Shown: piece by piece, positions 1-43,513 of the stretch
Position numbering within the stretch: position 1 is the stretch's first letter
Layout: every line of letters starts with the position of its first letter
DNA from: Planctomycetes bacterium GWF2_41_51
Lineage (GTDB): Bacteria; Planctomycetota; Phycisphaerae; Sedimentisphaerales; UBA12454
Direction: 5' to 3'
Length of the DNA stretch: 43,513 nt
Assembly: GCA_001825665.1 (NCBI GenBank)
Contig: MHXZ01000074.1
Location: 1-43,513 of the forward strand
Program-made: the position numbers and the translations under genes
Notes under the pieces: generated by a model
The model's database searches: none
What the model saw: the letters and a program-made list of their open reading frames with translations, nothing else
What the model was told of the DNA's origin: nothing

Positions 1-72
1 ATGAACGTGATTTTTTAAAATTTTGTTCAAAAAAGTACAAATAAAAAGTTAATAAAAAAAATTATTGTCAAA

Positions 73-96
73 AAGGCAATTTTTAGAGGTTGCCTT
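73..96 (+). other. Small hairpin in the 5' region of the GH35-like gene
   Basis: AAGGCAA (73-79) and TTGCCTT (90-96) form a perfect 7-bp stem with a 10-nt loop, 30 nt before the GH35-like start codon. No T-tract follows it, so it is not a convincing terminator. It could be a leader hairpin or chance. The rest of bases 1-126 is AT-rich and I could not identify a clear promoter in it. Confidence 0.3.
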
Positions 97-126
97 AAGA
101 TTGAAGATTTAAAATTTGGAAATCAA

Positions 127-1578
127 ATGCCCAAAAAAGTAAAAGAAATCGCTAATAAAATACCGTTTCTTAAAAAACAAGGGGATGCGGTGCAGTTGAT
201 TGTGAATGGGAAGCCGTTTTTGATATTAGGAGGGGAGTTGGGGAATTCGACGGCATCAAGCAGGGAATCTCTTAAGGCGATTTGGCCGAAGCTGAAACAA
301 ATGAATCTTAATGCAGTGCTTGCGCCGGTTTACTGGGATTTGATTGAACCGATGGAAGGAAAGTTTGATTTTAAACTTGTCGATGCGCTGATAGCGGGGG
401 CGAGGAAAAATAAAATGCGTCTTATTCTGCTTTGGTTCGGCAGTTGGAAAAACAGTATGTCATGTTATGTGCCGGGGTGGGTAAAGACTAATCAGGAGAG
501 ATTTCCGAGAGCGAGGCTTAAAAACGGACAGGCGGTAGAAATTCTATCAGCATTCAGCGATGAAAATCTTCAAGCGGATATTAAAGCATTTACGGCACTC
601 ATGAGGCATATTAAGAAAACTGACAGCAAGCAGCATACTATAATTATGGTGCAGGTTGAGAATGAAATAGGGATGCTGGGCGGGGCGCGGGATTATTGTG
701 AGGCAGCGAATAAGGCTTTTAAGCAGAAGCCTGAAGATGAAGAAATATTTATGGCGCGGCATTATGCGCGATTTGTAAATAAGGTTGCGGCGGCGGGAAA
801 GGCGGAATATGCGCTGCCGATGTTTGTGAACGCTGCTTTGAACCAGGAAGGACAAAAGGCGGGGGAATATCCGAGTGCGGGCCCTCTGCCGCATTTGTTC
901 GATGTGTGGAGGGAGGAAGCAAAGCAGATAGATTTTCTTTCGCCTGATATTTATCATCCTGTTTTCGAGCGGTGGTGTGAAATATATCATAAGAAGGATA
1001 ATCCGCTTTTTATTCCGGAGGCGGGGAGAGGAAATGAAAACGCGATCAAGGCGTTTTATGCTTTTGGTCAGCACGATGCGATCGGGTTTAGTCCGTTTGC
1101 GATTGAAGCAACTGATGGAAATATGATTTCGCAATTGTATGATGTTTTATCGCAGCTAACGCCTTTGATTTTGGAAAATCAGGGACAAGGGACAATGGCA
1201 GGTGTGTCGCTGGACGAAGAAAATCAAACACAGGAAATAAAACTCGGGCGGTATGTTTTGAAAGTCTCGCACGATTATACTTTTCAATGGACGGCAAGAG
1301 AAGCAGGGATTGAGAAATGGCCGAACAGGGGCGGGATTATAATTTGCAGCGGTGAGGATGAATATATTATTGCGGGATGCGGATTGATAGTTACATTTTC
1401 GGACAATGCTGCGAATGAAATTGTTGGGATAAAGAGCATTCAGGAAGGAAAATTTGTCAATGGGCGATGGGTTGGGGGTAAGTGGATGAACGGGGACCAG
1501 AGCCATCAGGGGAGACACTTGAATCTGCCCGGAGGCAGGTTCGGCATCCAAAAAATCAGCCTATATAGATACCGCTAA
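127..1578 (+). CDS. GH35-like glycoside hydrolase (beta-galactosidase type), cytoplasmic
   Basis: A 483-residue TIM-barrel glycosidase of the GH35/DUF5597 type, retaining hydrolases that usually remove terminal beta-galactose. The N-terminal barrel shows the family pattern around residues 30-125 (NGKPFLILGGE; LAPVYWDLIEP). The acid/base is Glu180 in VQVENEIG and the likely nucleophile is Glu298 in FIPEAGRG. Residues from about 370 on form a beta-rich C-terminal domain like those of DUF5597 proteins. There is no signal peptide, so the enzyme is probably cytoplasmic and acts on imported oligosaccharides. The ribosome site before ATG 127 is weak (GGA at 118-120). The gene is monocistronic as far as can be seen, with 424 bases to the next gene. 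The GH35-like fold is clear; galactose specificity is inferred from the family only. Confidence 0.82.
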   Translation: MPKKVKEIANKIPFLKKQGDAVQLIVNGKPFLILGGELGNSTASSRESLKAIWPKLKQMNLNAVLAPVYWDLIEPMEGKFDFKLVDALIAGARKNKMRLILLWFGSWKNSMSCYVPGWVKTNQERFPRARLKNGQAVEILSAFSDENLQADIKAFTALMRHIKKTDSKQHTIIMVQVENEIGMLGGARDYCEAANKAFKQKPEDEEIFMARHYARFVNKVAAAGKAEYALPMFVNAALNQEGQKAGEYPSAGPLPHLFDVWREEAKQIDFLSPDIYHPVFERWCEIYHKKDNPLFIPEAGRGNENAIKAFYAFGQHDAIGFSPFAIEATDGNMISQLYDVLSQLTPLILENQGQGTMAGVSLDEENQTQEIKLGRYVLKVSHDYTFQWTAREAGIEKWPNRGGIIICSGEDEYIIAGCGLIVTFSDNAANEIVGIKSIQEGKFVNGRWVGGKWMNGDQSHQGRHLNLPGGRFGIQKISLYRYR

Positions 1579-1747
1579 AGGTACATAAAAAATAATATTA
1601 GCAGTCAGTAATATTAAGGATGATAATACTACATAATTTATTCATCAATTTTTTCATATTAAAAAACGGTTTTTATGCATCTTCAAGTGTTCGAACAAGG
1701 AAAAAGCAAAAATTTTTGATTAAATTTCATAAAAAATAAAAAAGATG
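1579..1747. other. Intergenic AT-rich stretch after the GH35-like gene
   Basis: No gene or RNA is recognisable. Two copies of the self-complementary octamer TAATATTA flank GCAGTCAG just after the stop codon, but no T-tract terminator is present. Several short A/T tracts (1701-1743) lie directly upstream of the -35 element at 1748 and could act as an UP element. The rest of this 424-base gap holds the promoter, operator and leader listed below. Confidence 0.4.
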
Positions 1748-1776
1748 TTGACGTGTCAAAGGCATTTTGATAATAT
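1748..1776 (+). promoter_or_regulatory. Predicted sigma70 promoter of the PEP-CTERM gene
   Basis: TTGACG (1748-1753), a 17-bp spacer, then TAATAT (1771-1776) make a near-consensus housekeeping promoter. The LacI-type palindrome begins at the last base of the -10 box, so a bound repressor would block initiation. Transcription would start near 1783 and leave a leader of about 220 nt. Confidence 0.75.
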
Positions 1777-1795
1777 TAAGTAAACGTTTACTTAA
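1776..1795. promoter_or_regulatory. LacI-family operator, perfect 20-bp palindrome
   Basis: TTAAGTAAACGTTTACTTAA is a perfect inverted repeat with the central CG step that LacI/PurR/CcpA-type regulators bend through their hinge helices. Its core AGTAAACGTTTACT recurs exactly in front of the LacI-family gene at 17909-17922, and with one change at 17687-17700 in front of the xylanase operon. It overlaps the predicted start site of the PEP-CTERM transcript, consistent with repression. Confidence 0.8.
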
Positions 1796-2002
1796 GTTCT
1801 TTGAAGATTGAAGAAAAGTTAAACAGCGGGGTTTTGATAAGTCCGCCAAACGGGAGGAGGACAAATCATTTCCCACGACAATAATTAATGTATAAGACAT
1901 TCTCCAAATGCAGTCAGAGTTTGGCGTATGTTAAGAACGAGTATAATTGTTTGTTGTAATATTAACAAAGAAGTTCCTTATTAATTTAGGGAGGAGTTGA
2001 TT
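1784..2002 (+). promoter_or_regulatory. Long 5' leader of the PEP-CTERM gene with a long-range stem
   Basis: The predicted transcript has about 220 nt before the ATG at 2003. CGCCAAAC (1844-1851) can pair perfectly with GTTTGGCG (1919-1926) over 8 bp, enclosing a ribosome-site-like GGGAGGAGG (1852-1860) that is not followed by a start codon at usable distance. The real ribosome site is GGGAGGAG (about 1989-1996). I do not recognise a known riboswitch here. Confidence 0.35.
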
Positions 2003-2653
2003 ATGAAAAAGTTTATTTTATGTCTTACAATTTTAGCAGCGTTGAATACAGCAGCATTGGCAGATGTAATGTTAGGAAGCTGGGAAGGTGTAACAGATGG
2101 ATGGATAGATTGGTCTGGAAGTCATCCTTCAATCGGCGACGCGACAATGATGCCGTCAAAGTATCAGTATGCGACAATCGGCGCAACAGCCGGTTCACAG
2201 AGTCTGCGTTTGATAAAAGACGGCTGGAACCAGAACCTGGCACTCGGGATGGATTACAACCAGAGAGTCGCATTTATGGCAAATACCAAATTTGCGATTG
2301 ATGTAACAGTTCCGGCTGATATTGCAGGCGATGGAGCAAACGACGGCTATGCACAAATTTACAATGTAACTATCAATGCCGAAGGTTATGGATGGCACGA
2401 TCAGTTTACATCAGTTCCCCTGAATTTCTATTTCTGGGATGGCTCAGGAGAGCGTACAGCTACACTGGAAATAGATTACAGCGCAATCAAGTCATCGATG
2501 CCGGCTATACCAGGGTATATCGAAATAATTATTGCGACTAATTCATCAACAGGCCGTGGAAATTTCTATTTCGATAACGCAAGATTAATTCCAGAACCGG
2601 TAACACTTGCTCTGCTCGGTCTTGGTCTGACGCTGCTCAGGAAGAGAAGCTAA
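2003..2653 (+). CDS. PEP-CTERM sorted, secreted, probably carbohydrate-binding protein
   Basis: A 216-residue exported protein. It has an N-terminal signal peptide (KKFILCLTILAALNTAALA, then cut before DVML) and a C-terminal PEP-CTERM sorting tail: IPEPVTLALLGLGLTLLRKR, meaning a Pro-Glu-Pro box, a hydrophobic helix and a basic end. This signal is normally processed by an exosortase; none is encoded in the window. The middle, rich in Trp, Tyr and Gly with a final FYFDNARL strand, looks like a beta-sandwich of carbohydrate-binding-module type, but no specific family is certain. ATG 2003 is chosen over an in-frame TTG at 1997 because GGGAGGAG sits 6 nt upstream of it. The LacI-type operator at 1776-1795 places it in the same regulon as the xylanases, so xylan binding at the cell surface is a reasonable inference. 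Confidence 0.8.
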   Translation: MKKFILCLTILAALNTAALADVMLGSWEGVTDGWIDWSGSHPSIGDATMMPSKYQYATIGATAGSQSLRLIKDGWNQNLALGMDYNQRVAFMANTKFAIDVTVPADIAGDGANDGYAQIYNVTINAEGYGWHDQFTSVPLNFYFWDGSGERTATLEIDYSAIKSSMPAIPGYIEIIIATNSSTGRGNFYFDNARLIPEPVTLALLGLGLTLLRKRS

Positions 2654-2660
2654 TTGAAAG

Positions 2661-2750
2661 TCACGGCAGTATGTGAATTACCCTTTAAGGGTAGTAAATT
2701 CCCGTGATTGACAGGGTAGGTATTAAAGGACTTACCTGCGGATAACGGGA
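2661..2750 (+). other. Candidate structured RNA with two alternative pairings
   Basis: Between the PEP-CTERM stop and the terminator, CCCGT at 2701-2705 can take part in two exclusive stems. One is TCACGG (2661-2666) with CCGTGA (2702-2707), enclosing the hairpin TACCC/GGGTA (2679-2683 with 2689-2693). The other is TCCCGT (2700-2705) with ACGGGA (2745-2750), enclosing an imperfect CAGGGTAGG/CTTACCTG stem. It matches no riboswitch class I know and may only be a folded 3' UTR. Confidence 0.35.
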
Positions 2751-2785
2751 GAGTATGGTTTAAGTTAGTATGACTAAAAAAATTA

Positions 2786-2832
2786 AACGCCCTTTGTGCC
2801 TTACAAAATAGGATACAAGGGGCGTTTTTTTT
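2786..2832 (+). terminator. Rho-independent terminator after the PEP-CTERM gene
   Basis: AACGCCCTTTGT (2786-2797) pairs with ACAAGGGGCGTT (2815-2826) over 12 bp with a single U-G wobble, and a run of eight T (2825-2832) follows. This separates the PEP-CTERM transcript from the oxidoreductase downstream. Confidence 0.85.
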
Positions 2833-2836
2833 GTTC

Positions 2837-2871
2837 AGAATTTAGAATGTAGAATTTAGAAGGTAGAAGGT
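2837..2871 (+). repeat. Five tandem 7-bp repeats
   Basis: AGAATTT, AGAATGT, AGAATTT, AGAAGGT and AGAAGGT follow each other without gaps directly after the terminator. The consensus is AGAA followed by two T/G positions and T. It is a short heptameric sequence repeat in the spacer before the Gfo/Idh/MocA gene. Confidence 0.7.
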
Positions 2872-2915
2872 GTACAATAAGCTGCATTCTTTGTTTAAAT
2901 CAGGGATAATTAATT

Positions 2916-4034
2916 ATGGAAAAAGTACGGATTGGTTTAATCGGTTATGGAGGTATGGGAAGAAATCACGCGAAGTATCTTTGTGCAGGCGAAGTGCCGG
3001 GGGGGCAATTAACAGCAGTTTGTGAGATTTCGGCGGAGAATCATCTCAGGGCGCAACAGGAACTTGGCTCAGGCGGTAAAGTGTTATGTTTCGATGACCC
3101 GCTTAAAATGATGAAGTCGAAAGCAATCGACGGAGTATTGATTGTATCGCCTCATTACGAACATCCAAAAATGATTGCGGCGGCATTAGAAAATAATCTG
3201 CATGTGCTGACGGAAAAACCAATCGGAGTGTTTACGAAAAATGTGTGTGAAGTAAATGCGCTTGCGGCCAAAAGCCAAAAAGTTTTCGGGATTATGTTCA
3301 ATCAGCGCACTAATAAAGTATATCAGAAAATCAAAGAAATGATTACATCCGGACAGCTTGGTGACATCAAACGTACGAACTGGGTTGCGACACATTGGTA
3401 TCGTGCGCAAAGCTATTATGAACTTGGCGGATGGCGGGCAACGTGGGCAGGAGAAGGCGGGGGTGTGCTGCTGAACCAGGCGCCGCATCAAATTGATTTG
3501 TGGCAGTGGATTTGCGGAATGCCGGTGAGAGTGAGGGCGTTTTGCAGTTTCGGCAAGTATCATACTATTGAAGTTGAAGATGATGTAACTGCTTATGTGG
3601 AATATGAAAACGGAGCGACGGGTGTGTTTATCACAACAACTGGTGAAACGCCGGGGACAAACCGTTTTGAGATAGCAGGCGATAACGGCAAAATAATCCT
3701 TGAGGATGACAAGGTAACTTTCTGGAAGACAAGTGTGCCAGAGAGACAATTCAATCGTGAATTTAAGGGCGGATTCGGCGCACCGGAATGCGAAAAAATA
3801 GAAGTCGCAATCGAAGGAAAGGGCGAAGAACATAAAGGAATCGTAAAAGATTGGGTGAACGCGATTTTGACCGGTTCGCCTTTGCTTGCGCCGGGAGTGG
3901 AAGGGATTAACAGTCTGCAATTATCAAACGCAATGCTTCTTTCGACGTGGATGGATGATTGGGTAACATTGCCGCCGGATGATGAATTGTATCATCAGAA
4001 ACTTCAGGAGAAGATAACGGAATCAAGAAAATAA
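2916..4034 (+). CDS. Gfo/Idh/MocA-family NAD(P)-dependent sugar oxidoreductase
   Basis: A 372-residue cytoplasmic dehydrogenase. Residues 1-125 form the Rossmann domain with GYGGMG (10-15) and the family signature EKPIG (100-104), where Lys101 is the usual catalytic lysine. The second domain carries APHQIDLWQW with His191 and Asp194 in the position of the family's catalytic His/Asp. Members oxidise or reduce sugars, inositols and 3-keto-glycosides with NAD(P); the substrate cannot be read from the sequence. The gene is 93 bases before the TIM-barrel isomerase at 4128 on the same strand, a frequent pairing in sugar catabolism. It follows a terminator and a heptamer repeat, so it needs its own promoter, which I could not identify with confidence. 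Confidence 0.88.
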   Translation: MEKVRIGLIGYGGMGRNHAKYLCAGEVPGGQLTAVCEISAENHLRAQQELGSGGKVLCFDDPLKMMKSKAIDGVLIVSPHYEHPKMIAAALENNLHVLTEKPIGVFTKNVCEVNALAAKSQKVFGIMFNQRTNKVYQKIKEMITSGQLGDIKRTNWVATHWYRAQSYYELGGWRATWAGEGGGVLLNQAPHQIDLWQWICGMPVRVRAFCSFGKYHTIEVEDDVTAYVEYENGATGVFITTTGETPGTNRFEIAGDNGKIILEDDKVTFWKTSVPERQFNREFKGGFGAPECEKIEVAIEGKGEEHKGIVKDWVNAILTGSPLLAPGVEGINSLQLSNAMLLSTWMDDWVTLPPDDELYHQKLQEKITESRK

Positions 4035-4127
4035 CCGTAAATCGGCTGAGTTGACACGGCTCGTTTCGGTTATGTTTTACGTAAATCGTATTAATATGCG
4101 AAGCATAGATATAATTCGGAGGTATAA

Positions 4128-5000
4128 ATGTATTTGACGGGATTTGCGGATGAGGCGGCGAAGGATATTGACGGGCAAATACGCGCGACGAAGGAACTGG
4201 GCTGGGCAAATATCGAGAGCAGAAGTATAAACGGAAAAAATATCCATGATATTTCCGATGAGGAGTTTGATATTGTTTGCGGGAAACTTGCGGATGCGGG
4301 TGTGAAAATAAACTGCTTCGGCTCGGCAATCGCGAACTGGGGAAAGAAAATTACCGAATCTTTCGATTCATCTGTTGCGGAGGCTGAAAGAGCGATACCG
4401 AGAATGCAGAAACTTGGCTGCAAACTGATTCGCATAATGAGTTTTGCGGTTATCGATGGACGTGAGCCGGAGGAACAGATGGAGCAGGAGAGATTTCGAA
4501 GAGTACGCGAACTCAAAAAGATGTTCGATGATGCGGGCGTAACTGCTGTTCATGAAAATTGTATGAACTATGGCGGGATGGGCTGGACTTATACGCTGGA
4601 GCTCATTGAGAATGTGCCGGGGCTGAAACTTGTGTTCGATACGGGCAATCCGGTTTTTACCGATGACCGCACGAAAGCAAAACCATATCCGAAACAATCT
4701 GCGTGGGAATTTTATAAAAATGTGAAAGAGCATATCGAATATATTCATATCAAAGATGGGATTTGGAACAAATCTGAAAACAAGATACAATATACTTTTG
4801 CGGGTGAAGGAAATGGCGATGTAAAACGCATTGTCAAAGATTTGCTCGATAGCGGATATGACGGCGGAATATCGATGGAGCCGCACCTTGCGGCTGTATT
4901 TCACGATGAGAGCGTGCAATCGGAAGAAGCGATTAAATACGCAAATTATGTCGAGTACGGCAGGAGATTTATGAAATTATTGAAGGAAATCGGGTATTAA
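4128..5000 (+). CDS. Sugar phosphate isomerase/epimerase (xylose isomerase-like TIM barrel)
   Basis: A 290-residue protein of the AP endonuclease 2/xylose-isomerase-like superfamily. Metal-ligand positions typical of the family are visible: Glu143 in VHENC, Asp171 in FDTGNP, His207 in IHIKD and Glu251 in SMEPH. Members isomerise or epimerise sugars and keto-sugars, or act as dehydratases or lyases. A ribosome site GGAGG lies just before ATG 4128. It is probably co-transcribed with the Gfo/Idh/MocA gene upstream; together they could handle an oxidised sugar such as a 3-keto intermediate or an inosose, but that is inference. The next gene converges on it, separated by a hairpin that terminates the opposite strand. 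Confidence 0.85.
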   Translation: MYLTGFADEAAKDIDGQIRATKELGWANIESRSINGKNIHDISDEEFDIVCGKLADAGVKINCFGSAIANWGKKITESFDSSVAEAERAIPRMQKLGCKLIRIMSFAVIDGREPEEQMEQERFRRVRELKKMFDDAGVTAVHENCMNYGGMGWTYTLELIENVPGLKLVFDTGNPVFTDDRTKAKPYPKQSAWEFYKNVKEHIEYIHIKDGIWNKSENKIQYTFAGEGNGDVKRIVKDLLDSGYDGGISMEPHLAAVFHDESVQSEEAIKYANYVEYGRRFMKLLKEIGY

Positions 5001-5020
5001 AATATTGGGGTATGCGGAAG

Positions 5021-5047
5021 AAAAACCCGGCCATGGTGATGGCCGGG
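5021..5047 (-). terminator. Rho-independent terminator of the 12.6-kb xylanase operon
   Basis: CCCGGCCAT (5026-5034), a 4-base loop, and ATGGCCGGG (5039-5047) form a perfect 9-bp GC-rich stem. Read on the minus strand it is followed by five T (complement of 5021-5025), so it ends transcription coming from the GH43 gene. On the plus strand there is no T-tract after it. Confidence 0.88.
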
Positions 5048-5062
5048 CTAACCAGCAAGAGT

Positions 5063-6643
5063 TTATAATTCTTTATATTCGAAGTAGTCGAAATCGGCGT
5101 TGAGCTTTGTGCCGGAAATATCCTGACAGCAAATCGCGGCGAAAGCGCCGGTAAAACAACCCTGTTTGCAATATTCATCGGACAATCTTGTCGCATCGAG
5201 AACCGGGCCTATTTCTTCGAAATTCCTGTCATCGAGACTGTATGAGAACTGCAATTTGCCATAATCGAAATCGCCTCGTAAAATGATTCGCTTGCTGTCA
5301 AATGCAATTTCTTCAGATAGTTCATCATATTTATTATTGTCGGCGGCGATAATGCCGAGATGTTTGCCGAGAGTTTCATCGCGGCTTACGCGGAGGTAAA
5401 AATAATTCTGCGAATCGTAGAAGAAAGTCAAACCGGCCATCTGCTGGAAATGTTTCGGTTCGAATTCAAGGCAGGTTGTTACCTGACATTTGAAGGATTG
5501 AAGTCTTCTGCCGAGGAGGCTTTGATAATGATTTGATGCGAGAGATTCTCTGCCTTTCAAACGAAGGAAGCCTTTACGCTCTTTTAAAGTCAGCCAACTT
5601 TCATCTGCGGGCAGTCTTAATGTTGCATAATGAACGCAGAGAGTTTCGGAGTCGAAATCATCGCGGGATGGCTGGGGTTTGAATTTATGCTCCGGCAGGC
5701 CGGGGGCATCGATATCTACTTTGGGAGTGTTGCCGCCCTGGATGCGAAGCCAGCCATCATCTGTCCAGAAACATTTTTGAATTGCGGTTTCTCTGCCGAG
5801 AACGCAGCGGCGTTTCGGTTCGGTATTAGCCGGCAGAGGTCTGCCGCAAAGATGAACCATATACCACTGGTCATTTTGAGTTTGGACGATTGAAGCGTGG
5901 CCGGCCCTTTGAAGAGGAAGCTGCGGATTGAAACGGCTTGTTAAAATTGGATTAGTCGGGTCAACCTCGTAAGGGCCATCGATATTTTTTGCGCGAGCTA
6001 TGGTTACGAGATGATCATATTCTGTCCCGCCTTCGGCCGTTAACAAATAGTACCAGCCGTTAACTTTATAAAGATGCGGGCCTTCGGTAAGTTTGAAATT
6101 TGTTCCCTTGAAAATATTTTTAACCGGGCCTGTGAGCTTTTGCAGTTTGGGGTCGTATTCCTGCAGGAGGATTCCTGAAAATGGATTATGGCCTTTGCGG
6201 TGATCCCATTGCATATTCACGAACCATTTTCTGCCGTCGTCATCGTGAAAGAGTGAAGGGTCAAAGCCGGAAGAATTAAGATATATCGGCTCAGACCATG
6301 GGCCCATTATGTCTTTTGCGGTTACCAGATAATTATGGCAGTCCTTGAAGTTGCTGTTGTAAACTCGCGTGTTGGTGTAAATCAAATAGAAAAAATCATC
6401 GCAGAAACTAAGGCAGGGCGCCCATATACCGCAGGAGGGCAGATTGCCGGTCATATCGAGCTGACTGACGCGCGTGATTGGGTGCGTGAGCAGACGCCAA
6501 TTGACGAGGTCTCTGGAATGGTGAATTTGCACCGCGGGGAACCATTCGAAGGTGCTGGTTGCGATATAATAATCATCGCCGACGCGCAGAATCGACGGGT
6601 CAGGATTGAAGCCGGGTAATATTGGGTTGTGTATTTTGTCCAT
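5063..6643 (-). CDS. GH43 beta-xylosidase / alpha-L-arabinofuranosidase, cytoplasmic
   Basis: A 526-residue inverting glycosidase, last gene of the minus-strand xylanase operon. The five-bladed propeller covers about residues 1-310. The three catalytic acids are in their family contexts: Asp15 (GFNPDPSI, general base), Asp128 (GFDPSLF, pKa modulator) and Glu187 (LTEGPHLY, general acid). A concanavalin-like C-terminal domain (about 330-526) is typical of GH43 subfamilies 11/12, in which it helps form the xylosidase active site. There is no signal peptide, so it should act on imported xylo-oligosaccharides in the cytoplasm. AGAAGG lies 4 nt before the ATG. It follows the URO-D-like gene after 47 bases. 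Beta-xylosidase is the first choice; arabinofuranosidase or dual activity is possible. Confidence 0.88.
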   Translation of the reverse strand: MDKIHNPILPGFNPDPSILRVGDDYYIATSTFEWFPAVQIHHSRDLVNWRLLTHPITRVSQLDMTGNLPSCGIWAPCLSFCDDFFYLIYTNTRVYNSNFKDCHNYLVTAKDIMGPWSEPIYLNSSGFDPSLFHDDDGRKWFVNMQWDHRKGHNPFSGILLQEYDPKLQKLTGPVKNIFKGTNFKLTEGPHLYKVNGWYYLLTAEGGTEYDHLVTIARAKNIDGPYEVDPTNPILTSRFNPQLPLQRAGHASIVQTQNDQWYMVHLCGRPLPANTEPKRRCVLGRETAIQKCFWTDDGWLRIQGGNTPKVDIDAPGLPEHKFKPQPSRDDFDSETLCVHYATLRLPADESWLTLKERKGFLRLKGRESLASNHYQSLLGRRLQSFKCQVTTCLEFEPKHFQQMAGLTFFYDSQNYFYLRVSRDETLGKHLGIIAADNNKYDELSEEIAFDSKRIILRGDFDYGKLQFSYSLDDRNFEEIGPVLDATRLSDEYCKQGCFTGAFAAICCQDISGTKLNADFDYFEYKEL

Positions 6644-6690
6644 TTTGCCTTCTCTTAAAACTAATATGTTATAGTGTTAATTCTTTCAAT

Positions 6691-7683
6691 TCAACAAAAA
6701 TTGTTTCGTTTGCCGTATTTAATAAATTCGTCAGAAGCTATTTCCTGCCATTTCGGTTCGAGACCGATTGCGACATTGTCGGAATAGAAGCCTGCGATAA
6801 AGCCGCCTTTTCCTTTCCAGAGTTTGTCGAGCATTTCACGGACTTTTTGGCGGATAATTTTTTCATCGCGCAATTGCAGCGTTTTCTGAATATCGACAGG
6901 ACACCAGAAAGTAATCTTGTCGCTGTTCTGGTGCGCGGCGAGATTGTCTATGCCGTGAAGGTCGGGCTGGTCGAATTGCAGGACGTCAACGCCGGCTTTA
7001 ATCAGGCCGGGGACGATTGCGCCGATTTTACCGCAGGAATGCATAAAGACTTTTATTCCACACTGGTGCGCGATGCCGAAAAGTTTTTGAAATCGCGGGA
7101 AAAATTCTTCATACCATAATTCAGGATTGATGAATATCTGACTTTGAGTGCCCCAGTCTTCCGGATACATTACGCAGTCGGCACCGGCTTTGGCGTGATT
7201 GCGAATCATATCTTCGAGCAGGATATCGATGCGGTCGTGAAGCATTTTGATTTTTTCTCTTTCGAGAACGAGAGCCATTAAATAATTATCGATTTTGAAA
7301 AGTTTACGAGCGATATTAAAGGCAAAGCCGGGCATTCCGCCGATAATCCATTTATCTTTATTTTCCTGTCTTGCCCTTCCGACGGTTTGGAAGTCTTCAA
7401 ATTTTGAAAAATCTGGAAGCTCGTAGTTTTCGATTTCTGAAACATCATTCAAGACGCCTTTAACGACCTCGCCTTTTGTGGTGTCATCAAGTCTCTGCCA
7501 GATATTGCCCCATTCATCGATACGCTCCCATTTTGTGGGACTGACTTTTTGCCAGTCTGTTGCGCGGGTTTTTGCGCTGTCGTTGACCCAAAGAAAATCC
7601 GATTCCGGGAAGGAATGCGCGACTCGCTCGGGATTAGTAAAGTCCAAAGTTCTTTGAACGATTTCTTTCGATGTCATTGCCAT
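6691..7683 (-). CDS. URO-D / cobalamin-dependent methyltransferase superfamily protein
   Basis: About 330 residues with the TIM-barrel fold of uroporphyrinogen decarboxylases and of MtaA/MtbA-type methylcobamide methyltransferases. It opens with TSKEIVQRTLDFTNPERVAHSFPES, the style of the non-haem members found in catabolic loci. HSCG (His215, Cys217) matches the start of the zinc motif H-x-C of methyltransferases. The next cysteine (Cys261) is only 44 residues further, closer than in MtaA, so a complete zinc site is not proven. An upstream ATG (7695) overlaps the ABC stop as ATGA, but AAAGG at 7692-7688 favours ATG 7683. No haem-biosynthesis gene is nearby. Lying between an ABC exporter and a GH43 in a glucuronoxylan operon, it could act on a methylated sugar; this is a guess, and true substrate and activity are unknown. 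Confidence 0.75.
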   Translation of the reverse strand: MAMTSKEIVQRTLDFTNPERVAHSFPESDFLWVNDSAKTRATDWQKVSPTKWERIDEWGNIWQRLDDTTKGEVVKGVLNDVSEIENYELPDFSKFEDFQTVGRARQENKDKWIIGGMPGFAFNIARKLFKIDNYLMALVLEREKIKMLHDRIDILLEDMIRNHAKAGADCVMYPEDWGTQSQIFINPELWYEEFFPRFQKLFGIAHQCGIKVFMHSCGKIGAIVPGLIKAGVDVLQFDQPDLHGIDNLAAHQNSDKITFWCPVDIQKTLQLRDEKIIRQKVREMLDKLWKGKGGFIAGFYSDNVAIGLEPKWQEIASDEFIKYGKRNNFC

Positions 7684-7691
7684 AATACCTT

Positions 7692-9515
7692 TCAAATTGC
7701 ATAAACATTATGCATGTCGTAATAAATACCTTTTTTATTGAGCAGTTCTTCGTGAGTACCGGTTTCAATTATATTCTTATTCGCGAGTACGATTATCCTG
7801 TCGCATTTTTGAATAGTACTTAAACGGTGCGCGATAATGAAAGCAGTCCTATTCTCAAGCATTTTATCGATGCTCTGCTGGATGAGCTTTTCGGTGACTG
7901 AATCTACCGAGCTTGTCGCCTCATCGAGAATGACAATCGCAGGATTTTTCAGGAAGACACGGGCAATCGCGAGTCTCTGCTTTTGTCCGCCGCTGAGTTT
8001 GACGCCTCTTTCGCCTACGAGGGTATCGAATTTGTCCGGCAATTCCTGAATGGTGTTGTAAATATTTGCCATAGTACAGGCGTTTATCATTTCTTCTTCG
8101 GTTTTGCCGGGGTTTGCAAAGAGCAAATTATCACGGATTGTGCCATAGAACAAAAATGTTTCCTGAAAGACGATGCCGATGTTCTGGCGGAGAGAGGTTT
8201 GCGTGAAATCCCTGATGTCTCTGCCGTCGATTTCGATTGAGCCGGTGCTGGGGTCGTAAAAGCGGGGCAGAAGCGAGAGAAGAGTTGTTTTGCCGCTGCC
8301 TGTTGGACCGACGACGGCGATTTTTTCGCCTGCTATTACATCGAGATTTATGCTGTCGAGAACCGGTGCCCTGCCGTATGAGAATTTTACATTTTTAAAG
8401 CTGACATTGCCTTTGACGGAATCTTTTTCGAGTTTTGCAGCGCCGGGTTTGTCTTTGATATCGGGAACGATTTTAAGGAAATCGACAATTCTCTCAAGGC
8501 CGACCATACCATCCTGGAAAAGATTCATTACATTCATAATGCCGCCGATGGAGCCGTATAAATAATTTGAGAGCATCAGGAAAAGGGTAATTGTGCCGAG
8601 CGTTACTGAGCCGATTTTGTAGAACATAAGAATACCGCCGATGACGGCAATCTGCATTCTGCCCCAATCCATAGTGCCATAGCTGAGCTGATGATTGAAG
8701 CTGAAAACCCGCATAATCTCGTTTTGGACATCATAGAACTGGCGGTTCACGGTGCGGTAAACTTCGCTGGAATGGTCTTCGAGGCTGAACGCTTTTATTT
8801 CTTTTATTCCGCTGATTGTTTCCTGTAATTGCGAGGTTATCTGGGATTGATGGCTGCGCTGTTTGCGGTAAAGCGGTTTCAATTTTGTTCTGATTGCGTA
8901 AAAAGCGTAAGCGAGCACCGGCATCGGAAGCATTGCGATAATCGAAAGAAGCGGTGAAATGAAAAACATTATCACCGGAACCAGAAGCAAATGAATCGAA
9001 ACATAAACGAGATGGAAACTGTTGCGAAGCATAAGGCTGAGATTGTTTATATCGCTTACGGTTTTTGTCAGGATATCGCCGACACGTGCGGAATTGAAAT
9101 ACGCCAGTGACAGTTTGTTGATGTGATCCTGCAATTTTAGTTTGATAGAATAGATTACAAGCTCGACACTGCGCGTGGCCTTGCGATGCATAGCGACTCC
9201 GACGCAGTTTGCCAAAAAAATGAGAACGGCCATAATTGCAATAAAAACGAGCGAGAAGACGGTTTTCTCGAAAGCAGTTGAACCGGCTTTGAGCCAGAAT
9301 ATATTCGCATCATTTGCAATCAGGACGTGGTCGATGTAATACTTTATGCCAATAGCGGGAAGCAGATTAAGCGCAGAGTTGAGGAAGAACAGGAAATAGA
9401 CCGTGCTCAGGGGCTTTTTATAAGGTTTCAGAAAAAGCCAAAAATGCTTCATATATTCAGTTTTTTTGTTTTGACCGGCAGAAAACTGCTCGCCGGTTTC
9501 TTTTACATTTTTCAT
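7692..9515 (-). CDS. ABC exporter half-transporter (MsbA/MdlB-like), membrane domain fused to ATPase
   Basis: A 607-residue type I ABC exporter subunit that probably works as a homodimer in the inner membrane. Residues about 25-340 carry six hydrophobic helices; 370-607 form the nucleotide-binding domain. Walker A is GPTGSGKTT with Lys409, the signature is LSGGQ at 507-511 followed by the Walker B segment IVILDEAT, and the switch His is in FIIAHRLST. The gene overlaps the GH30 gene upstream by 4 bases (ATGA) and abuts the URO-D-like gene downstream, so it is clearly translationally coupled within the xylanase operon. A multidrug/lipid-type exporter inside a xylan operon is unusual; the sugar importer of this locus is encoded separately at 23175-26403. 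Cargo is unknown: glycolipid, peptide or oligosaccharide are possible. Confidence 0.9.
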   Translation of the reverse strand: MKNVKETGEQFSAGQNKKTEYMKHFWLFLKPYKKPLSTVYFLFFLNSALNLLPAIGIKYYIDHVLIANDANIFWLKAGSTAFEKTVFSLVFIAIMAVLIFLANCVGVAMHRKATRSVELVIYSIKLKLQDHINKLSLAYFNSARVGDILTKTVSDINNLSLMLRNSFHLVYVSIHLLLVPVIMFFISPLLSIIAMLPMPVLAYAFYAIRTKLKPLYRKQRSHQSQITSQLQETISGIKEIKAFSLEDHSSEVYRTVNRQFYDVQNEIMRVFSFNHQLSYGTMDWGRMQIAVIGGILMFYKIGSVTLGTITLFLMLSNYLYGSIGGIMNVMNLFQDGMVGLERIVDFLKIVPDIKDKPGAAKLEKDSVKGNVSFKNVKFSYGRAPVLDSINLDVIAGEKIAVVGPTGSGKTTLLSLLPRFYDPSTGSIEIDGRDIRDFTQTSLRQNIGIVFQETFLFYGTIRDNLLFANPGKTEEEMINACTMANIYNTIQELPDKFDTLVGERGVKLSGGQKQRLAIARVFLKNPAIVILDEATSSVDSVTEKLIQQSIDKMLENRTAFIIAHRLSTIQKCDRIIVLANKNIIETGTHEELLNKKGIYYDMHNVYAI

Positions 9516-11311
9516 TGGTTAACCAGCGCAATGGTTGTAATCGAATTCTTCGGCAAAATCAATGGTTTGTTATTGCTGTAATTTTCCGTGTGAACGCAAT
9601 TTTCAGTTTGACTTGTTCTGTAAATTTTACCAGTTTCAAAATTATTAATTTCACAAGCAAGCGAAATATTTATATCTGACGTGTTTATAATTATAACACT
9701 GAGATTATGATTGTTGGGGCTGATGAAAGCGGACATTCGCAAAGCGGGAGAATCTGTAGATGCTTCAATACGCTGCCAGTCTGGGTCGGTGAAGGCAGAG
9801 TAATGTTTCATCGCGTAATAGACGGGGTTGATGGTGAATGTTGTGGGGGTGGTGCTGATAAGGCCTAAAGGAGCTTCCCAGATTATCTGCCAATAGATGA
9901 AAGCAGATGTACTTTCGATGACCATAGAATTGTGTATGAATTGCGCAAGCGACATCGCTGCTTCAAAAGATGTAACATCGCCGCCGCTGCTTTCTTTTGC
10001 AAATTCGGTCTGCATACGCGGTTTATCATTATAATCGGCTGCAAAGCGTGCCATCGGACGAATGAAGCTGTCGGGGACATCCTCGCTGCCATCGCCATAG
10101 AGATGATGAGCATAAGCGTAGATGTGAGATTTGTCTTCTGCGGTCAGGGCGTCTATATATCTGCGAGTTGTGAGAATGTTTTTGCCTTCGGGAGCGAGAA
10201 TTTTCGGGGGATTAGGCAGTTTGGAAATTTTATTATAAAAAGCTCGGAAAGCTTTATCGTAACCGGCATTGTTTTCGTTTTCATTCGGGTCGAAACGGCA
10301 AGTGTCCCAGCTTGTTAAATAATCAGGTTCATTTTGCATACTGATATAATCGATTTTAATGCCGTGCTTTTCGTAATCTGCAAAGCTGTTGAGCCACCAT
10401 TGCGCGAAAGCATCGTATTTGTATTTTCCGTCGGCATCTTTAGCGAGAGTGCCGCCTTTGGTGTTATTATTGCTTTTGAGATATTTCGGCGGCGACCATG
10501 ATGAAACCATAATTTTCAAAGGTTTTGGGGAATATTGATTTGCGACTGTGATAAATTTAACCGCTCTGTCAATGTAGTTGCTATCATAGCCATTATAGTC
10601 ATAAGTATTCCGGATTCTTAAAATATCAAGGCCGAGTTCTTTGAAAAGAACGGTGTAGAAATTTGGTCTGTCTGTAAAACCTGCGAGAGTTCGGTCGTAC
10701 CATGCGCCGGCGGCGCCGAAGCCTTCAATTTTCTGGCGACGAATGTCAGGAGAAATTTTTGCAGAAGCCTGCGGTTTTATCTCGACAGAAATGGCTGCGG
10801 CAGGAGGACCAATAACTTCTACATCATCAACAAAGAAGTTTGTTCCCGGCGGGGGGCCTTCAAAATAAATATCGAGAAGGCTCGGCTCGCCCTGGGCCTG
10901 AAAGGTAAAAGTGCCGGTTAGCTGAACCCACTGGGTATTGTTGGCTTGTGCAGAAACAATATTTGTATATGATACTCCGCTGGCATCGTGCTTTTCGATG
11001 GAAATTGTAACGGGAGCGGCGAGTGTGTTTTCGAGTTTGACCCATGCGGAAATGCTGTAAGTTTTTTCAATTATTACTTTGTCGATGATGGGCTGTTTAA
11101 TTCCATGCCATGTCATAGTTCTGTTTGAAGATTTGCCGCTTGCGGAGCCTGTATGTTTTTGTTCGGATGACTGCGTAAATACTCCGCCGCGGGAAGACCA
11201 GCCGCCTGTTTCTTCAAAGCCGGGATTAACGAGAACATTGATATCGGCAAAGCAGAACGATAGATTAAAAACGCACACAGCACAGACTAAATAAAGATTT
11301 TTTGCGGTCAT
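9512..11311 (-). CDS. Secreted GH30-family xylanase with N-terminal CBM22-like module (copy A)
   Basis: 599 residues. A signal peptide ends at FCFA (about residue 22). Residues about 25-170 form a CBM4/9/22-type beta-sandwich (NPGFEETGGW, TWHGIKQ, VDDVEVIGPP). The GH30-type barrel starts at KIEGFGAAGAWY (about 190) and contains the acid/base Glu328 in SMQNEPDY and the nucleophile Glu436 in MQTEFAK. A short beta-domain ending KNSITTIAL closes the protein. GH30 enzymes of this kind cut glucuronoxylan, arabinoxylan or xylan ends; the subfamily is not certain. AAGGAG precedes ATG 11311 by six bases, and the preceding gene stops one base upstream. It lacks the dockerin-like tail of its paralogue at 15603-17654. 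The three GH30 copies of this operon look like tandem duplicates. Confidence 0.88.
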   Translation of the reverse strand: MTAKNLYLVCAVCVFNLSFCFADINVLVNPGFEETGGWSSRGGVFTQSSEQKHTGSASGKSSNRTMTWHGIKQPIIDKVIIEKTYSISAWVKLENTLAAPVTISIEKHDASGVSYTNIVSAQANNTQWVQLTGTFTFQAQGEPSLLDIYFEGPPPGTNFFVDDVEVIGPPAAAISVEIKPQASAKISPDIRRQKIEGFGAAGAWYDRTLAGFTDRPNFYTVLFKELGLDILRIRNTYDYNGYDSNYIDRAVKFITVANQYSPKPLKIMVSSWSPPKYLKSNNNTKGGTLAKDADGKYKYDAFAQWWLNSFADYEKHGIKIDYISMQNEPDYLTSWDTCRFDPNENENNAGYDKAFRAFYNKISKLPNPPKILAPEGKNILTTRRYIDALTAEDKSHIYAYAHHLYGDGSEDVPDSFIRPMARFAADYNDKPRMQTEFAKESSGGDVTSFEAAMSLAQFIHNSMVIESTSAFIYWQIIWEAPLGLISTTPTTFTINPVYYAMKHYSAFTDPDWQRIEASTDSPALRMSAFISPNNHNLSVIIINTSDINISLACEINNFETGKIYRTSQTENCVHTENYSNNKPLILPKNSITTIALVNQ

Positions 11312-11312
11312 T

Positions 11313-13121
11313 TTATTCTCCTTTTAATAAATTCCCTTTAATCGCGATTGTCGTAATCGAATCTTTGACGACAATCAAAGGTTTATCATTTTTATAATTT
11401 CCCACGAGTTCACAATTTTCGGTTTTGGATGTGCGGTAAATTTCGCCGGCAGAAATCTCGAAAGCAGCAGAAGCAAGCGAAAGCGAAATATCTGTGTCAG
11501 ATGATGTGTTTATAATTACAACGCTGACATTTTTTTTGTCGGGACTTTGAAAAGCGGTTATCCGCAAAGCGGGTGAATCAGTTTGTGCTTCGATTCGCTG
11601 CCAGTTTTGATCTATAAAAGCGGAGAATTGTTTGAACGCATAATAAGTCGGATTGATTCTGTAACCTTCGCTGCCGATTGGTTCGCTTAGAGTAATCAAA
11701 CCGCCGCCGATTTTACCTTTGCGGTAAAGACTCCAATAAGAATACGAGGCGAGATTTTCATACACGAGGCAATTGTGAATGTGACGCGCGGTGAAAACGG
11801 CATCGTTGAAATCGGGATTGCGAGAATATTCGGTCTGAAAGAACGGCTTGCCGTCATATTTTTCGGCGTACTTTTTTAATGAAGCAACGTAAGCTTCGGG
11901 GTGGTCGTATCCGCCTGCGCCATCGCTGTATAAATGATGTGTCCATGCGTAAACGTGATTTGTGTCGATGATAGCGTCAATATACCGGCGTGAATTACCG
12001 AAACCCATCGTTTCGGGCGCGAGAAGTTTAGGTCTTTTATCGCCGAACTCGAAATTCAATTTTTGGTAAACTGTTTCCAATGCAAGATTATAGCTTGCCC
12101 AATTGGCGTCTTCGGCGGGTAAGAATTTACAGGAAGCGTAAGCTGTTTCGATGTCGGGTTCGTTTTGAATGCTGAGATAATCTACTGTTACGCCGCGGGC
12201 GGTGAGGTCTTTGACGCTGTCTATCCACCAATCGGAGAATTCGTCGTACATATATTTGCCGGCGGAATTCTTTTTTAATGTGCCTGCGGTTGTGTGGTCG
12301 GTGCTTTTGAGATAAGCAGGCGGCGACCATGAGGCAACCATCACTTTAATTGGTTTTGAGAGTATTTTATTTGCACCGTTGATAATTTCAACACTATCAT
12401 CAACATAATGTTCATTGATTGCGTGCAGGTTTTGAATTCTGTAAATCTCAAGACATAAATCAGCGAACATCAATTTATACAGTTCATTTTTTTTAGGATG
12501 AGCGACGAGCCAGTTAGGGTCGTAACCGCCGGCGGCACCGAAACCTTCAAACATCTGAAAACGCTGCGAAGCATCAATTTTGCCTGTTGAGTTTGTATCG
12601 AGCGGTTTTGGCGGCGGGGCGGGAGGACCAAAGACATTTACATCATCAATATAGAAATTTACTCCGGCGGCAGGACCTTCGAAATAAACATCCAATGTGC
12701 CAAGCTCGCCTTTATAATTTAGAATAAAATCGCCTGTGAGCTTCGTCCAGTTTTTATTGTTGGCAATGCCTTTAGCGACATTAATATAAGTCGAATCTTC
12801 GCTGTCGGCCTGAGCGATTGTAATCTGAATATTATTGCTGTCTGAATTTTGGAGTTTGACCCAGCCGGATATGCGGTATTTTTTACCAATTTCCATTTTG
12901 CTGAGCAGCGATTGTTTAATTCCCTGCCATGTGTCTATTCGCGCAAATGCTTTGGCGGATTTAGAGCCGGTGTATTTTTCGTTTGCATCAACAGCGATAG
13001 AACATCCACGACCTGACCAGCCGGAAGTTCCATCCTCCAAGCCGGGGTTCGTCAGCAAATTGGTATCCGCAAAACACGGTGCTGCCAGTAAAACTAATAT
13101 GTAAACTTTTCTAATGAACAT
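11313..13121 (-). CDS. Secreted GH30-family xylanase with N-terminal CBM22-like module (copy B)
   Basis: 602 residues with the same architecture as its neighbour: signal peptide to PCFA (about residue 18), CBM22-like domain (NPGLEDGTSGWSGRG, DTWQGIKQ, DDVNVFGPP), then the GH30 barrel from MFEGFGAAGGYD (about 190). The acid/base is Glu321 in SIQNEPDI and the nucleophile Glu431 in FQTEYSRN. After the GFGAA motif it reads GGYDPN where the other two copies have AWYD or GWYE, and the loop before the barrel end differs (RKGKIGGGLITLSEPIG), suggesting altered substrate subsites. Its ribosome site overlaps the end of the GH10 gene, whose stop is 7 bases upstream. There is no dockerin-like tail. Xylan is the likely substrate; the exact linkage or decoration is not deducible. 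Confidence 0.87.
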   Translation of the reverse strand: MFIRKVYILVLLAAPCFADTNLLTNPGLEDGTSGWSGRGCSIAVDANEKYTGSKSAKAFARIDTWQGIKQSLLSKMEIGKKYRISGWVKLQNSDSNNIQITIAQADSEDSTYINVAKGIANNKNWTKLTGDFILNYKGELGTLDVYFEGPAAGVNFYIDDVNVFGPPAPPPKPLDTNSTGKIDASQRFQMFEGFGAAGGYDPNWLVAHPKKNELYKLMFADLCLEIYRIQNLHAINEHYVDDSVEIINGANKILSKPIKVMVASWSPPAYLKSTDHTTAGTLKKNSAGKYMYDEFSDWWIDSVKDLTARGVTVDYLSIQNEPDIETAYASCKFLPAEDANWASYNLALETVYQKLNFEFGDKRPKLLAPETMGFGNSRRYIDAIIDTNHVYAWTHHLYSDGAGGYDHPEAYVASLKKYAEKYDGKPFFQTEYSRNPDFNDAVFTARHIHNCLVYENLASYSYWSLYRKGKIGGGLITLSEPIGSEGYRINPTYYAFKQFSAFIDQNWQRIEAQTDSPALRITAFQSPDKKNVSVVIINTSSDTDISLSLASAAFEISAGEIYRTSKTENCELVGNYKNDKPLIVVKDSITTIAIKGNLLKGE

Positions 13122-13128
13122 CTATCCT

Positions 13129-15582
13129 TTACCAATTCGATGTACAGCCTACTCCCTGCGGGTCATTACAGTTCATCCACTGCTGCGCGAATTCGCCGAA
13201 ATCCTGAAAATCAACAGTACCATCTATCGGTTCAAAATCAGCGCCATTGCAATTATTAATTAACGCACAATCTTCATTGAGCCAGTAATCTGAAATAATA
13301 TGAAGGTCTTTAAAATTAACGTAACAGTCACCGCTTAAATCGGATATTAAAGCAAGACCGCCATTTTGAACGTCTGTGCAATCATCATAAGTTATCAAAG
13401 CAGCTCTTATTACAACTCCTATAATTCCCTGTGAAGAAGACGATGAGAAAGTCGCGTTTGGTGTAATTGCCGTGCCAATACTTAATTTGTGGCCTGCTAC
13501 GCCAGTTGCGTACCAATAACCGCCAAACTGCTGGTCGATGCCTTCAGTGAAACCATTGTTTAATGTGTATGATCCCGCGGCTCCGCCTGTCACAGCGATA
13601 ATAACCATATCTCCCTGATCGTTTAGAAGTGGAACTGTGGAAATTGAGGTACCAGAGGGAATACTGTTTCCGGCAGTGGCACCAATGGGAGAAGCCTGAT
13701 TAACGTTTGTGAAAAACGCACTTGAATATGAATAGCTGCCCCATGTGGAAGTCCAGGTCGGACTAAAATTTGTTGCAATTGCAGAGGCGATGTCAGCTTC
13801 TTTGAGAATGAAAACTGCGGTTTGATAGCCAAATGAAGAGCCTGTGTCAACTTCAAGAACCTTTGTCATCATTTTTCCGCCGTAACTGACCGAAGTAATA
13901 TCTCCGGCGCCCCAGGATAATCCATGCGCTACAAATACGAGAATACGATTTTCGCCAGTTTCTTTTGCGTGATTAAGCCCCGTTATCCATGAACCGAGAA
14001 GTCCTACATTTGCTCCCGGAGACATAGTTCTTGCAGATGCGGGCACTGAAAAATCCGTTTCATTCGGATACAGCGCATTATCGCGAGCCTTAACTCTGAA
14101 AGTATATAATGTACTCGGAGACAGGCCGGTAGCTAAGTATGTCGTGCCGAATTCCCATGTGCTGCTTTTTGTCGGGTCATTCGTACATTCGAATAAATAC
14201 TGACAGGGCATAGATTCGTCTGTCGCAGTTGTCGCCGTCATAGTGATTGAAGATTGACTAACAGCCGCAGGCGGAGAGACGAAAGTCATCGGGTTGGGAG
14301 CGGGTTTGACGTATTCCGGCTCGGGAGCGTACAGGTTTGTTTCAATTTCCAACTGAAGAGTTGTTGTGCCGGGAGCCAATTCAATAACATAAGTTTCATC
14401 CGGCTGACCGGCAGCACTGAGAGTTATTTCATAAATACCGTGGAAGCCTCTGAAGTTTGCATCTCCATTTATGCCGGTAGTATCGGTTGCCTCTGTTGTC
14501 CATTCATCCATAAGTGCCTGATATCTTAGTCCTGCGGCATTTACAGACCAGTCTGAATCGACAAGTCCTTCCCATCGCCATGCAGAAGGACCATAAAAGC
14601 CCCACATAATAATACCTTCAACAGAAGCATGGCTAAAGCATATACGATAAAATTTTTCAAGCTCATCCGCACGCAGATTTTCGTCTGCCTGCGGGACATC
14701 AAATTCTGTAATCCAAATCGGGAGGCCGACAGCGGCTAAAGGCTGAAGTACACTATTATAATAAGTCTGAGGATTGAAACCGCTATTAATATGTCCCTGT
14801 ATGCCGAGAGCGTCAATCGGTGCGCCCTGGCTAATTAAGCCGTTTGCACGGCTCGCATAGGTCCAGCCGTCATAGCTGCCGAAGGAATTGCCTGTGTATT
14901 CATTAAGGAATAATTTGCAATTTGGGTCGACGGTTCGAGCACGCTGATACATGTGAACTCTTCCGCCGTCGCCGAGACGGTCATAGAATCTATAATCTGA
15001 ACCGGATGGCAGCATTTCATTGTCAACGTCCCAATGTAAAAACTTGTTTTTGAAATGATTTACGGCGCTGTCGATGCGTTCATCAACTTCTGTCAATAAT
15101 TCGCTTGATGCGGGATATGCCGCGTAAGGCAAATCCTTTACCCATTGCTGAATATAGGTCAGTTGTTCCCAAAAAAGGGTATGACCTCGCATCGGTATTT
15201 CATTGGTATTGCACCAATTATAAATATAATCACCCTGCGAATAGTTTTCTGAATCCCTTGTATTTTCATTGGAAGCCCATTTGGTTTCGTTTTCGCAAAC
15301 AGCCCAATTAAAATTTTCCAGAATGAAATTTCTGTAATTTGCATAATTAACGAGGTTGGAATATGAAATGCAGGTCCCGAAAGCGAAATGCTGTTTTAGC
15401 TGATTGATCTCAACATCAATGCCTCCGACCGGCTGGCCAAGAGAATCAACTATTGTAATTTCGAGATTCCTTTTACGAATGTTTTCAATTCTTGCATTCG
15501 CATCACTTTTCCAATCCGCATAACAAAAAGATGAAATGAAAATAATAGCAAAAAAACTATTCTTTAATTTTTTAGAAAACAT
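13129..15582 (-). CDS. Secreted multidomain GH10 endo-1,4-beta-xylanase with FnIII, unknown module and dockerin-like tail
   Basis: 817 residues. A signal peptide ends at CYA (about 22). The GH10 catalytic domain (about 30-365) begins with an insert-like strand pair and has the acid/base Glu189 in WDVDNEM and the nucleophile Glu293 in WITEFDVP. Residues 370-415 form the small beta-unit (GFHGIYEITL) often found after GH10 domains; 425-520 is fibronectin type III-like (LSPSTLYTFRVKARD). Residues about 522-727 are an Ala/Gly/Ser-rich beta module (ITSVSYGGKMM; GVVIRAAL) that I cannot assign. The last 70 residues are a two-loop EF-hand/dockerin-like domain (DLSGDCYVNFKDL; ADFEPIDGTVDFQDF) ending in SNW. 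AGGAGG gives a perfect ribosome site 5 nt before ATG 15582. It probably cuts the xylan backbone at the cell surface or in the periplasm. Confidence 0.92.
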   Translation of the reverse strand: MFSKKLKNSFFAIIFISSFCYADWKSDANARIENIRKRNLEITIVDSLGQPVGGIDVEINQLKQHFAFGTCISYSNLVNYANYRNFILENFNWAVCENETKWASNENTRDSENYSQGDYIYNWCNTNEIPMRGHTLFWEQLTYIQQWVKDLPYAAYPASSELLTEVDERIDSAVNHFKNKFLHWDVDNEMLPSGSDYRFYDRLGDGGRVHMYQRARTVDPNCKLFLNEYTGNSFGSYDGWTYASRANGLISQGAPIDALGIQGHINSGFNPQTYYNSVLQPLAAVGLPIWITEFDVPQADENLRADELEKFYRICFSHASVEGIIMWGFYGPSAWRWEGLVDSDWSVNAAGLRYQALMDEWTTEATDTTGINGDANFRGFHGIYEITLSAAGQPDETYVIELAPGTTTLQLEIETNLYAPEPEYVKPAPNPMTFVSPPAAVSQSSITMTATTATDESMPCQYLFECTNDPTKSSTWEFGTTYLATGLSPSTLYTFRVKARDNALYPNETDFSVPASARTMSPGANVGLLGSWITGLNHAKETGENRILVFVAHGLSWGAGDITSVSYGGKMMTKVLEVDTGSSFGYQTAVFILKEADIASAIATNFSPTWTSTWGSYSYSSAFFTNVNQASPIGATAGNSIPSGTSISTVPLLNDQGDMVIIAVTGGAAGSYTLNNGFTEGIDQQFGGYWYATGVAGHKLSIGTAITPNATFSSSSSQGIIGVVIRAALITYDDCTDVQNGGLALISDLSGDCYVNFKDLHIISDYWLNEDCALINNCNGADFEPIDGTVDFQDFGEFAQQWMNCNDPQGVGCTSNW

Positions 15583-15602
15583 TTATCCTCCTATTTTTTT
15601 GA

Positions 15603-17654
15603 TTACCAGTTCTGCATACAATCTGAATCCTCGGGGTCATTGCATTGCATCCATTGAATTGCAAAGTCGCTAAAATCAGAGAAATCGACCATGCCGTCGG
15701 TTGGCTCAAAATCTGCACCATTGCAATTATTAATGGTATCGCAATCACTTCTAAGCCAGTATTCAGAGATGACAGAAAGGTCTTCGTAATCGACCCGGCA
15801 GTCGCCATTTAAATCTGAAAGCAGAGTGTAGCCGAAACTTTGTACTTGTGTGCAATTTTGCGGTATGAGAGAGCCATTAAGTGCAATTGTGGTTATAGAA
15901 TTTTTCGGGAGAAGAACTGAATCTATGTAACTGCCGAGGAGAACGCAATTTTCAGTGGAGCTTGAACGGTAAACGCTGCCGGATGAAACTTCGAAATTAC
16001 CGAAAGAATTGAAAGTCAGAGTAATATCAGAGTCATTGGAAATATTTATCAGTATTATAGATAGCTGATTATTTTCGGGATTTATGAATGAGCTCATCCT
16101 CAATGCAGAGGTGTTACTCGATGCTGCGACACGCTGCCAGTTCGGGTCTGTAAAATATGAAAAATGTTTAAAAGCATAATAAACAGGATTGATCGTATAG
16201 TTAGGAGTTGTAAGGCTTATAAGTCCTGACGGAGAGGCCCAGAATAAATCCCAATAAAGATAAGCGGAAACATTCTCAACGGTTAAACAATTATTCATCA
16301 GCATCGCAAGATTCATCGCGTTTGCCCATGTGTTGACGGGGGAACCTGAAAATTCAGTTTGAAATACAGGCTTGTCGCTGTAGAGATTTTTGAATGTGGT
16401 CATTGCTGAAATAAGCTGGTCGGGATTATCGGCACTGCCATCATAAAGATGATGCGCATAACCGTAAATATTAGATTTGTCCGTTGTATTAAGTGCATTT
16501 AGATAGCTTGCGGTACCGCCTAAACTTGCGCTTTCGGGCGCGAGAAGTTTTGGAGGATTAGGCATTGTATTTAGATTTGCGTAAAGGGCGGCAAAACCCT
16601 GTTTATAGCCTGCACGAGTTGAATTTTCAGTCGGATCCCATAGACAGGTATGCCAATCTGCCGACCATTGCGGTTCATTTTGCATATTTAAATAGTATGT
16701 ATTAACGCCGGCATTCGACCATGCAGTTAAACTGTCGCGCCACCATTGCGCAAATTGAGTATATTTATAATTGCCATTAGCGTCTTTGATTAAAGTACCG
16801 CCATTTTCAAAATCGTTATTGCTTTTCAGATAAGCAGGCGGCCCCCATGATGAATTCATGACTCTGATTGGATGGCCGAGAGAAGTCCGGGCGGCGGCAA
16901 TGATTGTTGCCGAACGTGTAATATATCCATTGTCTATATCATAAGTATTGCGAACGCGATATATATCAAGGCCTAAATCACGGAACATTGTATTATATAG
17001 GTTTGTTCTTATTGTCGATGAATAGTTTAAAACGCTCTGTTCGTACCATCCGCCTGCTGCACCGAAACCTTCTAAAATCTGGTAACGTGTATCTATATTA
17101 ATAGAAGCAGCAGCGTCAAATCCCTGCGATGGGTCGGGGCCGTAAACATTTGCATCATCGACATAGATATCGACGCCTGAATTCGGCCCTTCGAAATAGA
17201 CATATAATTCTGTTAGGGGACCGTTTGCGGTTAAATTGTAATTATTTGAAAGATAAATCCAGCCGGTGTTGTTTGCTGTGCCTGTTGCTACGTTAGCATA
17301 AGTAGTAACGCCATCAACCTTTTTTTGAACGGTTATCTTCACGGTTCCGCTCGATGCGCTTATTCTTAATCTCGCCGAGATTTGATAAGTAGAGCCTATG
17401 ATCATTTTATTCAGCATGTCCTGCTGTATGCCATTCCATGTTGCGGTTCTATTATAAGCTCTGCCGCTTTGTGAGCCGTTGTAAACGGGAGAAGAAACTG
17501 CAGAAATAGAACAGCTTCGGCTTGTCCATCCAGTGGTGCCGCTTTCAAAGCCGGGATTTGTCAGAATGTTAATATTCGCAGCAAAGACATTGGTTATAAA
17601 TAGAAGCGCAAAAGGAATAAATGGTAATTGCGGATATTTAAATTTTATTATCAT
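15603..17654 (-). CDS. Secreted GH30-family xylanase with CBM22-like module and dockerin-like tail (copy C)
   Basis: 683 residues, first gene of the minus-strand operon. A signal peptide ends at NVFA (about 25). The CBM22-like domain follows (NPGFESGTTGWTSRSCS, TWNGIQQ, DDANVYGP), then the GH30 barrel from ILEGFGAAGGWYE. The acid/base is Glu327 in NMQNEPQW and the nucleophile Glu434 in FQTEFSG. Unlike copies A and B it continues after KNSITTIAL into a two-loop calcium-binding dockerin-like domain (about 612-683: DLNGDCRVDYEDL; ADFEPTDGMVDFSDF) that ends in QNW. AGGAG lies 9 nt before ATG 17654. A promoter and a one-mismatch LacI-type operator lie within 90 bases upstream. Probably endo- or exo-acting on decorated xylan; subfamily uncertain. 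Confidence 0.9.
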   Translation of the reverse strand: MIIKFKYPQLPFIPFALLFITNVFAANINILTNPGFESGTTGWTSRSCSISAVSSPVYNGSQSGRAYNRTATWNGIQQDMLNKMIIGSTYQISARLRISASSGTVKITVQKKVDGVTTYANVATGTANNTGWIYLSNNYNLTANGPLTELYVYFEGPNSGVDIYVDDANVYGPDPSQGFDAAASINIDTRYQILEGFGAAGGWYEQSVLNYSSTIRTNLYNTMFRDLGLDIYRVRNTYDIDNGYITRSATIIAAARTSLGHPIRVMNSSWGPPAYLKSNNDFENGGTLIKDANGNYKYTQFAQWWRDSLTAWSNAGVNTYYLNMQNEPQWSADWHTCLWDPTENSTRAGYKQGFAALYANLNTMPNPPKLLAPESASLGGTASYLNALNTTDKSNIYGYAHHLYDGSADNPDQLISAMTTFKNLYSDKPVFQTEFSGSPVNTWANAMNLAMLMNNCLTVENVSAYLYWDLFWASPSGLISLTTPNYTINPVYYAFKHFSYFTDPNWQRVAASSNTSALRMSSFINPENNQLSIILINISNDSDITLTFNSFGNFEVSSGSVYRSSSTENCVLLGSYIDSVLLPKNSITTIALNGSLIPQNCTQVQSFGYTLLSDLNGDCRVDYEDLSVISEYWLRSDCDTINNCNGADFEPTDGMVDFSDFSDFAIQWMQCNDPEDSDCMQNW

Positions 17655-17686
17655 CTATCCCGACTCCTGCATAAAGGAACTTGTGC

Positions 17687-17700
17687 AGTAAACGATTACT
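17687..17700. promoter_or_regulatory. LacI-type operator of the xylanase operon
   Basis: AGTAAACGATTACT differs from the perfect core AGTAAACGTTTACT at one position. It lies just downstream of the minus-strand -10 box at 17711-17716, at about +4 to +17, where bound repressor would block the operon that starts with the GH30 gene. Confidence 0.75.
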
Positions 17701-17710
17701 TACTTTGTGT

Positions 17711-17740
17711 ATAATAGCTTAAACATTAAGAGCAAGTCAA
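17711..17740 (-). promoter_or_regulatory. Predicted sigma70 promoter of the 12.6-kb xylanase operon
   Basis: On the minus strand TTGACT (17740-17735), an 18-bp spacer and TATTAT (17716-17711) form a good promoter reading into the GH30-GH10-GH30-GH30-ABC-URO-D-GH43 operon. Gene spacing in that operon runs from 4-bp overlaps to 47 bases, so this may be its only main promoter. Confidence 0.7.
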
Positions 17741-17826
17741 GGAATTTTGTTAAATTATTTACCCGAATACGCATATTTCCTTAATTTACAAACTCCCATT
17801 TTTTACATGAAAACGCCTTTTTTTAT

Positions 17827-17870
17827 AAAAAAATTAAAAAAAACGCAAAAAAATAAAAAAAATCTCAAAA
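17827..17870. promoter_or_regulatory. Phased A-tracts (curved DNA / UP element) between the divergent promoters
   Basis: Five A-tracts of 7, 8, 7, 8 and 4 bases (17827-33, 17836-43, 17847-53, 17855-62, 17867-70) have centres spaced about 8.5-10.5 bp apart, close to one helical turn. This should bend the DNA strongly. The block ends 4 bases before the -35 box of the LacI-family gene and can also serve as an UP element. The whole 322-base gap between the divergent genes contains only this, the two promoters and the two operators. Confidence 0.65.
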
Positions 17871-17874
17871 CATC

Positions 17875-17903
17875 TTGACGCGCCTGTTCAATAGTGCTAT
17901 TTT
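17875..17903 (+). promoter_or_regulatory. Predicted promoter of the LacI-family regulator gene
   Basis: TTGACG (17875-17880) is followed after 17 bp by TATTTT (17898-17903), a weaker -10 box than that at 1771. The same TTGACG occurs at a similar distance from the operator in the PEP-CTERM promoter. The operator at 17909-17922 overlaps the expected start site. Confidence 0.6.
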
Positions 17904-17908
17904 ATAGT

Positions 17909-17922
17909 AGTAAACGTTTACT
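17909..17922. promoter_or_regulatory. LacI-type operator, perfect 14-bp palindrome, autoregulatory
   Basis: AGTAAACGTTTACT is a perfect palindrome located 54 bases before the GTG start of the LacI-family gene and directly after its promoter. With the site at 17687-17700, 222 bp away centre to centre, it would allow a tetrameric or looped repressor to shut both divergent transcripts. Confidence 0.8.
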
Positions 17923-17976
17923 TGTTTTTTTGAGCTTTTGAACAACAGCGGAAAAAGATAATGTAGCGGAGTTTTT

Positions 17977-19002
17977 GTGGCTGAGAATAACACAGTACCA
18001 ACGGTGAAAGAGGTTGCAGCGCACTGCGGCGTAAGTGAGGCTACTGTAAGCAGGGTCTTAAACGGCAATTATAAGAACGGCTTTTCAGTAAGGCAGGAGT
18101 TGCGACAGAAAATAACCCAGGTGGCGGATGCCTTGGGTTACAGACCTAATCTTGCGGCAAAGAATTTAGTTCGACGTCAAACCAAAATGATAGCAATACT
18201 GGGCTGCGACACAGTGCTTGGCTGGCCCGGGAACATTTACCAAACAATTATAAATGCCAGTGTTCGTGCGCTGCATATCAGAGGGTACGATGTATGCATT
18301 ACAATTCCAAATCTTGAAAAAAGTAATACAGAGCTGCCATCGTGGAGAGTAGATGGCGCTATAGTAATGCAGGAATGTTCCGAGCAAACAGTAGAAGCGA
18401 TGGAAAAATCAGGATTGCCGTACGTAGTAATTAATGGTGTTGCCGGGCCAAACGGCTCGATAATAATTCCTGATGATATCGATGCAACAAGACGAGCGTT
18501 AAATCATTTGATAGATATGGGCCATCGCAGGATCGCATACGCAGGACCGACATCCAGCCATAAAGAGCATCGCAGTATTGTTGACCGCCATGATACGTAT
18601 GTGTCCGAACTTACCGAGCACGGGCTTGAGCCGATAAGCGGTCATAATACAGTATTCCGTTCAGCACCGGCGTTTTTAGCTTCAACAGTGTTAAAAAATC
18701 AGGCAACAGCTATTCTTGCGTATGACCATGTGGAAGCGATAAAAATCATTCACGCGGCACATACGCTGGATATTCAGATTCCCAAACAGGTAAGCCTGGT
18801 GTGTTTCAACGATGAATATTTATGTGATGTTGTAACGCCGGCGCTGACTACGATTGGAGTTCCGCTTCGAAGAATGGGCAGAATCGCAGCACAGACATTG
18901 CTAAGCCAAATTGACTCGCCTCAAAGTTATTCTCCGCAATGTATAAGACTATCACAGGACTTGATAATACGGGCATCGACAGCGCAACCATTTAAGAGGT
19001 AA
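17977..19002 (+). CDS. LacI-family transcriptional regulator, probable xylan-regulon repressor
   Basis: A 341-residue regulator. Residues 8-30 form the helix-turn-helix (TVKEVAAHCGVSEATVSRVLNG) and about 45-62 the hinge (YRPNLAAKNLVRRQT), with a Leu available to insert into the central CG step of the operator. Residues 65-335 are the periplasmic-binding-protein-like effector domain (MIAILGCD, GHRRIAYAGP, LVCFNDE). The start is GTG 17977, preceded by GGAG at a 5-nt spacing. The gene sits between two classes of xylanolytic genes, and the same palindrome lies before itself, the divergent operon and the distant PEP-CTERM gene. The inducer is likely a xylo-oligosaccharide or xylose, by inference from context only. 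A degenerate half-site near 22181 was not counted. Confidence 0.9.
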   Translation: MAENNTVPTVKEVAAHCGVSEATVSRVLNGNYKNGFSVRQELRQKITQVADALGYRPNLAAKNLVRRQTKMIAILGCDTVLGWPGNIYQTIINASVRALHIRGYDVCITIPNLEKSNTELPSWRVDGAIVMQECSEQTVEAMEKSGLPYVVINGVAGPNGSIIIPDDIDATRRALNHLIDMGHRRIAYAGPTSSHKEHRSIVDRHDTYVSELTEHGLEPISGHNTVFRSAPAFLASTVLKNQATAILAYDHVEAIKIIHAAHTLDIQIPKQVSLVCFNDEYLCDVVTPALTTIGVPLRRMGRIAAQTLLSQIDSPQSYSPQCIRLSQDLIIRASTAQPFKR

Positions 19003-19083
19003 AAAAATGTTGATTGTATTAAATGAAAGCGAAGTAAAGTGAGTAGAGGAAAAAGTAAAAGAAATTTTATAGGAGGTATCAAG

Positions 19084-20304
19084 ATGAAAAAGAAATTGCT
19101 AATTGTTATTTTATTATGTTTAGGTATCGGCACAGCCTATGCTGATGAGGTGATAAATATTGACCTCAACAATTATGGGAATGCTACGCCATATACAGGA
19201 ACCGCTGTTGTTGATGATGGCATCAATCGGTGGAATGTTTATTATGGAAGCTGGGGGCTGCCGATGGGTTCGCCTCGCAGTGCTAATCTGGCGGGTTCTA
19301 CTGAACCATGTCAGCCGAGTACTTATGCGGCACAGGTTTGGATTGGCGATCCCGGTGTTGACCATAATTATGTTACCGGAGCCGGAGACGGATTGATGGA
19401 TGACGGATTTATTAATAATCCAGCGATTGCAGGAGATCCAAATATACGGTTATGGGGCCGAGATGCTTACGGCGGAACATTTGATGTCTATGTTTATGGC
19501 AGTGAGACAGGAAGTTTCACGTTGACAAGAGGCGGTGTTGTAATCGGTACGAAAACTGTAACAGGCGGAATAACTGCCGGTCAGTTTGTCGAAGGCGGAA
19601 ATTATGTTGTATTTCCGGCTGTTAATATTTCGAATGATCCAGATTTTCTACTTATTAAATATTCAAACATTATAAACGGTATTCAGCTTGTAAAACAAAA
19701 AGACCCAATCGCATTACAGAACGGAACTGAATTCGGATTTGCAGACTACGATGTCGCATTCGAGACAAATGGAAGAGGCGAAGATGATCAGCCATTCGGT
19801 CCTGATCTTATCGGGCCAGACGACTGGAGCCCTTACGGGTACATCAGTTACCTGGATAGTGGCGAATATATGGAATATGATTTCACAATGGATGAATTAA
19901 ATGAAGGTGAATACAATGTTTATGTTATAGTTGATGTTCTGGAATATGACGCAAACAACATGGATTTGTATATAAACGATTTGTTCCTTGGTACAGCAAA
20001 AGCTCCTTATTCAGGCGGATTAGAACTGGCGCAAACGGCACCACTTACAGTAAATATTTTTGGCGGTTCTGATGTTCAAACTTTCAAATGGGAAATGTCT
20101 GCTCTTTATTATCATAATGCTGCATATTTCCGATTCGAACGAATTGGGCCAATTAATATGCCGGATTGTGATGCAGTTTACAGATATGGATTTGAATATG
20201 CGGGTGATTTTAACAGGGATTGCAAGATTGATTTTAAAGACCTCGATATGATGACAGAACAGTGGCTTAGCTGCATAGACCCTAATGAAAATAATTGTCC
20301 GTAA
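19084..20304 (+). CDS. Secreted protein with CBM6/35-like region and dockerin-like tail
   Basis: 406 residues. ATG 19084 is used because a perfect AGGAGGT lies 6 nt upstream (19071-19077); an in-frame GTG at 19039 would put extra residues before the signal peptide. The signal peptide (KKKLLIVILLCLGIGTAYA) precedes a beta-rich region with no sure family (INIDLNNYGNATPYTGTAVV). Residues about 220-360 resemble CBM6/CBM35-type domains (EFGFADYDVAFETNG, GYISYLDSGEYMEYDF, FKWEMSALYYHNAAYFRFERI). The C-terminus has one EF-hand/dockerin-like loop, DFNRDCKIDFKDLDMMTEQW. No catalytic motif is visible. Position directly after the LacI-family gene and before an ABC sugar importer suggests a non-catalytic xylan-binding or scaffolding protein. 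Confidence 0.75.
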   Translation: MKKKLLIVILLCLGIGTAYADEVINIDLNNYGNATPYTGTAVVDDGINRWNVYYGSWGLPMGSPRSANLAGSTEPCQPSTYAAQVWIGDPGVDHNYVTGAGDGLMDDGFINNPAIAGDPNIRLWGRDAYGGTFDVYVYGSETGSFTLTRGGVVIGTKTVTGGITAGQFVEGGNYVVFPAVNISNDPDFLLIKYSNIINGIQLVKQKDPIALQNGTEFGFADYDVAFETNGRGEDDQPFGPDLIGPDDWSPYGYISYLDSGEYMEYDFTMDELNEGEYNVYVIVDVLEYDANNMDLYINDLFLGTAKAPYSGGLELAQTAPLTVNIFGGSDVQTFKWEMSALYYHNAAYFRFERIGPINMPDCDAVYRYGFEYAGDFNRDCKIDFKDLDMMTEQWLSCIDPNENNCP

Positions 20305-20365
20305 GTATTGAATAAGGATTGATAGCAAAATGAAAGAATTAATGAAGATATAAGGAGAAGGTGCA

Positions 20366-22111
20366 ATGAAATATAAAATTAAAATGTTATTGATGACTTT
20401 GGTTCTTTTAGGCCTTACCCATGCCGTCTTAGGGGCCGCTGGGGAAAGTGTGGTAAAAACAATGTATATCGATGGAGTGCAGGTTGCACAGGCAACAGTC
20501 GATGGAAATGGTTTGACCTGGCCCAGTGATTATATAGTAATTGGTGCTGAGGGAAACCGAGGCTATATGTATAACGAGTACTTAGGCAAAATAGATGATT
20601 TTGCGATTTATGGTGGAGTTATGCCGGAAAGCCGAGTTACGGCACATTATAATGCAAGAACCAGTTACAGCGGCTATTCATCAGCGGTTCAGGCGGATGT
20701 TCCAAAACTCTGGCTGAAATTTGATGACAGCAGCAAAGCAAATAATGCTACTGCGGTAAACTCTGGAACTGTAACTGCAAAGAATGGAACATACATAGTA
20801 ACAGGTTCAGGTAGTTTCGCAACTGTAGCAGGTTTTGTGACTGGCAGTAATGCAGTTGAATTTGTCGGCCCTGTTTCGGCAGATGGCCCCGGAAGTTGTA
20901 TTGATATCTTTGATGATGCAGGAGATTTTGGTTCTTTGCTTGACGGCGATGTGTCAATTGAGTTGTGGGTAAATTATACACATTCCCAAGATTATCCAAG
21001 ATTTTTCCAGCATAATGGTAATTGGGAAGCATTGGGCGGTTATGGCGTTACTGTTAATGATTCGAATCAGTTAATAATGCTGGGCGGCAATGTGAACAAT
21101 TACGCATCACTTCCGACAGATATTAATAATGGAAGCTGGCATCACATTGTTGTTACATACGATTCAACTTATGTAGAGCCGGTACTGCCCGAAACCGGTG
21201 TGTATGCTGATGAAATAGTCTCAGATAACCCAGTCGTTTGGCTGCGTTTTGAGAGCGAAGACCCCATTGATTCAGCAGCTAATGGCGCAAATCACTGGGT
21301 AGGTTACGGTTCTGCGGCGAGTATAGTAAGCAGAGTCGGCGGTGTAGGTAACTCTGTTCTTTTAAATGGAACAAGTGGCGCCGGCGTATACGGTGTCGCG
21401 ATTACAAACAATCCGAACTCTCCTCCTTTGGTTGGAGGAGGATATGCGGTTTATGGCGATCAGTATGCTTTCGCCCCCGGCGATATAACCTTTGAAATGT
21501 GGTACAAAACTCTTCCGCCGGGTCAACCGCAGCCAGGCAATTATGCACCGTTTTTCCAGCAGCACGGTTCATATACACACGAACCATGTGCTCCAGCCGT
21601 TACCAATTCAGATGGGACAATCCGTGTTTTCGGCGGAGCCGGAGCCGGCTATACGGGTGTAAATTCTAAGTTTGACGGCCAGTGGCACCATCTGGTAGTT
21701 ACTTATGATGAACAATATTTAGGCGATCCGGACGGGATGTTTGTGAAAGTATATTTGGATGGTGTCTGGAAAGACGATACCAATTTCACTGCTGCCAGAT
21801 CTATCCTCGGCCCTGAATTATCTCACCTTCTCATCGGTGCCCAGAATGACATTGGAAATACTTATAATGTATTTGCGGGATATATAGATGAGTTTGCAAT
21901 TTATGATGGACTGCTGAGTCCTGAACGCATTTTAGCTCACTACGTAGCATGGCAGCCGCAGAGTTGTGAAGACCTCGTAGAAAGAGGCTATGCAAGTCCT
22001 ATGGATTTCAATGAGGATTGTAAGGTAAACTTCGCAGATTTTGCAGAATTCGCAGTCAATTGGATGATGTGTAATGATCCTGAAGATTTGAATTGTACAC
22101 CGAACTGGTGA
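20366..22111 (+). CDS. Secreted LamG-domain protein with permuted LamG and dockerin-like tail
   Basis: 581 residues. A signal peptide ends near AVLGA (about 24). Residues 27-98 correspond to the C-terminal half of a LamG/concanavalin-type lectin domain (MYIDGVQV, IVIGAEGN, YLGKIDDFAIYGG), and 112-266 to the N-terminal half of one (LWLKFDD, SIELWVN, WHHIVVTYD at 258). Residues about 287-528 form one complete LamG domain (VVWLRFE, ITFEMWYK, WHHLVVTYD at 440, YIDEFAIYDG). The two halves at the start are therefore in reverse order, as in a circular permutation. The last 37 residues are one dockerin-like loop (DFNEDCKVNFADF) ending in TPNW. AAGGAGAAGG precedes ATG 20366. No catalytic residues are recognised; carbohydrate binding is inferred. 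Confidence 0.78.
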   Translation: MKYKIKMLLMTLVLLGLTHAVLGAAGESVVKTMYIDGVQVAQATVDGNGLTWPSDYIVIGAEGNRGYMYNEYLGKIDDFAIYGGVMPESRVTAHYNARTSYSGYSSAVQADVPKLWLKFDDSSKANNATAVNSGTVTAKNGTYIVTGSGSFATVAGFVTGSNAVEFVGPVSADGPGSCIDIFDDAGDFGSLLDGDVSIELWVNYTHSQDYPRFFQHNGNWEALGGYGVTVNDSNQLIMLGGNVNNYASLPTDINNGSWHHIVVTYDSTYVEPVLPETGVYADEIVSDNPVVWLRFESEDPIDSAANGANHWVGYGSAASIVSRVGGVGNSVLLNGTSGAGVYGVAITNNPNSPPLVGGGYAVYGDQYAFAPGDITFEMWYKTLPPGQPQPGNYAPFFQQHGSYTHEPCAPAVTNSDGTIRVFGGAGAGYTGVNSKFDGQWHHLVVTYDEQYLGDPDGMFVKVYLDGVWKDDTNFTAARSILGPELSHLLIGAQNDIGNTYNVFAGYIDEFAIYDGLLSPERILAHYVAWQPQSCEDLVERGYASPMDFNEDCKVNFADFAEFAVNWMMCNDPEDLNCTPNW

Positions 22112-22129
22112 TATTAAATAATATTGACG

Positions 22130-22154
22130 GCGGCTGGGTTCGCTTCCCGGCCGC
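22130..22154 (+). other. GC-rich hairpin between the LamG protein and the pseudopilin
   Basis: GCGGCTGGG (22130-22138) pairs with CCCGGCCGC (22146-22154) over 9 bp with one U-G wobble and a 7-nt loop. It is not followed by a T-run, so it may protect the 3' end of the upstream message or cause partial termination, leaving secreted proteins more abundant than the importer. Confidence 0.5.
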
Positions 22155-22246
22155 TGTATTGCGGGTTTAATGCCAGAGCAAGTAAACTCGATTATGTAAT
22201 GCGTATAGAAAACGGCAGAAGTTAATTTTATTCTCGGAGTATAGTG

Positions 22247-23083
22247 ATGAGAAAATTAAAAGGTTTTACATTAGTCGAATTGTTAGTTGTGATTTCAATT
22301 ATTGCAATGCTTCTTGCGATATTGATACCGAGTCTGCAAAAAGCAAGGCAAGTTGCACAGAGAATAATTTGTTCAAATCATCTAAAAAGTTTGACTTTAG
22401 CTAATGCAGCATATGCAACTCAAAACGATGGCCGGTATGTTCCTGTCAGATATGATGATGATCCTTATGATCAGGCATGGGTAGCCAACCAGGCATTCAG
22501 GAAATTGCTTGAATGGGACAAATATTTGAAACCGGATGACCTTGTCAAGAATAGAGACGGTACTACTGAAGTATCATATTATGATTTGCCTGATGCGTTT
22601 CTTTGCCCAGCCGATGTGATAAGCAGGTACACAAAGAACAGATACTATTTTGACAATGCCAATATATTGCTCAGCTATGGGTATAATTATACAGAATGGT
22701 CGATATTAGGGCAATGGGATCCATGGGCTGGTTTTCCTGCGGATGCCGGTCATAAAGCGGCAAACATCAAACAACCAGGAACCAAGTTAGCTTTTACTGA
22801 TTCTGTAGATTGGTGGGTATCCTGGGGCGGAGCCGATTATTTAAATGGCTGGGATAAACTCGGCCAGACTACTGTTGCGAAATATAAGGCTCTAAGTCCT
22901 GCGATTCACGGTCCTGTTATTTATCGTCACAATGAAGGCGCTGTAATTGCTTTCTATGATGGTCATTGCAAATATATGAGAAAACAGGAAGTATTTATCA
23001 AAGCAGATCGTGATGCTAAACCCCGAAAACCCGGAATGTGGGTATCTGATCCGGCGTTGTATTTGAAAAATAGAGAACCGTAA
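22247..23083 (+). CDS. Type II pseudopilin-like protein with H-X9-DG motif
   Basis: 278 residues with a prepilin-type N-terminus: a short basic leader, [29 protein letters not shown], the Glu at +5 and a long hydrophobic helix. The leader peptidase would cut between Gly and Phe. The C-terminal domain holds [14 protein letters not shown], in which His228 is followed by nine residues and then Asp-Gly (238-239), the H-X9-DG processing-associated motif common in planctomycete pseudopilin families. ATG 22247 is chosen over GTG 22244 because GGAG lies 7 nt upstream of it. It is encoded between surface glycan-binding proteins and an ABC importer, suggesting a surface or periplasmic fibre involved in substrate capture or enzyme export. 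That role is inference; the fold assignment is firm. Confidence 0.85.
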
Positions 23084-23127
23084 ATCTGTAATAGTTTTTC
23101 ATAATAAAATATGTTAAAATAGGGGAG

Positions 23128-23146
23128 AGCTTAAAATAATTAAGCT
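23128..23146. other. Short AT-rich hairpin before the binding-protein gene
   Basis: AGCTTAA (23128-23134) and TTAAGCT (23140-23146) form a perfect 7-bp stem with a 5-base loop, 28 bases before ATG 23175. No T-run follows. It could be a regulator half-site pair or a transcript-processing hairpin. Confidence 0.35.
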
Positions 23147-23174
23147 GAAATTATGACATTGGAGTGTTGTTTAA

Positions 23175-24581
23175 ATGGAATTTCCTTACGGCAAAGCGCC
23201 TTTCTGGATACTTGTAATGGCGATAATAACGGGATTGGCTATGATGCTGTCCCGAACTTTCACCAACGCAGGCCGACCTGATTTGGTATTTGTAGTATTC
23301 GCGCCGCGTCACTACGAAGCATATCTTAAATTAATTCCTGAATTCGAGCGCAAACATAATGTAAAAGTTCAGCTTCAGCAGGTACATCAAAGGCCGCTGC
23401 AAACTCGCTTGCAGTCTGCATTGCTGGCGGATACCGATGTTCCCGATATGGTTGAAATTATGAATCCATTTATGGGCGCTTTTATGAAAGGGCCTTTAGA
23501 TGATGTCGGGTTCGTGGATTTGACAGATAGAGTAAAAGCTGAAAAACTCGATGAAAAAATGGTCGAGTCGAGATTCAGTATCTGGTCATCAAGGGGGAGA
23601 ATATTTGCGCTGCCGCACGACGTTCACCCGGTTGCACTTGCTTATAGGCGCGATATTGTCGAACATCTCGGAATAGATGTAAATAAAATTGAAACTTGGG
23701 ATGATTTTGTCAGAATCGCACACGAGAAAATTGTGAAAGATGTTGATGGCGACGGCATCATAGACAGGTATGCGCTCGATTTATCAATTTCCGGCACGAG
23801 CTTTTTCCCAATCATTCTTCTGCAAAGAGGAGGACGTTATTTCGACTCTCAAGGTAACCTGACTATGGATACAGATATTACGATTGATACAATTTTATGG
23901 TATATCCGTCAATCGCGGGGAAAAACAAGAATTTCGTTTCCGGCAGGCGAAGGACAGCCTTTTTATAAAGCGCTTTCAGATGGTATAATACTGTTCAATT
24001 TTGTTCCGGACTGGCGGTCAAAAGTTTTTGAAATCGATGCTGAAGACCTGAAAGGTAAAATGGCGCTTATGCCTTTACCCGCGTGGGAAAAAGGCGGCAG
24101 ACGTACAAGCACATGGGGCGGAACAGGTTTGGCGATTACTGAAAAAAGTAAAAACAAGGAACTTGCATGGGAGCTGGCGAAATTTCTTTATCTTAATAAA
24201 AAGGATTTCAGTGACCGTTTCGCAATGCTGAATGTTATTCCGCCGCTTAAAGAAGCATGGGATTTACCTGCCTTCCAGGTAGAAGACGAATATTATTCAG
24301 GTCAGAAAATCGGACAAATTTATGCCGAACTTGCACCGGAAACTCCGCCCGATTACGTGGGCGCATATTATGAAATGGTTGACGGCAAAACAAGAGAGGT
24401 TCTGATTGACGGCGGCGTTTACTATGAAAAATACGGCGATAAGGGTTTGCGCGAATTTGTAACAGAAAAATTGAAACAAAAGGCTGCTTATGTTCGGCGA
24501 GTTATGAATCGAAACGTCTTTTTGCGAGAAGGAGAAGTCGAAATCACTGACGCAAATTCTTCAAAGGAAAACGCCGGATGA
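23175..24581 (+). CDS. ABC sugar importer, membrane-anchored extracellular substrate-binding protein
   Basis: A 468-residue family 1 solute-binding protein for oligosaccharides. Instead of a lipobox it has an uncleaved-looking N-terminal helix (about 10-28, FWILVMAIITGLAMMLS) that would anchor it to the cytoplasmic membrane. The binding domain follows with the usual pattern (VFVVFAPRHYEAYLKLIPEFERKHNVKV..., LLADTDVPDMVEI, GGTGLAITEKSKNKELAWELAKFLY). An EF-hand-like DVDGDGIIDRYAL at about residue 190 is often seen in this family. A GGAG lies 10 nt before ATG 23175. The gene overlaps the first permease gene by 4 bases. Context points to xylo-oligosaccharides as substrate. Confidence 0.9.
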   Translation: MEFPYGKAPFWILVMAIITGLAMMLSRTFTNAGRPDLVFVVFAPRHYEAYLKLIPEFERKHNVKVQLQQVHQRPLQTRLQSALLADTDVPDMVEIMNPFMGAFMKGPLDDVGFVDLTDRVKAEKLDEKMVESRFSIWSSRGRIFALPHDVHPVALAYRRDIVEHLGIDVNKIETWDDFVRIAHEKIVKDVDGDGIIDRYALDLSISGTSFFPIILLQRGGRYFDSQGNLTMDTDITIDTILWYIRQSRGKTRISFPAGEGQPFYKALSDGIILFNFVPDWRSKVFEIDAEDLKGKMALMPLPAWEKGGRRTSTWGGTGLAITEKSKNKELAWELAKFLYLNKKDFSDRFAMLNVIPPLKEAWDLPAFQVEDEYYSGQKIGQIYAELAPETPPDYVGAYYEMVDGKTREVLIDGGVYYEKYGDKGLREFVTEKLKQKAAYVRRVMNRNVFLREGEVEITDANSSKENAG

Positions 24582-25477
24582 AAGATTTAAAGTACAGAGC
24601 ATACGTAAAAAGAACACCATATTTGTTCCTGGCTCCGTATTTTTGCCTTGTATGTATATTCTTTATTTATCCTTTGATTAGCGCATTTTTGCTTTCATTC
24701 CAGCAGACCAACGGCCCAAAAAGCAAAGCATTTGTCGGGCTGAGCAATTATTCATTTGTGCTGACAGATCCCGACTTTCACAAAGCAGTGAAAAACACAG
24801 CTATATACGCGGTGTTTTCAATTTTTCTGCAATTACCGATTTCGCTCGGTCTTGCGATGCTGCTCAATACAGCTAAAGACAAGACGAAGGGATTTTTCAG
24901 ACTGATTATTTTTTCGCCGAATCTTGTCGGGCAAATTTTTGTCGGCGTAATCTTCAGCGTTTTGTTTGTTCCTCGATACGGATTATTCAATCGTTTCATG
25001 CAGTCGCTTATTTACTGGGGACTTGAGAACAGATGGCTGGAAAATCCGACGCTTGTGCTGCCGGCGGTAATTATTACCGCGCTCTGGATGTATGTCGGTT
25101 TCAATATGATTTATTTTCTCGCAGGGCTTCAGAGTGTCGATAAAAGTTTAGTCGAGGCTGCGAGAATAGACGGCGCTAATCCATGGCAGGTGTTCTGGAA
25201 TGTAACGCTTCCTGCGATAAAACCTGTTGCTACTTTCGTGGTGGTAATGAGCACAATCGGGTCGTTTCAGTTATTCGAACTTCCATTCTCGCTTTTAAAA
25301 GGAGAATTTGGCCCATCAAGTTCAGGATTGTTCATTGTAAGTTATCTATACCAGATGGCATTCCGTGCAGGAGATCTTGGAACAGGTGCCGCTGTAGGAT
25401 GGATTCTAACATTGATGATTATGATAATCAGCCTTACGCAAATAAAGATGTCAGGCACATTGGAGGAAGGCAAATAA
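24578..25477 (+). CDS. ABC sugar importer permease 1 (MalF/UgpA type)
   Basis: A 299-residue integral membrane permease with six predicted helices, starting with RTPYLFLAPYFCLVCIFFIYPLI. The cytoplasmic EAA loop that contacts the ATPase reads LVEAARIDGANPWQVFWNVTLPAIKP (about residues 187-212). The start overlaps the binding-protein stop as ATGA, and its own stop TAA shares its last base with the ATG of permease 2, so the three genes are translationally coupled. It would form the translocation channel with permease 2, energised by the ATPase at 33057. Confidence 0.92.
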   Translation: MKDLKYRAYVKRTPYLFLAPYFCLVCIFFIYPLISAFLLSFQQTNGPKSKAFVGLSNYSFVLTDPDFHKAVKNTAIYAVFSIFLQLPISLGLAMLLNTAKDKTKGFFRLIIFSPNLVGQIFVGVIFSVLFVPRYGLFNRFMQSLIYWGLENRWLENPTLVLPAVIITALWMYVGFNMIYFLAGLQSVDKSLVEAARIDGANPWQVFWNVTLPAIKPVATFVVVMSTIGSFQLFELPFSLLKGEFGPSSSGLFIVSYLYQMAFRAGDLGTGAAVGWILTLMIMIISLTQIKMSGTLEEGK

Positions 25478-26403
25478 TGAATGGCATACATATTTTCCTT
25501 CTGTGTCTGGCCGCGTTATTCGTGCTTCTTTATGCTTTGCAGCCTAAACGGCCTAAAATTGCATTTACATATTTGAGATATATTGTTTTGGCTTTAATCG
25601 CTGCAATGGTTATGGCGCCGTTTTTCTGGCTGCTTTGTTCTGCGTTCAAGGATTCGTCAGTTTTGATGAAATATACTTTTCTGCCGCCGATTATGAACTG
25701 GGCAAAGGAAATTAATCTCAGCAATTTTAGAGAATTATTCAAAAGCCAGCCTTCAATGGAAGGCAACGTTTATTTCTGGCAGTATATTATCAATTCATTG
25801 TTCCTTGCATCGATTACAACCATAGTGCAAATGTTCTTTTCTTCAATGGGCGGTTACGCACTTGCGAAATATGATTTCAAAGGCAAGAAAATTATTATGT
25901 TCTTTATGCTTGCATCGATGATGATACCCGGCGTTGTTCTGCTTGCTCCGGTTTATAAATTAATCGTCAATATCGGTTTGATGGATACATATTGGGCGCT
26001 TGTGCTGCCGGGTGCGTGCAGTGTTTTCGGAATGTTTCTGTTCCGGCAGGCAATCGTTGGTATACCGAAAGACCTTATCGAGGCGGGGCGAATCGATGGA
26101 TGCAGTGAATTTTCAATTTATATGAATTTGATAATGCCGCTTGTAAGGCCTATGACAGGTGCGTTTTGCCTGGTAACATTTTTGGGAAGCTGGAATAACT
26201 TTCTCGGCCCGCAGGTTTATATTAATGCACAGTCAAAATTAACTTTGCCGGTAGTGCTCAATCAATATGTCGGCGTGTATGCCAATCAATACGGTGTTTT
26301 TCTCGCAGGTACGCTGCTGGCCATTATTCCGCCTGCGATTCTGTTCTTCTGCCTGCAAAAAGAATTCATCAGCGGGCTGTCGAGCGGCGCTGTTAAAGGC
26401 TAA
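25477..26403 (+). CDS. ABC sugar importer permease 2 (MalG/UgpE type)
   Basis: 308 residues with six predicted membrane helices. ATG 25477 is chosen because GGAGGAAGG lies just upstream (25462-25470) and the protein then begins with a normal hydrophobic N-terminus (MNGIHIFLLCLAALFVLLY). A longer open frame running back to 25183 lies inside permease 1 and translates to sequence without membrane character. The EAA loop is present with Gly in place of the second Ala (LIEAGRIDGCSEFSIYMNLIMPLVRP). An N-terminal extra helix before the usual permease start is visible. The gene ends 6 bases before the GH2-like gene. Confidence 0.92.
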   Translation: MNGIHIFLLCLAALFVLLYALQPKRPKIAFTYLRYIVLALIAAMVMAPFFWLLCSAFKDSSVLMKYTFLPPIMNWAKEINLSNFRELFKSQPSMEGNVYFWQYIINSLFLASITTIVQMFFSSMGGYALAKYDFKGKKIIMFFMLASMMIPGVVLLAPVYKLIVNIGLMDTYWALVLPGACSVFGMFLFRQAIVGIPKDLIEAGRIDGCSEFSIYMNLIMPLVRPMTGAFCLVTFLGSWNNFLGPQVYINAQSKLTLPVVLNQYVGVYANQYGVFLAGTLLAIIPPAILFFCLQKEFISGLSSGAVKG

Positions 26404-26409
26404 ATAACC

Positions 26410-29400
26410 ATGAAGAGACTTATTGTATTCATATTGATATTTAGTTCTTCTATTTGTTGTGCTGACATTAGGCACAAAATAATTCTCAACGGCATTTGGC
26501 AGGGCGTCAAAGGGGAAAATTTAACTGAGATTCCGGCAGCAGGATGGCAAGACACTACAGTTCCCGGTAAAACTGACAGCTACGGTGTCGGTGTTCCTGA
26601 ATATCTTTGGGTGAAAAGACAAATCGATATCCCGCAGGATTGGCAGGGCAGCAGAATTTTTGTTTATTTCGGCGGGGCAAGTTTTGATGCTCACGTTTAT
26701 ATCGATGGGAAGCTGATCGGAAAAGCTCTCGATGGATGGTCGCCTTTCGAATTTGAAATTACTCACGCGGTAAAAACCGGTTCATCACACTTGCTGCAAT
26801 TACGCTGTCAGGACAGAACGGCTGTTTATACAGAAGGATTCGTCTTTGAACCAAATCAGCCTGAAAATGTACTCGAGGGGAAAATATTAGCTCCTTTAGG
26901 CGGACACTTGATGTTCTTCGGGCCATGGGATGATATTTTTTTGATTTCCCGGCCGAACACATATATTGACGATATTACAATCGTTACTTCTACTCGAAAA
27001 AATTCACTTACAGTTAAGGGTACGATTTCAAAAACAGAAGCAAACGATTTATGGATTCAAGGAAAAGTAATTGATAGTAATGAAACCGTTCTTGAAATCC
27101 CAATTAATGCAGCGGATGGAAATAGTTTTGAAATTTCTGCATCATTTACAAACGCAAAATACTGGTCGCCCGAAAATCCTCATCTTTATAAACTTCATCT
27201 CACGCTTCATAAAGGAAAAGATGGAGCTATACTCGACACGCTTGATGAGCGATTCGGGTTTAAGGAATTTTGGATTGAAGGGCCTGATTTTTATCTGAAC
27301 GGTGTTAAACGCCATCTGCTTGCATCAAGCACATGGCCTGCTGTCAGGTCAGTGCCCGGTCATGCTGAAATACGTAAAAAACTTGAGATGGTAAAAGCGG
27401 GAAATAATAATACTTTTCGATTTCATACCTCACCCTGGCCGAAACGATGGAATGATATCGCTGATGAAGTCGGCGTAATGATAGTCAATGAAGCGGCGGT
27501 TTATACTGACCGATTCGGAATGTATGCGTATAATGACGAGCGGTTCTGGAAAAATTATCGTGAGCATCTTAAAAATTTCATTAAACGTAATAAAAACAAT
27601 GCAAGTTTGATTATGTGGAGCATTGAAAATGAAATTCTCTTTATGGGTATGGAAAAATATTGTCCTGACCTGGCGAAGAAACTTGGTGATTTAGGACGCT
27701 TCGCAAAACAGCTTGACCCTCATCATCCGATTACTTTTGAAGCAGATATAGACCCGGATGACGCAGCGGATGTGATTGGTCTGCACTATCCGCACGAACT
27801 GCCGACTTATACTGATTGGCCGAACACAGCGGATTGGCTTGCTAAAAGAACACAAACAGAAGCAGGCGGCGGAATGCTCGGTGTAACAAGACGAAATTTT
27901 TACTGGGACAGGAGCAAACCGTTATATATAGGTGAATATTTATGGGTGCCGCAGGAAGATTACGCGGCAGGCACGATATTTTTCGGCGACGATGCTTTTA
28001 TTGATAAAAATGTTTTTCATCTTAAAGCGAAATTGCAGGCATGGATTGACCAGACGATTGCATATCGCAGAATGGGTGTATCGGCAATTTGTCCGTGGAC
28101 GTGCTTTGGTCACGGAGTATGTGTAGAAGAAAATGATAAGCCGTTTTACGAAGCGCAGAAGGATTTTTATCGACCGATAGCGGCGTTTCTGCGGAATAAA
28201 GATACAAGATTTTTCTCCGGCGATACTGTCGAGCGAACATTTGATGTTTTTAATGATAGTGATGCTGATTGCAATTTGATTTTGAATTGGAAACTTGCTG
28301 ACAGCAATCAGTTCGGCGAACAGAAATATTCTTTACAAGCAGGAGGATACAAGGAAGTAAAAATTACGTTTACAGCTCCAGATGTTATAACTGCAAAAGA
28401 AATATATTTGGAAAGCGGTTTGGCAAGCGATAATAAAGCGGTTCAAACAAAATATGTAATTGAGAAAAGGCAGGATATCATACAGCCGGCCGGTGCGAAT
28501 GTTTTTTTGTATGATCCGTGTGGGACATTTACCAAATATATTCCTTTTGCAAAGAAAATAAGCTCATTCGAGGAATTGAAACCGTCTGATATTTTAATAA
28601 TTGCTCCTCAAGCATCAACTAAAGATGTTGGTGGTATTCAGCAGATTGGTTCATCTGGTTTCGATTCCAGAAAATTCCTTTCGTTTATCGAAAAAGGCGG
28701 AAAAGCGATTGTGCTTGAGCAAAGCAGCCTTGATAAATTCAGGTTGAATTTGTCTCTTGCCGCGAAAGCTTCAACGATGACATTTGCATTAAATAAGGAA
28801 CATCCGCTGCTTAAAGGGATTGACTCTGAAGACCTGAAATTCTGGCGGGGTGATAATTATGTTACAAGTTATGAAATCATAAGACCTGCCTGCGGCGGAG
28901 CAAGAGCCATAACTGTATCCGGCGGCAATCTCGGACTTGAGCATTGCGCTATACTCGAACAGCCATTCGGAAAAGGAAATATCCTTTTCATTCAGGCTTT
29001 AGTCGGTACAAAATTAGACAGTGAACCAGCCGCAAGAAAAATATTCCAAAATTCATTGGACTATATGGCAGGTAAAGAATCCCAGGATTCTAAAATGCTT
29101 GTCTTTGCCGAAGATAGTAATTTCACGCGAACTCTCGTAAATATTGGAGTTAAACAAAACAGGATTCACGATATAAACGAAAACACTCTTAAGGATGTTG
29201 ATATTCTCGTATTGCACGAAGGCGGAGAAAAGATAATTAAAGAAAAAGAGGCAATAGCATCATTTCTAAAAAGCGGCAAAACAGTTTACTGGCATTGCCC
29301 TGACGCAAAAACTTTTGATGAGTTAAAATCAATTTTCAACGCCGATAAATTTGAAATCGCATCTTCTCAGGGGCCTGTCGCAATTAATTCAAGGGATAAT

Positions 29401-30471
29401 AAATTGTTTACGGGTATTTCGCGTGAGGATTTATTGTTTATTGATAGGCAAAAAGGGTGGAGGCGGGAATTATCATTAGACCCTGGCGTCATTGACAGAG
29501 CGTTAATGCCTGAGCGAAATCCTGATGAACTGAGGGCATTAATTGAAGCTAAGAAGATGGAGCTGAAAGGCAATTCCATTTCAATCGATGGCAATGAAGT
29601 CGTTTTCAAATCGAGAGGCATGGCCATTGGATGGATTGACGTACCGAAAAAAGGAATTTACGATTTGTCTCTTATCGCAGGGGGTACGCAATTAAGAGGG
29701 ACGTATCCCCTGGTTTTGATCAAAGTCGATGAACATGCGGCCGCACAGGTGAGTGTTTCGGGTGAAGAAATTATGGAAACCAGATTTCTCGCTCAACTTC
29801 CTGCCGGTAAAAGTAAACTTCAGATTCATTTCCTTAATGGAGATGATTGGGAGGCTATACGAATCCTCAAACTGAAAGGCATCGGCATTGGAAGTGTGAT
29901 TAGTATTCCGGAAAATATTGAAATACTTACATTGCCTGCTGCCCTGACGAGCATAAAGGCAGGCAGCGGCAGAGTTGTTATCGATAATGTTCGGTGGGAA
30001 AATGATGCTGATAATATCAAGGGGCTGCGCTATGCGTCTGCTTTGTTTGCAAATCTTGGTGCATCGTTTGAAATGAATATAGGAGAAAACAAAACATGGC
30101 TGCTGTCTGATAGGTTTAAATTGATTGGAGACAGCCCGCATTTTGAAAAAACAAATACTCAGCTAATCCTGCGCAATAATGGAATTGTTGCCGCTGAATT
30201 TAATTGCGCGGCTCAGGGCGAATATACTTTGCTTCTAAAAGGGTATTCCACCCCGGTTAACGGAAAATACGCTGAAGTGGAAGTTAAAATCGACGATAAA
30301 GTTATAGGAAAAAAAGAAATCGCATCTCGAAATATTAAAGAATTCGAAATTGCTTCCACTAATATTTCCCAAGGAAAACATATTATATCTATAACTTATC
30401 TTAATGATACATTCGATAAGGCGCAGGATTTGAATTTATATATAGATGAATTTGGTTTTAAGGCAAATTGA
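26410..30471 (+). CDS. Very large secreted GH2-family glycosidase with GATase-like and CBM60/36-like modules
   Basis: 1353 residues, much longer than the usual 600-1000 of GH2. A signal peptide ends near CCA (about 19). Residues 20-190 form the jelly-roll sugar-binding domain, 190-285 the Ig-like domain and 285-590 the TIM barrel with acid/base Glu408 in SIENEIL and likely nucleophile Glu509 in YIGEYLW. About 600-690 is another Ig-like domain. Two alpha/beta regions like glutamine-amidotransferase-type domains follow (DILIIAPQ at about 730; DILVLHEGG at about 935). About 1050-1150 is a beta-sandwich. The last 90 residues (AEVEVKIDDKVIG, HIISITYLND, LNLYIDEFGF) resemble calcium-dependent xylan-binding CBM60/36 modules. 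It is coupled to the GH39 gene by TGATG. Beta-glucuronidase, arabinofuranosidase, xylosidase or galactosidase activity are all possible. Confidence 0.85.
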   Translation: MKRLIVFILIFSSSICCADIRHKIILNGIWQGVKGENLTEIPAAGWQDTTVPGKTDSYGVGVPEYLWVKRQIDIPQDWQGSRIFVYFGGASFDAHVYIDGKLIGKALDGWSPFEFEITHAVKTGSSHLLQLRCQDRTAVYTEGFVFEPNQPENVLEGKILAPLGGHLMFFGPWDDIFLISRPNTYIDDITIVTSTRKNSLTVKGTISKTEANDLWIQGKVIDSNETVLEIPINAADGNSFEISASFTNAKYWSPENPHLYKLHLTLHKGKDGAILDTLDERFGFKEFWIEGPDFYLNGVKRHLLASSTWPAVRSVPGHAEIRKKLEMVKAGNNNTFRFHTSPWPKRWNDIADEVGVMIVNEAAVYTDRFGMYAYNDERFWKNYREHLKNFIKRNKNNASLIMWSIENEILFMGMEKYCPDLAKKLGDLGRFAKQLDPHHPITFEADIDPDDAADVIGLHYPHELPTYTDWPNTADWLAKRTQTEAGGGMLGVTRRNFYWDRSKPLYIGEYLWVPQEDYAAGTIFFGDDAFIDKNVFHLKAKLQAWIDQTIAYRRMGVSAICPWTCFGHGVCVEENDKPFYEAQKDFYRPIAAFLRNKDTRFFSGDTVERTFDVFNDSDADCNLILNWKLADSNQFGEQKYSLQAGGYKEVKITFTAPDVITAKEIYLESGLASDNKAVQTKYVIEKRQDIIQPAGANVFLYDPCGTFTKYIPFAKKISSFEELKPSDILIIAPQASTKDVGGIQQIGSSGFDSRKFLSFIEKGGKAIVLEQSSLDKFRLNLSLAAKASTMTFALNKEHPLLKGIDSEDLKFWRGDNYVTSYEIIRPACGGARAITVSGGNLGLEHCAILEQPFGKGNILFIQALVGTKLDSEPAARKIFQNSLDYMAGKESQDSKMLVFAEDSNFTRTLVNIGVKQNRIHDINENTLKDVDILVLHEGGEKIIKEKEAIASFLKSGKTVYWHCPDAKTFDELKSIFNADKFEIASSQGPVAINSRDNKLFTGISREDLLFIDRQKGWRRELSLDPGVIDRALMPERNPDELRALIEAKKMELKGNSISIDGNEVVFKSRGMAIGWIDVPKKGIYDLSLIAGGTQLRGTYPLVLIKVDEHAAAQVSVSGEEIMETRFLAQLPAGKSKLQIHFLNGDDWEAIRILKLKGIGIGSVISIPENIEILTLPAALTSIKAGSGRVVIDNVRWENDADNIKGLRYASALFANLGASFEMNIGENKTWLLSDRFKLIGDSPHFEKTNTQLILRNNGIVAAEFNCAAQGEYTLLLKGYSTPVNGKYAEVEVKIDDKVIGKKEIASRNIKEFEIASTNISQGKHIISITYLNDTFDKAQDLNLYIDEFGFKAN

Positions 30472-31967
30472 TGGCAAAGATTAAAATACCGTTATGCTCA
30501 AATGTAAAATTCAATGATAATTGGAAGCGGTGTGTCGGAACCGGCAGATTGGGATTAGCACTGCAAAAGGAATATCTGGATTCGCTTTCGATTGTGCAGG
30601 AAAATATCGGATTCGATTATATTCGCGGCCACGGTATTCTGACCGACGATGTTGGAATTTACAGAGAAAAGCAGGGTGTCGGACCGGTTTTTAATTTTAC
30701 TTACCTCGACAGAATTTTTGATTCCTTTTTATCTCATAAAATTAAACCTTTCATAGAACTTGGCTTTATGCCGAATCAATTGGCAAGCGGAACGCAAACC
30801 GTTTTTTATTGGAAGGGCAATGTAACTCCTCCGAAAGATTACGCTTTGTGGCGCAATCTTATTAAAACGCTTTTTAAACATCTTATAAGCAGATATGGCA
30901 TTAAGGAAGTACGTACTTGGCCGGTTGAAGTCTGGAACGAGCCTGATTTAGCGATTTTCTGGCAGAACGGCGATCAGCAGGAATATTTTAAATTATATCG
31001 TGAAAGTGTCGCGGCAGTCAAAGAGACAGATTCGAATATTCTCGTCGGCGGACCGGCAACATGTCCCGGTGCGATTCACTGGATTCAGGTTTTTCTTGAA
31101 ATGTGTGATAAAACCAAAACCCCTGTTGACTTTGTTTCGCAACATTCATATTGCGGCAAGACCCCTGAAAAAGGACTTGAAATTGTTTACCACGAACTTT
31201 TGGCTAATGACCATTTGCTCGACCAGTTCAAACAGTCGCGCGAACACATAATAAAATCTGTGTACCCGGATAATATGCCGCTGCACATTACAGAATATAA
31301 CTCATCATATATTCCGAAATGTCCGGTTCACGATACTGCTTTTAACGCTGCGTTTCTTGGCAAAGTATTGGCTTTTGGAAGCGATTATGCGGATTCATTT
31401 TCATATTGGACTTTCAGCGATGTGTTCGAGGAAGACGATGTCCCGCAATCGCAGTTTCATGGCGGATTCGGTCTTGTCGCGCTGAATGGAATTGTAAAAC
31501 CGACGTTTCATTTATTCGCATTCTTCGCGAAATTAGGTAACCAACTTTTGCATCGCGATAATGATATGATTGTAACAAAACGAAATGATGGTGCGGTTGT
31601 GATTGTTGCCTGGAATCCGGTTGCAAAAAAGGTAACGGAATTCAAGCGTGATTTTGATTTGGAAATTTCCCTCAATTGCAGTCAATGTGTAATAAAGCAG
31701 CAAACTGTCGATGAGGAAAACGGCAACGCGTGGAACGCATGGCGAACTATCGGCAGGCCGCGATATCCTGATAAACAGCAGCTTGAAACGCTTAAACAGG
31801 CATCTGTGCCGGCAGTCGGTGTAAAACGTCAGCAGGTAAATAATGGAAGTGCCGGATTAAAATTTTCGTTGAATAAAAATGCGGTATGTTTAATTGAATT
31901 GAGTGAATTGAAAGACCAGACAGGCACTTATCCCGGTCTCGATGATTCGAAAATAACTGGATATTAA
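30471..31967 (+). CDS. GH39 beta-xylosidase, cytoplasmic
   Basis: A 498-residue retaining glycosidase. The TIM barrel has the GH39 pattern with the acid/base Glu157 in VEVWNEPDL and the nucleophile Glu275 in HITEYNSSY. The N-terminus shows the family's GTGRLGLALQKEYLDSL and FDYIRGHGILTDDVGIY. Residues from about 385 form the C-terminal beta-domain. ATG 30471 shares its first base with the GH2 stop (TGATG); a TTG at 30468 is not needed as start, since AAGG lies 7 nt before the ATG. Without a signal peptide it should release xylose from imported xylo-oligosaccharides alongside the GH43. Other GH39 activities, such as iduronidase, are unlikely in this context. Confidence 0.88.
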   Translation: MAKIKIPLCSNVKFNDNWKRCVGTGRLGLALQKEYLDSLSIVQENIGFDYIRGHGILTDDVGIYREKQGVGPVFNFTYLDRIFDSFLSHKIKPFIELGFMPNQLASGTQTVFYWKGNVTPPKDYALWRNLIKTLFKHLISRYGIKEVRTWPVEVWNEPDLAIFWQNGDQQEYFKLYRESVAAVKETDSNILVGGPATCPGAIHWIQVFLEMCDKTKTPVDFVSQHSYCGKTPEKGLEIVYHELLANDHLLDQFKQSREHIIKSVYPDNMPLHITEYNSSYIPKCPVHDTAFNAAFLGKVLAFGSDYADSFSYWTFSDVFEEDDVPQSQFHGGFGLVALNGIVKPTFHLFAFFAKLGNQLLHRDNDMIVTKRNDGAVVIVAWNPVAKKVTEFKRDFDLEISLNCSQCVIKQQTVDEENGNAWNAWRTIGRPRYPDKQQLETLKQASVPAVGVKRQQVNNGSAGLKFSLNKNAVCLIELSELKDQTGTYPGLDDSKITGY

Positions 31968-31982
31968 AACAAGGAGCAAGAA

Positions 31983-32984
31983 ATGAATGATATTTTGAAC
32001 AGGTCTTTATGTAAAACATACGCTAATTTTTTTCCAATTGGTGCGGCCGTTTGCCCGGATATAATAAAAACCCATAGTGAGCTTCTGAAAAAACATTTTA
32101 ATTCTCTTACTTGCGAGAATCATATGAAGCCGGCTTTAATACATCCTGAAGAAAAAAAATGGCAATTCGAGGAAGCCGATGCGATTGTTGATTTCGCCAC
32201 CGCAAATAAAATGAAAGTTCGCGGGCATACACTTGTCTGGCACAAACAGGTTCCTGATTGGATGTTTATCGACAGCAAAGGAAACGAAGTCGGCAGAGAC
32301 TTATTGCTCGCCCGAATGAAGGAACATATCACGGTTATGATGGAACGCTATAAAAAACAGGTTTATTGCTGGGACGTTGTAAACGAAGCAATTGAAGATA
32401 AAGGCCCGGAAGCGTACAGACAAAGCAGATGGTATAAAATCATCGGCCCTGATTTTGTCGATAAGGCATTTGAATTCGCCCGCAAAGTCGATCCCGAAGC
32501 TAAACTGTTTTATAATGATTATAATTGTACCTCACCTGAAAAGAGCAAAAAGATTTATAATATTGCCAAGCGTCTAAAAGATAATGGCCGGCTGATTGAC
32601 GGAATAGGAATGCAGGGGCACTGGAATATTTATAATCCTTCTTTCGACAGAATCATGGATACTATTGACTTGTATTCATCGCTGGGACTTAAAATCCAGA
32701 TAACTGAACTGGATATATCTATGTTTCTATTCGATGATGAAACAAAAGAGTTTAAACAGCCTACAGATGAAATGATTTGGCTGCAGCAGGAACGGTTCGA
32801 AGGAATTTTCAAAATTTTCAGGGACTATCGTGACATAATCACCGGTGTAACATTCTGGGGTGTTGCAGATGACTACACGTGGCTCGATGATTTCCCGGTT
32901 AAAGGCCGCAAGGATTGGCCTCTGCTGTTTGATACGCAGCATAAGCCCAAGAAAGCATTTGCAGGCGTTGTTAATTTTGAATAA
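31983..32984 (+). CDS. GH10 endo-1,4-beta-xylanase, intracellular
   Basis: 333 residues, a single-domain GH10 enzyme without signal peptide. The family motifs are complete: LTCENHMKP, RGHTLVWHKQVPDW, the acid/base Glu135 in WDVVNEAIED, GIGMQGHWN, the nucleophile Glu242 in ITELDIS and the closing FWGVADDYTW. Intracellular GH10 enzymes trim imported xylo-oligosaccharides, including those with methylglucuronate side groups. AAGGAG lies just before ATG 31983 and the gap from the GH39 gene is 15 bases. It complements the secreted GH10 at 13129-15582, with which it shares only the catalytic domain. Confidence 0.93.
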   Translation: MNDILNRSLCKTYANFFPIGAAVCPDIIKTHSELLKKHFNSLTCENHMKPALIHPEEKKWQFEEADAIVDFATANKMKVRGHTLVWHKQVPDWMFIDSKGNEVGRDLLLARMKEHITVMMERYKKQVYCWDVVNEAIEDKGPEAYRQSRWYKIIGPDFVDKAFEFARKVDPEAKLFYNDYNCTSPEKSKKIYNIAKRLKDNGRLIDGIGMQGHWNIYNPSFDRIMDTIDLYSSLGLKIQITELDISMFLFDDETKEFKQPTDEMIWLQQERFEGIFKIFRDYRDIITGVTFWGVADDYTWLDDFPVKGRKDWPLLFDTQHKPKKAFAGVVNFE

Positions 32985-32992
32985 TCAGGCAT

Positions 32993-33021
32993 TTGCATTA
33001 AGTTTTTGATTGTGATATAAT
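32993..33021 (+). promoter_or_regulatory. Predicted internal promoter of the sugar-importer ATPase gene
   Basis: TTGCAT (32993-32998), a 17-bp spacer and a perfect TATAAT (33016-33021) preceded by TG (33013-33014) form a strong extended -10 promoter, 36 bases before the ATPase start. No LacI-type palindrome is near it, so the ATPase could be made without xylan induction. Confidence 0.7.
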
Positions 33022-33056
33022 CATCTGCCGGAAGTTTTTAATAAGGATGTGTAGTT

Positions 33057-34172
33057 ATGGCAAAAGTGTTTTTGAAAGACGTCCAAAAAGTATATGATAA
33101 CGGCTTTGCAGCGGTAAAAGGAGCAAGCCTTGATATCGCTGACAAGGAATTTATGGTCATAGTCGGGCCTTCAGGATGCGGTAAAACAACAACACTTAGA
33201 ATGATTGCCGGTCTGGAAGAAATATCCGGAGGAACTATTACCATTGGCAGCAGAGTAGTAAACGATGTGCCCCCCAAAGACCGTGATATAGCCATGGTTT
33301 TTCAGAATTACGCACTTTATCCTCACATGACAGTTTTTCAGAATCTTGCGTTCAGTCTTAAACTTCGCAAGTATCCTAAAGCTGAAATCAAAAAACGCGT
33401 TTCAGAAGTTGCCGAAATGCTTGATATCAGCAGTCAGCTTGATAAAAAACCCAAAGCTCTCTCCGGCGGACAAAGACAGCGCGTCGCGCTCGGCAGGGCG
33501 ATTGTGAGAAATCCGGCAGCGTTTTTATTTGATGAGCCGTTGAGCAATCTTGACGCCAAACTTCGCGTAACAACACGAGCAGAATTGAAGGCACTGCACC
33601 GCAGGCTTAATACGACATCAATTTATGTTACTCATGACCAGGCTGAAGCAATGACGCTGGGCGACAGAATATGCGTTATGTACAATGGAGAAATTCAGCA
33701 GGTTGCGGCGCCTATGGAAGTTTATGATAAACCTGTAAATCGTTTTGTCGCGGGTTTTCTCGGCACTCCGCCAATGAACTTCCTTAAAGGGAAAATATCT
33801 TCAAGTGATGGCAAAAACGTGTTTATATTGACTGACGGCGATATTGTCGAACTGAAAAACGATAATGGTCAGTTAAAATCATATATGGAAAAAGAAATGG
33901 TTCTGGGTGTCAGGCCTGAACATTTTACTGTTGAACCATTTGCAGGCCAATCCAATAACGGCATTAAGTCGCAAGTCAATGTTGTTGAGCCTTTGGGCGA
34001 CAGAAAAGATGTTTATATGTCCAGCAGGTCAGGACAAAAGTTCATAGCAAATCTCGATCCCCATACCGCTATTGATGTTGACCATCAGGTTACGATGTAC
34101 ATAGATATCAATAAGGCGCATATATTTGAGCCGGGCGAAACGGGAAAGAACATCACAATCAGTAAAAACTAA
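33057..34172 (+). CDS. ABC sugar importer ATP-binding protein (UgpC/MsmX/MalK family)
   Basis: 371 residues. Walker A is GPSGCGKTT with Lys43, the signature LSGGQRQR starts at Leu135, and Walker B is AFLFDEPLSNLDA; the switch His follows in IYVTHDQAEA. Residues from about 240 form the regulatory OB-fold domain of MalK-like proteins (LGVRPEHF). It would power the permeases at 24578 and 25477. It is the last gene of the plus-strand cluster, 72 bases after the GH10 gene and behind its own predicted promoter, which fits a shared ATPase serving several importers, as MsmX does. AAGGA lies 9 nt before ATG 33057. Its end nearly touches the convergent MFS gene. Confidence 0.93.
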   Translation: MAKVFLKDVQKVYDNGFAAVKGASLDIADKEFMVIVGPSGCGKTTTLRMIAGLEEISGGTITIGSRVVNDVPPKDRDIAMVFQNYALYPHMTVFQNLAFSLKLRKYPKAEIKKRVSEVAEMLDISSQLDKKPKALSGGQRQRVALGRAIVRNPAAFLFDEPLSNLDAKLRVTTRAELKALHRRLNTTSIYVTHDQAEAMTLGDRICVMYNGEIQQVAAPMEVYDKPVNRFVAGFLGTPPMNFLKGKISSSDGKNVFILTDGDIVELKNDNGQLKSYMEKEMVLGVRPEHFTVEPFAGQSNNGIKSQVNVVEPLGDRKDVYMSSRSGQKFIANLDPHTAIDVDHQVTMYIDINKAHIFEPGETGKNITISKN

Positions 34173-34178
34173 TTTAGA

Positions 34179-35516
34179 TTATTCTTTAGTTTGCGATGAG
34201 AATTGAGCCGCTGTTCCGAGACCTGTCGCAATTTCCGGTATGACCCCTTTGCGTACATAAATCGGATGAATCAATTTGCGAATGGAGGGGAGTCTTTTCG
34301 CGAAAACAATCATTACCGCTAAACTCAAAATTCCGCTAAACAGCATTGTATATGGTGTACCGAAATAGTGAGCTGAAATTCCTGCAAGCAGACTTCCGAA
34401 AGGCGCAACTCCTATAAATGCCATTACATGCAGACTTAAAACCCGGCCTCGCATATTATCATCAACAATAGTCTGGAGAATAGTATTTATCGATGCCATT
34501 TGCACCATAATGCCAAATCCCGGCAGTGCGATAAGCAAAAGAGAGAGCCATATGTTTCTTGAAAAAGAAAAACCTATGACGCCGATAGCAAAAACTCCTG
34601 CCGCGATAACTACAATTGTATCAAGTCCCTGAACAGTTTTGCGCCTTGCGAGAAATATGGCGCCTACGAATGCACCGATTCCGGTTGACCAGAGGAGAGA
34701 GCCGTAAGTTTGAGGACCTCCCTGCAAAATACTTTTTGCGAATACAGGCATTAAAACCGAATATGGCATAGCGACAATACTCATCGCCGCTGTGTACCAA
34801 AGAATAAACCTAATTGGCATAAAACCGAAAGAATACGAGATGCCTTTTTTGATGCCTGAAATCATTGCTTCGTTATGCTTTACTTTAGCGATGTCAGGAA
34901 GTCGCATTGCCAAAAGGGAGCCAATCACTGCTATAAAGCTTATGGCATTAATAAAGAAGCATGATGCTTCTCCGATTTTACCAATTAAAAACCCGCCAAT
35001 CATAGGCCCGATCTGCCTTGCCATATTGAAAATCAGAGAATTAAGTGCAATTGCATTTGGCAAATCGTTTTTATCGTCTAACATCTCTGTAACAAAAGCC
35101 TGACGTGTAGGCATATCGATTGCATTTACTATTCCCAAAAAGATTGAAAGCATAATGATTCGCGGTATTGTTACTACATCGAAAGCCACGATAAATGCCA
35201 GGAAAAATGCCTGAACCATCGCGAAAATTTGAGTGATGATGATAATCTTTCTGCGAGGCCATCTATCCGCAAAATCCCCGCCGATTAATGAACCAAGGAA
35301 AATAGGAATCTGACCGCAAAACGAAACAAGCCCAAGATGTAATGCTGAGCCGGACAATCTATATACAAGCCAGCCGAGCGCCGCCATCTGCATCCATGTG
35401 CCGATAAGTGAAACGCCCTGACCTGCAAAAAATAATCTGTAATTTCTGTGTTTTAAGGCCCGCAGTATTAATCGTAAATTACTTTTTTCCTGCGAACCAT
35501 TATTGTTCGTAACCAT
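34179..35516 (-). CDS. MFS transporter (MFS_3 / enterobactin-exporter-like family)
   Basis: 445 residues with twelve predicted membrane helices. The N-terminus (LRALKHRNYRLFFAGQGVSLIGTWMQMAALGWLVYRL) and GGDFADRWPRRKIII between helices 2 and 3 are typical of the MFS_3 family, which includes EntS-like exporters and macrolide-efflux-like proteins. The gene faces the xylan cluster and is separated from the ATPase gene by 6 bases; a weak AT-rich hairpin (AAACTAA/TTAGTTT, 34166-34192) overlaps the junction. It has its own predicted promoter. Cargo is unknown; efflux of sugars or small molecules is possible. I see nothing tying it directly to xylan use. Confidence 0.88.
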   Translation of the reverse strand: MVTNNNGSQEKSNLRLILRALKHRNYRLFFAGQGVSLIGTWMQMAALGWLVYRLSGSALHLGLVSFCGQIPIFLGSLIGGDFADRWPRRKIIIITQIFAMVQAFFLAFIVAFDVVTIPRIIMLSIFLGIVNAIDMPTRQAFVTEMLDDKNDLPNAIALNSLIFNMARQIGPMIGGFLIGKIGEASCFFINAISFIAVIGSLLAMRLPDIAKVKHNEAMISGIKKGISYSFGFMPIRFILWYTAAMSIVAMPYSVLMPVFAKSILQGGPQTYGSLLWSTGIGAFVGAIFLARRKTVQGLDTIVVIAAGVFAIGVIGFSFSRNIWLSLLLIALPGFGIMVQMASINTILQTIVDDNMRGRVLSLHVMAFIGVAPFGSLLAGISAHYFGTPYTMLFSGILSLAVMIVFAKRLPSIRKLIHPIYVRKGVIPEIATGLGTAAQFSSQTKE

Positions 35517-35557
35517 TTTTATCCCTAATCAGGCGAACCTGAAGAATGTGTTTATTG

Positions 35558-35585
35558 ATTATATAAATGTTTAAAATCATAACAA
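35558..35585 (-). promoter_or_regulatory. Predicted sigma70 promoter of the MFS gene
   Basis: On the minus strand TTGTTA (35585-35580), a 16-bp spacer and a perfect TATAAT (35563-35558) lie about 40 bases upstream of the MFS start. The remaining 170 bases up to the next gene are AT-rich, with no clear plus-strand promoter and no LacI-type operator. Confidence 0.6.
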
Positions 35586-35758
35586 TAAATAAATGTTTTC
35601 TTATAATTCTAAAAGCAGGCATTGATAAGTTTCAACATTTTTATTTTCCGTTAAATAGAGAATATGATATATTTAAATGACATAATAGGTGCTGTTTAGC
35701 AGTTTTATGGATAATCTGGATTCGGCATATATTTAATCGGTACTTGACAGGAGTCTGA

Positions 35759-36979
35759 ATGATAAAGTTAGCGATGATTGGCGCAGGCGGTTATGCGTTT
35801 AACTTGATTAAATGGATTTGGGAAATTCCTGACAAGTTCGAGCTTGTAGCCGTTAGCAGTAATCCTTCAAGGCAATCTCCCGGAAGAAGCGCTTGTCAGG
35901 AAAAAGGTATTCCTGTTTATGATACCACCGACCAGCTAATTGCCGGCATCAAAGGCAAAGCCGATGTAATTTATGTTCCCACACCTATAAATACCCATTT
36001 TAATCTTACGAAAAAATGTGTTGATGCAGGGTTTGATGTTTTTCTCGAAAAGCCTCCGGTTGCGACAATCCAGGAATTGGATGAACTGATAAAAATCGTT
36101 TCGCAAAAAGGCAAAAGCGTTCCTGTGGCATTTCAATATCTGCATTCGGCAATGTTGCAGGAATTGAAAAAACGAATCGTCGAAGGCCGTTACGGCAAAG
36201 TAAAACGCGTAAAAGGCATGGCAGGCTGGCCAAGATTCGATTCGTATTATCAGCGAAGTGAATGGGCAGGCAGACTCCGAATGAATGGCGAATGGATTCT
36301 TGATGGCACGATTAATAATCCGCTTGCACACATGCTCGCAGACCAGCTTTATCTTGCAGCAGAGCAACCAGATGCGATGGCCGTGCCTGTCAGTATAGAA
36401 GCAGAACTTTACCATGGCCATAATATTGAAAGTGAAGACACAAGCAGTCTCAGAATAATATCTGACAAAGGTGTTGAAATACTCTTCAACACAACTCTTT
36501 GCTCCGGTAGCAAAATCGATACTTTAGTTACAATCGAGTGTGAAAAAGCTAAAATTGACTATTCAGCTTTCAGTAAAGCGACTATAACGTTGGCAAACGG
36601 AGAAGTTGAGCAAATTGAAGATACTGCTGAGAAGCGAATTAATATGCTTAACAATATAGCCGACCGATATATGGCTAAAAAACCTTACCTTGTGAGCCTT
36701 GAAACATGCAGACCTTTTATGCTTGCTGTCAACGGCGCTTTCGAATCCTGCGGATGTTATCCCAATGGGATTGATAAAAGCTTTTTAACTTTTACCAAAG
36801 AAACAGAACCCGCCGGCGATACCGTTAAAACCGTTATAAAGGGTATTGACGCTATTTTAAAAAATGCGCACGAGACTGGCAAATTATTCTCCGAAGTTGG
36901 TGCGAATTGGGCCAAAAAATCTAAAAAAATTGATTTGAAGGGTTATAAAAAATTCCCTGTTTTTTCTGATTTGAATTAA
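35759..36979 (+). CDS. Gfo/Idh/MocA-family oxidoreductase (second copy)
   Basis: 406 residues. The Rossmann fold starts at once (MIKLAMIGAGGYAFNLIKW), and the signature EKPP is at about residue 98-101 (VFLEKPPVATIQ) with the catalytic-type lysine. It is about 30 residues longer than the copy at 2916 and only distantly similar to it; its second domain has NPLAHMLADQLYLA in place of the usual H-x-x-D strand, so the catalytic His may be displaced. AGGAG lies 5 nt before ATG 35759. Its stop codon overlaps the stop of the convergent AraC-family gene, leaving no room for a terminator. Substrate unknown; dehydrogenation of a sugar or sugar acid is the family expectation. Confidence 0.83.
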   Translation: MIKLAMIGAGGYAFNLIKWIWEIPDKFELVAVSSNPSRQSPGRSACQEKGIPVYDTTDQLIAGIKGKADVIYVPTPINTHFNLTKKCVDAGFDVFLEKPPVATIQELDELIKIVSQKGKSVPVAFQYLHSAMLQELKKRIVEGRYGKVKRVKGMAGWPRFDSYYQRSEWAGRLRMNGEWILDGTINNPLAHMLADQLYLAAEQPDAMAVPVSIEAELYHGHNIESEDTSSLRIISDKGVEILFNTTLCSGSKIDTLVTIECEKAKIDYSAFSKATITLANGEVEQIEDTAEKRINMLNNIADRYMAKKPYLVSLETCRPFMLAVNGAFESCGCYPNGIDKSFLTFTKETEPAGDTVKTVIKGIDAILKNAHETGKLFSEVGANWAKKSKKIDLKGYKKFPVFSDLN

Positions 36980-37812
36980 TGAGCAATTTTATATTGCATC
37001 GGCGACGATTTATAATTTTTCTTAAAAGCGCGGTAAAAAGAAGATAAATCTTCGTATCCGACTTCAAAAGCAATGGCCGCAATATGCATTTCTGTATTTC
37101 GAAGAAGTTCCGCAGCCTTTTTACATCTTACTAAATTCAAAAATTTAATATAACTCATACCTGTCAGATTATTACATAAATTCGTAAATTGTCTTTGTGA
37201 TACTTTTCCCAATCTCGCCGCATCTGCAAGGCCGTATTGTTCGTGACAGTTCTGAGAAATGAAATCAATTACTGATTTTACTCTCTCTTTGCTGTCAGGA
37301 GAACTCGTGGAACTTTTTTGGTTACTGTCTAAACGTGCTCTGTAGATTTGCAATACTGCAAGGCTCAAATTTTGAACTATAGATAATTTATATCCCGGCG
37401 GCTTTATGTTTTGTTCAAAAAGCATCTGCCGAAGATTTCTTTTTATATTTTCAGAGATATACAAAGGTAATGTAAAAGGCTCATCTGTATTCAATAAATA
37501 ATCAACGATATATTTATTTAATCCTGCTGCGAGAGCATCGAAATAAACCGAAAAAATTGTCATTTGCTTTCGCGGTCTGTCTGTTAATTTATGTTCCCTG
37601 CCTTTCGGCATGATAATCACCGAATCCGATTCGACGTTGAAATGTTTATTTTCGAATTCGAGGAAACCCTCACCGTAAACAATAAACAGAATACTTGGAT
37701 TTATATGGCTGTGGGCTAAATTAGATGAAACCAGCCGTTTTTGCCTGCTTTCAATCAAAACACCGTAATCAGGCAATGAAAAATCAATTTTATGAATATT
37801 AGTATGTTTCAT
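36976..37812 (-). CDS. AraC-family transcriptional regulator with cupin-like sensor domain
   Basis: 278 residues. The N-terminal half has the cupin-like pattern of sugar-sensing AraC regulators (LAHSHINPSILFIVYGEGFLEFENKHF, then IIMPKGREHKL). The C-terminal 100 residues hold two helix-turn-helix motifs (LADAARLGKVSQRQFTNLCNNLTG; IAAIAFEVGYEDLSSFYRAFKKNYKSSPMQYK), matching the XylS/AraC signature. It is divergent from the Old Yellow Enzyme fusion gene, 114 bases away, and so probably activates that operon in response to its substrate. Its 3' end overlaps the second Gfo/Idh/MocA gene by 4 bases. No operator repeat could be recognised in the divergent spacer. Confidence 0.9.
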   Translation of the reverse strand: MKHTNIHKIDFSLPDYGVLIESRQKRLVSSNLAHSHINPSILFIVYGEGFLEFENKHFNVESDSVIIMPKGREHKLTDRPRKQMTIFSVYFDALAAGLNKYIVDYLLNTDEPFTLPLYISENIKRNLRQMLFEQNIKPPGYKLSIVQNLSLAVLQIYRARLDSNQKSSTSSPDSKERVKSVIDFISQNCHEQYGLADAARLGKVSQRQFTNLCNNLTGMSYIKFLNLVRCKKAAELLRNTEMHIAAIAFEVGYEDLSSFYRAFKKNYKSSPMQYKIAH

Positions 37813-37926
37813 AACTTCTTATTATAGCAGTGTTTTCAGGTAAATCAAGCGTAAATTGCTGAAAACGCAAATCATCAATGCCCGATTCGCATAGACTCTT
37901 TTTACAGCAAGGTTTACACTGATTAT

Positions 37927-40578
37927 ATGAATAACTGGAAATATAAGCTTACAGATGTAAACGGATTCAAATCTTTATGCAGTCAGGTTGGCTGCCGTTT
38001 AGATGCGATTGAAGATGTTTCAATCCTTGCTGAGCCTGTAAAGGCCGGCGATTTAGTGATTCCCAATTCCCTTGCCGTTCACCCGATGGAAGGCGCAGAT
38101 GGCGATCCGCTTGGCAGACCTGGCGAATTATCTTTAAGAAGGTACAAAAGATTCGCCGCCGGTGGTGCCGGTCTATTGTGGGCCGAAGCCATAGCAGTTG
38201 TTTCGGAAGGCAGGGCAAATCCACGTCAGCTTTGGCTCAATGACCAAAGCAAAGACGCGTTTGCACAAATGGTAAAAGTGATGCGCCAAGCCGCAAGGGA
38301 AAGTATGGGCAGCGGACATAATCCTGTTATTGTCGCCCAGCTAACCCACTCTGGCAGATACAGCAAACCTGATGGTACAGCGAAACCTCTCATTCCGCAG
38401 CGTGACCCATATCGAGATAATCTTGTTCCCGAACCGCGTCCCACAATAAATAAGCAAAGCAAAGTAACAGATGATAATATAGTTTCCGATGAATATCTCG
38501 ATAACCTTATCGCATCTTATGTAAAGGCCGCTAAACTCGCCTTCGAAGCCGGCTTTGATGCGGTCGATATAAAATCATGCCATGGATATTTGATTAATGA
38601 ATTGCTTGCCAGCAGGAATAGAAAAGGCAAATACGGCGGCTCATTTGAAAACCGCACAAGATTTCTGCTTTCAGTAATTGACGCAATTCACAGCGAATTA
38701 GGCAGCGACAAACAAATTGCCGTAAGACTTGGTTTCTATGACGCGATACCATTTCCATTCGGCTGGGGCGTTGATGAAAAGGATTATATAAAGCCTGATT
38801 TGACCGAACCAAAAAAACTTTTAGCATTGCTTAGTGCCCGCGGCGTGAAGTTAATAAATTTCACAATCGCAAATCCATATTACAATCCCCACGTCGGCAG
38901 GCCTTTCAATCAGCCGATAAAAGGAGCATACGAAGAACCTATGCATCCGCTAAAAGGTGTCGAACGTTTGATAAATCTCGCGGGCGAAATCCAAAATGAA
39001 TTTCCTGATATTGCGATTGTCGGTACCGGTTACAGTTGGCTTCGTCAGCTCTTCGACAATATCGCAGCGGCAAGCAAGCGAAACGGCAAATCGAAAATCA
39101 TCGGCGCAGGTCGAATGGCTTTTGCTTATCCTGATTTCGCTAAAGATATTCTCACCAAAGGCAACCTCGACAAAAGCAAAGTCTGCATAGGATGCAGCGC
39201 ATGTACTCAACTAATGCGTGATGGCCAAACCGCAGGCTGTGTCGTTCGTGACAACAAGATTTACGGCCCAATTTTTAAACATGGCAGAATGAGCGACAAA
39301 ACCAATCTGCAAAGTCTTTCGCAAAATTGCCTTCAATGCCAGGAGCCGACTTGTCAGCTTGGATGTCCTGCGGGAATTGATATTCCACTATTTATAAAGC
39401 AATTTCTCAATGGCGATGAAAAAGCTGCTTATGAAACAATTCGCAAATCGAATATTCTACCCGAAATATGCGCATGGCTTTGTCCTGTCGAGCAGCAGTG
39501 TCAGGGCAGTTGTCTCCAGAAATTCATCGGCGATGGAGCGCTGCCGATAGCTGAAATTCAAAGATACCTTGCAGAGCAGGCCAATAAAAACGGCTGGTCG
39601 AAAATAAAATTACCAGAAAATTCTACAGGCAAAAATATCGCAATAATTGGCGCAGGTCCTGCCGGTCTTTCCGTGGCTGCTATTCTTCTCGAAGCAGGGC
39701 ATAAAGTAACAATTTTCGATAAAGCCTCTGATTTAGGCGGAATGATTCAATCCGTCATACCTGCCGAGCGTCAGCATATCGCGCTCAAAAGAGAAATAGA
39801 AGCGATTTTCAAAGATGTTCCGGATTCGCGAATGCAATTGCGTTTGAATACAGAATTAAATGAAGGCTTCAACCTTGACAATATTATGGCAGATGGTTTC
39901 GATGCCGCATTTATTGGACTTGGTCTGCCAAAAGGTATAAATTCTTCAGACGAAAAAATCAACGGCCTCTACGATTCACTCGAATTTCTCAATCTCGCAA
40001 AACAGTCTGAAACAATGAATCTTGCGGGCAAACGCGTCGCTGTAATCGGCGGCGGCAACACAGCAATGGATGCCGCAACTACAGCAAAAAAACTTGGCGC
40101 AGAAGATGTTTATGTCATTTATCGCAGGTCATTCGAGCAGATGCCGGCGTGGTCTGCCGAACGAGACAGGGCGATGGAGCAGGGTATTCATTTTATTGTG
40201 CTTACTAATCAACTGAGCTATGAATCGCAGAATGGCAAAATAACTGGGATAAAAGTTTGTCCGACAAAACTTTCGCAGCCTGATAAATCCGGCCGGCGCA
40301 AACCAATACCAGATGAAAAGAACGCTTACAAATTGGATACAGACATTGTTATTGAAGCGATTGGACAAACCGCGGAGGATAAAATTGAAAGATTACTCCC
40401 CGGCGTAGAAATTGAAAATGGCCTTATAAAAACTCTGCCGAACAGTTTCGCGTCGACACGCAAAGCTGTTTTCGCTGGCGGAGATTTGGTGCGCGGTGCA
40501 TCGACGGTTGTCGCCGCGGTCGCTGATGGCAGAAAAGCTGCTGTGGAAATCAACGAATATTTGAAAGGTGAAAAATGA
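37927..40578 (+). CDS. Old Yellow Enzyme / Fe-S / GltD-like fusion flavoprotein reductase
   Basis: 883 residues. Residues 1-410 form an FMN-binding OYE-type barrel (VAQLTHSGRYS, FDAVDIKSCHGYLINELLA, SRNRKGKYGGSFENR). Cys420, Cys423, Cys426 and Cys438 (CIGCSACT...AGC) would hold a [4Fe-4S] cluster as in 2,4-dienoyl-CoA reductases. Residues about 455-560 add a second, GltD/NfnB-type Fer4_20 domain with two cysteine sets (CLQCQEPTCQLGCP; CAWLCPVEQQCQGSC). From 570 on comes the FAD/NAD(P) domain (GAGPAG 575-580; GGGNTAMDAA). Electrons would run NAD(P)H to FAD, through Fe-S clusters, to FMN and an enone or unsaturated acid. The usual dienoyl-CoA reductase lacks the inserted Fer4_20 domain. No ribosome site is evident near ATG 37927. 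It is coupled by ATGA to the SDR gene. Confidence 0.85.
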   Translation: MNNWKYKLTDVNGFKSLCSQVGCRLDAIEDVSILAEPVKAGDLVIPNSLAVHPMEGADGDPLGRPGELSLRRYKRFAAGGAGLLWAEAIAVVSEGRANPRQLWLNDQSKDAFAQMVKVMRQAARESMGSGHNPVIVAQLTHSGRYSKPDGTAKPLIPQRDPYRDNLVPEPRPTINKQSKVTDDNIVSDEYLDNLIASYVKAAKLAFEAGFDAVDIKSCHGYLINELLASRNRKGKYGGSFENRTRFLLSVIDAIHSELGSDKQIAVRLGFYDAIPFPFGWGVDEKDYIKPDLTEPKKLLALLSARGVKLINFTIANPYYNPHVGRPFNQPIKGAYEEPMHPLKGVERLINLAGEIQNEFPDIAIVGTGYSWLRQLFDNIAAASKRNGKSKIIGAGRMAFAYPDFAKDILTKGNLDKSKVCIGCSACTQLMRDGQTAGCVVRDNKIYGPIFKHGRMSDKTNLQSLSQNCLQCQEPTCQLGCPAGIDIPLFIKQFLNGDEKAAYETIRKSNILPEICAWLCPVEQQCQGSCLQKFIGDGALPIAEIQRYLAEQANKNGWSKIKLPENSTGKNIAIIGAGPAGLSVAAILLEAGHKVTIFDKASDLGGMIQSVIPAERQHIALKREIEAIFKDVPDSRMQLRLNTELNEGFNLDNIMADGFDAAFIGLGLPKGINSSDEKINGLYDSLEFLNLAKQSETMNLAGKRVAVIGGGNTAMDAATTAKKLGAEDVYVIYRRSFEQMPAWSAERDRAMEQGIHFIVLTNQLSYESQNGKITGIKVCPTKLSQPDKSGRRKPIPDEKNAYKLDTDIVIEAIGQTAEDKIERLLPGVEIENGLIKTLPNSFASTRKAVFAGGDLVRGASTVVAAVADGRKAAVEINEYLKGEK

Positions 40579-41357
40579 GTGATAGACAAGTAGCCATTGT
40601 AACCGGCGCAAGCAGAGGAATTGGCAAAGCAGTCGCCAAAGAGCTTGCCGGGTTAGGTTTTGATATTGTAATAAATTATTTCGATTTCAAGGATGGCAAG
40701 CCCGATGATTCAGCGGCTTTGCAAACCGAGAAAGAAATCAAAGACTGCAAAATTCTCCGCGGCGATGTCAGCAATGCCGAAGACAGGAAAACACTCGTCG
40801 AATTCACTAAACAAAATTTCGGCCGATGCGATATGCTCGTCAATAACGCGGGCGTCGCTCCCGCGAAGAGAGTTGATATTCTCGAAGCATCTGAAGAAAG
40901 TTTTGACAGAGTGATGAATATCAATCTTAAAGGGCCGTATTTCCTCACGCAGCTTGTTGCAAACTGGATGATCGAGCAGAAAAAACAATTCCTCGATAGA
41001 AATTTCCGAATCGTCAATACCGCGTCCATGTCCTCATACACAAGCAGCCCCGCAAGAGGCGAATATTGCCTCAGCAAAGCGGGTGTCAGTATGATGACGA
41101 TGCTCTACGCCGACAGGCTCGCCGAATTCAACATCGGCGTTTTCGAAATCCGCCCGGGAATTATAATGACCGACATGACAAGTGTCGTTAAGGAAAAATA
41201 TGACAAGCTAATCGCCGAGGGTATTACACCGATAAAACGCTGGGGGGTTCCAGAAGATATCGCAAAAGCTATTGGCGCAATCGCCGAAGGTCGCCTTGAT
41301 TTTTCAACCGGCCAGGTAATAAACGTCGATGGCGGTTTTCATTTCAGAAGATTATAA
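40575..41357 (+). CDS. SDR-family NAD(P)-dependent dehydrogenase
   Basis: A 260-residue classical short-chain dehydrogenase/reductase. The cofactor motif is TGASRGIG (10-17), the structural NNAG motif is in LVNNAGVAP, and the catalytic set is Ser151, Tyr164 and Lys168 (EYCLSK). The C-terminus has the FabG-like RWGVPEDIAKAIGAIAEG...STGQVINVDGG. Annotated relatives are often called 3-ketoacyl-ACP reductases, but the operon points to a sugar or sugar-acid alcohol dehydrogenase, similar in role to KduD. ATG 40575 overlaps the upstream stop and AAAGGTG precedes it. The flavoprotein gene follows after 9 bases. Confidence 0.88.
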   Translation: MSDRQVAIVTGASRGIGKAVAKELAGLGFDIVINYFDFKDGKPDDSAALQTEKEIKDCKILRGDVSNAEDRKTLVEFTKQNFGRCDMLVNNAGVAPAKRVDILEASEESFDRVMNINLKGPYFLTQLVANWMIEQKKQFLDRNFRIVNTASMSSYTSSPARGEYCLSKAGVSMMTMLYADRLAEFNIGVFEIRPGIIMTDMTSVVKEKYDKLIAEGITPIKRWGVPEDIAKAIGAIAEGRLDFSTGQVINVDGGFHFRRL

Positions 41358-41366
41358 GGAGAAAAA

Positions 41367-43385
41367 ATGGCACTGAGGCAGATTGGAAATCAAAAAGTAA
41401 GAGTTTATAAATATAACACAGTAATTATCGGCGCAGGCGCGGCAGGAATGAATTGCGCAAAAAAGCTTTACGAGTTTTTTGAAAGTAAAGGTATCAAAGA
41501 TGCCGCTGCAAATATCGCGGTAGTTACTCGCGGGCTGCCTTTGGGCGCTTCTCGAATGAGCGGCTCCGACAAGCAGACATATTATAAAATGGGAACAAGC
41601 CCCGATGTTGCCGACAGCGCAGAAAGTTTCGCCTCCTCATTAACTGCTGCAGGCTGCTGCCACGGCGATTTAGCTTTGGCCGAAGCAATCGGTTCGCTTC
41701 GTGGATTTTATAACCTTGTCGAAGCAGGCGTTCCGTTCCCGCATGATTCGATGGGCACATACATTGGTTATAAAACAGACCACGACCCGTATGAAAGAGC
41801 GACATCCGCCGGCCCAAAGACAAGCAAATTCATGAGCCAGTGCCTCGAAAAAATTGTCCGAAGATACGGCATTGAAATATTCGACAGTAAAGAAGCCGTC
41901 GAATTTTTAACATCCGGCACAGGCGAAGATAAAAGAATCATAGGCGTTGTTACGATTGACGCAAAGTCAGTTACGCAGGACGATTTTGCGATTAATATTT
42001 TTTATTTTAATAATCTTGTCCTTGCGGCGGGCGGTCCGGGAGAACTATATCAAACAAGTGTCTATCCTCACGGCCAGGTTGGCATTCACGGCATTGCTCT
42101 CAAGGCAGGTCTTGCCGCCGAGAATCTCACTGAATCGCAATTCGGCCTCGCGAGCACCAAATTCCGCTGGAACGTTTCCGGAACGTATATGCAGGTTATA
42201 CCCCGAATCTTCAGCACCGACGCAAACGGCGGAGATGAGCGTGAGTTTCTCACTCCATTTTTCCCATCGATGAGCAAAATGGCGACGGACATATTTTTAA
42301 AAGGTTATCAATGGCCTTTCGACCCGCAGCGAATTGAAAATCTGCAATCATCGCTGGTTGACATTCTCGTCTTTAATGAAAATCAAAAAGGCCGCAGAGT
42401 GTTTATGGATTTCCTTCATAACCCAATCGGCAGCGAGGGTATGTCCGAATTTAAATTCGAAAACCTTGAACCAGAAGCATTGAACTATTTAAAGGCAGCC
42501 GGTGCGATGCAAAAGCTGCCCATCGAACGCCTTGAACATATGAACAGGCCCGCGATTGATATTTACAAAGAGCACGACATTGATTTGTATACAGAGCCTC
42601 TGGAAATTTCCGTCTGCTCGCAGCACAATAACGGCGGCTTTGCGATAAATAAATGGTGGGAATCTAATATCAGGCAAACATTCGTTATTGGCGAAATGGC
42701 CGGTTCTCACGGCATCAAACGCCCCGGCGGTTCCGCTCTCAACGCAGGCCAGGTCGGCGCTTCAAGAGCCGCGGAGTACATCGCCAACGTTTATGCCGAA
42801 AATATCTCTAAAGATGAAGATGATTCGCAAATAGAAAAATCGATTGAGAAAATCACAAAATTATTCAATACAAACTCCGATTTAAACTCACAGCAGGTCA
42901 TTTTACAAATCCAGCATCGGATGACAACTTTTGCCGGCCATATCAGAAAATTAGAAAATACCCAAAAAGCTCTCAGCGATGCGATTGAACTTCATAGAAA
43001 AATCCAAACTATTGGCTTTACCATAAAAAATCCGAAAGATTATATTTCAGCTATTCAAGCCGAACATCTGGCATTTGCAAGCACCGCATATTTAAAAGCA
43101 ATAGTCGAATTATTAAAATCCGGCAGCGGCTCCCGCGGCTCGCATTTGGTTTTGATCGACGACGGCATCGAAATTCATCCCGATGTAAAAGACCCCGACA
43201 CCGGCAAACCGCTGAAATTCAAACCTGAAAACAAAGACTTGAGAAATTCCATGATAAGGATACAATTCAATGAAAGTACAGGCCAATTTGAATGCCGCAG
43301 CGTTCCTGTAAGACCCGCTCCGAAAGACACAAAGGCATTCGAACCCGCCTGGACTGATTACAGAGAAGGTAAAATTTATAATTAG
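41367..43385 (+). CDS. Fumarate-reductase/SdhA-like FAD-dependent oxidoreductase
   Basis: A 672-residue flavoprotein. The dinucleotide-binding motif is IIGAGAAG (20-27), and a capping and substrate-binding arrangement like the SdhA/FrdA/aspartate-oxidase family follows. NNLVLAAGGPGELYQTSVYP marks the second FAD segment, and IGEMAGSHGIKRPGGSALNAGQVGASRAAEYIA (broken across the FAD pyrophosphate site) marks the C-terminal one. It is not next to SdhB/C/D partners, so it is not respiratory succinate dehydrogenase. It could oxidise a sugar acid or reduce a double bond, accepting or giving electrons to the OYE fusion. AAGGAG lies before ATG 41367. The KDPG aldolase gene follows after 9 bases. Substrate unknown. 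Confidence 0.8.
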   Translation: MALRQIGNQKVRVYKYNTVIIGAGAAGMNCAKKLYEFFESKGIKDAAANIAVVTRGLPLGASRMSGSDKQTYYKMGTSPDVADSAESFASSLTAAGCCHGDLALAEAIGSLRGFYNLVEAGVPFPHDSMGTYIGYKTDHDPYERATSAGPKTSKFMSQCLEKIVRRYGIEIFDSKEAVEFLTSGTGEDKRIIGVVTIDAKSVTQDDFAINIFYFNNLVLAAGGPGELYQTSVYPHGQVGIHGIALKAGLAAENLTESQFGLASTKFRWNVSGTYMQVIPRIFSTDANGGDEREFLTPFFPSMSKMATDIFLKGYQWPFDPQRIENLQSSLVDILVFNENQKGRRVFMDFLHNPIGSEGMSEFKFENLEPEALNYLKAAGAMQKLPIERLEHMNRPAIDIYKEHDIDLYTEPLEISVCSQHNNGGFAINKWWESNIRQTFVIGEMAGSHGIKRPGGSALNAGQVGASRAAEYIANVYAENISKDEDDSQIEKSIEKITKLFNTNSDLNSQQVILQIQHRMTTFAGHIRKLENTQKALSDAIELHRKIQTIGFTIKNPKDYISAIQAEHLAFASTAYLKAIVELLKSGSGSRGSHLVLIDDGIEIHPDVKDPDTGKPLKFKPENKDLRNSMIRIQFNESTGQFECRSVPVRPAPKDTKAFEPAWTDYREGKIYN

Positions 43386-43394
43386 GAGTTTAAG

Positions 43395-43513
43395 ATGGCG
43401 AAACATTCAAGGCTTGAAGTTTTAACTGCGATGAAGAAAATCGGTCTGATTCCCGTTTTCTATCATAGCGATTTCGAAACAGTTAAAAATATCGTAATTG
43501 CCTGTGCAGATGG
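43395..43513 (+). CDS. eda: KDPG/KHG aldolase, 5' end only (cut by window end)
   Basis: Only the first 39 codons are inside the window. They read MAKHSRLEVLTAMKKIGLIP, then VFYHSDFETVKNIVIACAD, which fits the N-terminal start of 2-keto-3-deoxy-6-phosphogluconate / 4-hydroxy-2-oxoglutarate aldolases (I-x-P-V first strand, then a helix of FET..IV.A). The enzyme splits KDPG to pyruvate and glyceraldehyde-3-phosphate at the end of uronate and Entner-Doudoroff-type routes. TAGGAG lies 6 nt before ATG 43395. It is the fourth gene of the operon starting at 37927. The catalytic Lys and Glu lie beyond the window, so the call rests on the N-terminus only. Confidence 0.7.
   Translation, partial: MAKHSRLEVLTAMKKIGLIPVFYHSDFETVKNIVIACAD

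Follow-up and report, generated by a model that had tools for sequence, protein, structure and literature searches.

How could a solitary gene for a putative surface protein, located 16 kb from a LacI-family regulator gene, with a GH35-like gene on one side and an oxidoreductase gene on the other, come under the control of that regulator? The question is raised by the window analysed here, which is the whole stretch of 43,513 nucleotides. The initial annotation had claimed a perfect palindrome fused to a near-consensus promoter in front of an exported PEP-CTERM protein, and all of these elements are present. Positions 1776-1795 read TTAAGTAAACGTTTACTTAA, a 20-bp sequence identical to its own reverse complement, which we predict to be a LacI-type operator (no strand assigned) from the palindrome itself, a genome search and its conservation. 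A sigma-70-like promoter motif occupies 1748-1776 of the plus strand, with TTGACG starting at 1748, a spacer of 17 bp and TAATAT ending at 1776, immediately 5' of the palindrome; the operator is thus expected to overlap the transcription start. TTGACG and TTTGATAATATT are identical in front of the orthologous gene of G008, a genome of the same genus. The palindrome lies 208 bp before the ATG at 2003. Further upstream, a block at 1605-1640 (TCAGTAATATTNAGGATGATAATACTACATAATTT) is nearly identical in G008, above the rest of the intergenic region.

The gene itself (2003-2653, plus strand) encodes a protein of 216 amino acids with a signal-peptide-like N-terminus, as judged by inspection, and a C-terminal PEP-CTERM sorting tag. 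The tag is recognised by TIGR02595 (17.6 bits, cut-off 16), the Pfam model PF07589 giving 15.2 bits, below its threshold of 20.7; orthologs were found in G008, G037 and G039, and those of G008 and G039 exceed the Pfam PEP-CTERM cut-off. The C-terminal tail IPEPVTLALLGLGLTLLRKRS contains the PEP motif, the hydrophobic stretch and the basic end, and the genome carries two exosortase genes (PF09721, 180.6 and 166.8 bits). One of these two exosortases probably directs the protein to the cell envelope, a step of which we are less confident than of the protein's place in the regulon. By its arrangement the gene appears to be transcribed alone; at about 2787-2833 the eye makes out an inverted repeat with a T run after it, where the scanner reported no terminator.

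The distribution of the palindrome is the main argument for linking this gene to the regulator. Its 14-bp core, AGTAAACGTTTACT, is found exactly at 1779 and 17909 and with one mismatch at 17687 in the window, and the whole 4.83-Mb genome has exactly these two exact sites, and 17687 as its sole one-mismatch site. Ten further sites have two mismatches, several of them inside genes. Zero-order base composition predicts about 0.04 exact copies per genome, and a control pattern, the core read backwards, matched once exactly and 60 times when up to two mismatches were allowed. The site at 17909-17922 precedes the lacI gene and is predicted to serve autoregulation, as two exact copies also stand before lacI orthologs; the one at 17687-17700 is a predicted one-mismatch operator of a divergent xylanase operon (GH30-like/GH10). 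The earlier observation that, apart from the PEP-CTERM site, the core is confined to the vicinity of the LacI gene can therefore be extended to the entire genome, with the divergent operon as an addition, and the palindrome is not spread before many unrelated genes.

The regulator gene (17977-19002, plus strand) encodes a LacI-family protein with the recognition helix SEATVSRVLN, in which both the helix-turn-helix (PF00356, 51.7 bits) and the sugar-binding domain (PF13377, 104.1 bits) were matched, one of 23 LacI-family matches in the genome. The locus shows what is expected of a LacI regulon: an even CG-centred palindrome at promoters, a site of the autoregulation type, and a site kept before orthologous genes. 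Searching for lacI orthologs in 161 genomes of the order, we found two exact copies of AGTAAACGTTTACT before the own lacI gene in nine of them (G148, G105, G124, G127-G132) and one-mismatch forms in G126, G037 and G039a. Elsewhere in the ortholog genomes, core sites stand before genes for secreted CBM4_9/GH30-like or GH10 enzymes and for a polysaccharide deacetylase. With this co-occurrence across families, the pairing of regulator and operator rests on more than one locus. An operator of the AGTAAACGTTTACT type is absent before three related lacI genes, the C29 paralog of the same genome (71% identical in product), G008_C174 and G039b, all of which have the helix SQATVSRVLN. G037 and G039a likewise read SQ, yet retain AGTAAACGATTACT before lacI, so the SQ/SE residue alone is not decisive.

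Conservation at the PEP-CTERM gene itself points in the same direction. G008 is syntenic over a contig of 10.4 kb, with neighbouring genes 83-89% identical; its operator matches in 19 of 20 bases (95%) with an exact core, and its promoter is 82% identical, while two short intergenic stretches nearby reach 41-50% with gaps counted. This contig stops short of the lacI position, and the LacI protein found in G008 groups with the C29 paralog in one clade. In two genomes of another family the PEP-CTERM orthologs, with protein cores 36-40% identical to that of the window protein, stand behind operators that differ from ours by one or two changes: AGTAAACGATTACT in G039, 293 bp before the start of the gene, and AGTAAGCGTTTACT in G037, 5.6 kb from lacI. 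No PEP-CTERM gene was found behind the inspected core sites in ten other-family genomes besides G037 and G039, so the link between regulator and PEP-CTERM protein is not universal.

Taken from the letters of the DNA, the palindrome at 1776-1795 is, with a probability of about 0.85, an operator of the 17977 regulator, and the PEP-CTERM gene a member of its regulon. The regulon membership proposed in the initial annotation is thereby strengthened by the uniqueness of the site in the genome, by the co-occurrence of regulator and operator across the order, and by an operator that is kept before the orthologs of three other genomes, which belong to two families; the label "xylan-binding" given to the protein is unsupported, because no carbohydrate-binding domain was detected. 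Pfam revealed no carbohydrate-binding module in the 216-residue protein at E-values up to 10, and no other known domain was found besides the tail. Profile alignment (hhalign) with the CBM4_9 domains of the window gave a probability of 0.2%, and the PDB sequence search returned chance matches for the single protein and a tail-only match for its profile. A structure model predicted without an alignment had a pLDDT of 36 and was unusable for judging the fold. The core is only about 34% identical between the window gene (2003-2653) and its syntenic G008 counterpart (L077:1501-2139), which gives no clear sign of a narrow, conserved function. Compared with the conserved neighbours, leader, operator and C-terminal tail, the coding core of this gene is unusually fast-evolving.

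The other targets of the regulon are of the xylanase type (GH10, GH30-like, GH43, GH39, CBM60). On the minus strand (5063-17654) a set of genes, assumed to form one transcript, comprises by Pfam three GH30-like genes with CBM4_9, GH10, an ABC transporter, a URO-D-like gene and GH43. Downstream of lacI on the plus strand (19039-34172) there are two secreted proteins, one of them LamG-like, a pseudopilin-like protein, a sugar ABC transporter, GH2 with CBM60, GH39 and GH10. Judged by the Pfam families on both sides of lacI, the locus is of the xylan type. The URO-D/methylcobamide methyltransferase-like gene lies at 6691-7695 within the xylan gene set; elsewhere, a gene that follows the C31 lacI gene behind the C31 operator (L229:17853-18500) appears related to it by eye, the fragment of it that was scanned having no Pfam match. 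A search among viral contigs and plasmids yielded no relatives.

Operator, promoter, their conservation and their uniqueness in the genome can be read directly; from them we infer how the system may work. In the absence of inducer, a dimer of the 17977 product would cover the transcription start of three promoters, one serving lacI with the genes downstream of it, one the divergent xylanase operon and one the single PEP-CTERM gene. As the enzymes of the regulon are of the xylanase type, the inducer is probably a xylo-oligosaccharide. On xylan all three promoters would be released, and the PEP-CTERM-tagged protein would therefore be made together with xylanases and a sugar importer. The leader hairpin described below would then act on the mRNA after transcription. 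At the envelope, the protein would help to keep polysaccharide or enzyme on the cell surface; this part in glycan capture is less certain than its membership in the regulon.

The predicted untranslated leader, of about 207 nt (1796-2002, plus strand), is also conserved in its larger part: in the G008 comparison 1796-1840 is 49% and 1841-2002 is 78% identical. A first possible hairpin (TGAT-AA-GTCC ... GGAC-AA-ATCA, 1834-1869, plus strand) is found in G000 and G008 only. Another, at 1892-1936 of the plus strand with the loop GCAGTCAGA, has six members in five genomes, the leaders of the C74, G008, G037, G039, C5 and G007 genes; they share the loop GCRRUCAGA, all six precede PEP-CTERM genes behind LacI-type operators, and their stems vary in sequence yet are still predicted to fold. 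An Rfam scan of 1600-2100 had no match up to an E-value of 5. We considered the leader as a widespread riboswitch and rejected this: model R1 matched only the window (C74) and G008 well, and model R2 gave six strong members in 161 genomes in a search that scored 39 candidates per genome, so that weak members may be missed. The six weaker matches of R2 have no exported PEP-CTERM gene downstream and are read as chance. Our best guess is that the hairpin probably acts after transcription, on mRNA stability or translation. The leaders of C14-type and C31 PEP-CTERM genes (L228, L115, L118, L229) likewise form predicted hairpins, but their loop is not the GCRRUCAGA one.

Is this wiring peculiar to one locus? 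We scanned a region around each of the 23 lacI matches, in most cases of no more than 20 kb, and found intergenic CG-centred palindromes shared within the region at seven loci (C74, the one described here, C5, C14, C31, C32, C13 and C82). The shared pairs are centred on CG in 13 cases, compared with two on GC, one on TA and none on AT. A PEP-CTERM gene is a target in four of the seven loci, each time with an operator of its own: AGTAAACGTTTACT in C74, AGCAARCGKTTGCT in C5 and also in G007, AGCAACCGGTTGTT in C14 and also in G008 and G011, and GTGTACGTACAC in C31, where the PEP-CTERM gene is 13 kb from lacI. The C14 target is linked to a lacI gene about 4 kb away by proximity only. Only palindromes shared with another promoter of the region were counted, because lone ones before PEP-CTERM genes occur, by a rough estimate, at about chance frequency. 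The binomial probability of at least four PEP-CTERM targets is 0.0002-0.002, given our own estimates that 1.5-3% of genes encode PEP-CTERM proteins and that there are about 19 targets. We also considered whether PEP-CTERM genes are enriched near lacI in general; the counts were not compelling, and we make no such claim. We tentatively suggest, at odds somewhat short of even, that LacI-controlled polysaccharide loci of this planctomycete lineage commonly include a PEP-CTERM surface protein under their own repressor, a subset of them with an undescribed leader hairpin of the GCRRUCAGA type, and that exosortase sorting is a standard part of glycan foraging. In four genomes of the family (L013, L177, L178, L180), a palindrome resembling AATAAACGTTTACT stands 17-32 bp ahead of the reading frame of flagellin-like genes.

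Another reader of the palindrome at 1776-1795 may be imagined among the 23 LacI-family matches, and the 71%-identical C29 product would be the first candidate, which would place the PEP-CTERM gene in another regulon. The two helices have one difference (SQ instead of SE), and as the SQ-type genomes G037 and G039a keep a near-identical operator, cross-binding is conceivable; the C29 promoter, however, has no AGTAAACGTTTACT-type operator, and every genome site with at most one mismatch is in the 17977 locus, which makes this explanation improbable. A slimmer chance still is left to a palindrome kept for some other reason than LacI control, as a stem at the 5' end of the mRNA or by coincidence. 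The transcript could have its start within this sequence, and mRNAs can be protected by a terminal stem, but the same core recurs in front of lacI genes throughout the order, and an even palindrome centred on CG is the typical site of this family (PMC4052901).

Control by the 17977 regulator is thus the reading we prefer, and a further alternative concerns the role of the protein rather than its regulation. The gene may well belong to the regulon while its product serves exopolysaccharide or biofilm formation during xylan use, with no part in glycan capture. The classical link of PEP-CTERM proteins to exopolysaccharide (PMC1569441) and the lack of a carbohydrate-binding match in the window protein both speak for this, and we give it serious weight, clearly below even. 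A PEP-CTERM target in each of four LacI loci, on the other hand, is more easily reconciled with roles tied to particular substrates than with a single, general role in biofilms.

Both parts of the system are of known kinds. Local sugar regulons of LacI-family proteins were described by Ravcheev et al. 2014 (PMC4052901), and ours resembles them in being autoregulated through an even CG-centred palindrome and in its local transporter and glycoside hydrolase targets, and differs in that one target is a PEP-CTERM protein; the main text of that work mentions neither xylan nor planctomycetes. With the PEP-CTERM/EpsH exosortase system (Haft et al. 2006, PMC1569441) it shares the signal peptide, the PEP tail, an exosortase in the genome and a gene that stands alone after a long intergenic stretch. 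Most PEP-CTERM genes of Proteobacteria carry a common sigma-54 motif that is matched to PrsK/PrsR (PMC1569441), unlike the window gene, which has a sigma-70-like promoter with a LacI-type operator and no GG-N10-GC motif (-24 GG/-12 GC) in 1579-2002, so sigma-54/PrsK/PrsR control does not appear to apply to it. The XynR/XylR xylan regulons of Caldicellulosiruptorales, as far as the part of PMC12285236 considered describes them, are similar in placing xylan-use genes under transcription factors; they come from unrelated organisms and are likened here by description, not by sequence. CAZyme clusters in Planctomycetota had not been functionally characterised to the knowledge of the authors of PMC11131199. 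In the open-access literature searched, mostly titles and the beginnings of abstracts, no paper was found to connect PEP-CTERM genes with either LacI control or xylan use, and in that literature the combination of LacI control with a PEP-CTERM protein appears new.

For many PEP-CTERM proteins no role is known, and the system as such has been connected with exopolysaccharide. If substrate-specific repressors act on their genes, single PEP-CTERM proteins could be assigned to single polysaccharides, and their function would therefore become testable by growth on a named sugar; the same wiring in other sugar-use regulons suggests that the tagged proteins belong to polysaccharide eating in this lineage. 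Polysaccharide utilization loci of Bacteroidota encode surface proteins that are co-regulated with enzymes and transport. The putative surface protein described here would be co-regulated with enzymes and transport as well, the difference being that no SusC/SusD-type gene is among the Pfam-scanned genes, and that an ABC importer, dockerin-like tails and the PEP-CTERM protein are found in their place. If the wider suggestion is true, exosortase-sorted proteins would correspond to what surface glycan-binding proteins are in Bacteroidota.

Follow-up and report, generated by a model that had tools for sequence, protein, structure and literature searches.

We consider residues 28-268 of the protein encoded at 20366-22111 as very probably a single LamG_3 domain (a concanavalin A-like jelly-roll), whose two halves are encoded in circularly permuted order and are predicted to close in cis. 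The gene lies in a stretch of 43,513 nt from Planctomycetes bacterium GWF2_41_51 (contig MHXZ01000074.1), which as a whole is called here the window; the features considered are reported in Table 1. In the permuted domain, a short linker would connect what are the N and C termini in a normal LamG, and the new ends would lie in a hairpin loop, between the strands WHHIVVTYD and KTMYIDG. Precisely, after removal of the signal peptide (in the relatives the likely cut, judged by eye, is between ASA and D, followed by 2-3 residues and then the first strand), the chain would begin at the KTMYIDG strand and pass from the C-half over the linker into the N-half. The latter would close the jelly-roll, and the chain would exit from the opened hairpin into the following LamG domain (LamG2, whose halves are called here N2 and C2).

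Table 1. Coordinates, in the window, of the gene with the permuted LamG domain, of its parts and of the adjacent genes
Feature	Coordinates	Strand	Remarks
ORF with C-N-N-C order of LamG halves	20366-22111	+	581 residues, secreted
Signal peptide, ~residues 1-24	20366..20437	+	judged by eye
C1, LamG_3 C-terminal half, residues 28-98, first in order	20447..20659	+	PF13385 94-150; half-HMM 128 bits
Linker of ~9 residues, joining the would-be natural C and N termini of the LamG	20660..20686	+	between half-HMM matches
N1, LamG_3 N-terminal half, residues 108-268, second in order	20687..21169	+	PF13385 13-91; half-HMM 242 bits
LamG2, complete normal-order LamG_3, residues 285-529	21218..21952	+	PF13385 6-150, 58.7 bits; VIA-align Z <=16.0 vs sialidase/arabinanase sugar-binding domains
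Dockerin-like C-terminal tail, residues 533-581	21962..22108	+	common to window xylanases and >20 other genome places
LacI-type regulator, first cassette gene	17977..19002	+	conserved
406-aa upstream partner, secreted-looking, without Pfam/NCBIfam family	19084..20304	+	directly upstream in all three relatives
Pseudopilin-like gene, N-methylation motif, DUF1559-like	22244..23083	+	conserved downstream

Order of the two halves in the sequence

The PF13385 (Laminin_G_3) profile has 151 positions and a curated cut-off of 27.6 bits. On the permuted region, residues ~32-91 corresponded to profile positions 94-150 and residues ~190-268 to positions 13-91, that is, out of the normal N to C order. The two pieces were complementary, the profile being covered once with a break at 91/94. 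In native order they scored 60.5 bits, above the cut-off; the scores of LamG2 and of a normal LamG encoded next to the permuted gene in the related genome G041 were 58.7 and 63.3 bits, respectively. When C1 and N1 were rejoined in the normal order, we obtained a single match to positions 13-150 with 74.6 bits, a value higher than both the cut-off and the score of LamG2. Both halves are thus like the family, from which the region differs in the order in which the profile is run through.

We also ran the profile on the whole genome (4.8 Mb), and 92 matches were obtained, including, in the gene under study, 20456-20638 (positions 93-150), 20933-21169 (13-91) and then a full match at 21443-21931 (6-150). 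The permuted region was, as judged by eye, the only C-then-N pair among these 92 matches. Such a number of matches represents a large LamG expansion.

The alignment of C1 (28-98) with the C-half of LamG2 had a score of 108 (best of 2000 shuffles, 51), and that of N1 (108-266) with the N-half a score of 125 (best of 2000 shuffles, 77). Both mismatched pairings, C1 with N2 and N1 with C2, scored 23, a value reached by 1878 and 1711 of the 2000 shuffles, respectively. An earlier note, made from the sequence by a model, had placed two swapped halves directly after the signal peptide, and this description holds, since the matching halves align far above the shuffles and PF13385 agrees without any use of LamG2. 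The motifs quoted there were all found in place: DDFAIYGG at residues 77-84 and DEFAIYDG at 508-515, AHY at 92-94 and 524-526, and WHH[IL]VVTYD as WHHIVVTYD at 258-266 and WHHLVVTYD at 440-448. As for the bounds it gave (27-98 and 112-266), the halves are real and their starts were corrected to ~28 for the C-half and ~108 for the N-half. In solved relatives the pieces are in the opposite order by sequence, e.g. in 4qvs_A, in which the N-half is at 16-143 and the C-half at 148-220.

Conservation of the order in related genomes

Among 148 genomes searched (that of the window included), full-length homologues were found, besides the window protein, in G077, G041 and G045, with identities of 41%, 44% and 41%, respectively, in the multiple alignment. 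These genomes represent two other families of the same taxonomic order, for three families in all. The C-N-N-C order, with the same junctions, was present in 4/4 genomes. Identity between the window protein and the three relatives was 39-55% for C1, 40-49% for N1, 46-49% for C2 and 41-46% for N2; by this measure C1 and N1 are conserved to much the same degree as C2 and N2, and no trace of decay is visible in them when compared with LamG2.

The gene is part of a cassette (LacI regulator, 406-aa protein, permuted LamG protein, pseudopilin) which is kept in all four genomes. The identities to the window proteins were 60-64% for the regulator, 40-43% for the 406-aa protein, 38-41% for the LamG protein and 44-46% for the pseudopilin.

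A 252-position profile built on the permuted region matched 12 of 397 genomes of the class at E <= 1e-12. The match extended over the whole length in four of them, i.e. the window genome, G077, G041 and G045, and was limited to the N-half part in the other eight, in one case starting from position 49. In the phylum, 5 of 392 genomes were matched, at full length in the window genome only; this sample differs from that of the class, and G077, G041 and G045 have no rows in it. In both searches the best few candidates per genome were scored, and a strongly diverged permuted LamG could escape them.

The search for related loci returned none with the single protein as a query and 39 with the protein alignment as a query. 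Permuted order was found only in L040-L042, whose contigs are of equal length to those of G077, G045 and G041; we therefore counted them as the genes of these genomes and not as extra evidence. Matches to the halves were present in 112 reading frames of 98 loci (fetched by similarity, hence not a random sample), with order NC in 66 frames, CNNC in 17 and other orders in fewer; a C-half only was seen in 7 frames and an N-half only in 4. Of the 17 CNNC rows, 16 were the four genes again, in overlapping copies, and the last was L052:5376-8744. A CNCNC order was seen once, in L010, in a frame truncated by the beginning of the locus. We rejected L052:5376-8744 as a permuted candidate, since its pieces are hundreds of residues apart, and read it as normal domains with missed halves.

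Judged by sequence, then, the region has the marks of a natural circular permutation, namely homologous segments, swapped order, single coverage and inherited order.

Structure prediction and alternative readings

AlphaFold2 (AF2) was run on residues 27-273, with an alignment of 20 rows, 16 of which were half-fragments of normal-order LamGs. In the best model (pLDDT 84.9, pTM 0.88) the region formed one compact unit; the remaining four models had pLDDT values of 71.7, 71.7, 71.2 and 67.5, hence only one of five was confident. The earlier note had proposed such a prediction as a check: the best of the five models gives one compact domain rather than two unfolded halves, the others being weaker, and it is on this basis that both halves are predicted to close into one fold. 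A model of the full-length protein, from an alignment of 4 rows, was poor (pLDDT 54.3, pTM 0.42).

The permuted model, in its own numbering, has strands at 3-9, 12-19, 30-33 and 48-57, a helix at 62-73 and later strands at 170-178, 186-190, 201-206, 209-213, 219-222 and 232-240. For LamG2, the elements of the poor full-length model are at 374-382, 395-400, 411-415, 418-423, 427-433, 440-448, 458-464, 467-474, 487-490 and 505-514, with a helix at 519-529. The first list is the second one, rotated. In LamG2 numbering, the hairpin that is cut open is that of strands 440-448 and 458-464, in general form the loop between WHH[IL]VVT[YF] and xYxDG. The new ends are thus in a loop, with the break between model strands 232-240 and 3-9, and the old ends are joined by the linker of ~9 residues.

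LamG2 aligned over its whole length with sialidase, arabinanase and pentraxin domains (Z <=16.0, rmsd 3.2, 171 aligned), whereas the permuted domain, in sequential aligners, aligned in most rows over model residues ~62-246 only (Z <=8.9, rmsd 3.2, 145 aligned), as a rotation predicts. Among the VIA rows listed for the permuted domain, the best were jelly-roll domains of clostridial neurotoxins and GH16 enzymes, which we took as an indication of the common fold only. Foldseek gave no match to the permuted domain at E <= 0.001.

The same region could be read as two orphan half-domains, i.e. the remnants of different truncated LamGs in a once longer tandem, without mutual closure. The C-N junction (AHYNA ... 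PxLYLRF) resembles an ordinary tandem junction, as expected from such a start, and LamG domains are abundant in the genome, but across three families the two halves have stayed 39-55% identical and show no decay next to LamG2, they are complementary pieces that score as one domain once joined, and the best AF2 model packs them as one unit. We consider this reading very unlikely. There is also little chance of a domain swap between molecules, in which a C-half would pair with the N-half of a neighbouring chain and dimers or fibres would form. Such a swapping would give the same conservation, but in the AF2 prediction a single chain closes on itself, with a high pTM. Moreover, the natural termini of LamG folds are close together, hence ~9 residues can link them without strain, which counts against completion between chains too.

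An assembly or sequencing artefact fusing two genes, which the earlier note had named as a refutation, was rejected as next to impossible: the gene is cut by a contig end in G005, a relative of the same genus, which is a sign of a region hard to assemble, but three independent genomes of other families have the same order, junctions and neighbours. An order inherited in three relatives inside a conserved cassette fits neither an assembly error nor decay.

Nearest normal LamG and origin of the permuted domain

Relatives with the normal order, for which the earlier note proposed a search, do exist; they are numerous, and one of them (L012:3273-4190) is the neighbour of the permuted gene in G041. 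In the G041 cassette this extra gene follows the permuted LamG gene directly and precedes the pseudopilin gene. It encodes a single LamG in N-C order with a different, PEP-CTERM-like C-terminal end, and it is absent from the other three cassettes. Among those compared, it was the closest normal-order relative of both C1 and N1: the alignment scores to it were 137 for C1 vs 111.5 for C2, and 230.5 for N1 vs 152.5 for N2.

In a tree of the joined halves, LamG2 and the single-LamG relatives formed a clade (support 100/99), and opposite to it the permuted domains grouped, weakly (69/91), with the normal LamG of G041. The best tree did not have the four permuted domains as a clade of their own; when they were forced together the tree was 0.86 log-likelihood units worse, a difference too small to reject this grouping (p-AU 0.437). 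Trees built from single halves were poorly resolved. These results point, without proof, to one origin of the permuted domains, from a LamG belonging to this local subfamily.

The most likely route, we infer, is that a LamG was duplicated in tandem and the outer halves were then lost, permutation by duplication being described in PMC3320104. In a tandem of two LamGs, the N-half of the first and the C-half of the second would be lost, and the C-N order would be left. The resemblance of the C1-N1 linker to an ordinary LamG-LamG junction fits an origin from a LamG tandem. No duplication intermediates were recognised in the overview of the 98 loci. The alternative route is fission and fusion; no free halves were recognised in that same overview, in which the single-half frames were counted as a group.

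Comparison with known systems

Circular permutation, concanavalin-type folds included, is textbook knowledge, and the surprise for a specialist is therefore modest: the permuted LamG_3 is a rare further instance (4/397 class genomes) of the well-known concanavalin-type permutation. In a survey (PMC2213659, Table 3), 22.7 to 34.0% of the alignments within the concanavalin-type fold were non-sequential. As with favin and concanavalin A (PMC3320104), the circular permutation is within a concanavalin-type jelly-roll. Concanavalin A, however, is permuted after translation, whereas the LamG is permuted in the gene itself. The 1,3-1,4-beta-glucanase of Fibrobacter succinogenes (1mve, family GH16) is likewise a natural jelly-roll permutation in a bacterial polysaccharide-degrading protein; it is, however, an enzyme and not a LamG module, and its Foldseek match to the permuted domain was weak (E 0.40). 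The PDB title of 1mve refers to a natural circularly-permutated jellyroll protein, and the reference title is also found in PMC2213659.

Domain 4 of AbnA (5hon), a sugar-binding domain of a Geobacillus GH43 arabinanase, had a sequence match to the C-half with E 3.9e-6 (chain residues 144-206, profile positions 4-69), and AbnA chains matched LamG2 with Z 15.3-15.9. It differs from the permuted domain in having the normal order, with the C-half at the chain end.

No report of a permuted LamG_3 domain was found in the literature searched, which included PMC11266412 and left most subscription journals outside its coverage. The LamG mention found in PMC12051499 refers to fold classification, not to permutation. 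LamG_3 is very common, and a rotated copy would be annotated by profile searches as two fragments. Permuted and unpermuted members of one local subfamily occur together in a single protein (and, in G041, in neighbouring genes too), which is a clean natural experiment: with the copies side by side, the influence of chain order on folding and on ligand geometry is directly comparable.

Gene context and probable function

In the window, the cassette is surrounded by xylan enzymes, namely two GH10, three GH30 with CBM_4_9, one GH43, one GH39 and one GH2 with CBM60, together with an ABC sugar importer. Within the window, the C-terminal tail of the LamG protein recurs in one GH30 and one GH10 protein, being encoded also at the 3′ ends of 13129-15582 and 15603-17654; hence these proteins are probably held at the same place. 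The tail has conserved cysteines and recurs at >20 other places in the genome. A cognate cohesin, as expected for a cellulosome-type dockerin, was not found (0 matches to PF00963 at E <= 0.01 in the window genome, which is 95.6% complete).

From this context and from the fold, the permuted LamG protein is probably a secreted glycan-binding accessory (of xylan or arabinoxylan) of a LacI-regulated xylan locus. The shifted exit point would put the two LamG sites at an angle unlike that of a normal tandem. One could go further and suppose a permuted LamG subfamily kept by selection and arisen in a LamG-rich lineage, in which the moved ends fix two sugar sites opposed to each other (C1-N1/N2-C2 via the opened hairpin), beyond the reach of a normal tandem, as a two-site xylan clamp; we hold this to be unlikely.

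Two further features of the locus were observed. On the minus strand, at 9512-17654, three similar GH30 genes with CBM_4_9 and a GH10 gene lie in a row, apparently by local duplication of xylanase genes. In all four genomes a pilin-like gene is part of the sugar-use cassette, and in the window it travels with LamG and xylanase genes.
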